From: Lishizhenia tianjinensis
GTDB taxonomy: Bacteria > Bacteroidota > Bacteroidia > Flavobacteriales_D > Crocinitomicaceae
Assembly: GCF_900116425.1 (NCBI RefSeq)
Contig: NZ_FPAS01000002.1
Location: forward strand, 204,537-268,536
Direction: 5' to 3'
DNA length: 64,000 nucleotides
In this document: positions 1-64,000 of the stretch, piece after piece
Numbering within the stretch: position 1 is the stretch's first letter
Layout: the number at the start of each line of letters is the position of its first letter
The notes under the pieces: generated by a model
Databases searched by the model: none
Told to the model about the DNA's origin: nothing
What the model saw: the letters and a program-made list of their open reading frames with translations, nothing else
Position numbers and translations under genes: made by a program

Positions 1-38
1 AGACATAGAGGTAGTATGTATTTAAATACGCGCATAGT

Positions 39-668
39 TTATTTTCTTTTAATCCCACATCCAACAGCATCAGTTTTACTGTCTTTAATTTTCTTACCCG
101 CTCCAAGTGCATTTAATGCATCTTTTAGGTATTCCTTCACCTTCTTATTGTTCGGTTTGTAGGCGTCGTTGATTTGACCTTCGTAAACTAATTTGTCATC
201 GGCATCAAACAAGAAAACGTGAGGCGTTGTTTTTGCTCCAAATTCATCCGCTAACCTGCTTCTTTTATCGAGTACATAATCCATTAAATACCCTTTGTCT
301 TCTGCTCTTTTTTTCATATCTGCAAGGTTATCTCCTTTGTCGCGCTTGGCCGTATTTGAATTGACGAGCACAGAACCAACCTTGTTTAATTTTGCAACCG
401 TTTGGATGTCATTGTAGGATTTTTCCCATCCTTCAAAGTTATCACTACCAATTACGAAAGGACAAGTGTTACAACTAAAGATAACAAGGGTACCCATTTC
501 TTTTTTAAAATCGGCGAGGGTTGTTTTGTTTTCATCAGTTCGAGTAAGCTCTAAATCCTTACCGGGCATATCTGCACCTATGGCAAGCGTTGTAATTTCT
601 TTCTGCTCAGCAGTTAAGCCGATGAAAAGTAGTGCTGCAACACTAAGCACTAAACTAAATTTTTTCAT
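39..668 (-). CDS. Secreted thioredoxin-like redoxin
   Basis: Probably a periplasmic thiol-disulfide or peroxiredoxin-like protein of the thioredoxin superfamily. With the start at 668 it has 209 residues. A hydrophobic signal peptide (about residues 1-20) is followed by a redoxin fold with a CxxC pair at C66 and C69 in the local motif SCNTCPF. This CN-x-CP form is typical of the AhpC/TSA-like 'thioredoxin family' proteins rather than of classical WCGPC thioredoxins. An upstream in-frame ATG at 680 would add four residues; 668 is preferred because the signal peptide then begins MKKF. It is a single gene, divergent from uridine kinase. The substrate cannot be told from sequence. Confidence 0.8.
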   Translation of the reverse strand: MKKFSLVLSVAALLFIGLTAEQKEITTLAIGADMPGKDLELTRTDENKTTLADFKKEMGTLVIFSCNTCPFVIGSDNFEGWEKSYNDIQTVAKLNKVGSVLVNSNTAKRDKGDNLADMKKRAEDKGYLMDYVLDKRSRLADEFGAKTTPHVFLFDADDKLVYEGQINDAYKPNNKKVKEYLKDALNALGAGKKIKDSKTDAVGCGIKRK

Positions 669-789
669 GGTATAATTCATTATATGGTTTATGAACGTAC
701 AAGATACGTTAATGTTTTTATTTTAACAGTTGTAAAACCCAACGATACTTGTAATCTTACTATAAAAGACATTAGAAGCAGCAGAAAAG

Positions 790-818
790 TTGCTATCTAT
801 GGAAGAGTTTTATTTTTG
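790..818 (+). promoter_or_regulatory. Bacteroidota-type promoter of uridine kinase
   Basis: TTG at 790-792, an 18-nt spacer, and TATTTTTG at 811-818, an exact match to the Bacteroidota -7 consensus TAnnTTTG. Transcription would start about 15 nt upstream of the ATG at 836. Assigned by consensus only. Confidence 0.6.
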
Positions 819-835
819 GGTGATAGAAAATAAAG

Positions 836-1453
836 ATGGTGAAGATAATAGGCATATGTGGTGGTAGCGGATCGGGGAAAACAACTTTGTTGAATCGCTT
901 GAAGCTGGCGTTGAAAGATCAAGAACCAACTGTGGTTTCTATGGACAATTATTATAAGCCTTATGAACAACAGCTCAGGGACGAAAATGGTGAGGTGAAT
1001 TTTGATTTGCCGACCTCGCTCTACGAAGAAAAGTTGGTGGCAGATGTAATGCGTTTGAAACAGGGAGAGAAGGTTTATTTGAAAGAATACCAGTACAATG
1101 CCTCAGATGAACCGCCACAAGAAATTTGTCTTGCTCCTTCTAAATGTATAGTTGTAGAAGGATTGTTTACCCTGCACTACAAGGCTTTGCGCGAGCAATT
1201 AAACTACAGTGTTTACGTTGAGTTAGACAAAGAGGAGCAATTGCGCAGGAGAATATTGAGGGATGTTGCCACGCGTGGTTATGATGAGGAAATGATTAAA
1301 TATCAATGGAAGCACCATGTTGAACCTTGTTATGCACAGTTTTTGCAACCTTACCGCAGTGGAGCAGATTTTGTGTTTCACAACGATCATAGAGCGGAGG
1401 AGGATTTTGAGAATTTACTCCGCAATCTTCAAAGAGAATTGAATTTTAAGTAA
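836..1453 (+). CDS. udk: Uridine kinase
   Basis: Phosphorylates uridine and cytidine to UMP and CMP in pyrimidine salvage; cytosolic. The 205-residue length is normal for the family. A P-loop GGSGSGKT lies at residues 9-16 with catalytic K15, followed by the family motif VSMDNYYKP around residue 39 and VVEGLF around residue 107. A consensus promoter lies just upstream. It is followed after 12 nt by the large histidine kinase gene, so the two are probably cotranscribed, though no functional link is apparent. Confidence 0.92.
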   Translation: MVKIIGICGGSGSGKTTLLNRLKLALKDQEPTVVSMDNYYKPYEQQLRDENGEVNFDLPTSLYEEKLVADVMRLKQGEKVYLKEYQYNASDEPPQEICLAPSKCIVVEGLFTLHYKALREQLNYSVYVELDKEEQLRRRILRDVATRGYDEEMIKYQWKHHVEPCYAQFLQPYRSGADFVFHNDHRAEEDFENLLRNLQRELNFK

Positions 1454-1465
1454 TTTCCAGACGGA

Positions 1466-4400
1466 ATGGGAGAAGTAAAAAAGATTTTAAAATCCACCTT
1501 TTGGCTGATTTTGGCCATCGTGAGTTTTACCTTCACGTGGGTGTTGTATTCCCTTTTTTATGCACCCGATTTTCAAAAGGAGATTGCTGCCTTTCAAAAT
1601 GAAATCAATAAAATAGAAACCGAACTAGAAGCCTTTAACCAAAGAAGTTTTGATTTGGTGAAGAAATCTTCTGTACGCAAACTTTGGCTGAAAACAGATT
1701 TTACCAACGAAAGAAATTTTCAGAATTATCTGTTTTTGAACAAAGATAGTTTGGTGTATTGGTCGGATAATAAGATAGAAATTACCGCCTCTGATAAGCC
1801 AAGAGATGGACTTCAAGAACTCAACAACGGCTATTACTTGGTCAAAGAAATGGGGGTGGGAAATCTGAGTTTGGTAAGTGGAGTGCTTATACAATCTAAT
1901 TATCCCTATGAAAATGATGAACTTAGAAATAAATTAGCCGCAAGCTTGCAGCTTCCTCAAGAACTTCAAATAACACTCAACCCTAACATAGGTGCGCCTA
2001 TACACAATAAAAAAGGAGAGTACTTATTTAGCATCAAACTAACGGGAGGTAAGAACACTACACCGGGTCAGGAATTGTTGATTTTTAGTTTGTATTTGTT
2101 GGGTATCTTCTCGTTGTTAATGGGCTTGGCCCAACTGCTCAAGTATTTCAATATTCCATCTCCAGTAAAATATTGGGGCTTTGTACTCTCGGTTTTAGTA
2201 CTGCGTTATTTTACCTTGGAATACCAGTGGACTGCCATTTTTGAAGATTTCGATGTCTATAGTCCAGAGATTTACGCCAGTTCTTTCATTTCTCCGAATT
2301 TGGGCGAATTCTGTTTGAATATTGTTTTGTATATACTGTTGGGGTGGTGGACCCTTAAGTATTTACGAGAAATTAAACCACAATGGGGTTATCCTTTGTT
2401 TGTGATAAGTTTTGTGTATTCTTTCATCATTTCCAACATCTTACAAAACCTTATAACCAACTCTAACATTCCTTTGCAGGTAGAAGAGTTGTTCAACCTG
2501 AACCGCTATTCTTTTGTGGCCTTGGTAAGTGTATTTATACTTTTTTACCTACAGTTTTTATTTTTAAGAAGAGTTATTCGTCTGTTAAATCTCACAAAAT
2601 CACGCATCACGCAGATAAGTATGTTGTGGTTTTTTAGTGCTATGGCGAATTTGGTGTGTGGCATCTTTCTTTTTGATCAAGCCTTCTTTATTGCGCTATG
2701 GCCTGGAATTATTACGGGATGTTTGCTGTACCTAGAGTACAGGTATAAGAATGTCTACTCCTTTGGATCTAGTATATTAATCTTAGCCTTGTTCTCCTTC
2801 TTTGCATCCCTTACCCTAGGAGAGTACAACACCATAAATGAATACCAAACAAGAGAACTTTACGCCAATCAATTGGCTTCTGATTTCGATCCAAATGTGG
2901 ATTTGGAGTATTCCTTGTTGCGCGAGGAGTTGGTGAATAGCGACGAAGTGCACCATGCCATGCATCACCCCTTTGAATTAAGACAAGCAGATTTTAAAAC
3001 CAAGCTAGAAACTACCTTGTTCAATAACTTTTGGGAGCGCTATGATGTAAATCTTTACTTGTTTAATGATAGTCTCCAAAATATTTTAACCTCTCAAAAT
3101 ACCAAGCGAAAAACCGTTGAAGAGTTAAATGAGATTTTAGGTCCGAATAAAGGGGAATTGGGCATTTATTTTATTGAAGATTATAAGGATAAGTTGAGCT
3201 ACATCGCAAGGGAAATTGTAGTGCACGACGCAGATACGGCCTATTTATATGCCACCTTTAAATCTAAGCGTATTCCTGAGCAAATTGGTTTTCCACGTTT
3301 GTTAATCAACGATAAAGCCAACGTGCTGGAAGAACTAGAAGGTTATTCTATGGCGAAATATGTTTTAGGAACCTTGGTGATGCGTTATAATGAGTACAAT
3401 TATCCCCTAGATGAAAACGTGTTTATTCACAGTTTTGATCACCAAAAAGGCTTTGTCGAAGATGCTGAGTTTAGTCATTTTATTTATGCCTATGATGACT
3501 TAAATACCCTTGTTTTGTCGAAAAGAAAATTGACCAAGCTAAGTGTTTTTACCACTTTTTCTTACCTCTTTACCTTCTTTGCTATATTGTTGATTTTTCC
3601 TTGGTTGCTGAGTCGTAAGAAACAAGCCATACAGTTTGGGCGACTCAATCTTTCGGTAAAAATTCAATTCGTATTGATCTCCTTGGTTTTGGTAGCGCTT
3701 ATTATTTTTGGAGGAGTTTCAGGAAGCTTCGTAAGGTCGCAATACAACACCTACACCAACGATAACATACAAGAGAAAATCTATTCAGTAAATACGGAGG
3801 TAAAACAAAAACTTGGAGATAGAGAACATTTAAGCAAAGAAGAACTCGGTGATTACATGGAATTCATTCTCCAGAAATTTTCGGGTGTTTTCGTAACAGA
3901 CATCAACCTCTTTGATTTGGAGGGAGAAATTATGGCCTCATCACAGCCTAAAATTTATCAGTTAGGTTTGATCAACAATTACATGCACCCCGATGCTTTT
4001 AGGGAATTGAAATTTAAGAAGTCATCAGAATACATACACAACGAGAACATAGGGGATTTGAATTACCTCTCGGCCTACATACCTTTTTTGAATAATAAAG
4101 GGAAAAAAACGGCTTTCTTAAACCTTCAATACTTTGCCAAGCAGAATGATTTTGAGAGTCAAATCTCAAGCTTTTTGGTATCCATTATCAATCTGGCGGT
4201 ATTACTTATAGTATCTACAGTTGTAATCGCCATTTTCATTTCCAATTGGATTACTTCACCCTTAAAATTGATACAGCGCAACTTCTCTTCTGTGGAGCTT
4301 GGGAAAACCACACAACCCATCGATTACACAGGTGATGATGAAATTGGAGCTTTGGTAAAAGAGTACAACGCCAAGTTGGCTGAATTAGAAATCAAAGCCT

Positions 4401-5110
4401 TGCAATTGGCCAAAGGAGAACGAGAAAGTGCGTGGCGAGAAATGGCCAAACAAGTAGCGCATGAAATTAAAAATCCTTTAACTCCCATGAAGTTGAGGTT
4501 ACAACATTTCCAGCGTGCCTTCGATCCAAACGACGAAAGAGCTAAAGAGAAATTGAGCAAGATGGTTACCGGTATCATAGAGCAAATCGATGCGCTGACC
4601 AACATTGCCAATGAATTCTCGAACTTCGCCAAAATGCCCAAACCGGAGGAGAGTTTAATTAACATCGTTCCTTTGTTAAAGAATTGTATGAACCTTTTTA
4701 AGGATGCTGAACACGTTGAGTTTGTTGCGGCGTATCAAAAAGACGAGTACATGGTTTATGCCGATAAAAACTTAATCTTGCGCGTATTTAATAACCTGAT
4801 AAAAAATGCCATTCAAGCCTTTCCTGATGGAGAGGGAGGTAAAATCAGTATAGGTATACAAGAGCTCGATAGAGAAATAGTGATTAGTATAAAGGACAAT
4901 GGTTGTGGAATTCCTGAAAACAAATTGCACAAAATATTTGTACCTAACTTCACAACAAAATCGACGGGAACTGGTTTAGGTTTAGCCATGGTAAAACAAA
5001 TTGTAGAAAATCACAACGGAGAGATTTGGTTCGACACCAAAGAGGGGGTAGGAAGTACATTCTTTGTGAAACTTCCACTGCGTGACATACGTCCAACGGA
5101 TAATAATTAA
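1466..5110 (+). CDS. Large NtrY-like membrane sensor histidine kinase
   Basis: A 1214-residue membrane sensor kinase. Visible parts in order: N-terminal membrane segment (about 10-30), an extracytoplasmic stretch, a block of about eight membrane helices (roughly 205-450), a second extracytoplasmic region, two more helices near 695 and 735, a third sensor region, a helix near 905-925, HAMP, HisKA with the phospho-acceptor H999 in the motif VAHEIKNPLTP, and HATPase_c with N box NNLIKNAIQ, DNGCGIP and GTGLGLAM. The HEIKNPLTP form is typical of NtrY-type kinases. No response regulator is adjacent, so it is an orphan here. It is much longer than usual (600-750 residues) because of the polytopic middle block. 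Confidence 0.85.
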   Translation: MGEVKKILKSTFWLILAIVSFTFTWVLYSLFYAPDFQKEIAAFQNEINKIETELEAFNQRSFDLVKKSSVRKLWLKTDFTNERNFQNYLFLNKDSLVYWSDNKIEITASDKPRDGLQELNNGYYLVKEMGVGNLSLVSGVLIQSNYPYENDELRNKLAASLQLPQELQITLNPNIGAPIHNKKGEYLFSIKLTGGKNTTPGQELLIFSLYLLGIFSLLMGLAQLLKYFNIPSPVKYWGFVLSVLVLRYFTLEYQWTAIFEDFDVYSPEIYASSFISPNLGEFCLNIVLYILLGWWTLKYLREIKPQWGYPLFVISFVYSFIISNILQNLITNSNIPLQVEELFNLNRYSFVALVSVFILFYLQFLFLRRVIRLLNLTKSRITQISMLWFFSAMANLVCGIFLFDQAFFIALWPGIITGCLLYLEYRYKNVYSFGSSILILALFSFFASLTLGEYNTINEYQTRELYANQLASDFDPNVDLEYSLLREELVNSDEVHHAMHHPFELRQADFKTKLETTLFNNFWERYDVNLYLFNDSLQNILTSQNTKRKTVEELNEILGPNKGELGIYFIEDYKDKLSYIAREIVVHDADTAYLYATFKSKRIPEQIGFPRLLINDKANVLEELEGYSMAKYVLGTLVMRYNEYNYPLDENVFIHSFDHQKGFVEDAEFSHFIYAYDDLNTLVLSKRKLTKLSVFTTFSYLFTFFAILLIFPWLLSRKKQAIQFGRLNLSVKIQFVLISLVLVALIIFGGVSGSFVRSQYNTYTNDNIQEKIYSVNTEVKQKLGDREHLSKEELGDYMEFILQKFSGVFVTDINLFDLEGEIMASSQPKIYQLGLINNYMHPDAFRELKFKKSSEYIHNENIGDLNYLSAYIPFLNNKGKKTAFLNLQYFAKQNDFESQISSFLVSIINLAVLLIVSTVVIAIFISNWITSPLKLIQRNFSSVELGKTTQPIDYTGDDEIGALVKEYNAKLAELEIKALQLAKGERESAWREMAKQVAHEIKNPLTPMKLRLQHFQRAFDPNDERAKEKLSKMVTGIIEQIDALTNIANEFSNFAKMPKPEESLINIVPLLKNCMNLFKDAEHVEFVAAYQKDEYMVYADKNLILRVFNNLIKNAIQAFPDGEGGKISIGIQELDREIVISIKDNGCGIPENKLHKIFVPNFTTKSTGTGLGLAMVKQIVENHNGEIWFDTKEGVGSTFFVKLPLRDIRPTDNN

Positions 5111-5194
5111 TCACCACCAGTAGCCCTTATATTCTTCCGAAAATGCTTATTTTATCGCACTCGTTGGTAAACGAAACATATTGAAAACAACACA

Positions 5195-6517
5195 ATGAAT
5201 CCATATTTACTCATTATAGCGGCCAGTACGGTCATCATTCTTTCTTTCTTCTTCAACATTTTGGCGAAGAAAACCAACATACCTAGTGTGTTGATGTTGA
5301 TTGCCTTAGGGATAGGAATCAACCTTGGTATTGAAGGGATGAATGTGAATACCGACGATTTTGATTACCATTCTGTGTTGGAAGTGATCGGTAACGTAGG
5401 TTTGGTAATGATCGTTTTAGAAGCGGCCTTAGATTTAAAATTAGAACGAGAAAAAGCGGGGATGATTTTATCTTCCTTTTTAGTGGCTATTGTAGCATTG
5501 GCGGGTAGTACACTGGGTATAGCCTATCTTTTTAAGTTCATGTTCCCCGACGCAGAATTCTACACGCGAATAATATATGCGGTGCCTTTGAGTATTATGT
5601 CTAGCGCCATTATTATTCCATCGGTGGGTGGTTTAACAGGAGTGAAAAAGGAATTCATGGTTTATGAAAGTACCTTTTCAGACATCCTCGGAATTATGGT
5701 GTTTTACTTCTTGATAGGAGCAGATACACCCCAATCAACGGGAGGTAGTGTAGCGGTAGATATCATTCTAAACATAGGGTTAACCATACTCTTATCGGTT
5801 TTGGTTGCCTACAGTTTGGTTTTCCTCTTCCAACATTTAAAAATGCAGGTAAAACTCTTTTTGATTATTGGGGTATTGATGCTCATGTTCGCCGCTGGGA
5901 AGTTCTTCCACCTTTCTTCGCTACTTATCATTTTAGCGTTTGGACTGGTGCTAAACAATACAGAACTCTTCTTTAGAGGTTTCCTTTCCAAGCATTTCGA
6001 TAGCGTCAAGGTTAAACCCATTTTGCACGATTTCCACACCTTAACTTTGGAGTCGGCATTTATCATTAGAACCTTCTTCTTTGTGATATTTGGGATGAGT
6101 ATTACCCTTACAAGTTTCTACGATCTAACGGTATTTGTAAACTCACTCTTTATAGTGGCAGCCCTTTATGCAGTGCGTTATGTAACCCTGTTGATTTTCG
6201 CCCGCAAAAACATTTTTCCAGAGCTTTTTATAGCCCCAAGAGGATTGATTACCATTCTACTTTTCTTCGTTTTAACAAATGGGGAACAATATGTGATAGA
6301 GAACTTTGATACAGGCTTACTTTTATACCCAATTTTGATTACGAGTATCATTATGACCATTTCGTTGATCTCATACAGAGGAGAGAAAGTAACCGATGTC
6401 TTGTTGCCTCAAATTGCCTTGATCAATAAGAAAGATAAGGTAAGAACCGAGCAAGACGATGAGATTTTAGAGAGAAGAATTAAAAATGTAGAGAGTCAAG
6501 ATTTTGACGGATTTTAA
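5195..6517 (+). CDS. Cation/proton antiporter (CPA family)
   Basis: A polytopic inner-membrane protein of 440 residues with about 11-12 predicted helices, of the Na+/H+ exchanger-like CPA type. Helix order and the short hydrophilic C-terminal tail (about 405-440) fit a single membrane domain without TrkA-N or CBS extensions. Recognition rests on overall hydrophobicity and local resemblance, for example LIALGIGINLG near the N-terminus and VVLEAALDLKLER-like sequence around residue 75. It lies 84 nt after the histidine kinase and 12 nt before a lipoprotein, probably one transcription unit. The transported ion is not predictable. Confidence 0.78.
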   Translation: MNPYLLIIAASTVIILSFFFNILAKKTNIPSVLMLIALGIGINLGIEGMNVNTDDFDYHSVLEVIGNVGLVMIVLEAALDLKLEREKAGMILSSFLVAIVALAGSTLGIAYLFKFMFPDAEFYTRIIYAVPLSIMSSAIIIPSVGGLTGVKKEFMVYESTFSDILGIMVFYFLIGADTPQSTGGSVAVDIILNIGLTILLSVLVAYSLVFLFQHLKMQVKLFLIIGVLMLMFAAGKFFHLSSLLIILAFGLVLNNTELFFRGFLSKHFDSVKVKPILHDFHTLTLESAFIIRTFFFVIFGMSITLTSFYDLTVFVNSLFIVAALYAVRYVTLLIFARKNIFPELFIAPRGLITILLFFVLTNGEQYVIENFDTGLLLYPILITSIIMTISLISYRGEKVTDVLLPQIALINKKDKVRTEQDDEILERRIKNVESQDFDGF

Positions 6518-6529
6518 AACAAACAGACG

Positions 6530-7048
6530 ATGATGAGAATTACAACTTTGTTTGCGGTATTGCTAACATTGGCAAGCTGCAGCACACTAGAGAACATTTT
6601 TCAAAAGAAAGAAAAAGCCAGAATTACAGTAACCCTACAAACCCACCAGAAATATTGTGGCGGAGCGCGACCAACACCAGAAATGGAAAAAGGAACCACC
6701 GCGGCGATTGCCAATGGGGTATATTATTTTAAAAATAGAATTACACAAGATGCTGTAAAGGCAACTACAGATGCCAGCGGATTGTTGAATTTGAAATTAG
6801 AAGTAGGTGATTACCAAGTGTACATGGGCGATAAAATCGACTTGACTTTCGAAGAGTTTTACGCCAAGTACAAAGTAGAAAAGGAAGGTTACGAAAACGA
6901 AAGTGAAGCCTGCTTTAGAACCTACTACAGTTTGCCAGCTTGGGAGGTAAGTATCAACGCAGATACAACCTTCACATTAACCCGAGAAATTGATTGTTAC
7001 ACAGACGGTAATCCATGTGTAAATTATACGGGACCAAATGTTCAATAA
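6530..7048 (+). CDS. Hypothetical lipoprotein
   Basis: A 172-residue unknown. The N-terminus is a type II signal peptide with lipobox LASC and lipidated C17. The mature part is hydrophilic with several cysteines (C45, C130 region and two near the C-terminus), which could form disulfides, and resembles a small beta-rich 'carboxypeptidase regulatory-like' fold (YYFKN...ATTDASGLLNLKLEVGDY), which is only a weak impression. It starts 12 nt after the antiporter and ends before a terminator at 7070, so it closes that unit. Function unknown. Confidence 0.7.
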   Translation: MMRITTLFAVLLTLASCSTLENIFQKKEKARITVTLQTHQKYCGGARPTPEMEKGTTAAIANGVYYFKNRITQDAVKATTDASGLLNLKLEVGDYQVYMGDKIDLTFEEFYAKYKVEKEGYENESEACFRTYYSLPAWEVSINADTTFTLTREIDCYTDGNPCVNYTGPNVQ

Positions 7049-7069
7049 ATAAAAAAAGAAAATAATACT

Positions 7070-7102
7070 AAGGGGAGTTATTCAGTTGACTTCCCTTTTT
7101 TT
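7070..7102 (+). terminator. Rho-independent terminator
   Basis: Nine-pair stem (7070-7078 with 7089-7097, one G-U pair) followed by a run of seven or more T. It closes the udk-kinase-antiporter-lipoprotein unit. Confidence 0.75.
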
Positions 7103-7643
7103 GGCGCCCAAAACGGGTCTTTCGTTATAGTTGGTATCACCTCACTTAAGTGGCTGTATGGCCTCAAGTGCACTTCCGCTGGTCGTACCCTTTCTTCCAC
7201 AGTCCCTAAAGTTCGTTGTCGCCAAGCTGCCACTACACCCCCTAGGCGGGAGAGGGATTTAATAATTCAAGGATTTAACAATTCAATAATTCAAAGATTA
7301 GCAGTTGGGCGTGGTGAGAACCACAAAGGACACAAAGCTTAACGCAAAGTTCACTGAGTTTGGATTGAATGTTAGAGGGATTTAATAATTTAAGTCTCAA
7401 CCTTCGGTTGATTATTTAAAGATTTAAAAAAGTTTCTTTTCGTGCGCTCTGTGCAGCCCTCTGAGAACTCCGTGGTTTAAAACAAACCTAGGATATTTTT
7501 GATCCGTACCACGCGTATTTTAAAAGCTTATTAGAAGCTAGAGTGCTAGATATCCAGAAAGGTTTAAATAACTTCTAAATCCTTAAATCCTCCATACTCC
7601 CTACTCACACTCTAGACTGTCGTTTCTCACACTCCAAACAGCC
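7103..7643. repeat. Gene-free stretch packed with dispersed repeats
   Basis: No credible gene in 540 bp. Three kinds of repeat are seen. (1) 7103-7252 is an inverted relative of the repeat at 9460-9600: positions 7171-7190 are the exact reverse complement of 9516-9535 (20 of 20). (2) 7255-7300 and 7376-7435 hold degenerate AT-rich units of the form GGATTTAA/AATTCAA, including a perfect TCAACC-TTC-GGTTGA hairpin at 7397-7411. (3) 7319-7337 (AACCACAAAGGACACAAAG) and 7445-7478 (reverse orientation, ending CTCCGTGGTTT) look like the two arms of an 'ACCAC-GGACAC' intergenic repeat seen in many bacteria. Confidence 0.7.
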
Positions 7644-8678
7644 TTATTTTTCCCAAGTCACCATCAGTTTCCCAACCGTTCTACCGCTTTCTAGTTCGGC
7701 ATGTGCTTCGGCGAGCTGAGATGAGGTATAGCTGCCTCCAACTTGAGGGTCTATTTTGTTTTCTTTTAATAAGGTCACCAATTCTGACAAACAATGTTGA
7801 ATGACGTGAGGTTTGTTGTCACCCACTTTCAGCATGTTAACCCCCAAGATACTTTTAGAACGCATCATGAGTCCGATAGGAATTACGATTCCCATTTTAC
7901 GCACAAAGTTCAAAGTAGAAAGGATGCCCCATTTCTTACCTGAACGTTCACTTCCTCCAAATAAAATCAATCTTCCACCCGAACCGAGTAAGGCAAAGTC
8001 TTTTTTAAAAGTAGAACCTGCAACAGGGTTATAAGAGATGTCCAAACGCTCACCTTTTAGTTCTTTCGCTACTAATTCTGCGTAATCTCCCTCGGTGTAA
8101 TAAATAATATGATCGGCACCTTGTGTTTTTAGGTAAGCTTCTTTTTTGCGCGAACTCGTTTTGGCATAGGTTTCAACGCCCTGTAATTTTAAGAGTTGTA
8201 AAAGTGCAGTTCCTATACCACCTGCAGCCGCGTGTATCAAGGCGCGTTCTCCTTTTCGGGCTGTGTTTACATAATTACACATGTAGTAAGCCGTAACATA
8301 TTGGGTAGCCAAACACAAAGCTTTTCCTGTGTCTAAATCATCTATGGGTGCATAAGCATAGGCTTTGGTAATTACATCTTGGGAATAGCCACCGAATCTA
8401 CAAAAGGCGACAACACGCTTGCCTATTTCATTGGCGTCTACATCTTTTCCCACTGCCGTAATTTCTCCAACTACTTCATATCCCAATACACAAGGTAGGG
8501 GTGGCGTTTCTCTGTATAGTCCGTTGCGGGCCATTACGTCAGCGTAATTTAAACCAAATGCACTGACTTTTATCAATACATCGTCTGCTTCTAAAGCGGG
8601 CAGTTGAACAGATGTTAAGGCAAAAGCTTGACTAGCTTCACCATTTTTTACCAATTGAAAGGCTTGCGTACTTACCAT
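7644..8678 (-). CDS. Zinc-independent quinone oxidoreductase-like MDR dehydrogenase
   Basis: A 344-residue NAD(P)H-dependent oxidoreductase of the medium-chain dehydrogenase superfamily. It has the N-terminal GroES-like domain (motif VLGYEVVGEITAVG near residue 65) and the Rossmann motif AAAGGIGTALLQL around residue 150, followed by a YAKTSSRKK segment fitting NADPH preference. The structural and catalytic zinc cysteines of alcohol dehydrogenases are absent, as in the quinone oxidoreductase/VAT-1 branch. The start lies 3 nt after the rsmI stop, so the two genes form an operon transcribed leftwards. The substrate is unknown. Confidence 0.82.
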   Translation of the reverse strand: MVSTQAFQLVKNGEASQAFALTSVQLPALEADDVLIKVSAFGLNYADVMARNGLYRETPPLPCVLGYEVVGEITAVGKDVDANEIGKRVVAFCRFGGYSQDVITKAYAYAPIDDLDTGKALCLATQYVTAYYMCNYVNTARKGERALIHAAAGGIGTALLQLLKLQGVETYAKTSSRKKEAYLKTQGADHIIYYTEGDYAELVAKELKGERLDISYNPVAGSTFKKDFALLGSGGRLILFGGSERSGKKWGILSTLNFVRKMGIVIPIGLMMRSKSILGVNMLKVGDNKPHVIQHCLSELVTLLKENKIDPQVGGSYTSSQLAEAHAELESGRTVGKLMVTWEK

Positions 8679-8681
8679 GAT

Positions 8682-9353
8682 TTATCCTTTAGCTTCTATC
8701 AATACTACAATTTCTCCTTTGGGAGGGTTCGCTTCATAATGTGCTGCTACTTCGCTCGGGAAACCAATTTGGAATTCTTCGTACATTTTGCTAAGCTCAC
8801 GTACTACGCAAACGCGCCTGTCGTTACCCACAAATTCTTCCAATTGTTTTAAACATTTTACCAAACGGTGCGGAGATTCGTACAAAATGATGGTGCGTTC
8901 TTCTTCTGCTAAAATCTTTAAGCGTGTTTGACGTCCTTTTTTGTGTGGTAAAAACCCTTCGAATACAAACTTATCACATGGGAAACCACTTCCAACTAGA
9001 GCTGGAACGAATGCTGTTGCTCCCGGTAAACATTCTACCTCTATCCCTGCTTCTCTACATGCTCTTACGAGTAAGAACCCTGGGTCAGAAATAGCCGGAG
9101 TACCTGCATCAGAAACCAAAGCGACCATGTTGGCTGTTTCAATTCTGCTTACGTTGCTTTCCAAAGTTTTGTGTTCGTTGTGTATGTGGTACGAATAACT
9201 TTGGTTGTCAATTTCAAAATGCTTCAACAACTTTTTGGTTGTACGTGTGTCTTCGGCTAAAATAAAATCAGCTTCCTTCAACACTTTGATGGCACGCAAG
9301 GTAATATCATCCAGATTTCCTACAGGCGTTGGCACTAAAACAAGTTTTCCCAT
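8682..9353 (-). CDS. rsmI: 16S rRNA (cytidine1402-2'-O)-methyltransferase
   Basis: Methylates the ribose of C1402 in 16S rRNA using SAM; acts on the small ribosomal subunit. The 223 residues match the core of the family. Signature motifs are PTPVGNLDDITLRA at the N-terminus, LAEDTRTTKKLL around residue 35, and VSDAGTPAISDPG around residue 80, which is part of the SAM site of tetrapyrrole-methylase-fold enzymes. It is slightly shorter than E. coli RsmI (286) because the C-terminal extension is absent, as is common in Bacteroidota. First gene of a two-gene leftward operon. Confidence 0.93.
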   Translation of the reverse strand: MGKLVLVPTPVGNLDDITLRAIKVLKEADFILAEDTRTTKKLLKHFEIDNQSYSYHIHNEHKTLESNVSRIETANMVALVSDAGTPAISDPGFLLVRACREAGIEVECLPGATAFVPALVGSGFPCDKFVFEGFLPHKKGRQTRLKILAEEERTIILYESPHRLVKCLKQLEEFVGNDRRVCVVRELSKMYEEFQIGFPSEVAAHYEANPPKGEIVVLIEAKG

Positions 9354-9365
9354 GTTGCAAAAATA

Positions 9366-9460
9366 AGTAGTTAATTAAGAATTAAGAGTTAAGAATTAAG
9401 AATTACGAGTTATTGGGGGTGATTTTGAATTTTGAACCTTAAATTTTGAATTCACCCCCG
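9366..9460. repeat. AT-rich heptamer-like repeats and long hairpin
   Basis: 9371-9410 is a run of AATTAAG-type units, a simple repeat common in Bacteroidota intergenic DNA. Immediately after, gggggtga (9415-9422) pairs with tcaccccc (9452-9459), enclosing TTTTGAA/TTAAAAT-like palindromic AT-rich sequence. No gene. Confidence 0.6.
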
Positions 9461-9620
9461 CCGCAGGTAGAAATGGCAGCGCCGCGGGCTTGGCATTTAG
9501 TGCAGCTTGCTGAAGGGGTACGACCAGCGGAAGTGGACCTGAAGTTTAGCAGCACTTAAGGCAAAGCCTGGGGACTATAATGGATGACTGCAAATGGCGG
9601 CCAAACACAGAATTAGTTAA
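9460..9620. repeat. Mosaic intergenic repeat, copy B
   Basis: GC-richer than its surroundings. Modules shared with other sites: GGTAGAAATGGCA (9466-9478, reverse complement at 47064-47076), the 20-mer at 9516-9535 (exact reverse complement at 7171-7190), CACTTAAG (9553-9560 region) and TATAATGGATGAC (9576-9588, reverse complement at 47019-47031). Module order is the same in the copies I can compare. No open reading frame of note. Confidence 0.65.
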
Positions 9621-9728
9621 GAATTAAGAGTGTGAGCGATGAGTTGTGATCGGCGTCACGAGGGCCCAGTGCGGTGGATGAAAGTTAAGCACCAAAATCG
9701 CAAAGTTTTATAGCACACCTTGTTAAAT

Positions 9729-9758
9729 TTGAAAGTTGCATTTCTTCCTGTACTTTTA
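9729..9758 (+). promoter_or_regulatory. Promoter of the T9SS-sorted serine hydrolase
   Basis: TTG (9729-9731), exactly 19 nt, then TACTTTTA (9751-9758), seven of eight matches to TAnnTTTG. It lies between the alternative TTG codon at 9720 and the ATG at 9777, which supports the ATG as the real start. Confidence 0.55.
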
Positions 9759-9776
9759 AGTACCAATTCAAACGTC

Positions 9777-11072
9777 ATGAAAAAGCTTGTATTTCTTTTG
9801 ATGCTCCTTCCTTTTTTGGGAGCTGCGCAAATTTATTTTCCACCTTCAACCTCTAACCAATGGGATACGCTGGGTGTGGATGAGTTGGGTTGGTGTGATA
9901 ATTATGTAGATTCTTTGTACGATTATTTGTCGGATAACAACACCAAAGCCTTTATCCTAATGAAGGATGGAAAGATCGTTTTGGAGCAGTATTTTGATGG
10001 ATTTCAGTCAGATGATTTTTGGTATTGGGCTTCGGCAGGGAAAACTTTGACGGCCTTTTCAATAGGTTTGGCGCAGCAGCAAGGTGCTTTGAATATTAAC
10101 GATACCACTTCTGATTATTTAGGATCGGGATGGACTTCTTTAACAACTGCCCAAGAAGAAAAAATTACCATTAAACATCAACTATCTATGACTTCTGGAT
10201 TAGATGATATTTCTGAATTTGAATGTACAGCAGACAGTTGTTTGACTTATTTGGCCGATGCTGGAACGCGTTGGGCCTATCATAACGCACCCTATACTTT
10301 ATTGACGGATGTTTTGGAGCAAGCCACGGGGCAAATTCCCAACTTTTTTGTGGCTCAGCACATTAAAAATCCAACGGGTATGGATGGGGTTTATATTAAT
10401 CAAGGGTTTAATAAGGTTTATACCAGCACACCGCGTAGTATGGCGCGTTTTTCATTATTGATGTTGAACAATGGAAATTGGGATGGAACACCAATTATGA
10501 CCGACGCTAATTACTTTTCGGAAATGGTCAATAGTTCACAGAATTTGAATGAGGCCTATGGTTATTTGTGGTGGTTGAACGGGAAGAATTCTTTTATGTT
10601 ACCGAGTACTCAAGTTGTATTGCCGGGTAAATTATTTCCCAATGCACCCGATGAAACTTATGCCGCTTTGGGTAAGAATGGTCAGTTTATCAATGTGTTA
10701 CCTTCTCAAGGAATTACATGGATACGCATGGGGAATGCACCGAGCAATTTGTTTGTTCCTTATTTGATGAACGATGAGATCTGGCAACGGTTGAATGGGC
10801 TGATGTGTACAACAAATGCGGTGGATAAGGTGGACCCAATGGATATAAGCTTGTACCCGAATCCTGCACAGGATGTTTTACATGTAGAATTTGAAAAAGG
10901 TAGGTCTGGAAATTACCGTGTACTGGATGTGATGGGTAGAGAGGTCTTAAAGGGACGCTTTGAAAATGAGCTAAAAGTAAGCGTTGATGTGGCAGGATTG
11001 GAAAAGGGTGTTTATCGTTTGTTAGTGGAGCGTGAAGGGAGTGTTGAGGTGAAGGTTTGGGTGAAGGAGTGA
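9777..11072 (+). CDS. Secreted serine hydrolase (class C beta-lactamase fold) with T9SS type A domain
   Basis: A 431-residue exported hydrolase of the beta-lactamase/penicillin-binding superfamily (esterase, peptidase or beta-lactamase-like). A signal peptide covers about residues 1-18. The catalytic SxxK is S86-A-G-K89 and the second motif Y168-H-N170. From about residue 350 a T9SS type A sorting domain begins (SLYPNPAQDVLHVEF ... GLEKGVYRLLVE), so the protein is probably exported across the outer membrane and surface-anchored. An upstream in-frame TTG at 9720 would add 19 residues, but the promoter lies inside that stretch. The natural substrate is unknown; resistance should not be assumed. 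Confidence 0.85.
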   Translation: MKKLVFLLMLLPFLGAAQIYFPPSTSNQWDTLGVDELGWCDNYVDSLYDYLSDNNTKAFILMKDGKIVLEQYFDGFQSDDFWYWASAGKTLTAFSIGLAQQQGALNINDTTSDYLGSGWTSLTTAQEEKITIKHQLSMTSGLDDISEFECTADSCLTYLADAGTRWAYHNAPYTLLTDVLEQATGQIPNFFVAQHIKNPTGMDGVYINQGFNKVYTSTPRSMARFSLLMLNNGNWDGTPIMTDANYFSEMVNSSQNLNEAYGYLWWLNGKNSFMLPSTQVVLPGKLFPNAPDETYAALGKNGQFINVLPSQGITWIRMGNAPSNLFVPYLMNDEIWQRLNGLMCTTNAVDKVDPMDISLYPNPAQDVLHVEFEKGRSGNYRVLDVMGREVLKGRFENELKVSVDVAGLEKGVYRLLVEREGSVEVKVWVKE

Positions 11073-11096
11073 GTGTGTTTTTTTGTATATTATTTT

Positions 11097-11313
11097 GATT
11101 AGTCGCATAATTGCCAAAGCCTGAAGCCCTTGATTTTACTACTTTTCAAGATGTATTCGAATTTAATTTTGTTGATTAATAGCATGAAAAAAGGGTTAAT
11201 ACTACGATTTTGTAGTATTCACCCTTTTCATTTTCTTTAAATATTTCTGTTGATTAGTTCGCTAAGTCTAGTAAACACTAGCATTTGTACTTTTGGCAAA
11301 CATGCGACTAATC
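11097..11313. mobile_element. MITE-like inverted-repeat element, copy 1 (217 bp)
   Basis: Ends are inverted repeats: 11097-11117 (GATTAGTCGCATAATTGCCAA) against the reverse complement of 11293-11313, 19 of 21 matching. A 17-pair hairpin with one mismatch (11190-11206 / 11213-11229, loop GATTTT) sits almost exactly at its centre and could act as a two-way terminator. It fills the gap between two convergent genes. No reading frame and no clear target-site duplication seen. A second element with the same ends and nearly the same length lies at 25755-25972. Confidence 0.6.
11190..11229. terminator. Strong central hairpin, possible bidirectional terminator
   Basis: AAAAGGGT-x-AATACTAC / GTAGTATT-x-ACCCTTTT, 17-pair stem with one mismatch and a six-base loop, flanked by A-rich sequence on the left and T-rich sequence on the right. 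It lies between the convergent serine hydrolase and VOC genes and could end both transcripts. Confidence 0.6.
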
Positions 11314-11324
11314 AGGGAAATCTT

Positions 11325-12248
11325 CTATTTTTTCATCCCCGAAAAATCCGTCGTCAAAAAGAAAATATTCCCCGCCGGATCGGTAAACATATAATTCCCT
11401 GGCAATACTTGTCCGCCAAATTCCAAAGCTTCAACAGCGTAGTTATTTGCTCTCATCTCGGCTGCCAAAGAATCATTTTCGTTGATTCCATGTCCAGAGT
11501 ATGTAAACAACTCTCCGTGCCACATACCTTTGGTTTCGTGTAAACCTAGGGTAAGTTGACCGTCATATCCAATTGTATATCTGTATGGAACTCCTTCTTC
11601 GTGTATACCTTGACTCTCAAATCCAAGAGCCGTGTAATAGGCCAAACTACTGTCAACATTTTCTACCGCAAGTGCGTACTCTTGAAAAATTCCTGCTTTA
11701 GGGTTCGGGAAGTCAAACTTTTTATTTGGATTGAAAACAATATCAGCAACCTGAACATCTTCTTTTGGTGCTCGAGGGTGGTTAATTACAACATATCCTA
11801 AAGAATCTGGAGCGAAATATACCTTGAACCAAGGATCCCCATTCTCTGCCGTGAACTCCATTTGTGGATCTATATTTATTGCTTTAAGCGTTTTGTAAAC
11901 GTTTACTGCGTCTTCTGAGTGGTAAGCTGGTCCCATATAATTCATGGTATCTTCATTGATGGATATGCTCATACTTCCATCATACATCGCTGTCCATTTC
12001 CAAGGGGTAGAACTTGAATCTTCGATTTGCCAACCCAGTGTTTCGTAAAATTTTATGGTTTCCTCATACTTTTGAGTTCCTATCATTATTTTAACCGATT
12101 CTCCTAAGAGTGGAGTGATTTCTGCTGCTGTGGTATCAACGGCCATGGTGTCAACTACGGGCACTTCTGGTGTTGATTTGACCTCTTCAGATTTGCACGA
12201 GCAAAGCGCCAAAACAGCACAGCTTATTGTAAAAAATATCTTTTTCAT
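11325..12248 (-). CDS. VOC-domain lipoprotein
   Basis: A 307-residue lipoprotein with two vicinal-oxygen-chelate (glyoxalase/bleomycin-resistance fold) modules: one from about residue 45 (VKIMIGTQKYEETIKFYETLGW) and one from about residue 190 (YALAVENVDSSLAYYTALGF). The signal peptide ends in LCSC with lipidated C18. VOC proteins include metal-dependent lyases and dioxygenases, but the metal ligands cannot be assigned safely here. The start at 12248 (MKKIFF) is preferred over an in-frame codon nine residues upstream because it begins the signal peptide. Upstream, TACCTTTA with a cTTT box 19 nt before it resembles a promoter. Confidence 0.78.
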   Translation of the reverse strand: MKKIFFTISCAVLALCSCKSEEVKSTPEVPVVDTMAVDTTAAEITPLLGESVKIMIGTQKYEETIKFYETLGWQIEDSSSTPWKWTAMYDGSMSISINEDTMNYMGPAYHSEDAVNVYKTLKAINIDPQMEFTAENGDPWFKVYFAPDSLGYVVINHPRAPKEDVQVADIVFNPNKKFDFPNPKAGIFQEYALAVENVDSSLAYYTALGFESQGIHEEGVPYRYTIGYDGQLTLGLHETKGMWHGELFTYSGHGINENDSLAAEMRANNYAVEALEFGGQVLPGNYMFTDPAGNIFFLTTDFSGMKK

Positions 12249-12312
12249 ACTATAGTGTTTGAGGTAAAGGTACACCTATTTTTAGAGCTGTAAAGAGGTG
12301 GTGTAGAATTTT

Positions 12313-13047
12313 CTAACGCGTTAGGGCAACGTAGTCTTTTAATACCTTTTTCAGAAAGGTCATTTTCTTTTTAGGAACTTCATCCAATTGAAGTTTAAGC
12401 GCAAGCTCATTCACCAAATCTATAGCAATTTCTCGCGTAGCTGGATTGTTGTATTCCTCAACGCGTTGAATTACCTTTTTGATGAACATCATATCCTCAT
12501 CTGTAAATTGCTCTACTTCTGGATACTGAATTTTTGTCTTTTCTTTGTTGAGGTTGAGTACTTGACTAAGGGTGTAGTCGTAAGTATGGTTAAGTTTCAC
12601 TACTATCGTATTGGCCATCATGTCTGCCAAACGTTGCGAACGTTTAGAAATTAGTATCACAACCGCTTCAACAGGTAGAAGAGCAAAGGCCAAACCTTTG
12701 AAGAGCCAACGCAAGAAGTATTCGTTCAAAGTGGCATTGTCTCCATTAATTTTCATTACACGTATACCCAAGGCTTTTTTACCTATGGTCTGTCCTTTGG
12801 TGATGTACTCCAGCATTGGAGAGTAGAAAAAAGCAGGTAGGGTAAGAATAAAATAGAGGACGGTGTAGATGTAAAACTCATCGTTTCTGAGCGATAACCC
12901 TGAGTTACTCATGACAATGTTTACGATAAGCATGTAAAACCCGAGAATAACTAAATCCAAAAGGTAGGCGGTGAAACGCTGACCTAGTGCGGCAAGTTCA
13001 AAGGTGATTTGAACGTTTTGTGCGGTTTTAATGGAAATGGTTTTCAT
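12313..13047 (-). CDS. RDD family membrane protein
   Basis: A 244-residue membrane protein with an RDD domain in the first 160 residues (LGQRFTAYLLDLVILGFYM near the N-terminus and GKKALGIRVMKINGD around residue 90), about three helices, and a soluble C-terminal tail. RDD proteins have been linked to ion transport or osmotic phenotypes, but no general function is known. It is divergent from the SpoIIM/MoxR operon, an arrangement I recall from other Bacteroidota, which suggests a shared role. Its promoter, TTG (complement of 13079-13081), 17 nt, TATATTAG (complement of 13054-13061), ends only 6 nt before the ATG. Confidence 0.85.
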   Translation of the reverse strand: MKTISIKTAQNVQITFELAALGQRFTAYLLDLVILGFYMLIVNIVMSNSGLSLRNDEFYIYTVLYFILTLPAFFYSPMLEYITKGQTIGKKALGIRVMKINGDNATLNEYFLRWLFKGLAFALLPVEAVVILISKRSQRLADMMANTIVVKLNHTYDYTLSQVLNLNKEKTKIQYPEVEQFTDEDMMFIKKVIQRVEEYNNPATREIAIDLVNELALKLQLDEVPKKKMTFLKKVLKDYVALTR

Positions 13048-13148
13048 GTGTTGCTAATATAATTGAAATTGCCGAAATCAAGTCCCCGGTTAAATTTTTC
13101 ATCAAACTTTCTTCTAGACACAGAACAGGGAAATATTCTTTCTTTTAC

Positions 13149-13178
13149 TTGATAGCTTAATTCTATATATTATTTTAG
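13149..13178 (+). promoter_or_regulatory. Promoter of the SpoIIM-MoxR-DUF58 operon
   Basis: TTG (13149-13151), exactly 19 nt, TATTTTAG (13171-13178), seven of eight matches to TAnnTTTG; start codon about 40 nt downstream. It is divergent from the RDD promoter about 90 bp away. Confidence 0.55.
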
Positions 13179-13217
13179 CTAGCCTGATGTAAGAAACCTT
13201 ACCCAGTATACTACAGA

Positions 13218-15128
13218 ATGAAAGAAACTGCCTTCATAAATAAAAACAAAGAGAAGTGGAAACGCTTTGAAAAGCTTAGCAAAGGAAACAATACGGATCC
13301 GGAGGAGCTCGGTGAATTATTTACGGAGGTAAACGAAGACCTAAGTTATGCTCAAACTTTTTACGAGCGTAGAACCGTTCGAGCATATTTAAATCAGGCC
13401 GCGCAAGGGGTTTATGGTCGACTCTATAAACAGAAAGGAGATTCTTTAAAGAAATATTGGAAAACGTGGTCGGTTGTGATTCCCTTGGAGTTGTATAAAT
13501 CGCGCAAAAACCTACTTTTTGCCTTGATCATGTTTATGCTTTGGGTAGTGATAGGTGCTGTAACCACACATTTCTTTCCCGATTTTGTAGACATGGCTGC
13601 AGGAAGAGGAATGATAGCCCGTGGAGAGCGCTTCATAGCCCAAGATGATCCCTTTGGATTCTACGGGGATTCTGAGAGTATAGACATGTTTTTTATGATA
13701 ACCCTCAACAATATCAAGGTAGCCTTTTTATGTTTTTTAGGGGGAATATTGTTTTCTTTTGGAACCCATTACTTAGTATTTAAGAATGGTATGATGCTGG
13801 GCTCTTTTCAGTATTTCTATGTGTTGAAAGGCTTAGGTTTATCTTCATTTTTAGCTATATGGATACATGGAGCCTTTGAAATTAGTGCCATCGTGGTAGC
13901 TGCAGGAGCAGGTTTTACCTTGGGACATAGTTTACTCTTTCCCGGTTCTTATTCGCGTTTACAATCTTTTCAATTAGGAGCAAAGAGGTCTATGCGCATC
14001 ATGATAGCCTTGGTTCCTGTTTTTATCATTGCAGGTTTCTTAGAAAGTTTTGTTACGCGTAATTATGCTAGTTTACCCGATTGGTCAAAATGGTGCATCA
14101 TTATTTTTTCTTTTGCGCTAATGCTGATTTATTTTGTGATTTATCCGCAGTATTTAGCCAGAAAGTATCCTGAACTTTTAGTAGAAAATGAAAGTGTAAA
14201 TCAAATCCCATCGCACAAAGTAAGCTTGTTCAAGATAAGAAGTTTTACAGATGTTATTTCCGATAGCTTTCAATTGTATAGACAGAAGTTCTATGTCTTT
14301 ATGAAGATCAACTTAAATCTAACTTTCCCGATGATGTTGGTCCTTACCGTCTTTCAATTTTATACACATAGCTATGATTTTGGTTTCGAATACCCAGAGG
14401 CATGGATCAATTTATTTAGTATACTTTTCGGAAACCCTTATGGCGAAACTTTTTTAGGAACGGATTTTATAGCCTTGTTTGCGTGGGTTTTACCTTTCAC
14501 CACCTTGGCCTCTGCGGTTCTTTTTGCTTTGGTAGATGAGGAGCCAAAGTTTTCTTGGAAATCTTATTTCAACTACCTTAAAAAACAAGGGTTTAAAATC
14601 TTTGTTGGTGCTTGCATCATTTACGCTTGTATTGTGCTTTTGCCGAGTTATCTGATCTGGATGGGGATTTTTATCTATCCTTTCTTCTTTAATATGATGT
14701 CTTTAGGAGTGAATGAAGACAAAGGTTTGGGACTTGTGAAGTACCTCAAGTTTGGAGCGAAATCATGGGTGTTTAATTTTGTTTTAATCCTCTTTCTCAT
14801 CGCCATGGTTGCCTTATTTGCCCAACCTATAGCCTTTATTATATCGAGTGCTAGTTCAGGTGAAGTTCCCGATTTGTTAGATGTGTTTACAGATTTTATA
14901 CGCATGATTTTAACAGAGGAAACGGCTTATACGATAGAGGTGGTAAATGCCATCCGTATATTGGTTTACCTCCTCTTCATTTTATTTGTTTTCCCACTGG
15001 TAATTATTGCTTCTGCTTTATCGAGTTATAAAGCCATAGAAGAAGTTGAAGCACCGGCTTTACGTAAAGAATTCGAAAACTTTGGTAAAAGAAGTAGAAC
15101 TACAGAAACGAAAGGAGATTATGAGTAA
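13218..15128 (+). CDS. SpoIIM-family membrane protein with extra C-terminal membrane domain
   Basis: 636 residues. The first ~330 resemble stage II sporulation protein M family membrane proteins (soluble N-terminus, then helices from about residue 95, with the GGILFSFGTHYLVFKNGMMLG region and IWIHGAFEISAIVVAAGAG). The second half (about 345-620) is a further hydrophobic domain with six or so helices beginning after YRQKFYVFMKINLN; I cannot name its family with confidence. SpoIIM relatives in non-sporulating bacteria are usually about half this length, so this looks like a fusion. It overlaps the next gene by 8 nt (ATGAGTAA), so translation is probably coupled. Function in this setting unknown. 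Confidence 0.78.
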   Translation: MKETAFINKNKEKWKRFEKLSKGNNTDPEELGELFTEVNEDLSYAQTFYERRTVRAYLNQAAQGVYGRLYKQKGDSLKKYWKTWSVVIPLELYKSRKNLLFALIMFMLWVVIGAVTTHFFPDFVDMAAGRGMIARGERFIAQDDPFGFYGDSESIDMFFMITLNNIKVAFLCFLGGILFSFGTHYLVFKNGMMLGSFQYFYVLKGLGLSSFLAIWIHGAFEISAIVVAAGAGFTLGHSLLFPGSYSRLQSFQLGAKRSMRIMIALVPVFIIAGFLESFVTRNYASLPDWSKWCIIIFSFALMLIYFVIYPQYLARKYPELLVENESVNQIPSHKVSLFKIRSFTDVISDSFQLYRQKFYVFMKINLNLTFPMMLVLTVFQFYTHSYDFGFEYPEAWINLFSILFGNPYGETFLGTDFIALFAWVLPFTTLASAVLFALVDEEPKFSWKSYFNYLKKQGFKIFVGACIIYACIVLLPSYLIWMGIFIYPFFFNMMSLGVNEDKGLGLVKYLKFGAKSWVFNFVLILFLIAMVALFAQPIAFIISSASSGEVPDLLDVFTDFIRMILTEETAYTIEVVNAIRILVYLLFILFVFPLVIIASALSSYKAIEEVEAPALRKEFENFGKRSRTTETKGDYE

Positions 15129-15990
15129 AGTGATTGCTGCCATACTGCTTTTGTTTGCTTTTGCGAGTTGGGGACAAGATGCCGAGCTAGAAAAAGAATG
15201 GAATAAATTACAGAAAGAGCTAGAATACGGTGAGGCACGTCGTAAAAGTGGTCCTTCTTATGAAAGAATTTACCCCAATAAAATAGAAGATTACGTTGAT
15301 GATGAAGAGGGGGAAGGCTACACCACACCGGCAGAAAATGCCAATGATGAGGAAATAATTGAAAATAGAAATAGTCAATTTGGTCCGTACACTGGAGATG
15401 GTGGGATTAAAAAGAATAACAGAGAGTCAGTTATCAAACAGGCGCCCACCTATGAACCAGATATACCCGACCTACCGGAGGTGGAACCTTTGGATGTAGA
15501 TCCTCCCAAGCGTTGGGAAATTTCTGAGAACATTTGGCAAGTAATTTTAATAATTCTTCTACTGATAATCGTAGTTGCATTGCTTTATTATTTCCTCATT
15601 CGCAACGTCAACACAGAAGGTGAAAGGCAGTACGTTGTGCCTGATTTAGAAGAATGGAACCCGGAAGAAGTGAGTAAGTCGGAGTTGGAAATACTTCTTG
15701 AAAAGGCTTTGGAAAAGGAGGATTACAGGCAGTGTGTGCGCGTGTATTACACTTTTATTCTGCAATCACTCATCAAAAAAGGATGGATCAAGTACAAACA
15801 AGATAAAACCAATGTACATTATCAAATAGAAATGATGCATAGACCGGTTAATGCAGAATTTTCTAAGGCAGTGCGCTTGTATGAGTTGGTGTGGTACGGA
15901 CATTACGATATCAATGCCCTTATTTACCAAAGTTTAGAACCTGAGTTGAAAGCTCTGTATAAAAAAATAGATGCAAATGAGGGGGAATAG
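15121..15990 (+). CDS. DUF4129 domain protein
   Basis: 289 residues. A signal peptide (about 1-18), an acidic extracytoplasmic region, one membrane helix (about 138-160), and a cytoplasmic C-terminal DUF4129-like domain (about 185-285; ALEKEDYRQCVRVYYTFILQSL then YELVWYGHYDI). DUF4129 is found with transglutaminases and MoxR/DUF58 genes; its function is unknown. I chose the ATG at 15121 rather than one at 15046 because it begins a signal peptide and has AAAGGAG a few bases upstream, one of the few Shine-Dalgarno-like sites here. It overlaps both neighbours. Confidence 0.8.
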   Translation: MSKVIAAILLLFAFASWGQDAELEKEWNKLQKELEYGEARRKSGPSYERIYPNKIEDYVDDEEGEGYTTPAENANDEEIIENRNSQFGPYTGDGGIKKNNRESVIKQAPTYEPDIPDLPEVEPLDVDPPKRWEISENIWQVILIILLLIIVVALLYYFLIRNVNTEGERQYVVPDLEEWNPEEVSKSELEILLEKALEKEDYRQCVRVYYTFILQSLIKKGWIKYKQDKTNVHYQIEMMHRPVNAEFSKAVRLYELVWYGHYDINALIYQSLEPELKALYKKIDANEGE

Positions 15991-17650
15991 ATTGGTAATA
16001 TTAGCGGGGTCGCTTATACTCTTTGTGGTCATTGTAGTTTTAGTGCTCAATGCGCCGGCAAAGGAAGAAGGAGATCAACCCAAGAATAAAGATGCCTATT
16101 TCTCCAATAAATGGGTAGAGAGATACGGTTGGGAGAATTTACACCCCAACGGGTTGTATGTGTTTAATGAATTGGTAAACAAGAGTAAGCAATTTGAAGA
16201 GGTTTACTATGTTAAAAATTACCGTTTACTCGATTCACTTTTGCAAGAAGACAGTGCCGCTTTTGCCTTTATAGGCGATAATTTTTACCTCACCAATGAT
16301 GAGATAAGCGCTTTGATGGCCAGTGTAGGTAGAGGATCGCAGTTGTTTTATTCCTGTGATGTGATGGATTATAACCTTCACGGTCAACTTCTGAGTTTTA
16401 GTGATTATAAATATGTGTACGACAAAGAAGTGGTGCTTCAAAAAGATACCAGCCAAATTCGACTTGCACGTAGGGTAGAAGGGGACACTGTATATTCGAA
16501 GTGGAATGTGTTTGACACTACTAATTTCTTTGGTTTTACTTCTCAATTAAGTTTAAAAGGTTATCCTTTTAGCATAGAAATGAATTACGGGGTAGGGAAA
16601 ATATTTGGTCACCTCAACCCTGAATCCTTTTTCAATTACCAATTAAAAACAGCAGAAGGATTTAAACACTACCAAGCTACTTTCGGGAAAATGAAGGCCA
16701 AAAAACTTTATTTCTTAGAATTTGCCAATTACGATCCGGAGATAGAGCCTGACAGAAACAGCGAGGAAGAAAATGAATCTTTGTTTAAACCTCTGTTGAA
16801 ATACCCGAGTTTTAAATGGGCCTTGTTTACCTTCATTATAGGTTTTATCGCTTTCATGCTGTTTAGAAGCAAAAGAGAACGACCTATCATTAGAATTCGA
16901 GATGAAAAACAGCTTTCTACACTAAGCTATGTAGATACGATAGCAGGAATTTACTTTGATAGAAAACAGCCCGAAGATGCCTACAAAATGATGAAGGCCA
17001 ATTTCTATGTGAATGTGCAGAAATACTTTTACCTCGATTTAAAAAATGAGAAGGAAAAGGGGAATGTTTTGTTAAGCGAAAAAGCAAATATGCCCTTGGC
17101 GGAGGTGGATTATCTGCTTTCATTGGTTGAAAGTAAAAAGGAAATTAGTTTTCAGGATTTAGAAACCCTGAACAATGAATTGCGCAAGTTCTATTTACAA
17201 TCGGAAATATGGAAGGAAGAAGAGCAGGCTAAAATTGAGGAAAGTTATCACACCTTAAACCGAGGTTTATTTACGCCTTCCTTGCTCATGGTATTTGGTG
17301 CGCTAGATATCGCTGCCTCTTTCATGTTATTAACTTATTCTGTGGGTGGAGGTATTTTATTGTGGCCAACCGCTATCATGAGTTTTGTTTGGGCCAACCG
17401 TATGTTAACCCGACCAATTATGCGATACAATGCCTTTGAAATTATACTTTATCCGCTCTTTGGTAAGGAAGTGAAATTGAAGATGGAAGATGTTTACCAA
17501 GCCAAAAATACAGGTAAAGGTTTGGTGCTAAAGGTTATCGATCAAGAAGATGTGGAAGTAAGTTTATTGCATTTAGATAAAAGAAATATTAAGCTTTTGG
17601 AAAGCCTGGTTTTCCAAATAAACAACAAAGGAAATGATAGAAGAAAATAA
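15971..17650 (+). CDS. DUF4350 domain membrane protein
   Basis: 559 residues. N-terminal membrane anchor (about 5-25), an extracytoplasmic region resembling DUF4350 (about 35-270; LHPNGLYVFNELVN, then LLDSLLQEDSAAFAFIGDNFYL), a helix near 280-298, a cytoplasmic stretch and two further hydrophobic segments around 435-475. DUF4350 proteins accompany MoxR and DUF58 genes. It overlaps the DUF4129 gene by 20 nt; an alternative ATG at 15977 would shorten it by two residues. Its own end overlaps the MoxR start by 17 nt. Function unknown. Confidence 0.78.
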   Translation: MQMRGNRLVILAGSLILFVVIVVLVLNAPAKEEGDQPKNKDAYFSNKWVERYGWENLHPNGLYVFNELVNKSKQFEEVYYVKNYRLLDSLLQEDSAAFAFIGDNFYLTNDEISALMASVGRGSQLFYSCDVMDYNLHGQLLSFSDYKYVYDKEVVLQKDTSQIRLARRVEGDTVYSKWNVFDTTNFFGFTSQLSLKGYPFSIEMNYGVGKIFGHLNPESFFNYQLKTAEGFKHYQATFGKMKAKKLYFLEFANYDPEIEPDRNSEEENESLFKPLLKYPSFKWALFTFIIGFIAFMLFRSKRERPIIRIRDEKQLSTLSYVDTIAGIYFDRKQPEDAYKMMKANFYVNVQKYFYLDLKNEKEKGNVLLSEKANMPLAEVDYLLSLVESKKEISFQDLETLNNELRKFYLQSEIWKEEEQAKIEESYHTLNRGLFTPSLLMVFGALDIAASFMLLTYSVGGGILLWPTAIMSFVWANRMLTRPIMRYNAFEIILYPLFGKEVKLKMEDVYQAKNTGKGLVLKVIDQEDVEVSLLHLDKRNIKLLESLVFQINNKGNDRRK

Positions 17651-18713
17651 TTTAGAAGCCAACGAAAACGAAGCTGTAAATCCTGAAACACCTCAGGAAG
17701 ATGGACAACAAGAGGAGGTGGTTACTTCTTCAGGCAATGCTTTTGGGTTTGAAAGAGAAAATGAAGATTTGATTTGGTTGACCCAGAAGGTAAATGACAT
17801 ACGCATGCAATTTGCTAAGTATGTCATTGGTCAGCAAGAAATGGTTGAATTACTAATGGCGGGTATTTTCTCGGCGGGTCACATCTTATTAGAAGGTGTT
17901 CCGGGGGTAGCCAAAACCCTTTCTTCTAAAGTATTGGCCAAGGCCTTGGATGTTGATTTTTCGCGTATACAGTTTACGCCAGATCTCATGCCCAGTGATG
18001 TAATAGGTACTTCTATTTTTAACATGAATGAAAGTAAGTTCAACTTTAAAAAGGGTCCAATTTTCTCCAACATCGTCCTTATTGATGAGATCAACAGAGC
18101 CCCGGCGAAAACACAGGCGGCTTTGTTTGAGGTAATGGAAGAAAGACAAATTACTTACGATGGTGTAGAATACGCCATGCAGTTTCCTTTCCTCGTGGTA
18201 GCTACCCAAAACCCGGTAGAACAAGAAGGGACTTACAATTTACCCGAAGCACAATTAGACAGATTCTTATTTAAAATCAAGCTAGATTATCCTTCACAAG
18301 TAGATGAAACGATGATATTGCAGCGCTACAAATCCAACATCAAGGCACCGAGTTTAGATGAGGTGATGGCGGTGATCAATGCAGACGATGTAAGACGTGT
18401 GCAAGCGTTGGTGAAAAATATTATCGTTGAAGATAAATTGTTGGATTACATCGCTGCCATAACGGTGAAAACTAGAAATCACGGAAAAGTTTATTTAGGG
18501 GCCTCGCCAAGGGCTTCCTTGGCCATCTTGAAAAGTGCAAAAGCTATGGCTGCCATCAAGGGAAGAGACTTTGTTACCCCAGACGATATTCAATTTGTTG
18601 CTCCACATGTCTTAAACCACCGTTTAATTCTTACCCCAGAAGCAGAAATTGAAGGCTATGCAACTGAGGATGTAATTGCGGAAATTGTTAAAAACATAGA
18701 GGTGCCTAGATAA
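17634..18713 (+). CDS. MoxR-family AAA+ ATPase
   Basis: 359 residues, cytosolic. An acidic N-terminal tail (about 1-40) precedes the AAA_3 domain: Walker A GVPGVAKT around residues 88-96, Walker B VLIDEINRAPAKTQ around 148, and the MoxR sensor region ATQNPVEQEGTYNLPEAQLDRF around 193. MoxR ATPases act with VWA-domain partners as chaperone-like remodellers. The next gene (DUF58, VWA-like) starts 1 nt after its stop, matching the usual MoxR-DUF58 pair. AAAGG precedes the start. Confidence 0.92.
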   Translation: MIEENNLEANENEAVNPETPQEDGQQEEVVTSSGNAFGFERENEDLIWLTQKVNDIRMQFAKYVIGQQEMVELLMAGIFSAGHILLEGVPGVAKTLSSKVLAKALDVDFSRIQFTPDLMPSDVIGTSIFNMNESKFNFKKGPIFSNIVLIDEINRAPAKTQAALFEVMEERQITYDGVEYAMQFPFLVVATQNPVEQEGTYNLPEAQLDRFLFKIKLDYPSQVDETMILQRYKSNIKAPSLDEVMAVINADDVRRVQALVKNIIVEDKLLDYIAAITVKTRNHGKVYLGASPRASLAILKSAKAMAAIKGRDFVTPDDIQFVAPHVLNHRLILTPEAEIEGYATEDVIAEIVKNIEVPR

Positions 18714-18714
18714 G

Positions 18715-20037
18715 ATGATAAAACACCTGTTCATATCGCGTTTTTTCTTTGTGCTTCTTGCTGGAGTGGTTATCCTCTTTTTATTGAGTTATGCTTGGGG
18801 CATTTTGTTCCTAGTGGCGCAAATTGGGGTGCTGAGTTTAATTGCCCTGAGTGTCTTGGATATACTCGTTCTCTTTGCTACAAAGAAGGTGATTAAGTAC
18901 CAACGTATTTTTCCCAAAAGAGGGGATTTAAATGATGAAGCTTTGATAAGTCTGCGTGTGGTAAACTTAAACGCTCAAGGTTTACATGTTAACATTTATG
19001 AAGGCTTTCCCGAAGAATTGCAAGAACGAACTAAGGTGTTTGGAGGATTTTTAGGGCCGAAAAAATCTCAAAGTTTTCACTACCAGTTTACCCCGAAAAG
19101 GAGGGGAGACTATAATTTTGAAGATACCCACATTTTTGTACAAAGCGTTTTGCGTTTGGTGAAAAGGCGCATTGTTGTGGAAAGTAAAGATGTGATGGAG
19201 GTTTACCCTTCTATTCAGCAAATGAAGCTCTATGAACTCAAAGTTTTCAATCAGTCTCAGGTAAGAGGAATTAAGAAAATCAGGAGTTTGGGACACAATA
19301 ATGAGTTTGAACAAATCAAAAATTACATACAGGGAGACGACATCAGAACCATCAATTGGAAAGCTACTTCGCGTAGAAATGAGTTGATGGTGAACCAATA
19401 TCAAGACCAACGTGCACAGCATGTGTATTCTGTAATTGATAAATCGCGTTCCATGGAAATGGCTTTTGAGGGGATGACCTTATTAGATTATGCCATCAAT
19501 TCTTCTTTGGTATTCTCTAACATTGCCCTGAGAAAGGGAGATAAAAAGGGAGTGATTACTTATGCAGATAAGATAGGAACTAAATTAGCTGCAGAAGGAG
19601 GAAGAGCACACCTCAAACGCGTGATGGAAGTTTTGTACAATCAGCGTACACAGTTTAAAGAAGCCAACTTTCCTTTGTTGTACCAAAGTTTGCGCTCGAG
19701 TGTAAAAGTGAGAAGTTTATTGATGCTTTATACCAATTTCGAAACCGAGCAAGCCATGCACAGAGCTTTGCCGTTATTGCGTAAACTCAATGCAAAACAT
19801 TTACTGGTGGTTGTCTTCTTCGAAAACACCCAATTGCGTGAAAGCATCGTGAAGCCGCCTGAAAATATGCGTGATATTTATGTGGGAGCCGTTGCCGAAA
19901 CTGCCGTAAACGTAAAACGAAAAATTGCTTTGGAATTGAATAGAAATGGAATTCAAACCATACTTACCAAGCCCGAAGAATTAAATGTGAAAACCATTAA
20001 TAAATACCTTTCGTTAAAGTCGAAGGGTATGATTTAA
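18715..20037 (+). CDS. DUF58 (VWA-like) membrane protein
   Basis: 440 residues with two adjacent N-terminal helices (about 10-55), a beta-rich region, and the DUF58 signature GDDIRTINWKATSRRNELMV around residue 207 followed by a MIDAS-like DKSRSM motif near 240 in a VWA-like fold. It is the last gene of the operon and the usual partner of MoxR. It converges with a T9SS protein gene only 7 nt away, and I see no clear hairpin terminator between them. Confidence 0.88.
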   Translation: MIKHLFISRFFFVLLAGVVILFLLSYAWGILFLVAQIGVLSLIALSVLDILVLFATKKVIKYQRIFPKRGDLNDEALISLRVVNLNAQGLHVNIYEGFPEELQERTKVFGGFLGPKKSQSFHYQFTPKRRGDYNFEDTHIFVQSVLRLVKRRIVVESKDVMEVYPSIQQMKLYELKVFNQSQVRGIKKIRSLGHNNEFEQIKNYIQGDDIRTINWKATSRRNELMVNQYQDQRAQHVYSVIDKSRSMEMAFEGMTLLDYAINSSLVFSNIALRKGDKKGVITYADKIGTKLAAEGGRAHLKRVMEVLYNQRTQFKEANFPLLYQSLRSSVKVRSLLMLYTNFETEQAMHRALPLLRKLNAKHLLVVVFFENTQLRESIVKPPENMRDIYVGAVAETAVNVKRKIALELNRNGIQTILTKPEELNVKTINKYLSLKSKGMI

Positions 20038-20044
20038 AGTTTTC

Positions 20045-21661
20045 TCAACGTCTTAAAATTAATTTTTGGGTGATGTGTTGCTTACCTGTACTGAGATGTG
20101 CAAAATATACACCTTCACTCATTTTATCATTTAAGTTCAATAGGTGACTGGTGTTACCAGACGCGACATTTTTAATTACTTCTTGATGTACTATTTTTCC
20201 ATCCAAACTATAGAGGGTAAATTCTAAATCTACTGTTGTAGCGCTAAATAGGTCAAACTTTAACAACCCCTTGTTTGGATTTGGATACATGCGCATTTGC
20301 AAAGTTGAATTGCTCTGCTTGTTGGGTGTGTGTACGCTTAAATCTTCTCCTTGAATTAAATAGACTTTAAAGATTTGATGGCTTGCAACACTCTGAGTTC
20401 CATCGTTAACAAAAAAGATGTTGGGCGCAGAACTTTGTATACCGCCATAGATGTACCCCAAGAAGGTTGTATCTGCGGTGATGTTATGTAGTTGAAGAAC
20501 TTGATTGCTATAATGCGCTAATGAGTGATCAGCAATGAATTCTGCTCCAGAGCCCATTAATGCCGGTAATGTTAGAGGGAGTTTGTATTCCGTCATTGCT
20601 CCATTTGCATCTCGGGTAACACGTGCTATGGTATTTACAAAAGGCACATTGTTGTCTTGTACCAAAACACCTGCAGAATCATAGTACTGCGCAATTCCTC
20701 CAAAGAAAAGGGTGTGCATTTCGTTGGTGGTTGCATTGTAAAGGGGAATTACCGGACAGTGGTAATGGTTGTAATATTGCTGGAAGTTAGCTTCTAGACC
20801 ATAACCATTGGTATCTACTGTAACACTGTTTAAAAAAGGAAGGTTTACATTTTGCTGAAAAACACCAGAAAACATAGTAACACCTTGTTCACCATTAGGT
20901 AAAATTTGTGGTTCTGCATTGTAATCTCTGCGGTGCAAATTTGCGGCATCTACATGGGCCGGTAAGTGTGTAATAGTAAGGTTTAGTCCATCGTCTGTAA
21001 TTTTAAATTTACGAATGGCATTGGTGTATTCTTGTATAAATCCTGGACCATTGTTCGGACCCATAGGGTTGTATTTTCCAATGAACTTTTGTCCGCCCAA
21101 CAAGTAATAGGTATCGTAAACTTTTTGCAATCTACCACCTGTTACTTGGAATTGATTATCCGTAATTTGTCGGAAGGAACTTGTGAAAGAAGTATTATTA
21201 ACAACAGCATCTATCACTGCAGGTACATCTATAGCTGTTAAATAAGGAAAGGTAGTATGATCCCCTGCTGTGGCACTGTATCCATAACCACCTACTACGT
21301 AGAGCATATCATCTTCTTGAAAGAAATTCATGTTGGTAGAACTCAATTGTTCTTGCATACTTTGAGGTAAACTGGTTAAAGCAGTTGTCCATTTTTGCAA
21401 ACTTACCGGATCAAAAACGATGAGTTGATTGTTGTGACCTGCAATATCAAAAGAAGCCCAGGGTTGTCTTCTGTGCAATCCATCTAATCGTCCTCCAATA
21501 ATTAGCCATTTACCATTGGCCTGTCCAACAGCATAAGATTGTAATCCTCCAATCGCATTTGTATTCACCGTTTCTAAATGAATAGTTAAAGGAGTTTGAG
21601 CCGTAATTTCTGCGTGTCCCAATCCGAGTATAAGCAGTAAAAGTGCGATGATGTTTTTCAT
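20045..21661 (-). CDS. T9SS type A sorted secreted protein, Kelch-like
   Basis: 538 residues. Signal peptide (about 1-22), a long beta-rich region with repeating 'YVVGGYGYSA', 'WLIIGGRLDGLHRR' and 'FGGIAQYYD' motifs suggesting a Kelch-like propeller, and a C-terminal T9SS type A domain (RMYPNPNKGLLKFDL ... MSEGVYFAHLSTG) ending KLILRR. Start at 21661 (MKNIIALL) gives a clean signal peptide; an in-frame codon at 21703 would add 14 charged residues. It probably functions at or beyond the outer membrane; ligand unknown. Confidence 0.8.
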   Translation of the reverse strand: MKNIIALLLLILGLGHAEITAQTPLTIHLETVNTNAIGGLQSYAVGQANGKWLIIGGRLDGLHRRQPWASFDIAGHNNQLIVFDPVSLQKWTTALTSLPQSMQEQLSSTNMNFFQEDDMLYVVGGYGYSATAGDHTTFPYLTAIDVPAVIDAVVNNTSFTSSFRQITDNQFQVTGGRLQKVYDTYYLLGGQKFIGKYNPMGPNNGPGFIQEYTNAIRKFKITDDGLNLTITHLPAHVDAANLHRRDYNAEPQILPNGEQGVTMFSGVFQQNVNLPFLNSVTVDTNGYGLEANFQQYYNHYHCPVIPLYNATTNEMHTLFFGGIAQYYDSAGVLVQDNNVPFVNTIARVTRDANGAMTEYKLPLTLPALMGSGAEFIADHSLAHYSNQVLQLHNITADTTFLGYIYGGIQSSAPNIFFVNDGTQSVASHQIFKVYLIQGEDLSVHTPNKQSNSTLQMRMYPNPNKGLLKFDLFSATTVDLEFTLYSLDGKIVHQEVIKNVASGNTSHLLNLNDKMSEGVYFAHLSTGKQHITQKLILRR

Positions 21662-21774
21662 GTTAAGCAAGTTAGGAAATTCCTTCTTGTTGGGCGGTAA
21701 CAATGGTTACACTAAAAATCCTGTTTTCGTGTTGATCTTTGTCATTAAATCACTGTAGACCCTAAGTTTTGTAG

Positions 21775-21782
21775 TAATTTTG
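21775..21782 (+). promoter_or_regulatory. -7 box with start codon 4 nt downstream
   Basis: TAATTTTG, an exact TAnnTTTG match, ends 4 nt before the ATG at 21787. The -33 region is weak (aCTG at 21752-21755, 19 nt upstream). If used, the mRNA would start at or next to the start codon. Confidence 0.45.
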
Positions 21783-21786
21783 TAGC

Positions 21787-22197
21787 ATGATGAAATTTGT
21801 AATTGCTTTATTTTTAGGGTTAGTATTTTGGTCCTTTGCCATGGAGACTATGATAAAGGAACATCAACCAACTCCCTTCACTGCAAATACACAAACTTTA
21901 AGCACATCATCAGATACTTTATGTGATGTTTACATCCCTAATGCATTTACGCCAGATGGCAATGAAAACAACAATGTATTAAAGGTGTTTACCGCATGTG
22001 AGTTTGATGCCTTTGAGTTTAGGGTGTATAACAGAGCCGGTGATATTTTATTTATTAGTAAAGACCCCAACATGGCCTGGGATGGTACCTATAAAGGTAG
22101 TGTCATGCAAACAGGAACCTATGCCTACACGGTAGAGTATGTACATAGAAAAGGAGAACCGATTACTTTAGTAGGACATATATCCTTGTTAAAATAG
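21787..22197 (+). CDS. Small secreted protein that is mainly a gliding-motility (CHU_C) type B domain
   Basis: 136 residues: signal peptide (about 1-19), a 25-residue Thr/Ser-rich spacer, then a full T9SS type B domain from about residue 46 (CDVYIPNAFTPDGNENNN, VYNRAGDILF, WDGTYKG, GTYAYTVEY, GHISLLK). CHU_C domains normally end proteins of several hundred residues; here there is almost no cargo. An alternative ATG one codon later exists. It is a stand-alone gene between a convergent/divergent T9SS gene and the sigma factor gene. Confidence 0.82.
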   Translation: MMKFVIALFLGLVFWSFAMETMIKEHQPTPFTANTQTLSTSSDTLCDVYIPNAFTPDGNENNNVLKVFTACEFDAFEFRVYNRAGDILFISKDPNMAWDGTYKGSVMQTGTYAYTVEYVHRKGEPITLVGHISLLK

Positions 22198-22341
22198 TCT
22201 GTAAAATTAGGCGAAAGCGAAAAAAATAGTTGAAAGTGAACATTATTCGAGCTTATATGTTTTCTTTAGCTGATGGAAAGAAAGGGTGCTGAAAAATTAA
22301 AGTATCTATTTTCCAAATAATTGTTTATTTTCGTTTAATAC

Positions 22342-22905
22342 ATGTCAGTAAAAGTAAATATAGAAAACCTAGTTCAAGAGCTTCAAAATGGAGAAGAACA
22401 AGCGTTGGCTACAATTTATGACATGTACGCTGATGCCCTTTACGGTTTAATTTTGAAAATCGTTAAAGACGACGGCTTAGCACAAGATATTCTACAAGAT
22501 TGTTTTGTCAAGATCTGGCAAAAAGCGCAAACTTACGATGCTTCTAAAGGTTCCTTTTTTACGTGGATGTTAAACGTGTGTAGAAACAAGTCAATAGACG
22601 AACTACGCAAGGTAGACAGACACAGAAAAGGGAAGGACGAAATTGGTCATGCAACCGATTATCAAAAACAAGGCATAGAGCGCAACATAGATACGATAGG
22701 TTTAAAGGATATCGTAGATGATTTACCGGATGATCAAAAATTAATCGTAGAATACCTCTATTTTAAAGGATATACACAGCAAGAAACTTCTGATGAGTTA
22801 AACATACCTTTGGGAACTGTAAAATCTCGTTCTCGAATGGCTATTAAAGCATTAAAAGATAGTTTTGTAATAGTTTTATTGATTTGGATACAAAAGAATA
22901 TATAG
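22342..22905 (+). CDS. ECF-type RNA polymerase sigma factor
   Basis: 187 residues. Region 2 (about 20-90: ALYGLILKIVKDDGLAQDIL then DCFVKIWQKA) and region 4 (about 125-178: LPDDQKLIVEYLYFKGYTQQE, IPLGTVKSRSRMAIKAL) are both complete, so it should bind core polymerase and its own promoters. The last 12 residues after KDSF are hydrophobic and unusual for the family. They are encoded partly in the stretch overlapping the anti-sigma start. Regulated presumably by the anti-sigma factor gene that overlaps its 3' end. Confidence 0.9.
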   Translation: MSVKVNIENLVQELQNGEEQALATIYDMYADALYGLILKIVKDDGLAQDILQDCFVKIWQKAQTYDASKGSFFTWMLNVCRNKSIDELRKVDRHRKGKDEIGHATDYQKQGIERNIDTIGLKDIVDDLPDDQKLIVEYLYFKGYTQQETSDELNIPLGTVKSRSRMAIKALKDSFVIVLLIWIQKNI

Positions 22906-23726
22906 CATCTGGCATACTGGAAAGTTATGTGATGGGTACCGCTTCTGAACAAGAACAGCGAGAGGTACACTGCTTGTCTTCTATTTATCCAGAAATCAAG
23001 GAAGAGTTGAACCGCATTCAACAAACTTTAGAAGACTATGTACAGAGTATTGCGGTTAGTCCTCCAGCTGGAACCAAAGAAGCCATCATGGCCAAGATTA
23101 AAGGGGTTCCACAGGAAAAAGTACTGAAGAAAGTTGAAGAACAGCCAAAAGTAGAGAAAGTTACAAAGGTGGTTCAAATGCCGACTTACGCGAAATTGAG
23201 CTTGGTGGCTTCTATAGCAATAGTAATAGGAGTGAGTGCTATGTTTGTAATGAAATCTCAAGAAAATGAAAAGTTGAGCAATGAGGTTTTAGCTTTGACT
23301 TCTCAGAATGAGCAAAAACAAAATGAGTACTTGGCGAGTTTAGAAAGTCTTGAAAAGGAAGTTGCAGAAACTAAAGCATTACAAGAATTTGTTTTGAATC
23401 CGGGAACGGAGGAAGTAGTTCTTGGAGGTACAGAAACACATCCAGAAGCAAAGGTTCGCGTTTACTGGCACAAAGAAACACAGGCCGTTATCGTTAAGAA
23501 TGATGCATTACCAACACCAACGGAAGGAAAACAATACCAATTGTGGGCCTTGGCAGATGGTGTACCGGTTGATTTAGGTGTGTTAGACAAAGATTTCGCC
23601 ATTACACCCACACGTAAAATTGGTGTAAGCGAATTACAAACCTTTGCCATTACCTTAGAGGATGAAGGAGGAAAACCTACTCCTGATCTTACGCAACTCT
23701 ATGTTATTGGTAACGTGAAAGGATAA
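22884..23726 (+). CDS. Anti-sigma factor (RskA-like)
   Basis: 280 residues. Cytoplasmic N-terminal anti-sigma region (about 1-85; KEYIASGILESYVMGTASEQ), one membrane helix (about 97-117), a short coiled coil (KLSNEVLALTSQNEQKQNEY region) and a periplasmic RskA-type C-terminal domain with KQYQLWALADGVPVDLGVLD. It holds the neighbouring sigma factor at the membrane. The start must be TTG at 22884: an in-frame stop lies at 22860 and no ATG or GTG occurs between. It overlaps the sigma gene by 22 nt, indicating coupled translation. A paralogue lies at 27222. Confidence 0.85.
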   Translation: MDTKEYIASGILESYVMGTASEQEQREVHCLSSIYPEIKEELNRIQQTLEDYVQSIAVSPPAGTKEAIMAKIKGVPQEKVLKKVEEQPKVEKVTKVVQMPTYAKLSLVASIAIVIGVSAMFVMKSQENEKLSNEVLALTSQNEQKQNEYLASLESLEKEVAETKALQEFVLNPGTEEVVLGGTETHPEAKVRVYWHKETQAVIVKNDALPTPTEGKQYQLWALADGVPVDLGVLDKDFAITPTRKIGVSELQTFAITLEDEGGKPTPDLTQLYVIGNVKG

Positions 23727-23779
23727 AAATCTCCCAGGGGGCGGCAGCGTACCCCACAGGAACAAAAGATATTGAAAAG

Positions 23780-23822
23780 AAAGCCCGCACAGCGACATGA
23801 GAAGCTGAGGCGGGCTTTTTCT
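23780..23822 (+). terminator. Strong rho-independent terminator
   Basis: AAAGCCCGC (23780-23788) pairs perfectly with GCGGGCTTT (23810-23818), followed by T-rich sequence. It ends the sigma/anti-sigma unit. Confidence 0.85.
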
Positions 23823-24048
23823 TTGAAAATATTTTGGACCGAGGAGTAGAGCAGAGCACCCGGTTTTAAGCACAACATGTAAATTGAAAAGTTGAATAGA
23901 AAACCCATATGTGCTTAAAAGGGAGTCCGTATCCACACAATTAACATAGATTTTATCTCCAAACAAGCCTGAGGTCTTGTCAATTTCTTAACTTAAGGTC
24001 ACGCATTTTTGTTATCGCACAACGAATGTATAAGAAAGCCCCAGCTTG
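23823..24048. other. Intergenic stretch with an 11-bp perfect inverted repeat
   Basis: No gene seen between the terminator and the dehydrogenase promoter. TTTTAAGCACA (23864-23874) is exactly inverted as TGTGCTTAAAA (23910-23920), 35 nt apart, which could be an operator-like site, a stem of a small RNA, or remnant repeat ends. Confidence 0.4.
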
Positions 24049-24080
24049 TTGATGAAAATCAACACTTTTAATTATATTTG
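24049..24080 (+). promoter_or_regulatory. Promoter of the ALDH7-type dehydrogenase
   Basis: TTG (24049-24051), 21 nt, TATATTTG (24073-24080), an exact TAnnTTTG match. The start codon at 24103 is 22 nt downstream. It overlaps the possible upstream TTG start at 24046, which argues against that start. Confidence 0.6.
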
Positions 24081-24102
24081 TTTAAAATTTAAAAATACAT
24101 AC

Positions 24103-25659
24103 ATGTCAGAAGTAATAACAGGATTTGATATACAAGAAGTACTCGATCAATTAGGACTAGAAAAGACAAATTTAGGCGCTTCGACTGGGAGCGTTTGGTT
24201 ACAGACAAAAGGTGAAGTTTTAGAATCAAAATCTCCGGTAGACGGGAAGCAAATTGGAACTGTTGTTCAGGCTACTGAGGAGGATTATCATAAAGTAGTT
24301 GAAAAAGCACAAGCGGCTTTTTTACAATGGAGAAAAGTACCTGCACCACAAAGAGGTGAAGTAGTAAGACAATTGGGTGAGAAATTGCGTGATTACAAAG
24401 AGCCCTTAGGGAAATTGGTTTCTTACGAAATGGGGAAATCTTACCAAGAAGGTTTAGGAGAAGTACAGGAAATGATAGACATCTGTGATTTCGCAGTAGG
24501 ATTATCACGTCAGTTACACGGTTTAACGATGCACTCGGAAAGACCAGGACATAGAATGTACGAACAATACCACCCACTAGGAGTTGTAGGAATTATTTCT
24601 GCGTTTAACTTCCCGGTTGCGGTATGGAGCTGGAACACGGCCTTGGCATGGGTTTGTGGAGATGCATGTATTTGGAAGCCTTCTGAGAAAACTCCTTTAA
24701 CTGCCATTGCTTGTCAGAAAATTACAGAAGAAGTATTCTCTGATAACGATGTACCTGAAGGAATTTCATCTTTAATTATAGGTGGAGCTGACTTAGGAAA
24801 ATTAATGGCAAACGATACACGTATTCCTTTAGTAAGTGCTACAGGATCTACACGTATGGGTAAATCTGTTTCTGAAGCTGTTGGAAGACGTTTAGGAAAA
24901 TCTTTATTAGAGTTGGGTGGAAACAATGCTATGATCATTACACCAAATGCAGACTTGAATGTTGTTGTTCCAGGTGCAGTGTTTGGAGCGGTAGGTACAT
25001 GTGGTCAACGTTGTACATCTACAAGAAGATTGATTATTCACGCTTCTATTTACGACAAAGTAAAAGACGTATTGGTGAATGCTTACAAGCAATTGCGTAT
25101 AGGTAATCCATTGGATGAAAACAATCATGTTGGTCCGTTAATCGATACTGACGCAGTAGCCATGTACAATGCAGCCCGTGAAAAAGTAGTAGCTGAAGGT
25201 GGTAATTTAATTGTAGAAGGTGGAGTGCTTTCTGGAGAAGGATACGAATCTGGATGTTATGTTGCTCCCGCAATTGCTGAAGCTGAAAATCACTACGAAA
25301 TCGTTCAACACGAAACTTTCGCACCAATTTTATACTTAATGAAGTACGACGGTGAAGTTGAAAATGCGATCGATATTCAAAATGGAGTGAAGCAAGGGTT
25401 ATCTTCTGCTATCATGACCACAGATTTAAGAGAAGCGGAACGTTTCTTATCTGTAGCTGGTTCTGATTGTGGAATCGCTAACGTAAACATCGGTACTTCT
25501 GGAGCAGAAATCGGTGGTGCTTTCGGTGGTGAAAAAGAAACAGGTGGTGGACGTGAGTCTGGATCTGATGCTTGGAAAGTTTACATGAGAAGACAAACAA
25601 ATACGATCAATTATACCAATGAGCTTCCTTTAGCGCAAGGTATCAAGTTCGATTTATAG
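24103..25659 (+). CDS. Aldehyde dehydrogenase, ALDH7 (antiquitin / aminoadipate-semialdehyde) type
   Basis: 518 residues, cytosolic, NAD(P)-dependent oxidation of an aldehyde to an acid. Catalytic residues are E270 in ELGGNN and nucleophile C304 in GQRCTSTRR; the cofactor-binding GSTRMG motif precedes them. The C-terminal block NIGTSGAEIGGAFGGEKETG followed by GGRESGSDAWK is characteristic of ALDH7A1-like enzymes, which oxidise alpha-aminoadipate semialdehyde in lysine breakdown. The substrate assignment is from family resemblance only, since no other lysine-catabolism gene is nearby. Codon choice is uniform and looks suited to high expression. A 19-residue N-terminal extension from TTG 24046 is possible but lies across the promoter. 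Confidence 0.9.
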   Translation: MSEVITGFDIQEVLDQLGLEKTNLGASTGSVWLQTKGEVLESKSPVDGKQIGTVVQATEEDYHKVVEKAQAAFLQWRKVPAPQRGEVVRQLGEKLRDYKEPLGKLVSYEMGKSYQEGLGEVQEMIDICDFAVGLSRQLHGLTMHSERPGHRMYEQYHPLGVVGIISAFNFPVAVWSWNTALAWVCGDACIWKPSEKTPLTAIACQKITEEVFSDNDVPEGISSLIIGGADLGKLMANDTRIPLVSATGSTRMGKSVSEAVGRRLGKSLLELGGNNAMIITPNADLNVVVPGAVFGAVGTCGQRCTSTRRLIIHASIYDKVKDVLVNAYKQLRIGNPLDENNHVGPLIDTDAVAMYNAAREKVVAEGGNLIVEGGVLSGEGYESGCYVAPAIAEAENHYEIVQHETFAPILYLMKYDGEVENAIDIQNGVKQGLSSAIMTTDLREAERFLSVAGSDCGIANVNIGTSGAEIGGAFGGEKETGGGRESGSDAWKVYMRRQTNTINYTNELPLAQGIKFDL

Positions 25660-25679
25660 GATATCATATACTAAACAGT

Positions 25680-25717
25680 AAAAAAGGGAGGGGTCAGTAG
25701 ATCTTTCCCTTTTTTTG
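25680..25717 (+). terminator. Rho-independent terminator
   Basis: AAAAAGGGA (25681-25689) pairs with TCCCTTTTT (25706-25714), loop of 16 nt, run of T at the end. It ends the dehydrogenase transcript. Confidence 0.75.
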
Positions 25718-25754
25718 TTGGGAGGAAATGTTTTTTGTGGGTGGATCAAACCCT

Positions 25755-25972
25755 GATTGGTCGCATGTTTGCCAGAACTCTATGTCCTTTTAAAACTATG
25801 GTTATGCTTTGGATGCCGAGCGTATTACACTCTTAATATCGTGCAGAGATTAGGTGGATAGACGGCCTAATAAGAAAAAATAGAGGAGTTTTATAAAAAA
25901 TGTAATACTATTTTTTAGCTTGTATGTATTGATTTTACTGGGGTTTTCCTCTTGGCAAATATGCGACTAATC
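25755..25972. mobile_element. MITE-like inverted-repeat element, copy 2 (218 bp)
   Basis: Ends GATTGGTCGCATGTTTGCCAG (25755-25775) and the inverted TTGGCAAATATGCGACTAATC (25952-25972) match 18 of 21. The same ends and almost the same length occur at 11097-11313. Internally I see a 9-pair AAAAAATAG/CTATTTTTT stem (25875-25914 region) and an ATTAGG..CCTAAT stem, but no convincing base-by-base similarity to copy 1. No reading frame, no clear target duplication. It lies between a terminator and the next gene's start, and any promoter of that gene must be in or just after its right end. Confidence 0.6.
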
Positions 25973-26045
25973 AAGAAATTTCATCTTTAAAAAATCCAGA
26001 ACAAAAACAAGTGCGTAGATATCATCGAACACAAAAATTGAAACG

Positions 26046-27047
26046 ATGAAATTATTTAAGCACTATGTTTTGCCAACTTTGGCTTTAGGATTAATGTTAG
26101 GAGCAACATCTTGTAAGAAAGATGATGTAGATGACACAACAGACAACACTCCAGAAACTCCGACGGAGATGAAAAGTGAAACGTATGACTACAACTTTAA
26201 CAACGGTCAGTTAGTTGCAGGAACAGCATACGCAGGAACACACATGGACAACTTAACAGCGTCTATGATGGTAGAAGAAACAGGAGATAACTCTGCGAAA
26301 ATTACTGTGACATTAGAGAACACAGTAGATGGAGAGATGTACATGATACATGCACACGATGCTGCTGATCCGGCAACAACTCCAAATGGAACACCTTACA
26401 ATGAAACACCGAATGCAGCAGTATTTACACAAATGGTAACAGGTAACGGTTCTTCTGTTTCTGTATCTCAAACCGTAGATATGTCTTTCGATGCGATTAC
26501 AACTTCTTACGAAGGATTCTTTGTAGTACACGATCCATTACAAAACTTAAGTACTACAGATTTAACAACGTACTTAGTATTGGGAACTTTCGCAAGAGCT
26601 CAAGCGGCTTACACGTTGACTTCAGAAATGTTTAACTACGATTTCAACACAGGTCAATTAGTACCTCAGTTTGCTTACGCTGGAACACATGCAAGTAACT
26701 TAGGAGCGAGCATTAAATTGCAAGAATTAGGAAGTGGTGAAACAAGAGTTACAGTAATGATAGACAACTCTATCGATGGTGAGTCTTACATGATCCACGC
26801 ACACGACGTAGCAGATCCTAACACTACACCAAACGGTACTCCTTACAACGAAACTCCAAACGCTGATGTATGTACATTAATGGCAATGGGTAACGGAGCA
26901 ACAGTTTACGCTTCTCAAAAGAGTTCATTATCAATCGCAGATATTACAACGACTTACGAAGGGTTCTTTGTAGTACACGATCCATTACAAGCGATCAGCA
27001 CAACTGATCCTACAACTTACGTAATCTTGGGTCAATTCGCGAGATAA
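26046..27047 (+). CDS. Lipoprotein with two tandem CHRD/SodC-like domains
   Basis: 333 residues. Type II signal peptide with lipidated C23 (GATSCKKDD), an acidic linker, then two homologous modules, about 44-184 and 192-333. Both carry MIHAHD(A/V)ADP, TPNGTPYNETPNA and FFVVHDPLQ. The His-x-His-Asp pattern and overall length recall CHRD domains, which share a fold with Cu/Zn superoxide dismutase, but this is a visual impression and not proven. The two modules are diverged, so the duplication is not recent. Codon use is uniform, suggesting strong expression. Followed by a terminator. Confidence 0.72.
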   Translation: MKLFKHYVLPTLALGLMLGATSCKKDDVDDTTDNTPETPTEMKSETYDYNFNNGQLVAGTAYAGTHMDNLTASMMVEETGDNSAKITVTLENTVDGEMYMIHAHDAADPATTPNGTPYNETPNAAVFTQMVTGNGSSVSVSQTVDMSFDAITTSYEGFFVVHDPLQNLSTTDLTTYLVLGTFARAQAAYTLTSEMFNYDFNTGQLVPQFAYAGTHASNLGASIKLQELGSGETRVTVMIDNSIDGESYMIHAHDVADPNTTPNGTPYNETPNADVCTLMAMGNGATVYASQKSSLSIADITTTYEGFFVVHDPLQAISTTDPTTYVILGQFAR

Positions 27048-27067
27048 AATATTACTACAACAAACCT

Positions 27068-27104
27068 AAAAAGGGGGTGTGAGTTTAACTTGCACCTCTT
27101 TTTT
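27068..27104 (+). terminator. Rho-independent terminator
   Basis: AAAAAGGGGGTG pairs with CACCTCTTTTT with one bulge or wobble, followed by T residues; ends the two-domain lipoprotein gene. Confidence 0.65.
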
Positions 27105-27221
27105 GTATTCATAAAAAATATCTTTTGAAAAAAGGATGTTTTTTTAAGAAAAACTTAGTTCTTAAAAATCTAAAGGTCAGTTAGCTACGTATGTATTTTA
27201 CAAGTAAACCTTAAGAAGAAA

Positions 27222-28052
27222 TTGAAAAGTAAAGAATACATATTATCAGGAAAGTTAGAAAACTATGTTTTCGGGGCTTTAGGTGCTGAGGATAGACTCG
27301 AGGTGGAGAGAATGTGTGCTTTATACCCAGAAGTAAAAAAAGAAAAGGATAGTATGGAGGAGGCTTTGGCCGCTTACGTGCGAACGCTTTCAACACGTCC
27401 ACCTGCAGAAATTAAAGCGAGAATTATGGCAGCCATACATCAGCTTCCTCAAGAAAAATTGCTAAGCAAAGTTCCAAGCGTCTCTAAAGGAAAAACACGT
27501 TCATTAGCCCCCGTATTATGGGCGGCTTCTATAGCGTTAATCTTTGGGTTTGGGGTGAATCATTACCTTGATACCGCCCGAAAATCTGAAGTTGAATTGG
27601 CCTTTAAAGAAGAACAAGAAAAGTTAATTGCACAAAAAGAAAAATATGCACAAGCTGTAATTGAATTGAGAGATTCTTTGCGCTACGAAAGAAATTATGC
27701 TGATTTTGTAATGGATGAGCAAACGAACTTAATTCGTTTAAAGGGAACCGAAAACTTTCCAGACGCCAGCGTGAAAATATTCTATAATGCTGGGCAGCAA
27801 GAGTATATCGTGAAATCGGATAAGTTACCGATGCCTTCTGCAGATAAACAATACCAATTGTGGGCTATTGTAGATGGTAAACCTTTGGATTTAGGGGTGA
27901 TGGATAAACAACTAGTATTAAGCGACAGAATAAATTTTGAATTAAAAGACCAAGCTCAATTGCAAGCGTTTGCGATTACTTTAGAGCCACTAGGTGGAAG
28001 TGTGAATCCAACACTGGAAGCCATGGTGGTTATTGGTGAGGTTAAAGCCTAG
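27222..28052 (+). CDS. Orphan anti-sigma factor (RskA-like), paralogue of the 22884 gene
   Basis: 276 residues with the same architecture as the anti-sigma factor at 22884: N-terminal KEYILSGKLENYVFGALGAE, a membrane helix around 95-113, a short coiled coil and a C-terminal RskA-like domain with KQYQLWAIVDGKPLDLGVMD. The start is TTG at 27222; no ATG or GTG lies in frame upstream as far as I followed it. No sigma factor gene is next to it. It stands alone between two terminators, so its partner must be elsewhere, possibly the sigma factor at 22342. Confidence 0.8.
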   Translation: MKSKEYILSGKLENYVFGALGAEDRLEVERMCALYPEVKKEKDSMEEALAAYVRTLSTRPPAEIKARIMAAIHQLPQEKLLSKVPSVSKGKTRSLAPVLWAASIALIFGFGVNHYLDTARKSEVELAFKEEQEKLIAQKEKYAQAVIELRDSLRYERNYADFVMDEQTNLIRLKGTENFPDASVKIFYNAGQQEYIVKSDKLPMPSADKQYQLWAIVDGKPLDLGVMDKQLVLSDRINFELKDQAQLQAFAITLEPLGGSVNPTLEAMVVIGEVKA

Positions 28053-28081
28053 TAGGTTGATTCAAAGAATTTTATTAAATT

Positions 28082-28122
28082 GTGAAGGGACAGCTTTAAA
28101 TGGTCAGGTCCCTTCACTTTTA
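28082..28122 (+). terminator. Strong rho-independent terminator
   Basis: GTGAAGGGAC (28082-28091) and GTCCCTTCAC (28108-28117) form a perfect 10-pair stem with a T-rich tail; ends the orphan anti-sigma gene. Confidence 0.82.
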
Positions 28123-28296
28123 ATGGTCTGAAATGGACTAAGGGTTTTGACCAATAGGCTACGGAAAATTATAACTGTTATTGGGTGAGAGTTCACTCTC
28201 GTATATAAAGGGTATTACAAATTGTTTTACCCTTTTTTTTAACCTTTTCCTAATTATTTCGTCTATAGGTATACGTGCAATTATATAACTTAGAAA

Positions 28297-29889
28297 ATGA
28301 AAAAAATTTACAATGCATTAGCTTTTGGTTTTGCCTTAGCTACACTTGGCGTTTGCTTGATGAGTGCTTATTCTACCTCTGCGGGCTTTAAATATTCTGC
28401 AGGCCCGGCTCACACGGGTGTGGATAGAACGGGAGGACCTTTGTCTGGAGGGAATTCCTGTACTCAATGTCACGGATCTGCCAGTAGTTCTACTACTACA
28501 TCTATAACCATTCGAGAGGTTGCGACTAATAACATCGTTACCCAATATGTAGGAGGAACGCAATATAAAATAAGCGTTCAAGTGAGTCACCCCACTCTAA
28601 CACACTTCGGGTTTCAGATGGTTGCCACGCGTATGCCTTTCAATCAGAACGCAGGAACATTTGGTAGTTTCTTAACGTCAAATACGCAGTTGTCTTCTTT
28701 AAGTGCAAGAGCATATTTAGAGCATGACGGGGCAAGTTCTTCAGGTTCATTTGAAGTGTTTTGGACGGCTCCACCAGCAAATTCAGGAAACGTAACCTTC
28801 TACTACTGTGCCAATGCAGTGAACAATAACGGAGGTTCTTCAGGGGATGCACCAGGTATTGCGTCGTCTTTGGTTTTTCCTGAGTTAGTACCTGTTACGG
28901 TTACTTATGCTTCGGATTACTGTACAAATGCAAGTAGTACAACTCCGGTTAAAACTGGTACTTCATCGGGAACCTTTAGTGCGAATTCAAGTGATATTAC
29001 TGTAAACGCCACAACAGGAGCAATAGACATGGCAAATACGCTACCGGGTACGTATATCATTACCTATACCTACAGTGGAGGAACGATAGATAATACAGTT
29101 GTGATTAACCAAAGTTATGAAGCAACCGTGGATACTGATATTTGTTTTGGGGACTCTTTATTCCTAGATGGGGATTGGCAAACGACTTCTGGACTTTATA
29201 CAGATAATTACACGGCAGTGAATGGTTGTGATAGTATAATCAATACCAATTTGACAGTGTTAGTGCAGAATGTGGTAGATATAGATACTACTATTTGTCA
29301 AGGAGACTCAGTACTTGTAGATGGAGTTTACGAAAAAGATCCAGGTACCTACACTGAAGTAATGGCTGCAAACAATGGGTGTGACAGTGTGATTAATTAT
29401 AATGTTTCGCATGAAGATTACAACACAACATTACAAGTAACAGCAAGTGCTATAACTATCCAAGGAACAGATGCTACGTCATTTGAGTTCTTTGATTGTG
29501 ACAATGGTCAAGTGTTTAGTAATAGTGGAAATATGGTCTTCCAAGTACCTTATATTGGAAACTTTGCAGTGAGATTATTTGGACCTGATTGTACTTACGA
29601 AACAAATTGTGAAGCTTTCTTAAGCGTTGGGTTAGAGGATGAGAACATAAGTGCAGTACGCGTTTATCCTAACCCTGTTGAAAATCAAGTTCAATTCAGT
29701 GGATTGAATAAGGATGAAATCGTTCAAATAGCTGTTTATACAGCTGAGGGTAAATTGATGATGAACAAGTCTGTAACAGTGGTTGATGGAAGTTTTGTTT
29801 TGAATCTGGAAACCCTACAAAAAGGTGTTTACTTCGTGCAAATTCAAGGAGAAGATTATCAGTTTGTTAAGCGACTTTTAAAAGATTAA
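28297..29889 (+). CDS. Secreted choice-anchor V-like protein with CxxCH motif and T9SS type A domain
   Basis: 530 residues. A signal peptide (about 1-28), then a Reelin/choice-anchor-V-like region that includes GGPLSGGNSCTQCHG with a heme-c type CxxCH at C55-C58-H59, a beta-sandwich region to about 205, and a T9SS type A sorting domain from about 450 (VRVYPNPVENQVQFSG ... LQKGVYFVQIQG). Two short repeats resembling 'DTxICxGDSxxxDG' occur at about 278 and 330. CxxCH can bind c-type heme, but in this family it may only be a structural motif. Exported to the surface or medium. Confidence 0.75.
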   Translation: MKKIYNALAFGFALATLGVCLMSAYSTSAGFKYSAGPAHTGVDRTGGPLSGGNSCTQCHGSASSSTTTSITIREVATNNIVTQYVGGTQYKISVQVSHPTLTHFGFQMVATRMPFNQNAGTFGSFLTSNTQLSSLSARAYLEHDGASSSGSFEVFWTAPPANSGNVTFYYCANAVNNNGGSSGDAPGIASSLVFPELVPVTVTYASDYCTNASSTTPVKTGTSSGTFSANSSDITVNATTGAIDMANTLPGTYIITYTYSGGTIDNTVVINQSYEATVDTDICFGDSLFLDGDWQTTSGLYTDNYTAVNGCDSIINTNLTVLVQNVVDIDTTICQGDSVLVDGVYEKDPGTYTEVMAANNGCDSVINYNVSHEDYNTTLQVTASAITIQGTDATSFEFFDCDNGQVFSNSGNMVFQVPYIGNFAVRLFGPDCTYETNCEAFLSVGLEDENISAVRVYPNPVENQVQFSGLNKDEIVQIAVYTAEGKLMMNKSVTVVDGSFVLNLETLQKGVYFVQIQGEDYQFVKRLLKD

Positions 29890-30017
29890 TACACCTTAAA
29901 GCTAAAGTGCTTTAAAAGAGAGATATCAACATTTTTGTTAGCAAAAGTGTTAATAATGAAAGTGTCAGGAAGGAGAATGTGTTGTATTCTTTTGTACATT
30001 GATAGGAAACTACTCAT

Positions 30018-31343
30018 ATGGCAAAAAAATCAAAAATTTTCGTTCTTGACACTTCTGTTTTGCTACATGATTTTAATGCAATCACCAACTTTGTAAGAAA
30101 TGATGTAGCCATACCTATCACCGTTCTTGAAGAGCTAGACAAGTTCAAAGTAGGGAATGATACCAAAAACTTTTGTGCCAGAGAGGTTATTCGCTTCATA
30201 GATAAATTATCCGGAAAAGCAGGTTCATTAATGGATTGGATTCCGCTTGGTAGGGGTAAAGGAAAGTTTAAAGTTGTTTTGGAGCATACTCCAGACGGTT
30301 TAGACGCAGAAAAAATCTATGCGGAAGGAAAAAATGACCACAAAATTATTAATGCCGCTTTATGCTTAAAACTATCGGAGCAGAAAGAAGTGGTGATGGT
30401 TACCAAAGACATTAATCTACGTATTAAAGCTAAGGCTTTAGGAATTACTGCAGAAGATTACGAAACAGGAAAGGTAGATGATGTTCAGTTGGATAAGTCT
30501 AGTTTAGTAACCATAGACAATGTGGAGTCTGATCTTATTCGAGAGCTTTTCCAAAAGGGGAAGATGGAAGAAAATGGTGTGCTCGGTGCTCAGAAATATG
30601 CTAATGGTTATTATATTCTAAACAACGGTAAGTCTTCTGCATTGGCCTATTATAACCCTTTGAGTGATGAAATTGAGCGCGTCGAAAAAGGCTTTACCTA
30701 TGGTATTAAACCTAAAAATGCCGAGCAAGCTTTTGCCATAAACGCCCTTTTAAATCCTGAAATTAAATTGGTGGTATTGCAAGGTGTAGCTGGAACAGGT
30801 AAAACCTTGTTGGCCCTGGCATCGGCTCTAGAACAACACAAGCGCTACCAGCAGATAATTTTAGCTCGACCCTTGGTTCCTTTGTCAAATAAAGACATAG
30901 GTTTTCTTCCTGGAGATGCGAATGATAAGATTTCACCCTACATGGAACCGTTATGGGATAACCTGAAATTTATCAAAAATCAATTCGGGGAGAATGAACG
31001 CAAACACAGGGCTATCGTTGAAATGCAAGAGGAGGGGAAAATTTTAATTACTCCATTGGCTTTTATTCGCGGTAGAAGTTTGAGCAACATCATCTTTATT
31101 ATTGACGAGGCCCAAAACTTAACGCCACATGAGGTGAAAACCATCATTACGCGTGCTGGTGAGGGAACCAAAATCATTTTTACAGGGGATGTTCGACAAA
31201 TTGATACACCTTACCTGGATGAGCATTCAAATGGTTTGGCTTATTTGATAGACAAGGTAAAGGGACAAAAACTTTTTGCACATATTAAACTAGAAAAAGG
31301 AGAGCGTTCGGAGTTGGCAAACCTTGCAAATGAATTGCTTTAA
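30018..31343 (+). CDS. PhoH-family ATPase with N-terminal PIN domain
   Basis: 441 residues, cytosolic. The PIN nuclease-like domain covers about 4-130 (FVLDTSVLLHD at the start, VTKDINLRIKA near 130) and the PhoH ATPase domain about 225-440 with Walker A QGVAGTGKT around 255-263 and Walker B IIFIIDEAQN around 360. PIN-PhoH proteins (PhoH2/YlaK type) have been described as RNA helicase/ribonuclease proteins. Stand-alone gene ended by a terminator that also overlaps the end of the convergent gene. Confidence 0.9.
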   Translation: MAKKSKIFVLDTSVLLHDFNAITNFVRNDVAIPITVLEELDKFKVGNDTKNFCAREVIRFIDKLSGKAGSLMDWIPLGRGKGKFKVVLEHTPDGLDAEKIYAEGKNDHKIINAALCLKLSEQKEVVMVTKDINLRIKAKALGITAEDYETGKVDDVQLDKSSLVTIDNVESDLIRELFQKGKMEENGVLGAQKYANGYYILNNGKSSALAYYNPLSDEIERVEKGFTYGIKPKNAEQAFAINALLNPEIKLVVLQGVAGTGKTLLALASALEQHKRYQQIILARPLVPLSNKDIGFLPGDANDKISPYMEPLWDNLKFIKNQFGENERKHRAIVEMQEEGKILITPLAFIRGRSLSNIIFIIDEAQNLTPHEVKTIITRAGEGTKIIFTGDVRQIDTPYLDEHSNGLAYLIDKVKGQKLFAHIKLEKGERSELANLANELL

Positions 31344-31361
31344 ATAATAACTTATAAACAG

Positions 31362-31390
31362 AAAAGGCCTCAGAAAATGAGGCCTTTTTT
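31362..31390. terminator. Bidirectional rho-independent terminator
   Basis: AAAAGGCCTC (31362-31371) pairs perfectly with GAGGCCTTTT (31379-31388); loop of 7 nt. T-rich on the right and A-rich on the left, so it can end both the PhoH transcript and the convergent PKD/CHU_C gene, whose stop codon (31389-31391) touches it. Confidence 0.85.
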
Positions 31391-33680
31391 ATTTCAATAC
31401 GCTTATACTTCCGTGATATTCTAAGCGCTTGTCTGTATTTAATTCACGAACGCGTAGTTTCCAAACGTAAGTACCATCTTTTACACGCTGACCATTATAG
31501 GTTCCATCCCAGGGTTGGGTAATGTCTTGACTTTCAAATACAATTTCTCCCCACCTATCGTAAATAACTAAATCAAAGGAGTAAACATCTATCCCCTCCA
31601 TATATAATCTCCAGGTAGGATTGAATTCATCGTCATCTGGAGTGAAGCTATTGGGAGCATAAATGAGAATTTCAGGTTCTATTTTGATGGGTTTAATCAA
31701 CGTGTCTCTACAACCAAAGCTTGAAATGGCTACCAATTGTACTTGGAATTCGCCTTCTAATCCTTCTGGATAGTTCACTGTAAGTTCTTCATTTTGACTC
31801 GTACCAGGATCGCCATCATAGAAGGTCCAAACATAGTTAACTGCGTCTGTTGATTGATTGGTGAAATCTACTACTGGAGAGAACATGTAAATGGGTTTAG
31901 GACCATAATCAAAGGCTGCAACTGGTAAAGGATGAACAACTAAAGTATCTGTAAAAGTTTGTTCAATTACACATCCAATAGGGCTTGTTATTCGCATGGT
32001 AACGTCGTAGAGGCCTTCCATATAAACTTCGGATGTGATTGGATTTCCTGTTGGGTGATATTCTGTATTATTAATCCACCATTCAATGTTTTGCGTTAAA
32101 GCAGGATCTGCAGTAGATGTCAATTCAAAAACTGCGGGTTCGCATTGCTCAATTTCTAAGGCGGTAAATCCAGGGTTTGGTAATGGTGAAATATTCACTG
32201 TTGTTGAAAGCGTAATGGGGGTGCTTTCACAAGCATCAGTAATCGTTACATCAAAAACTGTTGTAGTTGGCGGACTCACATTTTCTGAACTGAAATTATT
32301 TTGGGTATCGTTGGTTCCGGTAGACCATGCAAATGTATATGGACTTCCTATTCCTCCGTTAGCAGCAGAAACAAGTGTTGCAACATCGTCCGGACATACA
32401 AGTGTATCTGGAGAAATAACTCCTGCAAGTGGAGGATAGTAGGTCAATATATATTCTTGTGTGTCCGAAATACAACCATTTTGGTTTTCGGCTGCTACGT
32501 GATAATTTGTTTGTACACCCGGTGATACAGTTTGTTGAGAAGCTTGGTCAGTTGTAAAATCCCAATGATAAACAAAACTGGTTCCGTTCGATCCAATGGC
32601 ATTAATGGTTGCGGTTCCATTTTCACAAATGGTGGTATCATTGGAAACACTCACTCCAACTGGAGGTGGATCCGAAACTAAAATGTTTCCACAATATTCA
32701 CATCCTGCTGCTGAGCGTGAGCAAACATTGTACATTCCAGCAGGAATGTTGAGTAAGAATGAATCTACTTGATAGGTAGCGCCATTGTCAAAACTATATT
32801 CTATGGCTCCGGGATTATCTACATGTATCTCTCCTGTTGAGGTACCCGCACACAAAGGTGGCACACTACTCAGCGTTTGTTGGAAGTTTTCGAAAGTTAA
32901 ATTAATGGTATCGGTTGTTGTGCAAATGGGACCGAAAACTATATCGTCTATAGCAAAGTCATTACCACCTGCTGAAGTATTTTGATTGGTTATACAAAGT
33001 GTAGCAGAAGTTGCTGTACCTGAATTCCAAGTATCTGTAAATTGCTGCCAAACACATCCTGTGGTGCTGGTGTTAAAAACAGATCCTATTTGAACACCAT
33101 TTATGAAAAATTGGAGGTTACTTATATTAGTACTGTTGAGTACATTCATTGCCCAACAAGAAAATGCATAATCTGTATTCGGGGTAATATTGTTTACTGT
33201 CTGACACCAAACATTGCTATTCGGAACACTTGAACCGTTTACAATAAACATGTTTCCTGTACCTGTGGTATGGTCACCACAATTTGAAAAATTAGTATGG
33301 GTTAAGGAGGGAGAGGTTGAAATCATGTATTCTCCGGGGTTAGACAAGGGTCCCCAAGGGCCTCCTGATGCTGTATTGTAATCAGTACTAAATCCTGTAG
33401 CACCAGATTCAAAGTCGCCATTTAGGATAACATTTCCATTGGTCTCAAGAACAGTAACCCAGTAATTCCCTGATGTATTGGCAATGAGATAATCATTGGT
33501 GGAACCGTTATTCCATTCATAAGATTGGAAATTTCCACCTGCATTTATCATATAGGGTGAGCTACACAGTGTGGTGTCATTGCCCAAGCTGAAATTTTGT
33601 ATTGCAGTGCTGCATTGCCCAAAAATTACTTGAGGTAAAAACACCAAAAGGATTAAACTTATATATGTGTAAGTTTTCAT
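31389..33680 (-). CDS. Large secreted protein with PKD-like domains and CHU_C (T9SS type B) end
   Basis: 763 residues. Signal peptide (about 1-21), an N-terminal carbohydrate-binding-like region (DFESGATGFSTDYN), several Ig/PKD-like beta repeats with cysteine pairs (SVSNDTTICENGTATINAIG and NPGFTALEIEQCEPAVFEL), a PKD-like module (FDYGPKPIYMFSPVVDFTNQ) and a complete gliding motility-associated C-terminal domain from about 675 (APNSFTPDDDEFNPTW ... WDGTYNGQRVKDGTYVWK). Adhesin-like; exported by T9SS. The start at 33680 is preferred to 33695 because it gives a standard signal peptide. Confidence 0.85.
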   Translation of the reverse strand: MKTYTYISLILLVFLPQVIFGQCSTAIQNFSLGNDTTLCSSPYMINAGGNFQSYEWNNGSTNDYLIANTSGNYWVTVLETNGNVILNGDFESGATGFSTDYNTASGGPWGPLSNPGEYMISTSPSLTHTNFSNCGDHTTGTGNMFIVNGSSVPNSNVWCQTVNNITPNTDYAFSCWAMNVLNSTNISNLQFFINGVQIGSVFNTSTTGCVWQQFTDTWNSGTATSATLCITNQNTSAGGNDFAIDDIVFGPICTTTDTINLTFENFQQTLSSVPPLCAGTSTGEIHVDNPGAIEYSFDNGATYQVDSFLLNIPAGMYNVCSRSAAGCEYCGNILVSDPPPVGVSVSNDTTICENGTATINAIGSNGTSFVYHWDFTTDQASQQTVSPGVQTNYHVAAENQNGCISDTQEYILTYYPPLAGVISPDTLVCPDDVATLVSAANGGIGSPYTFAWSTGTNDTQNNFSSENVSPPTTTVFDVTITDACESTPITLSTTVNISPLPNPGFTALEIEQCEPAVFELTSTADPALTQNIEWWINNTEYHPTGNPITSEVYMEGLYDVTMRITSPIGCVIEQTFTDTLVVHPLPVAAFDYGPKPIYMFSPVVDFTNQSTDAVNYVWTFYDGDPGTSQNEELTVNYPEGLEGEFQVQLVAISSFGCRDTLIKPIKIEPEILIYAPNSFTPDDDEFNPTWRLYMEGIDVYSFDLVIYDRWGEIVFESQDITQPWDGTYNGQRVKDGTYVWKLRVRELNTDKRLEYHGSISVLK

Positions 33681-33873
33681 AGTTTGTAATAGCATTCTAG
33701 GGTAAAGTTAAGGATTAATCAGTAAGAATGCACGGTAGGTATAGGTACAACGCAGGGAGTAGTGAATAGTTGGCTGTAACCGTCATAAAAATAAAGGCTC
33801 AGCGGGATAAAGACAAAGGTAAGACAATTCCCTCTATCGCTATTTAAGCCCTTATTTCTTCTAGAAGTATAAA

Positions 33874-36150
33874 CTAGTTTTGAAGGTAGATTCTTTCTAC
33901 GCGCTTAGAAATACTCGTCATCAATTCATAAACGATGGTTCCACTGGCTTTGGCTAGATCAAAAATGGTGTTATTCGCTCCGATTATTTCTACCAAATCT
34001 CCTTTTTGACATGGGATATCGCTTACATCTATCATACACATATCCATACATATGTTTCCAACGGTGTGTACTTTTTTACCTTGCAGGAAGAATTCACCCT
34101 TTCCATTACCTAACACCCTATGTATCCCATCCGAATAACCTATGGGTAAGGTAGCAATGTGCATTTCCTTTTCTGCGGTAAAATTTTGACCGTAACCTAC
34201 TGTATCTCCTTTTTGTATGATTTTAATTTGAGAAATACGCGTATACCAAGCTAAACTAGCCTTCAATCCAGGTTGTTTTTCTATGTAACCATACATTCCT
34301 ATCCCTAATCTCACCATAGAATATTGGTATTCTGGGAAGTTGAGTATACCTGATGAATTCAAAAGGTGAAAGTCCAATCCACCTCCTAGCTTTTCAGTGA
34401 AAACCTCTTTGTACTGGGCAAATCTTTTAGCTTGTTTGTGATTGAAAGTACTAGAAGGATGATCAGAACTCGCTAAGTGAGAGTACACCGATTTAACATT
34501 TACCTCAGGCTGCGCTTGTAATAACTCAAACAAATCATCTAAATCATCTTCAGAAAAACCAAGGCGATTCATACCCGTTTCCACTTTAATGTGTATGGGG
34601 AAATTCGTCTTTTTAAAACGAATTAAACTTCCTATAAAAGCCTCGAGCTGCGGGATGTCAAAAATGGCTGGTTCTAGTTCATTTTTAATAATTTCTTGAA
34701 AGGCACTCTCAGAAGCGTTCATTACCATAATAGGACTTTGAATGCCCGCTTTACGCAAATCTACTCCTTCATCGGCATAGGCTACGCCCAAATAATCCAC
34801 ACCTGCGCTTTCCATCAAGTGGGCCATTTTTACATCTCCAGAACCGTAAGATGAAGCTTTAACCATACACAAGAGTTTGGTGTTTGGATGTAGCTTACTT
34901 CTGAAGTGATTGATATTCTCAAGGATGGCAGATTGATCTATTTCCAACCATGTATCGTGCTTTTTTTCTTTAAAGTTTTCTATCTCTTTCTTGATGAAAC
35001 TTTTGCGTTTGGCCTTGAATAAAATGGCTGCGTTTTCTACCAGGTCCAAAGTTTCAGGCAAAATTTCTTCGCGTATGTAATACACTTTATCGATGGGGTA
35101 GTTGGCTATGAACTGCTCTATTTTTCTTTGCTCCTCCTCCGATGAAAGCGTCAAATCTATAACTGCAATTTTTTGACTTTTTTCTTTTAATGAAAGAAGG
35201 TAATTAACGGCTTGCTCCAAAGCATGTAGATCTAAAGAGTAAGTATCGTTAATTAACACATTGTCTTTCTTCCCTATTAAGATTTCCATGCGAGATGCTA
35301 CGGTTGGTAATTGCTTTAATATGGGTTCCATATCCTCAGGCTGTCTACCTAAAAACAGGGCGCATTCTAAACAATTTTCTAAAGTGCTTTTAAAAGGTGT
35401 AGCGGCTAATTTAGCAAGCTCTTTTGCTGGTGTGCTTGGGTATTCTACATTGATTTTTGCTCGTCGAAATGGGGAAGCGTATTCTTCCTGAGCAAATACA
35501 AAGTTACTGTGTTTGAAAAGTTTTAATTTTTCCTTGACGTGTTGCTTTTCCGATTCGAAATTTTCTTGATGCGCAGCACCTATACCTGTGAATATCCCTA
35601 AAGTTGGATCAACTATATCTTCCAAAATTTCCATTTCATCTGGCTCAGAAATTCCAACTTCTATAATTGCTAAATTATGTTCATGGCTCATTTCTAATAA
35701 ACTCAGCGCAACTCCAATTTGTGAATTATAGCTTTTCGGACTTCGAACAATTTGGTAATCATCCTTTAAAAGTGAATACAACCATTCCTTGGCCATGGTT
35801 TTTCCGTAGCTCCCTGTTATAGCAACGACAGGATAAGCAAATTGCTCACGGTGTTTTTTAGCAAGTTGCTGCAGGGCCTCTAAGGTGTCTTCCACGGTCA
35901 AAACGCAAGCATCATCGGGTAGTTCTACCCTTTCATCCACAACAAAACAACGTACTCCTTTTTCATAGGCATCTAGAACATATTTATGCCCATTGTCTTT
36001 TTCAGAATGGAGGGCAAAGAAGGCCAAAGCTTCGGCATGATAAATCTTTCTTGTATCATAAGCAACAGCCTTAATTTCACCCTTGTAGGGTTGAGTTTGT
36101 TCGGCGTCAAGAAGATCTGCTAAGTCGGCGTAAGTATAATTCAAGTTCAA
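33874..36150 (-). CDS. Bifunctional MurF ligase / alanine racemase
   Basis: 758 residues, cytosolic peptidoglycan enzyme. The N-terminal MurF half (about 1-380) joins D-Ala-D-Ala to UDP-MurNAc-tripeptide; P-loop ITGSYGKT has K117 and T118, and FTGIGAAHQENF supplies the conserved His. The C-terminal half (about 385-758) is a fold type III alanine racemase with PLP lysine K431 (MVKASSYGSG) and the catalytic Tyr motif PIGYSDGIHR. This fusion is typical of Bacteroidota. The start is TTG: an in-frame stop lies 30 nt upstream at 36181-36183 and no ATG or GTG intervenes. The P-loop has Tyr where Asn is usual. Confidence 0.9.
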   Translation of the reverse strand: MNLNYTYADLADLLDAEQTQPYKGEIKAVAYDTRKIYHAEALAFFALHSEKDNGHKYVLDAYEKGVRCFVVDERVELPDDACVLTVEDTLEALQQLAKKHREQFAYPVVAITGSYGKTMAKEWLYSLLKDDYQIVRSPKSYNSQIGVALSLLEMSHEHNLAIIEVGISEPDEMEILEDIVDPTLGIFTGIGAAHQENFESEKQHVKEKLKLFKHSNFVFAQEEYASPFRRAKINVEYPSTPAKELAKLAATPFKSTLENCLECALFLGRQPEDMEPILKQLPTVASRMEILIGKKDNVLINDTYSLDLHALEQAVNYLLSLKEKSQKIAVIDLTLSSEEEQRKIEQFIANYPIDKVYYIREEILPETLDLVENAAILFKAKRKSFIKKEIENFKEKKHDTWLEIDQSAILENINHFRSKLHPNTKLLCMVKASSYGSGDVKMAHLMESAGVDYLGVAYADEGVDLRKAGIQSPIMVMNASESAFQEIIKNELEPAIFDIPQLEAFIGSLIRFKKTNFPIHIKVETGMNRLGFSEDDLDDLFELLQAQPEVNVKSVYSHLASSDHPSSTFNHKQAKRFAQYKEVFTEKLGGGLDFHLLNSSGILNFPEYQYSMVRLGIGMYGYIEKQPGLKASLAWYTRISQIKIIQKGDTVGYGQNFTAEKEMHIATLPIGYSDGIHRVLGNGKGEFFLQGKKVHTVGNICMDMCMIDVSDIPCQKGDLVEIIGANNTIFDLAKASGTIVYELMTSISKRVERIYLQN

Positions 36151-36435
36151 TTTCTGCGTTTTTAAAGAAGTACTCCCTCTTTATGAAGGATTTGGCTGTA
36201 AAAATAAGGAAAGATAAGTCATTAACTGTTTTCTAAGCGCAGGTAAAACACAGAGAAAAGAACTTAGGATTACATTTTAAGAGAAATGATTAACATTCTT
36301 CTTTTAAAACTCCCTCCATTCTCTTCTTAAGTTGAAAACATAATGGTTAAATTTGGGTACTCTTAAAAAAGGGGCACTTCTGTAATGGAAACTTGTCCTT
36401 TCAAGAGATTGATGTTAAACTAGAAATAAAATACC
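36151..36435. other. Divergent intergenic region
   Basis: 285 bp between the MurF-Alr gene and the next rightward gene. TAAATTTG (36348-36355) is an exact -7 box match for the rightward gene, but its -33 box is poorly spaced (TTG at 36332-36334, only 13 nt upstream). No repeat, RNA or gene recognised. Confidence 0.4.
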
Positions 36436-37290
36436 GTGGATACACAACAAGAAATACTTCATAGATTAAACGCTTTAACGGCGCAATTGCAAGAGGGTAA
36501 GTTAAATCAATTGGAAATGGAAGAACTCGTACAATTGTCGAGAGAATTCCATGAAAGATGTTTGATTTTACGTTACAAAGCGATAGAACAAAAGGTATAT
36601 GAAGCCAAAGGTGAAGTTGTGGAAACACCCGTTGAGCCAGAAACCATAGTTGAGGAAGTAGCGGATGCTGCACCAGCGTCAACTCCTCATGTAGTAGAGG
36701 AGAAAGAAGAGGTGATGCCTGCAGAAGGAATGATGTTTGACTTCTCAACTCCTGCAGAAGACGAAAATGAGTCGAAGCAAAATTTGAGTTTGAATTTTGA
36801 CGTAACGCCCACGCCAGAAATAGAAGAGAAAGAAGCTTCAGTGGAAGAAGTTCCTACGCATCAAAAAGTGGAGGAAGAAAAGCCACAACCTCAAGCACCT
36901 GAAGTATCGGCACCAAAAGAAGAAATTACGAAGGTGACGATTACACAACCAGAACCTATAAACACTTTGAATAACCCTGTTTATAATCAGGGAAGTTTTT
37001 ACGATAGGTTCAACAGTAATGAAGATAATTCTTTAGCCTCAAAATTGGGAGCTTCGAAAATTGCATCTTTGAAAGAAGCCTTTGGTTTAAACGATAGATT
37101 ACAGTGTATAAACGAGCTTTTCGAAGGAAACAAAGACAAGTTTGAATCTACTTTAAACAGTCTAGATAATTTAGATTCTTACGCTACTGCTAAACAACAA
37201 TTAAGCGAAGTTGCCGTGGCAATGAATTGGGATTTAGAAAATGAGGTGGTTACCGACTTTGTGAAAAAAGTGGAGAGAAGATATGCGTAA
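36436..37290 (+). CDS. Conserved Bacteroidota protein of unknown function
   Basis: 284 residues starting with GTG (no ATG in frame upstream before stops). Three parts: a helical N-terminus (about 1-55), a long acidic, Pro/Glu-rich low-complexity linker (about 60-170), and a helical C-terminal domain (about 185-284; LGASKIASLKEAFGLNDRLQ, INELFEGNKDKFESTLNSLD) that resembles a conserved domain I associate with Bacteroidota hypothetical proteins. No signal peptide, so cytosolic. It overlaps the M28 peptidase start by 8 nt. Function unknown. Confidence 0.7.
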   Translation: MDTQQEILHRLNALTAQLQEGKLNQLEMEELVQLSREFHERCLILRYKAIEQKVYEAKGEVVETPVEPETIVEEVADAAPASTPHVVEEKEEVMPAEGMMFDFSTPAEDENESKQNLSLNFDVTPTPEIEEKEASVEEVPTHQKVEEEKPQPQAPEVSAPKEEITKVTITQPEPINTLNNPVYNQGSFYDRFNSNEDNSLASKLGASKIASLKEAFGLNDRLQCINELFEGNKDKFESTLNSLDNLDSYATAKQQLSEVAVAMNWDLENEVVTDFVKKVERRYA

Positions 37291-38542
37291 ACTGTCCTTG
37301 CTTATTACTACAGTTTTTTTAACATCCATGGCTTGGGCGCAATTGGATGAAGTAAAGCGCATTACCCAAGATTTATGTAAACCTGAATTTCACGGAAGGG
37401 GGTATGTGAATCAAGGAGATGTAAAGGCAGCGCATTACATAGCGAATGAATTTGAGAAGATAGGTTTAACGCCTTTGGATACTTCCTTTTTACAAGCTTT
37501 TCAATTTCAAGTGAATAGTTTTCCTGCCTCTATGGAAGTGGCATATGGAAGCAAAACCTTGACTCCTGGAAAGCACTTTGTTGTGGATGCAAATTCTCCA
37601 AGCTTTGATGGACAACTCGTTCCTGCAATTATTGATACCAATATCTTGAAAAGTGAAATACAACTTCAAGATGTTTTTGAGCAAGTACAAAGCGAGCAGA
37701 AAAATGCTTTTTTAATTGATACACGTGGCCTCTCTGCTCGAAGAGAAAATGAAATACGCGCTAATTTAACGGGACTCTCAGCCTATGCCCCAGTGGTGAT
37801 TTTAACCCACCAAAAATTCATGTGGTCAGTAGGTAGAAAGCAATACAATAACATTGTGATTACCCTGCAAGATAGCGTTTATCAAGAGGGACAAACGCTA
37901 CGTGTAAATGTAGATGCCAAGTTAATCGAGAAGTATACAGCTTACAATGTTATAGGTGAGGTTAAAGCCAAAAAGAAGACGAAAAAGACGGTTGTGTTTA
38001 CAGCACATTACGATCATTTAGGTCGCATGGGGGCAGAAACCTATTTTCCTGGAGCTAATGACAATGCATCAGGAACGGCCATGGTGATTGCAATGGCAAA
38101 ATATTTTAAAGAAAACCCAGTCGATTACAATGTAGTTTTTATCGCCTTTGGAGGTGAAGAGGCAGGTCTAGTGGGTTCCAAATATTTTGTAGAACATCCC
38201 CTCTTGAAATTGAAGAAAATAAAATTCTTACTCAATTTAGATATAATGGGCTCGGGTGAGGAAGGTATTACTGTAGTTAATGGAACGGAACATACCAAAG
38301 CCTTTGAGAGTTTAGAGGCCATTAACGCAGAACACGGTTATCTAACACGCATTAAAAAAAGAGGTCCAACTCAAAATTCAGATCACTACTATTTTAGTCT
38401 AGAAGGGGTTCCTAGTTTCTTTATTTACACTATGGGACCAAATAAACATTATCACGATATTTTTGATACCTATGAAGAATTGAGTTTTAAGGAATGTGAA
38501 GACATTACCAAATTGCTCATTAGATTTGTAGAATTACTCTAA
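37283..38542 (+). CDS. Secreted M28-family aminopeptidase
   Basis: 419 residues. A signal peptide (about 1-19), then a metallopeptidase M28 domain. Zinc ligands are visible in order: H in FTAHYDHLG (about 242), D in PGANDNASG, the catalytic Glu pair in FGGEEAGLVGS, D in LNLDIMGSG, and a late His in NKHYHDIFDTY. It trims N-terminal residues from peptides in the periplasm or outside the cell. Its start overlaps the preceding unknown gene by 8 nt, so they are cotranscribed. Confidence 0.88.
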   Translation: MRKLSLLITTVFLTSMAWAQLDEVKRITQDLCKPEFHGRGYVNQGDVKAAHYIANEFEKIGLTPLDTSFLQAFQFQVNSFPASMEVAYGSKTLTPGKHFVVDANSPSFDGQLVPAIIDTNILKSEIQLQDVFEQVQSEQKNAFLIDTRGLSARRENEIRANLTGLSAYAPVVILTHQKFMWSVGRKQYNNIVITLQDSVYQEGQTLRVNVDAKLIEKYTAYNVIGEVKAKKKTKKTVVFTAHYDHLGRMGAETYFPGANDNASGTAMVIAMAKYFKENPVDYNVVFIAFGGEEAGLVGSKYFVEHPLLKLKKIKFLLNLDIMGSGEEGITVVNGTEHTKAFESLEAINAEHGYLTRIKKRGPTQNSDHYYFSLEGVPSFFIYTMGPNKHYHDIFDTYEELSFKECEDITKLLIRFVELL

Positions 38543-38577
38543 GAATACAATCAAATCCAAAAGCATTTCTCTTGAGA

Positions 38578-38611
38578 TTGATTTACATTTAAGGAGTTGC
38601 CCTAAAATTTG
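38578..38611 (+). promoter_or_regulatory. Possible promoter with start codon 5 nt downstream
   Basis: TTG (38578-38580), 22 nt, then TAAAATTTG (38603-38611), a TAnnTTTG box with one extra base. The ATG at 38617 follows after 5 nt. Weaker than the other candidates. Confidence 0.35.
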
Positions 38612-38616
38612 CTATT

Positions 38617-41600
38617 ATGAAACAAGCTATAACTCTACTATTACTTTTTCCCCTATACCTAGCCGCTCAACCTTATTTAGGTCAAGAGCCAGAAGTACCT
38701 GTCTTAGAAATGAAAGCGGCAACTTGTGTACCTGCTAATACATCTACTTACCTAGAACTAAACAACGTTTCTGCACTGGTGCACACTGCAGGTAATCTTT
38801 GGCAGGTGAACGGACAAAACTTTAGTCATTACGAAGTTCCTAAAAACAGCGGTATCATGGCTTTGTTTGCCTCGGCACTTTGGTTGGGAGGAAAAGATGT
38901 TAATGGTCAGTTAAAACTGGCGGCCCTGCGTTACCGTAATGGAAATGATTATTGGACAGGTCCTTTAACCATAGGAAATGCAACTACAGATTCAGAGACA
39001 TGTGAGGAATACGATAAACATTTTATTTCAACACAAGATGAGGTAAGAGAATTCCGAGCTTGGTTTGATGCAGGATTACTGGATCAAGAGAACGGTACTA
39101 ACTTACAAAACACACTTTACCCCAATTATGAAATCCCTAAGTTCATTAAAGAATGGCCGGCGCATGGAGATATAGAGGCGGGTCAAGATTATTACTTGGC
39201 TCCTTTTTATGATAGAGATGAGGATGGAAATTATGATTGGGAGAACGGTGATTATCCTTGGTATGATTTGGACAAGTCTATAGACTGTAGAACAGATAGA
39301 ACAGTTACCATTTTTGGAGATCAAAACTTTTGGTGGGTAATGAATGACAAAGGAAACATTCACACCGAATCTGGAGGAGATCCCATTGGTATGGAAATTA
39401 GAGCACAAGCTTTTTCTTTTTCTACCAATGATGAGGTGAACAACATGACTTTTTACAACTATGAGTTAATTAATAGATCTACGCAAACCTTATACGATAC
39501 TTATTTTGGATTGATGATAGATGTGGCCCTGGGTGGACCTTACGATGACTATGTTGGTTGTGATGTTTCTAGAGGTTTAGGTTATGCTTACAACGGAAAT
39601 GCTTTTGATCCAGATGTAAGTGGTTTCTTGGGGTATGGTAATTCACCGCCCGCTATTGGTGTAGACTTCTTTGAAGGTCCTTATCAAGATGATGATGGAA
39701 TTGACAATGCATTTGGAATAGGTCCAAATGAGGCTTTAAATGGAATTGGTTATGGAGATTCTATTGTAGATAATGAGCGTTTCGGTATGAGAAGGTTCTT
39801 ATACTACAATAATTTAGGAGGTGGTGCAGACATCAATACAACTGACCCGCAAACTGCCATAGATTATTACAACTATTTAAGTGGATATTGGAAAGATGGA
39901 ACGCGTTTTACTTACGGGGGTAACGGTCACTCAAGTGGTGGAGGTAACCCTAACGTAACTGCAGATTTCATGTTCCCAGGAGATACAGATCCTTTGGGTT
40001 GGGGTACGGGAGGAAATCCACAACCTATTTGGACGGAGCAAACAGCTGGTAACCCACCTTACGATAGACGTTTTGCGCAGAGTGCAGGTCCTTTCGTATT
40101 AAAACCAGGTGCAGTAAATAATATTACTATGGGGGTTGTTTGGGCAAGAAGTGGTCAAGCAGATCCTTTTACTTCTGTAATTAGCTTACAAAAAGCAGAT
40201 GATAAAGCGCAAGCCTTATTTGAGAATTGTTTTAAGGTGATTGAAGGACCTCATGCTCCGGATATGCAGGTGCAGGAGTTAGAAAATGAGTTATCATTTA
40301 CATTAGAAAACCCAACCAATTCGAACAACTTTAATGAAGGATACAGAGAAGTGGATCCCTTCATTGCTGGAGGAGATTCATTAGATAATGTATACCGTTT
40401 CCAAGGGTACCAAGTGTATCAATTATCTGGTAAAGGAGTTTCTGTTTCGGATTTAGGAGATATAGACAAGGCACGTTTGGTTTTCCAATGTGATATTAAA
40501 GATTCAGTTAAACGTTTGGTGAATTTTGAGTTTGACAATGATTTATTAGCGGCTGTACCCACGGAAAAAGTGAATGGAACAGATGATGGAATTCGTCATA
40601 GTTTTAACGTGAAAGAGGATATGTTTGCGTCGGGTGCTTCAAAGGCTTTGGTGAACTTTAAGCGCTATTATTACATGGCCATTGCTTATGCTTATAACAA
40701 TTATAAAACCTATAAACCGAATGATCCGAGTGCGTTAGACGGACAACAAAAACCTTACATAGCCTCGCGTAAATCTGCAATTGGAGAAGTTAGGGTGATA
40801 GAAGCAATTCCTCACCTACCTACACCAGAGGCAGGCGGAACTATTGCTAACGTTGGTTATGGATTTGAACTACCCGTTACGCGTTTAGATGGTATGGGGA
40901 ATGGAGGTCGCATACTAGATTTGAGTGAAGAAACGAAATCGGAAATCTTAAAACAAAACAAAGTAGATAGAATAACTTATGCGAGTAATGGTGGACCAGT
41001 TGCTGTTAAAGTAATAGATCCTTTGAACGTAAAAGTTGGCGATTTTAAGATGTATTTTCACGAAGATGAAAATGGAGAGTTAGACCAGAGTAATTGGACC
41101 ATTATTGAAACAATTTCAGGTGATTCCATAAGCTCGGATAAGAGTATTAATATTTTCAATGAGCAATTATTACCAGAGTGGGGATTGTCTGTAAGTTTGG
41201 AGCAAACGGATTATAGATATGCCGCGGCCTCAGTACAATATACGAGTCCTTTAGAAGCTACCCTGGTTTTCGAAGATTCAAGTAAAAATTGGTTAATTGG
41301 CTTGCAAGACAATGATAGTTATACGCCCAATAACTGGATCAGGTCTGGAACTTACACCCCAACTTCTACAGATTGTAATCCAGCGGCAGGCATAAACAAT
41401 CCTTGTAATTATCCGGATGCAAATGGTGTGGATCCTGAAAAGACCTACACGAAATTATTAGATGGTATAGTCGCACCTTTCGGATTGGTAGGTTATCAAG
41501 CCGAAGGAATGCCTATAGGAAACGTAGGTAGTTATTCCATTTCAGGAGCCTTGGCCTCAACACAAGTTGGAAAAACGAAAAGTGTTGATATTATCTTTAC

Positions 41601-42555
41601 AGATGATAAAAGCTTGTGGACGAAATGTCCGGTATTGGAAACAGGTAGAGATCAAAATTTGAATGAAAACCAAGGTCAGCCTTTTGCACTAAGAAATAGT
41701 CCTTCTTTAGATGAAAACGGAAATGAAATAGCTGGTTCAACTGGTTTTAGTTACTTCCCTGGTTATGCAATAGAAATAGAAACAGGAAAGCGACTAAACA
41801 TGGCTTTTGGAGAAAATTCCTTCCTTTCTGGAGAGAATGGTAACGATATGTTGTGGAACCCAACGAGCAGTGTGTATTCTAATTTGGGTGTAGCTAAATT
41901 AGGTGGAATGCATCCCGTGTTTGTTTTCTCTGCCGATATGTATAACAACGGAGCAAGTTATTATACAGGAGATATGTCGAGCTTTGAGGCAAATATGGAT
42001 TATGCCAATACGTCGGGTGCTAAGGTGACTAATTTCTATAGAAGTATCATGTGGGTGATGTATCCTTTATTGAATGAAGGTCACACCGTACTAGAAAGTA
42101 ATGCTACTATGCGCTTAAGGGTGAATAGAAAGTATGAAGAATATACCGCAACAAATGAAAACAACAGTTTGCCTTTATATGGATTCAGTACCAGAGCTTT
42201 TGTTACGGAGGTGGATAACACCCCAGCTTTAGCCAGTGTATTGGATCAGATTAATGTAGTGCCTAACCCTTATTATGCTTACTCAGAATATGAGGCCGAT
42301 CGTTTAGATAAACGTGTGAAATTTACGAATTTACCCGAGCGATGTAACATAAGGATTTACAATGCGGGTGGGCGATTGGTAAGAGAAATTAGGAAAGATA
42401 ATCCTTTAACGTTTACCGATTGGAACTTGACCAATGCAGCGGGTATTCCTATTGGATCGGGTACGTATATCGTGCATATAGAGGTTCCGGGTGTAGGGGA
42501 GACTGTGTTAAAAGCGTTTATTGCCATGCGTCAACCCGACTTAGAAAACATTTAA
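38617..42555 (+). CDS. Giant secreted T9SS-target protein
   Basis: 1312 residues. Signal peptide (about 1-17), then a conserved N-terminal region seen in a family of large Bacteroidota secreted proteins (TYLELNNVSALVHTAGNLWQ, ALFASALWLGGKDVNGQLKL, ALRYRNGNDYWTGPL). The middle is beta-rich and acidic with many Asp/Asn-Gly turns (possible calcium sites). The last 90 residues resemble a FlgD-like/T9SS sorting domain (INVVPNPYYAYSEYE, RIYNAGGRLVREIRKDNPLT, GTYIVHIEV) ending in PDLENI. Role unknown, probably surface or secreted. Followed by a terminator. Confidence 0.8.
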   Translation: MKQAITLLLLFPLYLAAQPYLGQEPEVPVLEMKAATCVPANTSTYLELNNVSALVHTAGNLWQVNGQNFSHYEVPKNSGIMALFASALWLGGKDVNGQLKLAALRYRNGNDYWTGPLTIGNATTDSETCEEYDKHFISTQDEVREFRAWFDAGLLDQENGTNLQNTLYPNYEIPKFIKEWPAHGDIEAGQDYYLAPFYDRDEDGNYDWENGDYPWYDLDKSIDCRTDRTVTIFGDQNFWWVMNDKGNIHTESGGDPIGMEIRAQAFSFSTNDEVNNMTFYNYELINRSTQTLYDTYFGLMIDVALGGPYDDYVGCDVSRGLGYAYNGNAFDPDVSGFLGYGNSPPAIGVDFFEGPYQDDDGIDNAFGIGPNEALNGIGYGDSIVDNERFGMRRFLYYNNLGGGADINTTDPQTAIDYYNYLSGYWKDGTRFTYGGNGHSSGGGNPNVTADFMFPGDTDPLGWGTGGNPQPIWTEQTAGNPPYDRRFAQSAGPFVLKPGAVNNITMGVVWARSGQADPFTSVISLQKADDKAQALFENCFKVIEGPHAPDMQVQELENELSFTLENPTNSNNFNEGYREVDPFIAGGDSLDNVYRFQGYQVYQLSGKGVSVSDLGDIDKARLVFQCDIKDSVKRLVNFEFDNDLLAAVPTEKVNGTDDGIRHSFNVKEDMFASGASKALVNFKRYYYMAIAYAYNNYKTYKPNDPSALDGQQKPYIASRKSAIGEVRVIEAIPHLPTPEAGGTIANVGYGFELPVTRLDGMGNGGRILDLSEETKSEILKQNKVDRITYASNGGPVAVKVIDPLNVKVGDFKMYFHEDENGELDQSNWTIIETISGDSISSDKSINIFNEQLLPEWGLSVSLEQTDYRYAAASVQYTSPLEATLVFEDSSKNWLIGLQDNDSYTPNNWIRSGTYTPTSTDCNPAAGINNPCNYPDANGVDPEKTYTKLLDGIVAPFGLVGYQAEGMPIGNVGSYSISGALASTQVGKTKSVDIIFTDDKSLWTKCPVLETGRDQNLNENQGQPFALRNSPSLDENGNEIAGSTGFSYFPGYAIEIETGKRLNMAFGENSFLSGENGNDMLWNPTSSVYSNLGVAKLGGMHPVFVFSADMYNNGASYYTGDMSSFEANMDYANTSGAKVTNFYRSIMWVMYPLLNEGHTVLESNATMRLRVNRKYEEYTATNENNSLPLYGFSTRAFVTEVDNTPALASVLDQINVVPNPYYAYSEYEADRLDKRVKFTNLPERCNIRIYNAGGRLVREIRKDNPLTFTDWNLTNAAGIPIGSGTYIVHIEVPGVGETVLKAFIAMRQPDLENI

Positions 42556-42680
42556 CATTTGTTTAGAATTCAGATGTAAGAAACCGCTCAAATAAGCGTT
42601 TAAATAATGTAAGTTAAGCAAATAATTTACAGCGTTAGCACGCTTAAAAGAGTTGAGTTAGGTTTCATAAGTAGTAGTGT

Positions 42681-42720
42681 TAAAGGGTGGAATTAAAGTT
42701 CCACCCTTTATTATTTTTAT
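42681..42720 (+). terminator. Strong rho-independent terminator
   Basis: TAAAGGGTGGAA (42681-42692) and TTCCACCCTTTA (42699-42710) form a perfect 12-pair stem with a 6-nt loop, followed by TTATTTTTAT. Confidence 0.82.
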
Positions 42721-42781
42721 CCATCCGTTATTTGCTTAGCTTTAAAAGAAGTTATGAATTACTGAAAACAAAATAGAGACC

Positions 42782-43276
42782 ATGAGAAAAATTTTATTGC
42801 TTGCTTTTTTTAGCGTGATTGCTTTTCAATCTTTTACCCAAAGTTTGGTTATTCCAGAAAATCCTAAACTAGAAAAAGCAGAAGATTATAGCGCTTACGA
42901 AGATTTGGTGGTGCGTTGTGTGGATTATTTGTTCGATCATCCTGTAGATCAAAACGGTGCAAAACGCCAAGAATGTACGGAGTTTCTCATCAAATGGATG
43001 GATGGCTCGCCTAATGTTACAGTTGTGCTCCATGCAGATTTGGTGGAGTTGAATGAAGGAGAATTACTCATGGCCTATTTGGGTGCTTATGTGAAATATG
43101 CCCTTGAGCACAAAGAAGCAGAGGCCATGGCGTGTACCCTTTATGCCGTAGAAAGAAGTATAGAGATGTATGAAAAGAACAAAGATCATCTCAAGAAAGG
43201 CAAGGTGATGAAGAAACTTTTGAAAGCAAAGAAAAAAGGTGGTTTAGAAGCTTATGTCCAAGAGTTTGTAAATTAA
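42782..43276 (+). CDS. Small secreted protein of unknown function
   Basis: 164 residues. Signal peptide (about 1-20, ending near FTQS), then a helical acidic/basic mature part with a lysine-rich C-terminus (KKGKVMKKLLKAKKKGG). Contains three cysteines (near 49, 64 and 118). I recognise similarity to unnamed Bacteroidota proteins but no named domain. Stand-alone gene. Confidence 0.65.
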   Translation: MRKILLLAFFSVIAFQSFTQSLVIPENPKLEKAEDYSAYEDLVVRCVDYLFDHPVDQNGAKRQECTEFLIKWMDGSPNVTVVLHADLVELNEGELLMAYLGAYVKYALEHKEAEAMACTLYAVERSIEMYEKNKDHLKKGKVMKKLLKAKKKGGLEAYVQEFVN

Positions 43277-43370
43277 GATGTTTATCATGCTTTGAGGTGA
43301 TATCTATCAAGTAATTTCCATAGAAAAACAGCTTTCTTCGTAAGGAATAATTAATACGAAACGAGAGCAT

Positions 43371-43790
43371 ATGGAAGAAATTGATATCAACCCAGGAGAG
43401 ATTAAAATAAACTTTACAACAACAACCAAAGAGAAGGTATCTCTTGCAGATTTAGGCCTCAAAAAAGAAGATCTTCAATTTGATTCTGGTCATGTACGCA
43501 TGGTCTTTGATTTTGAAAATATCCAAGACTTAGAATATTTCAGTGTACCTACCTTAGAATTTTCTTACGAAGAAGAAATGGGGGAGACCCACTGGCAATG
43601 TGAGTATAATAATACAACTATAGTGGATAAGCATGACCATCATGGACGTTCTACCGTGGTTCTTTTAAACAGAAAGAAAATGCAAGACTTGGAACAAAGA
43701 CATGAGAATCAATTGATTTTACATGCTGAGTTTCCAGCAGCTGTTCAATTAGATCCAAGTACATCTTTTGTGAACTTTTTCAAAGCTTAA
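43371..43790 (+). CDS. Small cytosolic protein of unknown function
   Basis: 139 residues, no signal peptide or membrane segment. Acidic, with a HDHHG cluster around residues 87-91 that might bind metal, but nothing else suggests an enzyme. Well separated from its neighbours (94 nt upstream) and followed directly by a terminator, so monocistronic. Its length, clean start and codon use support a real gene. Confidence 0.65.
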   Translation: MEEIDINPGEIKINFTTTTKEKVSLADLGLKKEDLQFDSGHVRMVFDFENIQDLEYFSVPTLEFSYEEEMGETHWQCEYNNTTIVDKHDHHGRSTVVLLNRKKMQDLEQRHENQLILHAEFPAAVQLDPSTSFVNFFKA

Positions 43791-43811
43791 GACAAAATAG
43801 TTAAGTACGAG

Positions 43812-43845
43812 AAAAAGACTACCTTTTCGAAGGTGGTCTTTTTTT
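43812..43845 (+). terminator. Rho-independent terminator with UUCG tetraloop
   Basis: 14-pair stem (AAAAAGACTACCTT with AAGGTGGTCTTTTT, one G-U pair) closed by TTCG, followed by T run; very stable. Confidence 0.85.
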
Positions 43846-43956
43846 GTGACTGAGATTTTTCCCTTGGATAATAGCGTGCTTGGTCATGCACCTTTCCTCC
43901 TTTGATATTTAGCTAATTTCGTGGGGTAAAAGAGCTAGGTTTACCACCCTTTTCAT

Positions 43957-43964
43957 TATCTTTG
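43957..43964 (+). promoter_or_regulatory. -7 box of the lepA-thiL operon
   Basis: TATCTTTG is an exact TAnnTTTG match, about 110 nt upstream of the lepA start. The -33 region is weak (CTA at the expected place). The long leader shows no named riboswitch. Confidence 0.4.
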
Positions 43965-44074
43965 TACGCTTGTTTTAGAGGGAAGTAGGAGTTGTTTACT
44001 AAGTGTTAGCTTCTGAACCTCCAGAATTAAAGGGGAAAAATAGAAAAGCCCCCATTATTATTGAAAATTAGAGG

Positions 44075-45871
44075 ATGAAGAATATACGTAACTTTTGTAT
44101 TATCGCGCACATTGACCATGGTAAGAGTACTTTGGCCGATAGGTTATTGCAAACCACAGGTACCATTTCGGATAGAGAAATGACCAACCAAGCGTTAGAT
44201 GATATGGATTTAGAGCGTGAGAGAGGGATTACCATCAAGAGTCACGCAATACAAATGAATTACAACTATAAGGGAGAAGACTACGTGTTGAACCTTATAG
44301 ATACTCCAGGTCACGTTGACTTCTCTTATGAAGTATCACGTTCTATTGCAGCTTGTGAAGGAGCTTTATTGATTGTTGATGCTTCTCAAGGTATTGAAGC
44401 ACAAACCATCTCTAACCTTTACTTGGCTTTAGAGCACGATTTAGAGATCATTCCTATCTTGAATAAAATGGACTTACCAGGTGCACAACCTGAGGAAGTA
44501 ACCGATCAAATTGTTGAATTGATTGGGTGTGATCCTTCTGATGTTATTCCGGCTTCAGGTAAAACTGGTTTAGGAGTAGATCAAATTTTAGAAGCGATTA
44601 TCGAGCGTATTAAGGCACCTGAAGGAGATCCAAATGCTCCACTACAGGCCATGATTTTCGACTCTGTATTTAACCCATTTAGAGGAATTATAGCGTACTA
44701 CCGTATCATGAACGGAAGTATCAAAAAAGGAGAAAGAATTAAGTTCTTCAATACAGGTAAAAACTACATCGCAGATGAGGTTGGGGTGTTGAAAATGGAT
44801 TTATCTCCGAAAAAAGAAGTGGGTACTGGAGATGTTGGTTACATCATTTCTGGTATTAAAGCAGCGAATGAAGTTAAAGTGGGAGATACCATTACTTCAT
44901 TAGAAAACCCTACTGATAAAGCCATCAAAGGTTTCGAAGATGTGAAGCCTATGGTATTCGCGGGTATTTATCCGGTAGATACAGATGATTTTGAAGAGTT
45001 GCGTTACTCTATGGAGAAATTGCAATTGAACGATTCATCTTTGGTATTTGAGCCAGAATCTTCTGCAGCTTTAGGTTTCGGTTTCCGTTGTGGATTCTTA
45101 GGAATGTTACACATGGAGATTATTCAAGAGCGTTTAGAAAGAGAGTTTAACATGACAGTAATTACTACTGTTCCTAACGTATCTTACTACTCGTACATGA
45201 AGAAAAATCCAGAGCAGCGTATGATCGTGAACAACCCTTCTGAATTGCCAGATCCAGCGGCAATGGATAGAATTGAAGAACCGTTCATCAAAGCTCAGGT
45301 AATTACAAAATCAGAATACATTGGTCAGGTAATGACCCTTTGTATAGAGAAACGTGGTGAATTACAAAACCAGGTTTACTTAACACAAGATAGAGTAGAG
45401 ATTACTTTCGAAATGCCTTTGGCAGAGATTGTATTCGACTTCTACGATAGATTGAAATCAGTATCTAGAGGTTACGCTTCTTTCGATTATTTCCCAATTG
45501 GATACAAAGAGTCTGATCTAATTAAATTAGATATCTTATTGAACCACGAACAAGTGGATGCTTTATCTGCCTTGGTTCACCGTTCAAATGCTTTCGATTT
45601 AGGAAAGAAAATTTGTTTGAAGTTGAAAGAATTGATTCCACGTCAACAGTTCGAAATTCCTATTCAGGCAGCAATTGGTGCTAAAGTAGTAGCGCGTGAA
45701 ACAATCAAAGCCTTAAGAAAAGACGTTACCGCGAAGTGTTACGGTGGAGATATCTCAAGAAAGCGTAAATTGTTAGAAAAGCAAAAGGCAGGTAAGAAAC
45801 GTATGCGTCAGGTAGGTAAAGTAGAAGTGCCACAAGAAGCATTCTTAGCCGTATTGAAATTGAACGATTAA
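44075..45871 (+). CDS. lepA: Elongation factor 4 (back-translocase)
   Basis: 598 residues, the normal length. A translational GTPase that acts on stalled ribosomes. G1 [15 protein letters not shown], switch-[17 protein letters not shown]4 NKMDLPG, the domain III-V segments and the LepA-specific C-terminal domain ending with [17 protein letters not shown] are all present. Codon use is uniform and biased as in highly expressed genes. It heads an operon with thiL, which starts 23 nt after its stop. Confidence 0.97.
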
Positions 45872-45893
45872 GCGCAATATAAACAGAAGAAGA

Positions 45894-46937
45894 ATGAGTG
45901 AAGAAAAAAGAACAGAGTTAGAAAAACTTGGAGAGTTTGGTTTAATTGACCAGTTGACGAAGAATTTTAAAACTACTCAAACATCAACTGTTTACGGTGT
46001 TGGAGACGATGCCGCTGTGTTGGAGAAAAACGACAAAGAGTTTACCTTAATCTCTACGGATACTTTGGTAGAAGGTGTGCACTTTAACATGATGTACATG
46101 CCTTTGAAACACTTGGGGTACAAGTCTGTAGTGGTGAATTTGTCTGACATCTACGCCATGAATGGTACGCCAGAGCAAATCACAGTGAGTTTGGCGGTTT
46201 CTAATCGTTTCCCAGCAGAGGCTTTGGAAGAGATTTATGAAGGAATTCGCTTAGCGTGCGACATGTACAATGTTGATTTGGTAGGAGGAGATACAACTTC
46301 TTCGCTTTCTGGATTGATGATAAGTATCACAGCAATAGGTTCTGTAGCCAAAGATAAAGTGGTGTACAGAAACGGTGCAAAAGAGAATGATCTTTTGGTA
46401 GTGAGTGGTGATTTAGGAGGTGCTTTTATGGGACTTCAAGTTTTGGAAAGAGAGAAAGAGGTCTACAAAGCAAATCCTAATATTCAACCAGACTTGGATG
46501 GTTTTGACTACTTGTTGGAGCGTCAATTGAAGCCAGAAGCACGTAAAGATGTCATTAAATTCTTAGAAGAATTGGAAGTGAAACCTACTTCTATGATAGA
46601 TATTTCTGATGGTTTGGCTTCTGAGATCATGCACTTGTGTAAAGCGAGTAAAGTAGGATGTAACGTTTACGATGAGAAAATTCCTATCGATGCGAAGGTG
46701 AGTACAACAGCCATAGACTTTAACGTAGACCCTGCTACTGCAGCATTGAACGGAGGTGAGGATTATGAATTGTTGTTTACCGTTGCACAAGCCGATTACG
46801 ACAAGATCAAAGGTAATCCGCACATGACAGTGATTGGTCACATGACCGATGCCAATGCAGGAACTTACTTTATCGATAAACAAGGAGCAACCATAGAGTT
46901 AAAGGCTCAGGGTTGGAACCACTTTAAGAAAGACTAA
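45894..46937 (+). CDS. thiL: Thiamine-monophosphate kinase
   Basis: 347 residues, cytosolic. Phosphorylates thiamine monophosphate to the coenzyme thiamine diphosphate. It belongs to the AIR synthase/PurM-like fold: VYGVGDDAAVLE near residue 35, TDTLVEGVHFN near 60, VGGDTTSS near 125, and DISDGLASEIMHLCKAS near 234, NGGEDYELLFT near 285. No other thiamine gene is nearby, but linkage with lepA suggests a housekeeping operon. Confidence 0.95.
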   Translation: MSEEKRTELEKLGEFGLIDQLTKNFKTTQTSTVYGVGDDAAVLEKNDKEFTLISTDTLVEGVHFNMMYMPLKHLGYKSVVVNLSDIYAMNGTPEQITVSLAVSNRFPAEALEEIYEGIRLACDMYNVDLVGGDTTSSLSGLMISITAIGSVAKDKVVYRNGAKENDLLVVSGDLGGAFMGLQVLEREKEVYKANPNIQPDLDGFDYLLERQLKPEARKDVIKFLEELEVKPTSMIDISDGLASEIMHLCKASKVGCNVYDEKIPIDAKVSTTAIDFNVDPATAALNGGEDYELLFTVAQADYDKIKGNPHMTVIGHMTDANAGTYFIDKQGATIELKAQGWNHFKKD

Positions 46938-46958
46938 AAGCAAAGTAATTATACAAGG

Positions 46959-46987
46959 AGCCCGGCAGTAATGTTGGGCTTTTTTTT
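46959..46987 (+). terminator. Rho-independent terminator
   Basis: AGCCCGGC (46959-46966) pairs with GTTGGGCT (46973-46980, two G-U pairs) followed by eight T; ends the lepA-thiL operon. Confidence 0.8.
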
Positions 46988-46994
46988 GGGTATT

Positions 46995-47085
46995 CCCCCG
47001 ATTTATCATCGGGGTCGCGTCATCCATTATACTCCTCTCCCGATGAGAAATCGGGATCCGGGGTGCCATTTCTACCGCTAATACT
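46995..47085. repeat. Mosaic intergenic repeat, copy C, with twin GATCGGG-type hairpins
   Basis: Two hairpins: CCCCGAT/ATCGGGG (46996-47014 region) and TCCCGAT/ATCGGGA (47039-47055 region). Between and after them are modules shared, in reverse, with copy B: GTCATCCATTATA (47019-47031, complement of 9576-9588) and TGCCATTTCTACC (47064-47076, complement of 9466-9478). The interior differs from copy B. Confidence 0.6.
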
Positions 47086-47162
47086 TGGTTCTCTGTAAAT
47101 AATCTAAAATTATGGTGAGGATTAGATAGATTCCTTCTATTTTTAAGGTGAAATTTTAGCTT

Positions 47163-47585
47163 ATGAAAACACTTAGAATCACACTTCTTGCATCATTAGT
47201 AGCCTTGTCATTTACACAATGTAACAAAGCGAGCAGATGTAAGGGAGAGGTTTGTACACAAGAATTAGGTGCAAATGAAATTGCAGGAGATATTACGGAA
47301 GCACAGGGAACTTTTACCTTAAACTATAAAGCCGTAGCAAGCGGTGGGGATTTTACTGGCGGTATGGAAGCTGACTTTTACGTTAGTAAGAAAAATCAAC
47401 TGGTAGTCGCTGCAGATAGCAGATGTGTTACTTTGGAAGGGCCATACAAAGTAAGTAGCAATGAAGTTACTTTTAAAGATGATTGTGAGTACCACTGCTC
47501 TTTTAAAGTAAAAAGAACAGGGAGTGAACTCACGAAAGTAACAGTGCTCAATTCTGTTGGAGAAATTTTAGGGGTGTTTGAATAA
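47163..47585 (+). CDS. Hypothetical lipoprotein
   Basis: 140 residues. Signal peptide with a lipobox-like TQC at about residue 19 (ALSFTQCNKAS), then a small cysteine-containing mature domain (C26, C31, and later C82, C98, C102), suggesting disulfides. No named domain recognised. Stand-alone; its terminator overlaps its own stop codon. Confidence 0.7.
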   Translation: MKTLRITLLASLVALSFTQCNKASRCKGEVCTQELGANEIAGDITEAQGTFTLNYKAVASGGDFTGGMEADFYVSKKNQLVVAADSRCVTLEGPYKVSSNEVTFKDDCEYHCSFKVKRTGSELTKVTVLNSVGEILGVFE

Positions 47586-47597
47586 CACCCTTTTTTT
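47572..47597. terminator. Terminator overlapping two convergent stop codons
   Basis: GGGTGTT (47572-47578) pairs with AACACCC (47584-47590), loop TGAAT, T run to 47597. The stop codon of the left gene lies inside the hairpin and the stop codon of the convergent right gene (47596-47598) sits in the T run. Confidence 0.75.
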
Positions 47598-49152
47598 ATG
47601 CAATTAATTTGTTGTAGACCTCTTTTCTAATTTGAGGCATGGGTTTGTTTTTCAATTTTGAATTGATCCAACTCTCGAAATCAAAATATTCCAAGGCACT
47701 TTTTTCAAAATCATCATTCTTAATTTCTTCGATTTCTACCAATACTTTTTCCAATAATTGATGTTCTTGGAACTTGTCTGTACTCTTGGCAATTTTGTTC
47801 AAGTATTTCAAGAAAATGGTTTCAAATTTAAAGCTTCTATTGCGCGACTTTAAGAACCTTTGGGTATTCTTTATAGCATAGGGCAATAAGTCTTGATGTT
47901 TAAGCTCTAAATGTATCATTAAGTCCACAATTTGTACAAAGGCATTCAAGTCTTCTTTCTGGTCGAGTTCTCCATCGTTCAAAATGGCATTAATCCATTC
48001 TAGTGCCTTGTGGTATTGTTCCAAGCTAAAATATGCTACACCTAACTTAAAGCTCAGGTGAGACTTGCGCAAAGGAGAAATTTTATTTCCGTAATTATCC
48101 AAACCTGCCTTAATACCCTCTGCCAAACCTATGGCTTCCTCAAACTTACCTTGGTGTATCAATAAGGTAAGTTCTATACTGTTTACACTACTAAAAAGTT
48201 TAATTTCTAAGTCGCGTGTTAAGTCTATTTTGTAAACCTTAGGGAAAGTTTTTAATTCCTTTAAATGATCTATGGCTTTTTTGTAATTACCAAGTTTACT
48301 TTCTATATAAATTATGTTCGAAAGTGTCGAGAAGTAAACGTTGGGTTCTTGCTTTATCCTGCTCGGGTTGGCTTTGTATTGTTCTATGATCTTATGCAAA
48401 TGATGCAGTGACTTCTCCATGTTATTGGCAGCAAAGTACGAGGCACTGTATATATGATGCGTAAGGTAATCCGAATCGAATGAATGGGCTTCTTTAGACG
48501 AGGCTGAGGTTAATGCAGCGGTCAGTTTGTTGTATCGCTCCAATTCTTCTGTCGACCTTGCTTTTCCCTTGTTGTTAAGGAGTAAGAAAAGTTCACTTTT
48601 TACTTTCCAAAGTTGAGAATAGTGGTTGAGCTTGTCTAAATACTCCTGATCTTGTTTTTGTGTCTTTTCTAAATCCGTAGAGTCTATGTTGTGGTAACCT
48701 TCCGTTTCTACTAACTTTTTGTACCTGTTGTTTATCTCAACCAATAGGCCGTATCTATCATGCTTTTTAGCCAAACGTTCCGCACTCAATAACTGTTTCT
48801 TACAGTGTTTGTACAAGCTCTTTTTATACAAGATTTCTGCGCCATGTAAGAGTCTGTATATACTAGCATCCACAGAAGAGGTACTGTGGTAGGCATCCAA
48901 AGCTTTCATAATGGCTTCGTATAACCTGTTCTTTGTAATAGAAAATTTATTGAGGAAACTTTCTCCTTCAAAATGCTTGAAGAGGGCTGATTCGTCGTAT
49001 ACGTCTTGAGATTCTATATAATCAAATAAAGTGATATAGTTGTTTTGATCTCCTATGGTGTGGCGGCTTGATATTATTTTAAAATATCTTTTCTCTGATT
49101 TAGTCAAGCTCTTAATAAGCTCATGTATACTATTTGAAGCAGTTTTAGACAT
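47596..49152 (-). CDS. TPR-like helical protein, Bacteroidota-specific
   Basis: 518 residues, no signal peptide. Almost entirely helical, with repeated TPR-like units (for example AKKHDRYGLLVEINNRYKKL, LSNIIYIESKLGNYKKAIDH, SFKLGVAYFSLEQYHKALEW). The N-terminal SIHELIKSLTKSEKRYFKII is a feature I associate with a conserved Bacteroidota family of unknown function. Probably a cytosolic protein-binding scaffold. No promoter box recognised. It lies downstream of a terminator for the acidic lipoprotein gene, so it is transcribed separately. Confidence 0.75.
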   Translation of the reverse strand: MSKTASNSIHELIKSLTKSEKRYFKIISSRHTIGDQNNYITLFDYIESQDVYDESALFKHFEGESFLNKFSITKNRLYEAIMKALDAYHSTSSVDASIYRLLHGAEILYKKSLYKHCKKQLLSAERLAKKHDRYGLLVEINNRYKKLVETEGYHNIDSTDLEKTQKQDQEYLDKLNHYSQLWKVKSELFLLLNNKGKARSTEELERYNKLTAALTSASSKEAHSFDSDYLTHHIYSASYFAANNMEKSLHHLHKIIEQYKANPSRIKQEPNVYFSTLSNIIYIESKLGNYKKAIDHLKELKTFPKVYKIDLTRDLEIKLFSSVNSIELTLLIHQGKFEEAIGLAEGIKAGLDNYGNKISPLRKSHLSFKLGVAYFSLEQYHKALEWINAILNDGELDQKEDLNAFVQIVDLMIHLELKHQDLLPYAIKNTQRFLKSRNRSFKFETIFLKYLNKIAKSTDKFQEHQLLEKVLVEIEEIKNDDFEKSALEYFDFESWINSKLKNKPMPQIRKEVYNKLIA

Positions 49153-49304
49153 ATTAACTAATTGAGGTATTATAAGTTTTAACGCGGTCCAGAACCTAGG
49201 TTTACCGGTTCTTTTCTCTGATTAACCTCTAATTTATAGGAAATTAGCCTTGTGTAGCTTTGTGAATTTTTAAGTGGTAGATATTATTGATTAAAGTGTG
49301 GAGC

Positions 49305-49340
49305 AAAAAAAATCCCGACTCTGAGGAATCGGGACTTTTA
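49305..49340 (-). terminator. Rho-independent terminator of the acidic lipoprotein gene
   Basis: On the minus strand, TCCCGA pairs with TCGGGA (49313-49318 and 49329-49334) and is followed by a run of T (A run at 49305-49312 on the plus strand). Confidence 0.75.
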
Positions 49341-49355
49341 CTATATTTTAAAATT

Positions 49356-49598
49356 CTAATTTTTAGAATTCAAAGCTTCTAAATCTTCTTCTGATTCTAC
49401 ATCAGTTTCATCTTCATCGTTGTCTGGATCTGTAATGTTGTCTTCATCATTATTTGATGCTCCTGGAATTGCATCCTCATCAGCTGCACCACGTGTAGAC
49501 ATCATTACTTCTTGACTATCATTAGGTAGGATAACTTCTTTCTGACATGCCGTAGCAGCCATTAATAAAAGTGCGAATATGAATATTAATTTTTTCAT
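49356..49598 (-). CDS. Very acidic small lipoprotein
   Basis: 80 residues. Type II signal peptide with lipidated C18 (MAATACQKE). The mature part is dominated by Asp, Glu and Asn (from about residue 38 to 77 nearly half are Asp/Glu), without any cysteine, likely disordered and possibly calcium-binding. Own strong promoter just upstream (49630-49661) and own terminator, so it is a monocistronic, probably well-expressed gene nested after the propeller kinase. Function unknown. Confidence 0.75.
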   Translation of the reverse strand: MKKLIFIFALLLMAATACQKEVILPNDSQEVMMSTRGAADEDAIPGASNNDEDNITDPDNDEDETDVESEEDLEALNSKN

Positions 49599-49629
49599 TT
49601 TTACAGTCCTTTGATAAGAAAACTTGAAT

Positions 49630-49661
49630 CAAATATACAATCTTAATCCGGAACCGACAAA
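49630..49661 (-). promoter_or_regulatory. Strong promoter of the acidic lipoprotein gene
   Basis: Reading leftwards: TTTG (complement of 49658-49661), 20 nt, TATATTTG (complement of 49630-49637), exact on both boxes. It lies across the 3' end of the histidine kinase gene (stop at 49643); the ATG is about 31 nt further. Confidence 0.65.
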
Positions 49662-52588
49662 TTATTGTTATCAATTCTTATCCAAACGCTAGTTCCTTTG
49701 ATTGTACCGTCATTTTCGTTGATTTGCTGTGGTCCTTTTAATTCTATATTTCTTTCCGTCAACTTTTTAAGGATTTCAATTCGCTTAGAGGTTATCTCCA
49801 TTCCATGAGAATTATGATCTCCATCAAAACTCACTTTATTTACTTTGCTAACATCTATACCAACACCATTATCGAAAATTTCTACCACAAAACTAGTTTC
49901 CTGTTTTTTTATACTTACGTGTATATGTCCTTGATCATCGTGTCTGGGCAATACTCCATGAATAATACTGTTTTCAACAAAGGGTTGTAGCAGCATGGCC
50001 GGAACATCTATAGATTCTAAATCAATTCCTTCTTCAATTTCTATGCTGTAATCAAATTTATCGGTGAAACGCATGCGCTCTAAATCCATGTATAGCTTTA
50101 GCCTTTCCATTTCATCAGCAAGCTTTACTAAACCGTTCTTTTCATGCGAACTATCTAAGTTTTTACGAATCAATTTTGCAAACCTGGTAAGAAACCTATT
50201 GGCACTTAGTTTATCGTTGGCATTGATGTAGTACTGTATAGAGTTTAAGGAGTTGAAAATGAAATGGCGGTTCATACTTGCGTTAAGAGATTGTTGCTCT
50301 AAACGCGCCAATTTTGTTCGTGATTCTAATTGTTCCTCATATTGTTTTCGTGCAATTTTTTTCTTAATGCGCACATTGTTGGCGTACAATATGGCAAGCA
50401 CTATAGAAATGAGTATCAAAATGATGGTAGTAATGAACCACGTTGTGAAATAGTAGGGTTTTAAAATTTTAAATTGAAAAGATTTTACCTCGCTTTCTTG
50501 TCCATTGATGCTTTTAGCTTTGATCAGTAAGGTGTATTCTCCAAAATTTAAGTTGGGAAAAGTAATGGTTGATGCGGCATCCAAAGGCGTCCATTTTAAA
50601 GAGTCTTCCGATACTAATTGATAAGCAAATTCTACGCCCTTTGGGTTGGAGTAAAACAGCCCGTCTAGTTTAATATTAATGCCATTGAGTTTGTACGGTA
50701 ACTCTAAATTAACAGGTAGGCCTAAAGGGGTAAGAGAATCACAATATTGCGTAATGTCCTTGTCTGTTTTTGTCAATTTAATTTCACTGATTTGTACCAC
50801 AGGGCGCGCTTGAGTGAAAACAGCATCCTCCTTGTTTAAATCGAGTTTCATTAAACCACTTGCAGTTCCAAACCAGAGTTGCTTTTTACTGTCCACATAA
50901 ACCGCATTAATGTTGGCTTCCAAATCAATAAGTCCTTCGTTTAAGCCATAGTGCTTGATTTCATGTGAGTAGATGTTGTACCTGTATAACCCGTTGTTTG
51001 TACCTATGTAAATGTAGTGTTTGTAAGCTTCGATGAAGAAAGTGAAACTGGCTCCTTTGTTCTTATCGAGTTCTATTTCCAATAAGGAGTCGCCTTGAAG
51101 TAGGAACAAGCCTTGTTCTGCACCTAGCCAAATATCGTTGTTGTCGTCTTTGCGTATGGAGGTGAAGGAATAATCCTCTTTGCGCAAAATTTCATGGGCC
51201 ACCTTTCCCTGAATATTGTAAAGGCTCTTTTTTCCTAAGACATAGATATCATCTCCAATTTGGGTAAATCCTTTTACATTCAGGTTGTTTTCAATCAGGG
51301 ATGAATCAATATATACACTGTCGTTTACAATCCTAGAAAAACCATCCTTACCACCCGCTAAAACGGTAGAGTTATCGGCCAGTAAATACAGAGCAGTAAT
51401 CTTAGCACTGGGCAATTGATTGTTGCCGTAGTATCGCTTCCAAAAATCTTCCGATTTATCGTGCCAATAAACACCTTTATTTGTGCCGAAGAAGATATCA
51501 CCGTTCTCACGTTCAACAGATGACCAAACAAATCCATCACCTATGGGAAGAAAGGATGTTGTGGTATCGTCTATCCAATGGGTGAGCTCGGCGTCAAAGG
51601 TGGAGAAGAAATATTCACCACTTTTTGTTTCTAAAATAGAGAGTATTAAGTCGGAGGAGAGGCGCTCGTTCTTTTTAAAATAGGTAAAGGCCTCACCCGA
51701 GAATCGGAGCAATCCCTTCCCACTGCTTCCCAGCCAAAGGTTGTCTTCCCTGTCTATGTATACGGCATTAATATCAGGTGTTTCGAGTCCGTTTTTTTCC
51801 GTGAATTTTATACTTTGCTCCGTAGTTAAATTGATTTGTGTTACCCCCGAAGGTGAGTAGCACCACAACTTATTGTTTTTAAAAAGTACACCCCTAAATT
51901 TGATGTTGGAGCTGTAAATGCTTTTTAAATCGGAATTCTTGTATTGGTAAATGTGACCGTTGTAGGCCGATAGATACAGCGTGTTTTGACTCTTAGAAAT
52001 TCCTGTAAAAGAAATTTTTGTATCGTAGATAAGCGTATCTAGATTTTCATCCTTTTGGAGTGAAAAAAGTCCTCTACGAGCCGCTAAATACAATTCATCT
52101 TCTAAAACAATAAGGTCTCTAATATACTGTGGACCTTTGTCTATTTTTTGAATTTGAAAATCTACAATCTTAAATAGACCTCCACCATTTGTGGCTACAT
52201 AAATTTGTTGGTTGAATTTCTGTATGGAAGTAACCTTGGATGTTTTTGCATCCTGGGGTAGGGAGAGTTGTATGAATTTTCTGTTTACTCCTATGCTTAT
52301 ACCTCCTTCATGACCAACATAGAGTTTATCATCTATGAACTCTATAAAAGAGATTCTGTTGTTAAATAAACCATTGTCTGAGGTATAGGTCTCGAACTTA
52401 ATACCGTTGAATTTTGCCAATCCACCAAAGGTTCCTACCCAAATATATCCATCTTTATCTTGGGTGATGTCAAAAACCTGGGATTGAGGTAGTCCCTCAG
52501 AAGCACTGTACTTTAAGTAACTGTAGTTCTGTGCAAGGGTGGTTAAGGTGAAACTACAACAGAGAAGAAGAAAACAGAGGTATTTCAT
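49643..52588 (-). CDS. Propeller-type sensor histidine kinase (LytS/His_kinase family)
   Basis: 981 residues. Signal peptide (about 1-19), two_component propeller repeats (about 20-600; WVGTFGGLAKFNGIKF, LWLGSSGKGLLRF, LWFGTASGLMKLDL), a Y_Y_Y-like beta domain (about 640-715), one membrane helix (about 720-742), then a His_kinase domain with H775 in NRHFIFNSLNSIQYY and a C-terminal HATPase_c ending near ITSKRIEILKKL. It lacks a DNA-binding domain and signals to the LytTR regulator; its ATG overlaps the regulator stop (TAATG). Ligand unknown, often polysaccharide-derived in such propellers. Confidence 0.88.
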   Translation of the reverse strand: MKYLCFLLLCCSFTLTTLAQNYSYLKYSASEGLPQSQVFDITQDKDGYIWVGTFGGLAKFNGIKFETYTSDNGLFNNRISFIEFIDDKLYVGHEGGISIGVNRKFIQLSLPQDAKTSKVTSIQKFNQQIYVATNGGGLFKIVDFQIQKIDKGPQYIRDLIVLEDELYLAARRGLFSLQKDENLDTLIYDTKISFTGISKSQNTLYLSAYNGHIYQYKNSDLKSIYSSNIKFRGVLFKNNKLWCYSPSGVTQINLTTEQSIKFTEKNGLETPDINAVYIDREDNLWLGSSGKGLLRFSGEAFTYFKKNERLSSDLILSILETKSGEYFFSTFDAELTHWIDDTTTSFLPIGDGFVWSSVERENGDIFFGTNKGVYWHDKSEDFWKRYYGNNQLPSAKITALYLLADNSTVLAGGKDGFSRIVNDSVYIDSSLIENNLNVKGFTQIGDDIYVLGKKSLYNIQGKVAHEILRKEDYSFTSIRKDDNNDIWLGAEQGLFLLQGDSLLEIELDKNKGASFTFFIEAYKHYIYIGTNNGLYRYNIYSHEIKHYGLNEGLIDLEANINAVYVDSKKQLWFGTASGLMKLDLNKEDAVFTQARPVVQISEIKLTKTDKDITQYCDSLTPLGLPVNLELPYKLNGINIKLDGLFYSNPKGVEFAYQLVSEDSLKWTPLDAASTITFPNLNFGEYTLLIKAKSINGQESEVKSFQFKILKPYYFTTWFITTIILILISIVLAILYANNVRIKKKIARKQYEEQLESRTKLARLEQQSLNASMNRHFIFNSLNSIQYYINANDKLSANRFLTRFAKLIRKNLDSSHEKNGLVKLADEMERLKLYMDLERMRFTDKFDYSIEIEEGIDLESIDVPAMLLQPFVENSIIHGVLPRHDDQGHIHVSIKKQETSFVVEIFDNGVGIDVSKVNKVSFDGDHNSHGMEITSKRIEILKKLTERNIELKGPQQINENDGTIKGTSVWIRIDNNNLSVPD

Positions 52589-53370
52589 TAATGTTTCCCT
52601 TTCAATAATTTTAAGAAAGCTGAGACTCTGTTTCGGGCCACGGGTAAATGTTTACCGTCTTTTAATACTGCTGTATGACCGTCTTCATTTAAATATTCTA
52701 CCAACTCATTTAAATTGATGATGTAAGACTTATGTACCCTGTAGAATTTGTCTGGATTCAAGATCTCCTCGTAAATCTTTAATGTACGTGTGTCTAAATA
52801 TCTTTTCCCGTTGGTGAAGTAAATGGTTGTACAGTTTCCACTCGCTTCTAAGTAAGAAATGGTATCGTCTTCTACTATTTTTAAGCCTTTGGTATGACTA
52901 ATAGCCAGTCTGTTATTGAATTGATTTGAGTGTATTTGATTGGATAGATTTTTAATCGTGTCGTAGTAAGTGTCCATACCCTCTGGAGTCGACTTATAAA
53001 GTTTTGCAGACTCAGCTACTTTTTCAACGGCGCTACGTAAATCGTCAATATCTATAGGCTTTAACAAATAATGAATAGCATTGGCTTGGAAAGCGCGTAT
53101 CGCGAAATCTTTAAAGGCAGTAACGAAAACAACTAAGAAGTCTCTATTTTCTATTTCTTCCAGAAGTTCAAAGCCCTCAGAACCGCTAGGCATTCTAATG
53201 TCTAAGAAAAGTACATCGGGTTTAAGCTCTTCTATTTTTTCTTTGGCTTCTGCTTTGTTGGCAGCTTCGCCTAAAACTTCTATTTCCGGACAAAATTCCT
53301 CGAGTAACATTACGAGGTTTTTTCTGGCCATATCTTCGTCGTCTACAATTAAAGCTTTGAGTTTTGTCAT
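52588..53370 (-). CDS. LytTR response regulator
   Basis: 260 residues. Receiver domain (about 4-125) with acidic pocket D10/D11, phospho-acceptor D57 (FLDIRMP) and K105-type lysine (LLKPIDIDD), followed by a LytTR DNA-binding domain (about 155-258; HTKGLKIVEDDTISYLEASG, KFYRVHKSYIINL, HLPVARNRVSAF). First gene of a leftward operon; the histidine kinase start overlaps its stop by 1 nt. A TATCTTTA box lies about 30 nt before the start, without a clear -33 box. Confidence 0.9.
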   Translation of the reverse strand: MTKLKALIVDDEDMARKNLVMLLEEFCPEIEVLGEAANKAEAKEKIEELKPDVLFLDIRMPSGSEGFELLEEIENRDFLVVFVTAFKDFAIRAFQANAIHYLLKPIDIDDLRSAVEKVAESAKLYKSTPEGMDTYYDTIKNLSNQIHSNQFNNRLAISHTKGLKIVEDDTISYLEASGNCTTIYFTNGKRYLDTRTLKIYEEILNPDKFYRVHKSYIINLNELVEYLNEDGHTAVLKDGKHLPVARNRVSAFLKLLKGKH

Positions 53371-53589
53371 AGTTTGATTTTATGTACTAAAGATAATTTT
53401 TTTTCCTAAAAAGCTTCATTTTCACCACTAATACTGAGGATTTACCGTTTACATGAAAATCTTCACTTTTAAATCAACCGATTCATCTGCTAACAAGTTT
53501 CCACAAAATTAAACCTGCCTTATTCCTTAATTTGCACAGTGTTAGCGATACGCTTACAAAAACTATAAACGCTGTTAAAACTTAAAATT

Positions 53590-53652
53590 ATGAAGACAAC
53601 ATTACGCTCTAACCCTATTAAGATCTGGATATTTAACGACAACGGGAATTAA
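53590..53652 (+). CDS. Possible 20-residue peptide gene ending in a terminator
   Basis: ATG to TAA, 20 codons with a sensible mixed composition (three Ile, one Trp, ending DNGN). The stop codon lies in the loop of a clean terminator (53641-53667). An imperfect -7 box TTAATTTG (53527-53534) lies upstream and an imperfect hairpin (53541-53557) follows it. The whole unit lies, in the opposite direction, between the LytTR and hydrolase genes. It may be a leaderless-style mini-gene, a small RNA whose reading frame is chance, or a trans-acting leader. Not proven. Confidence 0.3.
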   Translation: MKTTLRSNPIKIWIFNDNGN

Positions 53653-53667
53653 TCTTCCCGTTTTTTT
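53641..53667 (+). terminator. Rightward rho-independent terminator
   Basis: AACGGGAA (53641-53648) pairs perfectly with TTCCCGTT (53655-53662), loop TTAATC, T run. No annotated rightward gene ends here, except the possible 20-codon frame; it also overlaps the end of the leftward hydrolase gene. Confidence 0.7.
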
Positions 53668-54431
53668 ATGTCTAAAAATACTGTCTCCAAACATTCTAAA
53701 ACTTCATCTGGAGTTTCTATGAAAGGCATGTGGGCTGTATCAGGGATACTTAGGTACATTCCATTTACCTCCTTACACCAATCCTGTAAAGCACGGTGTT
53801 GAATCAAAACATCGTCTTCTCCATCAACACAATAAATGTTCGCTTTTTTAGCTTCCTCTAACAAGGTTGTTGCATAGTTTTCTCTGTTGCGCATGGCCAA
53901 AGTAGTATGCTGTATGGCTTCCGTTGGCAATTTCTCTGCATCGTCTATTAGGCTACGAATTTCAATATCATGATTCGAAGGGTACATAAACAATCCAGGT
54001 ATAGCCTGTTGTAGAAAGCTGCGTTTTTTTGTGTTGAGCAATTCTACCAAACGCAACCTGTTTTCTTTTCTAAAGGGTGTGTCTTCAAACGGGTGACTGT
54101 TCAACAAACAAATTGAAGCGGGTGGAATTGAACTCTTTAAAAGCTCTAAACCTATGTAGCCGCCCAAACTGTGACCAAGCACAGCATATTTTGTTAGGCC
54201 TAAACTTTGAATTAGCTTAGCAACCGGTTGAGCAATAGATTGCATGTCATCTGTTAATGGATGCTCGGCCGACTTTCCATGTCCGGGCAAATCGATACTA
54301 ATAAATTGGAAGCCCTCAAAACTCTGCCTGATTTCCTTCCACATGGTTTCGTCTTCTAGGAAACCGTGCAACAAAAGAACAGGATAACCGTTGCCAGTTA
54401 TCCTGTAATATAAACCGTTATGTGCTAACAT
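53649..54431 (-). CDS. Alpha/beta hydrolase
   Basis: 260 residues, no signal peptide. Alpha/beta-hydrolase fold: oxyanion motif LLHGFLEDETMW near residue 20, nucleophile elbow GHSLGGYIGL with Ser about residue 86, acid in VDGEDDVLI near 202 and late His in DTAHMPFIE. Its start lies 2 nt after the stop of aminopeptidase P, so it is the second gene of a leftward operon. Substrate unknown; relatives include carboxylesterases. Confidence 0.85.
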   Translation of the reverse strand: MLAHNGLYYRITGNGYPVLLLHGFLEDETMWKEIRQSFEGFQFISIDLPGHGKSAEHPLTDDMQSIAQPVAKLIQSLGLTKYAVLGHSLGGYIGLELLKSSIPPASICLLNSHPFEDTPFRKENRLRLVELLNTKKRSFLQQAIPGLFMYPSNHDIEIRSLIDDAEKLPTEAIQHTTLAMRNRENYATTLLEEAKKANIYCVDGEDDVLIQHRALQDWCKEVNGMYLSIPDTAHMPFIETPDEVLECLETVFLDIKKRED

Positions 54432-54433
54432 AA

Positions 54434-55726
54434 TTAGTCGTTCATTATAGATTCTATTTCTTCAATCTCAATTGGAATGTCTCCCATTAAGTTCAATGGA
54501 GCTTGACCTTCTCTCACTACTAGGTCATCTTCTAAACGAATACCAATATTCTCATTCGGAATGTAAATACCAGGCTCACAAGTAAAGACCATATTTTCTT
54601 GAATAGGCTCAGTCCACAAACCTAAATCGTGCGTATCTAAACCAATGAAGTGAGAAGTACCGTGCATGAAGTATTTCTTGTAGGCTGGCCAATCTGGGTT
54701 TTCGTTTTTCACATCTGTTTGATCTAACAATCCAAGACCTAACAATTCAGATGTCATTAATTTACCAACTTCTTGGTGGTATTCTCCTAACATGGTTCCA
54801 GGAACTAACAATTGCTCTGAAGCTTTCTTCACACGTAAAACTGCATTGTACACATCTTTTTGTCTGTCTGTAAACCTTCCGTTAACTGGGAAAGTACGCG
54901 TGAGATCTGAACAGTAGTTGGCGTATTCAGCACCGAAGTCCATCAAAATCAAATCACCGTCTTTACACTCTTTGTTGTTTTCAATGTAGTGTAAAACGCA
55001 AGCGCTTTTTCCAGAAGCAATAATTGGTGTGTAGGCAAAACCTTTCGAACGACTTCTTAAGAACTCGTGCATGATTTCTGCTTCCAATTCGTATTCCATT
55101 ACACCTGGCTTCAATGCTTTTAAAACTCTATGAACACCAGCTTTAGTGATGTCACACGCTCTTTGCATCAAATCCAATTCTATAGGGTGCTTCACACTTC
55201 TAATTCTGTGCATGATAGGTGCACTTTTTCTTACTTGGTGAGCAGGGAATTGAGCCACAACTTTTTTATTGAAACGCTTTTCATGTGTCTCAACTTCTGT
55301 TTTTGCTCTGGTGTGTTCGTTGGTGTTTAAGTAAATTGTATCTGCCTCAGCCATCATTTGCTTGAAGATAGTTTCAAACTCATGACGCCAGTAAACCGTT
55401 GTAATTCCAGAGGTTTCGAAAGCAGCTTCTTTCGTCAATTTCTCTCCCTCCCAAACGGCGATGTGGTCGTTGGTTTCAGTTAAGAATAATACTTCTCTAA
55501 ATTTTTCTGTCTTTGCATTTGGGAAAATTACAAGGATACTATCCTCTTGGTCTACCCCTGAAAGGTGGAAAATATCTCCCGATTGTTTAAATGGTAATGT
55601 GCTGTCTGCTCCTGTAGGAAATACATCATTAGAAGTAAATACCGCTAAAGCATTTCCTTCCATATGTTGTATAAATCTTTTTCTGTTTGAAATGAAAAGT
55701 TCTTTGTCAATTCTATCGTACTTCAT
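54434..55726 (-). CDS. Xaa-Pro aminopeptidase (aminopeptidase P family)
   Basis: 430 residues, cytosolic. Cleaves N-terminal residues before proline. Domain order is the AMP_N regulatory domain (about 5-140) and the creatinase/pita-bread M24 catalytic domain (about 175-420). Metal ligands and catalytic His are visible: ILMDFGAEYANYCSDLTRTF (two Asp), HGTSHFIGLDTHDLG (His), TCEPGIYIP (Glu), GIRLEDDLVV (Glu). First gene of a leftward operon with the hydrolase. Confidence 0.93.
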   Translation of the reverse strand: MKYDRIDKELFISNRKRFIQHMEGNALAVFTSNDVFPTGADSTLPFKQSGDIFHLSGVDQEDSILVIFPNAKTEKFREVLFLTETNDHIAVWEGEKLTKEAAFETSGITTVYWRHEFETIFKQMMAEADTIYLNTNEHTRAKTEVETHEKRFNKKVVAQFPAHQVRKSAPIMHRIRSVKHPIELDLMQRACDITKAGVHRVLKALKPGVMEYELEAEIMHEFLRSRSKGFAYTPIIASGKSACVLHYIENNKECKDGDLILMDFGAEYANYCSDLTRTFPVNGRFTDRQKDVYNAVLRVKKASEQLLVPGTMLGEYHQEVGKLMTSELLGLGLLDQTDVKNENPDWPAYKKYFMHGTSHFIGLDTHDLGLWTEPIQENMVFTCEPGIYIPNENIGIRLEDDLVVREGQAPLNLMGDIPIEIEEIESIMND

Positions 55727-55839
55727 TGTTGTGTTTTTAAGAAAGCTCGAAGATAATAAATTGTAGGAGAATTTGTGTCCGTAAATACTTTACGATCTAC
55801 TATTTCATATTTGTATCATAAACTTAAAAACGGCACAAA

Positions 55840-56157
55840 ATGAGAGCAGTATTTCAACATGTAAAAGTAAACTACATTTTAATTGAAGACGGTGATAAGG
55901 AAGCAACAGTTGACGCTATCATCCTGCAAAATGGGGAAGAGGTGGAAACTAAATTCTTTATGAGTCTATCTGATTTAAATGTAATGTTCAATAAGTTTCA
56001 AACATTGGGAGTAGAAATTTCTTTGAGCGAAAATTTCCAAGCTTACGAAACAGATAATGGCTTTTTGTACACACTTGACATGAAAAAATACGGTTGGGAA
56101 GACGTTTGTGTGGAGGAATTAAGTTTTGATCACAGCATAAGACAAATACGCGCATAA
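55840..56157 (+). CDS. Small protein of unknown function
   Basis: 105 residues, no signal peptide, acidic. Mixed alpha/beta pattern with no recognised motif. CATATTTG (55806-55813), seven of eight matches to the -7 box, lies 26 nt before the start. It overlaps the next small gene by 1 nt (TAATG), so the two are translationally coupled and probably work together. Confidence 0.65.
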   Translation: MRAVFQHVKVNYILIEDGDKEATVDAIILQNGEEVETKFFMSLSDLNVMFNKFQTLGVEISLSENFQAYETDNGFLYTLDMKKYGWEDVCVEELSFDHSIRQIRA

Positions 56158-56444
56158 TGAAAATAATAACGAAAGTAGAAGATTTAAGTAGGTCTGAGAT
56201 GATTTACATTTACCACCGTATTAGTGTGGGAAAGAGTTTGGATTTAATAGAAGTTGAAAATAATCCTTCGAAGTTCCTAGTGATGTATAAAGGCTTTAAT
56301 TTAGGGTATGTATTATTGCCTTCTAGCTTGAATTTAATGGAACAGCAACTTAAAAAATTGAAGGCAAAAGTGAGTCATTTCACCAAGAAAAAATTTTTAC
56401 CTATTCAAGGCTTAGATATAGAATTGAGTTATAATGAATGCTAA
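56157..56444 (+). CDS. Small protein of unknown function, partner of the preceding gene
   Basis: 95 residues, basic, with a MIYIYHRISVGKSL region and a short lysine-rich stretch (QQLKKLKAKVSHFTKKK). The pattern near 'YKGFNLGYVLL' is faintly like HIRAN-type small DNA-binding domains, too weak to name. Its start codon overlaps the preceding stop by 1 nt. No domain recognised with confidence. Confidence 0.65.
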   Translation: MKIITKVEDLSRSEMIYIYHRISVGKSLDLIEVENNPSKFLVMYKGFNLGYVLLPSSLNLMEQQLKKLKAKVSHFTKKKFLPIQGLDIELSYNEC

Positions 56445-56528
56445 GTGATGGGTTTTGTTTCATCTTAAGCAACCTTTCTTATATTTATCCGTACTTTTAG
56501 TAAATCGATATTTAGAAAATTAAGAAAA

Positions 56529-57164
56529 ATGAAATACGCATCACTTATTCTATCCCTATCTGCTTTAATGATAATTACTTCTTGTGCAAAGCCAGAAATT
56601 ATTCCTGCACCGAGCAATGACATTGAGTATAGAGCTCACTTTAAAGGTTTGGTAAACGGAGCTGAAGTTGAATTTACAGAGCACGTGGAGGATTTCTTTT
56701 GTGAAACTGAAAAATATGTGGATACCATTCCAGGTATACCGAATAGTGACAGCTCTTTCTGTATTTACTACTCTCAAATCAAATCTGAGCAACAAACTAT
56801 AAAACAAAGTATAGGTATAGGTTTAGGATGGTTAGAGTTTAACCCAACGATTACTTCAACGCCAGCATTAAATCAATTCAAAGAATTTTTTGAAGAAAGT
56901 TCAACTTATGATTTTGTGACTTTGGCAGAAGAGGGTGCACAAGTGGTGTATATAGATGAGACAGGGAAAGTTTGGACTTCTGGTGACGGAGGTGCTGGAG
57001 AGACTTTCGAAATAGTAGAAATGGAACAAGTTTCTGATGATACTGGAGATTATTTAATCTTCACAGCGAACTTCACTTGTCAGCTCTATTTCTATGATGC
57101 CAATGGAAATCCATCAAGTATAACGATACAAGACGCTGTCTACGAGGGAGTCTTTAAACGTTAA
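56529..57164 (+). CDS. Hypothetical lipoprotein
   Basis: 211 residues. Type II signal peptide with lipobox ITSC and lipidated C19. The mature part is acidic and beta-rich with cysteines (near 57, 76 and 187) and resembles small Bacteroidota beta-sandwich lipoproteins but no named domain. Alone, with its own terminator. Confidence 0.7.
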   Translation: MKYASLILSLSALMIITSCAKPEIIPAPSNDIEYRAHFKGLVNGAEVEFTEHVEDFFCETEKYVDTIPGIPNSDSSFCIYYSQIKSEQQTIKQSIGIGLGWLEFNPTITSTPALNQFKEFFEESSTYDFVTLAEEGAQVVYIDETGKVWTSGDGGAGETFEIVEMEQVSDDTGDYLIFTANFTCQLYFYDANGNPSSITIQDAVYEGVFKR

Positions 57165-57184
57165 GATGATTATAAGTTTATATT

Positions 57185-57223
57185 AAAAACGACTGTTTCT
57201 TTCGAATCAGTCGTTTTTTTTTT
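57185..57223 (+). terminator. Rho-independent terminator
   Basis: AAAACGACTG pairs with CAGTCGTTTT, 12-nt loop, long T run. Ends the lipoprotein gene just before the amidotransferase-like gene. Confidence 0.82.
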
Positions 57224-57245
57224 AAATTACATTGAAATTAGACGT

Positions 57246-57944
57246 ATGAGCAGGCAACTAAAAATAGCAATCATAGGTGATTTTAACTTTACGTTTAATT
57301 CACATCATGCGACGAATATGGCCATAGAGCATTCTGAGCGCTTGTTAGAGTTAGAGGTAAGTTATTACTGGATTAGAATCAAAGAAGCTTCTGAAATGAA
57401 AAAGAACGCTTTTTACGATTTTGATGGAATCTGGTTTGCACCTGGGGATAGCGAATCCATTTTTTATGTAACCAATATCTTACATACTGTGGTTCAACTA
57501 GAAATTCCCGTATTAATAACTGGAGAGGCATTTAAGTCATTTATAGATTTACTCATAGCCAGTTACAACCTCAACCCGAACAAAGAAAAGTTGATTTCTG
57601 AAAACTTAGTAGATGGTGATAAGTTTGAACCCATAGAAGTCTATCCCGTTTCTCCTCAACTTCAAAAGTTATATGCCGCCCATACCCGTCAAGAATTAAG
57701 TTCATCACGTTATAGCCTTTATCCTAGTCTTATTAATTACCTCAAAGATGAAGTTATTGATATAGAAGCCCTCAATCAATTTGAAGAACCTGAAATCATT
57801 TCTTTGAAGAATCATAACTTCTGTGTAGCCTCTATGTTTTGTCCGCAAATATGTAGTACACGAGAAATGCCCCACCCACTCATTACCGCCTTCTTTAATA
57901 TCTCCCACCAGTTAAACGAAAAAGTTCAGCCAAAAATCGGATAG
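57246..57944 (+). CDS. CTP-synthase C-terminal-like class I amidotransferase homologue lacking the catalytic cysteine
   Basis: 232 residues. It resembles 'CTP synthase C-terminal region-related' proteins: N-terminal IAIIGDFNFTFNSHHATNMA, then YDFDGIWFAPGDSESIFYV around residue 60, and a C-terminal CVASMFCPQICSTREMPHPL. In family members the glutaminase nucleophile sits in a G-T-C-G-G-F motif; the equivalent here reads LITGEAFKSF (about 93-102), with Glu in place of Cys. So it should not hydrolyse glutamine in the usual way. Monocistronic. Function unknown. Confidence 0.72.
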   Translation: MSRQLKIAIIGDFNFTFNSHHATNMAIEHSERLLELEVSYYWIRIKEASEMKKNAFYDFDGIWFAPGDSESIFYVTNILHTVVQLEIPVLITGEAFKSFIDLLIASYNLNPNKEKLISENLVDGDKFEPIEVYPVSPQLQKLYAAHTRQELSSSRYSLYPSLINYLKDEVIDIEALNQFEEPEIISLKNHNFCVASMFCPQICSTREMPHPLITAFFNISHQLNEKVQPKIG

Positions 57945-58043
57945 TATAAGTCCGTTAAACCGAACATTTTACCGTTAGTAGAAAAATATGCATGCAAAGG
58001 AAACTTTTTTCGTGTAAAAAGTTTCTAGTGTAATTTATGTGTG

Positions 58044-58051
58044 TACATTTG
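58044..58051 (+). promoter_or_regulatory. -7 box with start codon 4 nt downstream
   Basis: TACATTTG, exact TAnnTTTG, ends 4 nt before the ATG at 58056; a TTTc box lies 18 nt upstream (58022-58025). Predicted start of transcription is at or next to the ATG. Confidence 0.5.
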
Positions 58052-58055
58052 CAGC

Positions 58056-58673
58056 ATGGAAGAGAAAAAATTAGAATTGATAGAACAGATTTCTAAGGTT
58101 TTCATGCATTACGGTATCAAAAGTGTAACCATGGATGACTTGGCCAACCGGTTGGGTATCTCTAAGAAAACACTCTATGTTCATTTTAAAGATAAAAAGG
58201 ACATGGTGCGACAAATGGTTATTGCGAAAACTCAGCGAGACGCCGCGTTTTGTATGACAGCTAAAGAAGAGTCTGAAAATGCAATTGCGGCCTTCCTTAC
58301 CATTACCTCATACGTATTAAAGAAAATTAGAGAAGTACACCCTTCTGTGTTTTTTGATATGCAGAAGTATCATAACGATGCTTGGCAAATATTGGAAGAA
58401 CACAGGGTGGTTTTCATTCAACAATTATTGAAAGATAATATGGTGAGAGGAATGAAAGAAGGTATTTATCGGGATGATCTGAACCTAGAGATTATGCCGC
58501 GTTTGTTTATTGGTAGGTTCGATAGAGCTTTTGACCCCAAAACTTTTCCCCCAACTGAATTTAGTTTCGAGGAGGTTTTTAATGAAATGCTCATTTTCCA
58601 CCTGCGTGGTTTAGCAAACGAAAAAGGACTTAAATATTTACAAGAACGATTAAATAAAGAAGTAAATGATTAA
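58056..58673 (+). CDS. TetR/AcrR-family repressor
   Basis: 205 residues. N-terminal TetR helix-turn-helix (about 12-55; MDDLANRLGISKKTLYVHFK) and a variable ligand-binding domain. It heads the efflux operon, whose next gene starts 8 nt before its stop, and probably represses it in response to a substrate. The ATG at 58056 is chosen over an in-frame GTG at 58041, which lies inside the -7 box. The promoter would make a leaderless or nearly leaderless mRNA. Confidence 0.87.
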   Translation: MEEKKLELIEQISKVFMHYGIKSVTMDDLANRLGISKKTLYVHFKDKKDMVRQMVIAKTQRDAAFCMTAKEESENAIAAFLTITSYVLKKIREVHPSVFFDMQKYHNDAWQILEEHRVVFIQQLLKDNMVRGMKEGIYRDDLNLEIMPRLFIGRFDRAFDPKTFPPTEFSFEEVFNEMLIFHLRGLANEKGLKYLQERLNKEVND

Positions 58674-60000
58674 ACAAGTAACATCTGTTGCCCTTTTGTT
58701 TATCGCTGGTTTCTTACAAGCTCAAGAAGAAAAGTCGAGCTTTAGTTTGTACGAAGCACAGAGCTATGCATTGGAGCACGCAGAAGCAGTTAAAAATGCT
58801 CAATTGGACATTGAAGCAGCCAACCAAAAAGTGGTTGAAACACGAGCTATTGGGTTACCGCAAGTGAACATGGAAGCTGGCTTCCAGAATTTTTTGAATT
58901 TACCCGTACAGGTAGTGGATGGAGCATTCATTGGTCAACCCGGAACTACAGTTTCTTTTAGGGCTGGTACGGAGTATAATGCTTCGGCTGGACTCTCTGT
59001 GAATCAGTTAATATTTGACGGTAGCTATATCGTAGGTTTACAAGTGAGTAGGTTGTACAAGGATTTTTCCGTTGCAGCTGCTGAAGTTTCTGAAGAAGAA
59101 GTGTTGTACAATGTTACCAATGCCTACCAAATGGCCTTGATAGCGCAGAAAAACTTAGGATTCGTAGATTCTTTGGTTGATGCAACCCAGAAGTTGTTTG
59201 ACCAACAGAAGAATTACTACGAGCTGGGCATGATGCAAAAGGAAGATTTGGATCAGTTAGAGTTTTCTTTATTGAATGCAAAAACAAGTTTTGAAAATGC
59301 GCAAAATCAAATGAAAACGTCTATGGATTTGTTAAAAATGACTATGGCTTTTCCTTTGGATCAGAACATTGAATTAACCGATGATTTAAGCGTTTTGGTA
59401 AATCAAAGTTTCGCTTTGTCGGCAGATTTGGGAAGTATAGAAAACAACTTGAACTTACAAATGTTGGAGCGCCAGAAAACATTGAATGAGTACAATGTGA
59501 AAAACATGAAGGCCGCTAACTTGCCAAGTTTTGGAGCGTTTTTCAACCAACAATACAATGCTTATACCAATGAGTTCGATCTTTTTGCTAGTGATCAACC
59601 TTATTACGGACAAACAGTATGGGGATTAAAATTAACCATTCCTGTTTTCTCAAGTGGGTCGCGTTCGGCAAAAACAAAACAAGCCATTATAGAAGTAAAA
59701 AAGGCTGAAAATGAAATCGACCAATTAAAACGCCAATTGGAATTCCAAGAAATGAAGTTGCGCAATGATTTTTACAACGCTAAACGCATGTTGGAATTGC
59801 AAGAGAAAAATGTACAGTTGGCAAAAAGTATTTACGAAAACGCCTTGGCAAAAAAGGAGATAGGTGAAGGTAATAGCATCATCGTTTCACAAAAATACAG
59901 TCAGTTAATCAACGCACAAACACAATATGTTTCGGCTTTGGTGAACGTTCTAAACGCACGTTTGGAGATAGACAAACTTTACCACAAAATAGTTAAATAA
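58666..60000 (+). CDS. TolC-family outer-membrane efflux protein
   Basis: 444 residues. Signal peptide (about 1-18), then the two repeated helical-barrel halves of outer membrane factor proteins (SLYEAQSYALEHAEAVKNAQ; later LVNSGLM-like KNYYELGMMQKEDLDQLEFS, and KSIYENALAKKEIGEGNSII). Forms the exit channel of a tripartite pump. Overlaps the TetR gene by 8 nt and is followed 26 nt later by the adaptor gene. Confidence 0.88.
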   Translation: MIKQVTSVALLFIAGFLQAQEEKSSFSLYEAQSYALEHAEAVKNAQLDIEAANQKVVETRAIGLPQVNMEAGFQNFLNLPVQVVDGAFIGQPGTTVSFRAGTEYNASAGLSVNQLIFDGSYIVGLQVSRLYKDFSVAAAEVSEEEVLYNVTNAYQMALIAQKNLGFVDSLVDATQKLFDQQKNYYELGMMQKEDLDQLEFSLLNAKTSFENAQNQMKTSMDLLKMTMAFPLDQNIELTDDLSVLVNQSFALSADLGSIENNLNLQMLERQKTLNEYNVKNMKAANLPSFGAFFNQQYNAYTNEFDLFASDQPYYGQTVWGLKLTIPVFSSGSRSAKTKQAIIEVKKAENEIDQLKRQLEFQEMKLRNDFYNAKRMLELQEKNVQLAKSIYENALAKKEIGEGNSIIVSQKYSQLINAQTQYVSALVNVLNARLEIDKLYHKIVK

Positions 60001-60026
60001 GAAAATTACATAAGTAAGATATAGAA

Positions 60027-61154
60027 ATGAAAAAGTTCAATTTTTTAGTAGTAGCTGTATTGGGAGTGGCGGTTGCTGCTTGTAATTCACCTATGGGTTC
60101 TTTAGATAAGTTAAAGAAAGAAAAGGCAGAATTAAAAGATAAAATTAAAGAGCTAGACGATAAGATTGCAGCCCTAGATACGGTTAAAGAATATGTTTAT
60201 CCTTTGGTTGAATTTGGTGCAGCACGTACAGATAAATACGTTCATAAAATTTCAGTACAAGGAGCTGTAGAAACAGATAAAGATGCCTTGATTAATGCTG
60301 AAACTGGAGGTGTTATCCAAAGAATTTTAGTGAAAGAGGGACAAAGAGTGTCAAAAGGTCAAACTTTGGTAACCTTGGATGCTGAGATCCTAAGTAGCTC
60401 TATCAACGAAGTAAAAACATCTTTGTCTTTTGCAGAGTACATGTTAGACAAGCAGAAGCAATTGATGGAAAGAGGAGTTGGAAGTGAATTCGAATTGAAG
60501 CAAGCGGAAAATCAAGTAAACTCACTTCGTTCTAAATTAGAAACCTTGAGTGCGCAACGTAAACAAGCAAGTGTAACGGCTCCGTTTAGTGGTGTTGTGG
60601 ATAGAATTTTCCCGAAAGAAGGTGAGATTGCAGGACCACAATCACCTTTAGTTCGATTGGTGAACAATAGTGAAGTTCGCATTACAGCAGATATTTCTGA
60701 AAGTCACTTAACTGCTGTGAACATCGGAACTCCTATAGAAGTTTATGTTCCTACCTTAAAGGATACCTTCAATATGGAAGTAACGGCAAAAGCAAATTAC
60801 ATCGAACCTACAAACAGAACCTTTAGAATTCAATCATCTTTAAAGGGTAACAAACAGTTATTACCGAATATGGTAGCTGAATTACACATTACAGATATGA
60901 TTCTTGACTCTGTAATGGTGGTACCTACACAGTCTATCTTGAAAACACAACAAAACGAATCATTCTTGTACGTGGCCAACCATGAAGGAAGTGAAACCTA
61001 CAATGTAAGACGTGTTTATTTAGAAGTAATCAGTGCTTTCCAAGGAGAAAGTGCTATTCGCATACTTTCAGGTGAATTAAAAGACGGTGATGTTGTTGTG
61101 GCTAAAGGAGCAAGAGGAATTACTGAAAAAGACTTGGTAAAAGAAAAGAAATAG
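60027..61154 (+). CDS. RND efflux periplasmic adaptor (membrane fusion protein)
   Basis: 375 residues. Lipoprotein-type signal peptide (VAAC with lipidated C19 region), coiled-coil N-terminus, then lipoyl/barrel-sandwich halves (GGVIQRILVKEGQRVSKGQT and SVTAPFSGVVDRIFPKEGE), beta-barrel and membrane-proximal domains. Bridges inner-membrane RND pump and TolC-like channel. Followed by the RND pump gene after 4 nt. Confidence 0.9.
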   Translation: MKKFNFLVVAVLGVAVAACNSPMGSLDKLKKEKAELKDKIKELDDKIAALDTVKEYVYPLVEFGAARTDKYVHKISVQGAVETDKDALINAETGGVIQRILVKEGQRVSKGQTLVTLDAEILSSSINEVKTSLSFAEYMLDKQKQLMERGVGSEFELKQAENQVNSLRSKLETLSAQRKQASVTAPFSGVVDRIFPKEGEIAGPQSPLVRLVNNSEVRITADISESHLTAVNIGTPIEVYVPTLKDTFNMEVTAKANYIEPTNRTFRIQSSLKGNKQLLPNMVAELHITDMILDSVMVVPTQSILKTQQNESFLYVANHEGSETYNVRRVYLEVISAFQGESAIRILSGELKDGDVVVAKGARGITEKDLVKEKK

Positions 61155-61158
61155 GAAA

Positions 61159-64000
61159 ATGGAAGATAAAAAATTTAAAGTTTTTGGATTGTCTTCTTGG
61201 GCGGTAAACAACCGTAAAACCGTTTTCCTTATTATGATGATCATCATCATCGGGGGAATGGGAGCGTACACATCTATGCCCAAAGAAAACTTTCCAGAAT
61301 TACAGATACCTGAGATTTATGTGGGAATAGCCAAACCTGGTTCTTCTCCGGCATATATGTCAGAAAAAATTGCTGAAGCCATAGAAAAAGAAGTGGCTGG
61401 TATTAAGTATTTAGATGAAATGAACTCCAACTCTATACATGGGTATACCACCTTGAGTATAAAGTTCGACTTCAAAATGGAAGCTTCAGATGCCCTTACA
61501 AAAGTGAAGGATGCCATTGATAAAGCCAGATCTAAAACCGATTTCCCAGAATTGCCAGTAGAGCCAAATGTCTTTGAATTAGACCCGGCTCAGATGCCAA
61601 TTATGAACATCAACTTACGTGGAGACAATCCTGTGTTGTTGAAAGAAACAGCGGAGATTTTGGAAGATATGATAGAAGATCTTCCAGAAATCAATGAGGT
61701 AGATATTCGTGGGGTTCAAGAGCAAGAAATGCGTATAGAAGTGGATCGTTTAAAGGCCGAAGCGGTAAACGTAACGCTAGACGATATTGAAAGAGCGGTT
61801 TCTTCTGAACACCAAATTATATCAGGTGGTGAAATCTTGATGGATGGATGGAGAAAAACATTGCGTATAGACGGAGAATTTGATAATGCAGAACAGTTGG
61901 CCGACATCATTGTGAAACAAGATGAGTTAATGCCTGTGCACCTGAGGGATGTTGCTGAAGTTTACTTTGGTAATGCAGATACAACCTCTTATGCAAGAGA
62001 ATTTGGTGTGCCTGTAGTAATGTTGGATGTTAAAAAACAGGCGGGAGAAAACTTGTTAGATGCATCTGAGAAAATTGAAAAAATCTTAGCAGACTGTAAA
62101 GCAGATAAAACAATATCTCCAAGTATTGCTGTTTCAATTGCTAACGACCAATCGGATAAAACAAGAGATATGGTTTCTAACCTAGAAAACTCTATCATCT
62201 TCGGTATCTTGTTGGTAGTTATCGTATTGTTATTCTTCTTAGGTGGTAGAAATGCAATGTTCGTAGGGGTGGCTATTCCACTTTCTATGTTCATGTCCTT
62301 CCTTATACTTTCTGCCATGGGGGTTACCCTGAACGTAATGGTGTTATTCTCTTTAGTGCTTGCACTGGGTATGTTGGTTGATAACGGTATTGTGGTTGTA
62401 GAAAACGTTTACCGTTTCATCGATGAAGAAAAAATGGATCCTTTCAAAGCTGCTATTTACGGTGTAGGTGAGGTAGCTTGGCCTATTATTGCATCAACAG
62501 CAACCACTTTGGCAGCCTTTATTCCTTTGGCAATTTGGCCAGGTATCATGGGAGAATTTATGAAGTACTTACCGATTACTTTAATGATCGTATTAGGTTC
62601 TTCTTTATTCGTAGCCTTAGTGATTAACCCTGTGCTTACCGCACTTTATATGAAAGTGGAAGAAGAAAAACCAAACCGTAAAAAAGCATTGATTACTGCT
62701 GCAATATTCATTGTGTTAGGTATGCTTTCTATTTTTGGAGGAGCAATTGCCTTTGGTAATATATTAGCCTTGGTAGGTATAGTTATCTTGGTAAATATGT
62801 TCTTTTTTGTTCCAGGAACGAAAACCTTCCAAGAGAAATTTTTACCGCGTTTAGAAAGAATGTATAAACGATTTTTGGAGTTTGCCTTACGAGGAAAAAA
62901 TCCGATTTGGTTTATTGCTGGTACCATTATGCTTTTAGTAGTTTCATTAGGTTTAGTTCAAGCTTTTCAACCAAAAGTGGTATTCTTCCCAGAAAACCAA
63001 CCGAGTATGGTGCACGTGTATGTGAGTCACCCAATTGGTACGGATATTAAAGTAACCAACAGCACGGTAAGAGAGGTGGAAGCGCGCGTAAATACTTTAT
63101 TACAACCTTACTTTGCAGATACGGCTGGTGTTCCAAAAGATGAGCAAATTATTCAGTCAATCATTACTCAGGTAGGAGAAGGGGCTACCAACCCTCGTGA
63201 TATGTCAAGTATGGGAGCTACGCCGCACAAAGGAAAAGTTACTGTGAGTTTCGCGGAATTCCAATATAGAGATACAGTGGCTACATCTAACATCTTGAAA
63301 TTAATTCAAGAAGGAATGAAGGGACAGTTTACGGCTGAAATTGAAATCAGTGTAGATAAAAACCAAGATGGTCCGCCAATGGCTCCACCGATTAACATTG
63401 AAGTTACAGGTAAAGGAGATTACAAAGATGTTATCATCGAAGCAACGAAAATTAAAAACTTCCTAGACCGTAAAGCGGTAGAGGGTGTGGATAAATTGAA
63501 GTTGAATGTAGATGCTACGCGACCAGAGATTCCTATTGTTGTGGATAGAGATAAGGTGAGAAAACTAAACTCTTCAACAACGGCAGTAGGTATGGCTATA
63601 CGTAAAGCCTTGTTAGGTCAGGATATCTCAACCTATACCAAGGATGAAGAGACCTACGATATCGTTGTTCGTTTCAAGAAGGAAGACAGAGACAATTTAG
63701 ATGCCTTGTTGGATCAGAAATTAATTTTTAGAAACAACAAAGGACAAATACTTAGAATTCCTATTCGAAGCCTAATTGAAGATCCAGAGGAAAATATTTC
63801 TTACACGGCTGTGGTTCGTAAAGATCAAGTTCCTATGGTTGTTATTTCTTCGAACGCGGCCGAAGGTTACAATGGTAACGAGGTAGTAGAAGAGTTGAAA
63901 GGACACATGGGTGAATACTTAGAGGAAGGTATGTTGGCCTCAGGTGTTGAATTCAAATTTACAGGTCAGCAAGATGAGCAAGCAGAAGAATTAGCCTTCT
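61159..64000 (+). CDS. RND-family efflux pump permease, truncated by window edge
   Basis: First 947 codons are present with no stop; the 3' end lies outside the window. Inner-membrane, proton-driven pump of the AcrB/HAE family: N-terminal TM1 (about 20-40; VFLIMMIIIIGGMGAYTSMP), first periplasmic porter domain, helices from about 340 onwards. TM4 motif LGMLVDNGIVVVENVYR places D408 and N409 where AcrB-type pumps have two aspartates. The start ATG follows AGGA by 4 nt after the adaptor stop at 61152-61154. Substrate unknown; the operon has its own TetR regulator. Confidence 0.9.
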   Translation, partial: MEDKKFKVFGLSSWAVNNRKTVFLIMMIIIIGGMGAYTSMPKENFPELQIPEIYVGIAKPGSSPAYMSEKIAEAIEKEVAGIKYLDEMNSNSIHGYTTLSIKFDFKMEASDALTKVKDAIDKARSKTDFPELPVEPNVFELDPAQMPIMNINLRGDNPVLLKETAEILEDMIEDLPEINEVDIRGVQEQEMRIEVDRLKAEAVNVTLDDIERAVSSEHQIISGGEILMDGWRKTLRIDGEFDNAEQLADIIVKQDELMPVHLRDVAEVYFGNADTTSYAREFGVPVVMLDVKKQAGENLLDASEKIEKILADCKADKTISPSIAVSIANDQSDKTRDMVSNLENSIIFGILLVVIVLLFFLGGRNAMFVGVAIPLSMFMSFLILSAMGVTLNVMVLFSLVLALGMLVDNGIVVVENVYRFIDEEKMDPFKAAIYGVGEVAWPIIASTATTLAAFIPLAIWPGIMGEFMKYLPITLMIVLGSSLFVALVINPVLTALYMKVEEEKPNRKKALITAAIFIVLGMLSIFGGAIAFGNILALVGIVILVNMFFFVPGTKTFQEKFLPRLERMYKRFLEFALRGKNPIWFIAGTIMLLVVSLGLVQAFQPKVVFFPENQPSMVHVYVSHPIGTDIKVTNSTVREVEARVNTLLQPYFADTAGVPKDEQIIQSIITQVGEGATNPRDMSSMGATPHKGKVTVSFAEFQYRDTVATSNILKLIQEGMKGQFTAEIEISVDKNQDGPPMAPPINIEVTGKGDYKDVIIEATKIKNFLDRKAVEGVDKLKLNVDATRPEIPIVVDRDKVRKLNSSTTAVGMAIRKALLGQDISTYTKDEETYDIVVRFKKEDRDNLDALLDQKLIFRNNKGQILRIPIRSLIEDPEENISYTAVVRKDQVPMVVISSNAAEGYNGNEVVEELKGHMGEYLEEGMLASGVEFKFTGQQDEQAEELAF

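Follow-up and report, generated by a model that had tools for sequence, protein, structure and literature searches.

Short paired-end elements of Lishizhenia tianjinensis as putative binding sites of a catalytically dead IS1595-derived transposase lineage

Two short gene-less elements with the same inverted ends lie in the window, the whole stretch of 64,000 nucleotides of Lishizhenia tianjinensis DNA that was analysed. We consider it probable (about 0.6) that both are MITE-like pairs of binding sites for a lineage of IS1595-derived transposases that is catalytically dead and inherited vertically. The short units look like sites that a tamed transposase has left behind or still uses.

Window copies and family 1

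The two copies are listed in Table 1. Their ends pair as inverted repeats at 20 of 22 positions in copy 1 and at 19 of 22 in copy 2, and the 22-bp end pattern has four matches in the window against 0.01 expected from shuffled sequences. The first-pass annotation had described copy 1 with its inverted ends at 11097-11313 and a second copy with the same ends. Both are real; copy 1 was drawn one base short on each side, and copy 2 also takes the extent given in Table 1. A central hairpin had been claimed for copy 1 as well, and its centre proved to be at most 3 nt from that of the element. No plausible coding sequence lies inside copy 1, as had been noted, and the sole overlap is a 97-aa ORF (11250-11543) that runs over the right end, antisense to the adjoining gene. 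The copy takes up nearly all of the space between two convergent genes, leaving 23 bp on one side and 10 bp on the other. An outward TTGGCA in the end of copy 1 reads together with a flanking AATAAT (11089-11117) as a sigma-70-like promoter; one such promoter was found against a shuffled mean of 1.0, and hence it is weak.

Table 1. Positions in the window of the two copies, their parts and the adjoining genes
Feature	Positions	Strand	Remarks
Copy 1 (short, gene-less, family 1)	11096..11314	.	219 bp
Copy 1, left end	11096..11117	+	TGATTAGTCGCATAATTGCCAA
Copy 1, right end, inverted	11293..11314	-	TGATTAGTCGCATGTTTGCCAA
Copy 1, central hairpin	11186..11229	.	fold; possible two-sided terminator
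Copy 2 (short, gene-less, family 1)	25754..25973	.	220 bp
Copy 2, left end	25754..25775	+	
Copy 2, right end, inverted	25952..25973	-	
Left neighbour of copy 1	9720..11072	+	Beta-lactamase family (PF00144) with Por_Secre_tail sorting domain
Right neighbour of copy 1	11325..12275	-	glyoxalase family (PF00903), convergent
Left neighbour of copy 2	24046..25659	+	aldehyde dehydrogenase (PF00171)
Right neighbour of copy 2	26046..27047	+	333-aa ORF, 0 Pfam matches at 0.001

The 22-bp end was found at 21 sites of the genome with up to 3 mismatches, and the reversed pattern used as a control gave 0. Together with three more diverged partner ends (C8:317920, C8:158432 and C2:1128899), these sites make up 12 elements. 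Eight are short and gene-less (204, 196, 219, 220, 197, 209, 198 and 208 bp), so that the proposed repeated unit with a common end and a narrow size range is borne out by eight copies of 196-220 bp. The other four are longer (928, 917, 918 and 918 bp). Each of them codes for one intact protein of 268-269 aa (one of the genes is at C9:144553-145356), and identity with the first of these proteins is 56-67%. Eight short gene-less elements that have their inverted ends in common with four gene-bearing relatives agree with the definition of MITEs. However, the common interior expected of copies of one MITE is absent. The eight interiors are unrelated over 28 pairs in both orientations (global-alignment z from -3.7 to 3.1; two pairs are at 3.0-3.1 when compared with simple shuffles), and no blastn match of one short copy with another has an E below 0.07. 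Therefore, the copies are not recent offspring of one MITE. The best other match of the copy 1 interior in the genome is a stretch of just 23 bp (E 0.002), and its capture from elsewhere in the genome was rejected.

Three of the eight short copies are located within 9 kb of one parent, as the transposase-like genes are called here, and the clustering of this family is thus partial. The copies in the window are more than 50 kb away from any family-1 parent on their own contig, whereas some other families have their sites in clusters, and this speaks against our preferred explanation.

Parent proteins and their ends

The genome contains 17 IS1595-like ORFs; five are close and twelve are at 29-36%, one of the latter in two pieces. 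The four family-1 proteins score 63-78 bits against NF033547 (IS1595), and one of them passes the cut-off of 75. Against two IS1595 Pfam models, seven of their eight matches are below cut-off, and their matches with the zinc ribbon PF12760 are weak (10.6-21.2 bits; cut-off 25.4). The cysteines C31, C34 and C52 are present in all 17 proteins. Both inverted ends enclose a unit of 0.9-0.95 kb with its single gene in 15 of the 17 parents, as is typical of IS1595, and no recognisable pair of own ends was found for the L056 and L059 parents. Family searches of four parents gave no match with an HUH transposase of IS200 ancestry, and the IS1595 models were the best matches.

The alignment with canonical relatives showed that the aspartates of the first and second catalytic columns do not occur together in any of the 17 proteins. 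L057 keeps only the first and L102 only the second; the first column holds E in three proteins, the second is a gap in most of them, and the third varies. Three canonical controls of the ISEc70/ISPma1 type, which we take to represent the DDN/DDE subgroups, have both aspartates with N or D in the third place. The acidic positions still conserved in the 17 proteins are E13, E92 (15), D162 (16) and E246 (17). A relocated or altered active site may exist, judging from the alignment, because D162 is kept in 16 of 17 proteins and E246 and N223 in all of them. In proteins from G007, G010 and G019, two of four have D in the first column and none has it in the second; therefore, the loss may be gradual. 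Five Bacteroidales relatives (L069, L071-L074) keep the second catalytic aspartate while the first is gone, which indicates that partial loss also occurs outside the lineage of this genome. A search of the rest of the genome for a canonical IS1595 domain at 1e-5 gave no match other than the C-terminal portion of a parent. On this ground we rejected the idea that an intact canonical IS1595 transposase encoded in the same genome mobilises the elements in trans. On visual inspection, several parents (e.g. L045, L056 and L057) have in common a leader like TAACTTA...TCAACCTAA ahead of the start codon, and it is perhaps a promoter or operator.

The ends were compared over 66 ends of 33 elements (15 parents and 18 short ones, with the L056 and L059 parents left out), which were aligned on the CGC core. 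Their conserved core is TGA-TA--CGC-----T[GA]CC. Three intact control elements of the ISEc70/ISPma1 type end in CCTGATTACC. The terminal CC is lost in the elements of this genome: position -2 is C in 16 of 66 ends, which is 24% against an assumed background of 16%, and position -1 is C or T in 57 of 66. The target-site duplication expected by the first-pass annotation was not obtained. A direct repeat of at least 7/8 at the homologous boundary occurs in 0 of the 33 elements, and perfect 8-bp duplications flank all three controls. Among four boundary placements tried, -3 alone gave 1/33, and unpaired flanks give 0.6%. A broader scan (121 placements, three lengths) yielded no consistent direct-repeat signal (largest z 2.6). 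A G043 element (L162:9438-10421) has the 6-bp direct repeat AACTGT at its edges; its G211 orthologue is flanked by AATTGT and TACCGA, and the repeat is not kept.

At the sequence level, the proteins and their ends are shown to co-diverge. The Mantel correlation between protein and end distances is 0.62 (p 5e-5) for the 15 parents, and r is 0.60 (p 0.007) for 11 parents with one per close family. The first-pass annotation had read the window copies as non-autonomous transposable elements with a transposase elsewhere in the genome. A transposase-like gene does lie elsewhere between the same ends, in the four long relatives, but its product is without the catalytic residues.

Selection, spread and proposed mechanism

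In an unrooted tree of 39 of the 44 aligned rows (without the five Bacteroidales rows L069 and L071-L074; L067, with 190 aa, had already been removed on account of its length), the 17 proteins of this genome are separated from 22 other rows by one branch with support 99/97. Five G006 proteins are likewise on one side of a branch (100/99), and seven G043 proteins split into two groups. Among the five close paralogues, pS is 0.64-0.80, which is near saturation, and pN is 0.23-0.32.

The parents of G043 and G211, which are congeners of each other, were compared over six G211 parents and seven G043 stretches. Three of the six occupy the locus of a G043 parent, with collinearity over 10.7-15.3 kb at 83-88% identity. 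The dN/dS values of these orthologous parents are 0.13, 0.20 and 0.12. Values are lower (0.00-0.09) in 23 of the 26 flanking ORFs and 0.12-0.22 in the other three. The resident parents are under purifying selection, yet they are among the faster-evolving genes of their loci. With boundaries set by motif, the N-terminal part is 95, 97 and 88% identical in the three pairs and the C-terminal part 82, 81 and 82%; the former catalytic middle is the lowest part with 67, 67 and 68%. That a parent gene stays at its locus under selection suggests some advantage for the host, or at least a role other than transposition.

There are also signs of spread. Homology between the G211 element L198 and the L162 element runs precisely from end to end of the unit (72% over 985 bp), and the flanks are unrelated. 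For L199 and L201 of G211, no matching locus was found among the seven G043 stretches. In one related family, the ends and the parent are present in a G010 region and absent from the collinear region of its congener G030; this comparison covers one of two G010 parent loci, and the difference is a gain in one or a loss in the other. The unit-bounded copy and the presence/absence difference together indicate that the units have spread. The sample of relatives for presence and absence consisted of 59 genomes, 0 of them of the same genus. As a rough figure, the family alignment is matched at 1e-20 in 57 of 399 genomes from an even draw of the order, a count that includes some canonical IS1595 proteins (e.g. 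in G032 and G040), with six candidates scored per genome. A scan of genome contigs gave ten distant relatives at 22-29%, and a plasmid search gave 134 records, all below 60% identity. The phage search gave one partial match, and viral contigs searched by protein and by end pattern gave no useful relatives.

The following mechanism is proposed. The protein has kept its N-terminal part, which presumably binds DNA and would consist of a putative zinc ribbon (the weak Pfam match) followed by a predicted helix-turn-helix. This domain would bind the conserved inner part of each end, and the cognate protein would bring the two ends of a short element together in a loop, which its ancestor did as the step before cleavage. 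Binding, and not cutting, would be what selection keeps now. The short elements would then be pairs of binding sites with an interior free to drift. New copies would be rare and would arise through another recombinase or through host repair or recombination. We infer selection on the ends of the short copies because their interiors are unrelated, an argument that is weaker if the interiors never shared an ancestor. The near-saturated synonymous sites of the parents make the same point about selection. The paired units may serve gene regulation, termination, chromosome folding or the element itself.

A more ambitious reading is possible, and we hold it tentatively. The lineage, although devoid of the aspartates and of the cleavage bases, may still multiply as end-bounded units, either by a new joining chemistry or as a host system for genome organisation or regulation that spreads by recombination. 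In detail, the 17 proteins would have diversified, most of them with their own ends, and the host would maintain them; short satellites of paired sites would often lie close to the parent. The apparent spread without catalytic aspartates is a mechanistic puzzle, and up to 17 distinct proteins, 15 with their own ends, are involved in one genome.

The lineage resembles IS1595 elements of the ISPma1/ISEc70 type and their MITE or passenger derivatives in its weak zinc-ribbon and IS1595 matches, in having one gene per unit of about 0.9-1.0 kb, and in ends that are similar over TGATTA. IS1595 is described as usually making 8-bp duplications and as having a zinc finger and a DDE transposase (PMC8101967). 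The lineage of this genome differs in that the catalytic aspartates, the terminal CC and the 8-bp target duplication are missing. Also, its copies are single and diverged rather than near-identical.

The known domesticated prokaryotic transposases with short satellite sites of their own are mainly the RAYT-REPIN pairs. REPINs number in the hundreds; in contrast, the sites described here are few (16 ends in gene-less family-1 copies). RAYTs are described as distinct single-copy genes with REPIN clusters nearby and with a phylogeny that largely tracks that of the species (PMC3116915). The two systems are alike in having distinct single-copy genes with their own short paired intergenic sites, some of them nearby and some vertically kept. 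They are unlike in that RAYTs come from an IS200-like ancestor, whereas the protein of this genome is derived from IS1595 and is without catalytic residues. Catalytically dead domesticated transposases of eukaryotes (e.g. ALP1 and FHY3/FAR1) are likewise transposase-derived proteins that lost transposition and serve the host. However, the genes of this genome are mostly still located between inverted ends, with gene-less paired ends in the same genome. Should our interpretation be true, this would be a second independent case of a transposase with satellite sites, one that is DDE-based, with catalysis lost and the N-terminal domain kept. Such a case would permit the direct question of what the host gains from such proteins. 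A literature search of titles and abstracts, with the founding IS1595 paper outside its scope, returned no catalysis-free IS1595 lineage with satellite ends, which is weak evidence of novelty.

Other readings and genomic context

The units could be ordinary MITEs of an ordinary insertion sequence, with a transposase that is active through misaligned residues or was so until recently, and with duplications that have decayed. Short gene-less and longer gene-bearing copies with common ends, the unit-bounded copy in G211, the lineage-specific radiations in the tree and the G010/G030 difference would all be explained in this way. So would a passenger: at L161 (G000 C2:1170695-1171222), L095-family ends surround a DUF1801 gene of 127 aa that replaces the transposase-like gene, in a unit (L095a) of 522-528 bp counted with the short ones. 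We regard this reading as unlikely. The lack of any protein with both aspartates among the 17, the fastest evolution of the protein middle in all three orthologous pairs, the missing target duplications and terminal CC, the unrelated interiors and the selection on parents at fixed loci all stand against it.

A further reading is that of host regulatory or terminator cassettes that never moved, namely paired operators of local transcription factors, with copy 1 as a shared terminator. The gene context of the elements speaks for it. All of the 32 paired elements examined, with L054 left out of the count, are intergenic (13 between tandem genes, 9 convergent, 9 divergent and 1 not assigned), and one of them overlaps a doubtful 138-aa ORF. 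Some lone ends sit within coding DNA, and other lone or tandem ends are upstream of genes. End searches covered the whole genome for four families; for the remaining families, they covered neighbourhoods of 40 kb (20 kb in the case of L095) and 448 kb of C8. Since the neighbourhoods were selected around parents, clustering was tested by the genome-wide searches only. All 13 sites of one family, some of them lone ends, are within 30.5 kb of the parent, and all 4 sites of another are within 10.3 kb, both in line with this reading. The L054 family has no short copy in the genome, and its sole sites are the two ends of its parent. Cognate short pairs were found near the parents L053 (three), L055, L057 and L059 (two), and none in the neighbourhoods of L048, L052, L058, L060 and L102. 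The neighbourhoods in G006, G007, G010, G019 and G043 were searched for inverted pairs of at least 18/22.

Immobile cassettes are nevertheless improbable. The presence/absence difference between the congeners G010 and G030, the L198 copy at another locus and the passenger gene within one unit all speak against them. Besides, the immediate flanking genes of the parents of this genome are not clearly shared with those five genomes among the best 15 pairs. A block of two genes is found both near the parent L102 (at 14-17 kb) and near one of the G010 parents (at about 8 kb). One gene adjoining elements in both G010 and G019 matches at 38% over 263 aa, which is taken as domain sharing. As for the terminator, the hairpin of copy 1 could end the transcripts of both convergent neighbours, and the shared terminator of the first-pass annotation stands as a possibility for this copy. 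However, a simple scan called no terminator at the hairpin, and the hairpin is absent from the rest of the family.

The structured RNA that had been offered as another possibility is contradicted by the folding results. The whole copies 1 and 2 fold far below their shuffles (z -8.4 and -5.1), mainly because the two ends pair with each other. The copy 1 interior folds with z -3.07 and -2.59 (60 shuffles per strand), and the 16 other gene-less interiors range from -1.88 to +2.14, copy 2 among them with +0.45 and -0.35. Only copy 1 has the strong central hairpin; the family as a whole does not share it. A family of structured RNA genes with paired ends can practically be dismissed in spite of the low energy of the whole copies, given that 16 of 17 gene-less interiors are unremarkable without a common folding tendency, the eight family-1 interiors are unrelated in sequence, the same ends flank protein genes and Rfam has no match over window positions 10900-26100; an element-wide RNA was rejected on the folding and Rfam results.

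Some ends of other families are arranged differently. Three and two L061-family ends in the same orientation are located at G000 C8:303001-303238 and C8:326917-327099, upstream of two paralogous genes that are 34% identical and that we take to be thioredoxin-like; one of these ends reaches into the final bases of the gene before it. G010 also has three ends in the same orientation upstream of a gene (L170:2593-2845). Another L061-family end (G000 C8:330510-330531) is within an intact 1112-aa ORF with AAA domains. In a check of the interiors other than that of copy 1 against 0.89 Mb of sequence, the L053a and L055a interiors had matches of 25-38 bp, and the short copies of L061 contained AT-rich stretches that also occur at other places. 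AT-rich repeats of the type AAATCTCCAATTTC are seen repeatedly beside L061-family ends and at other sites.
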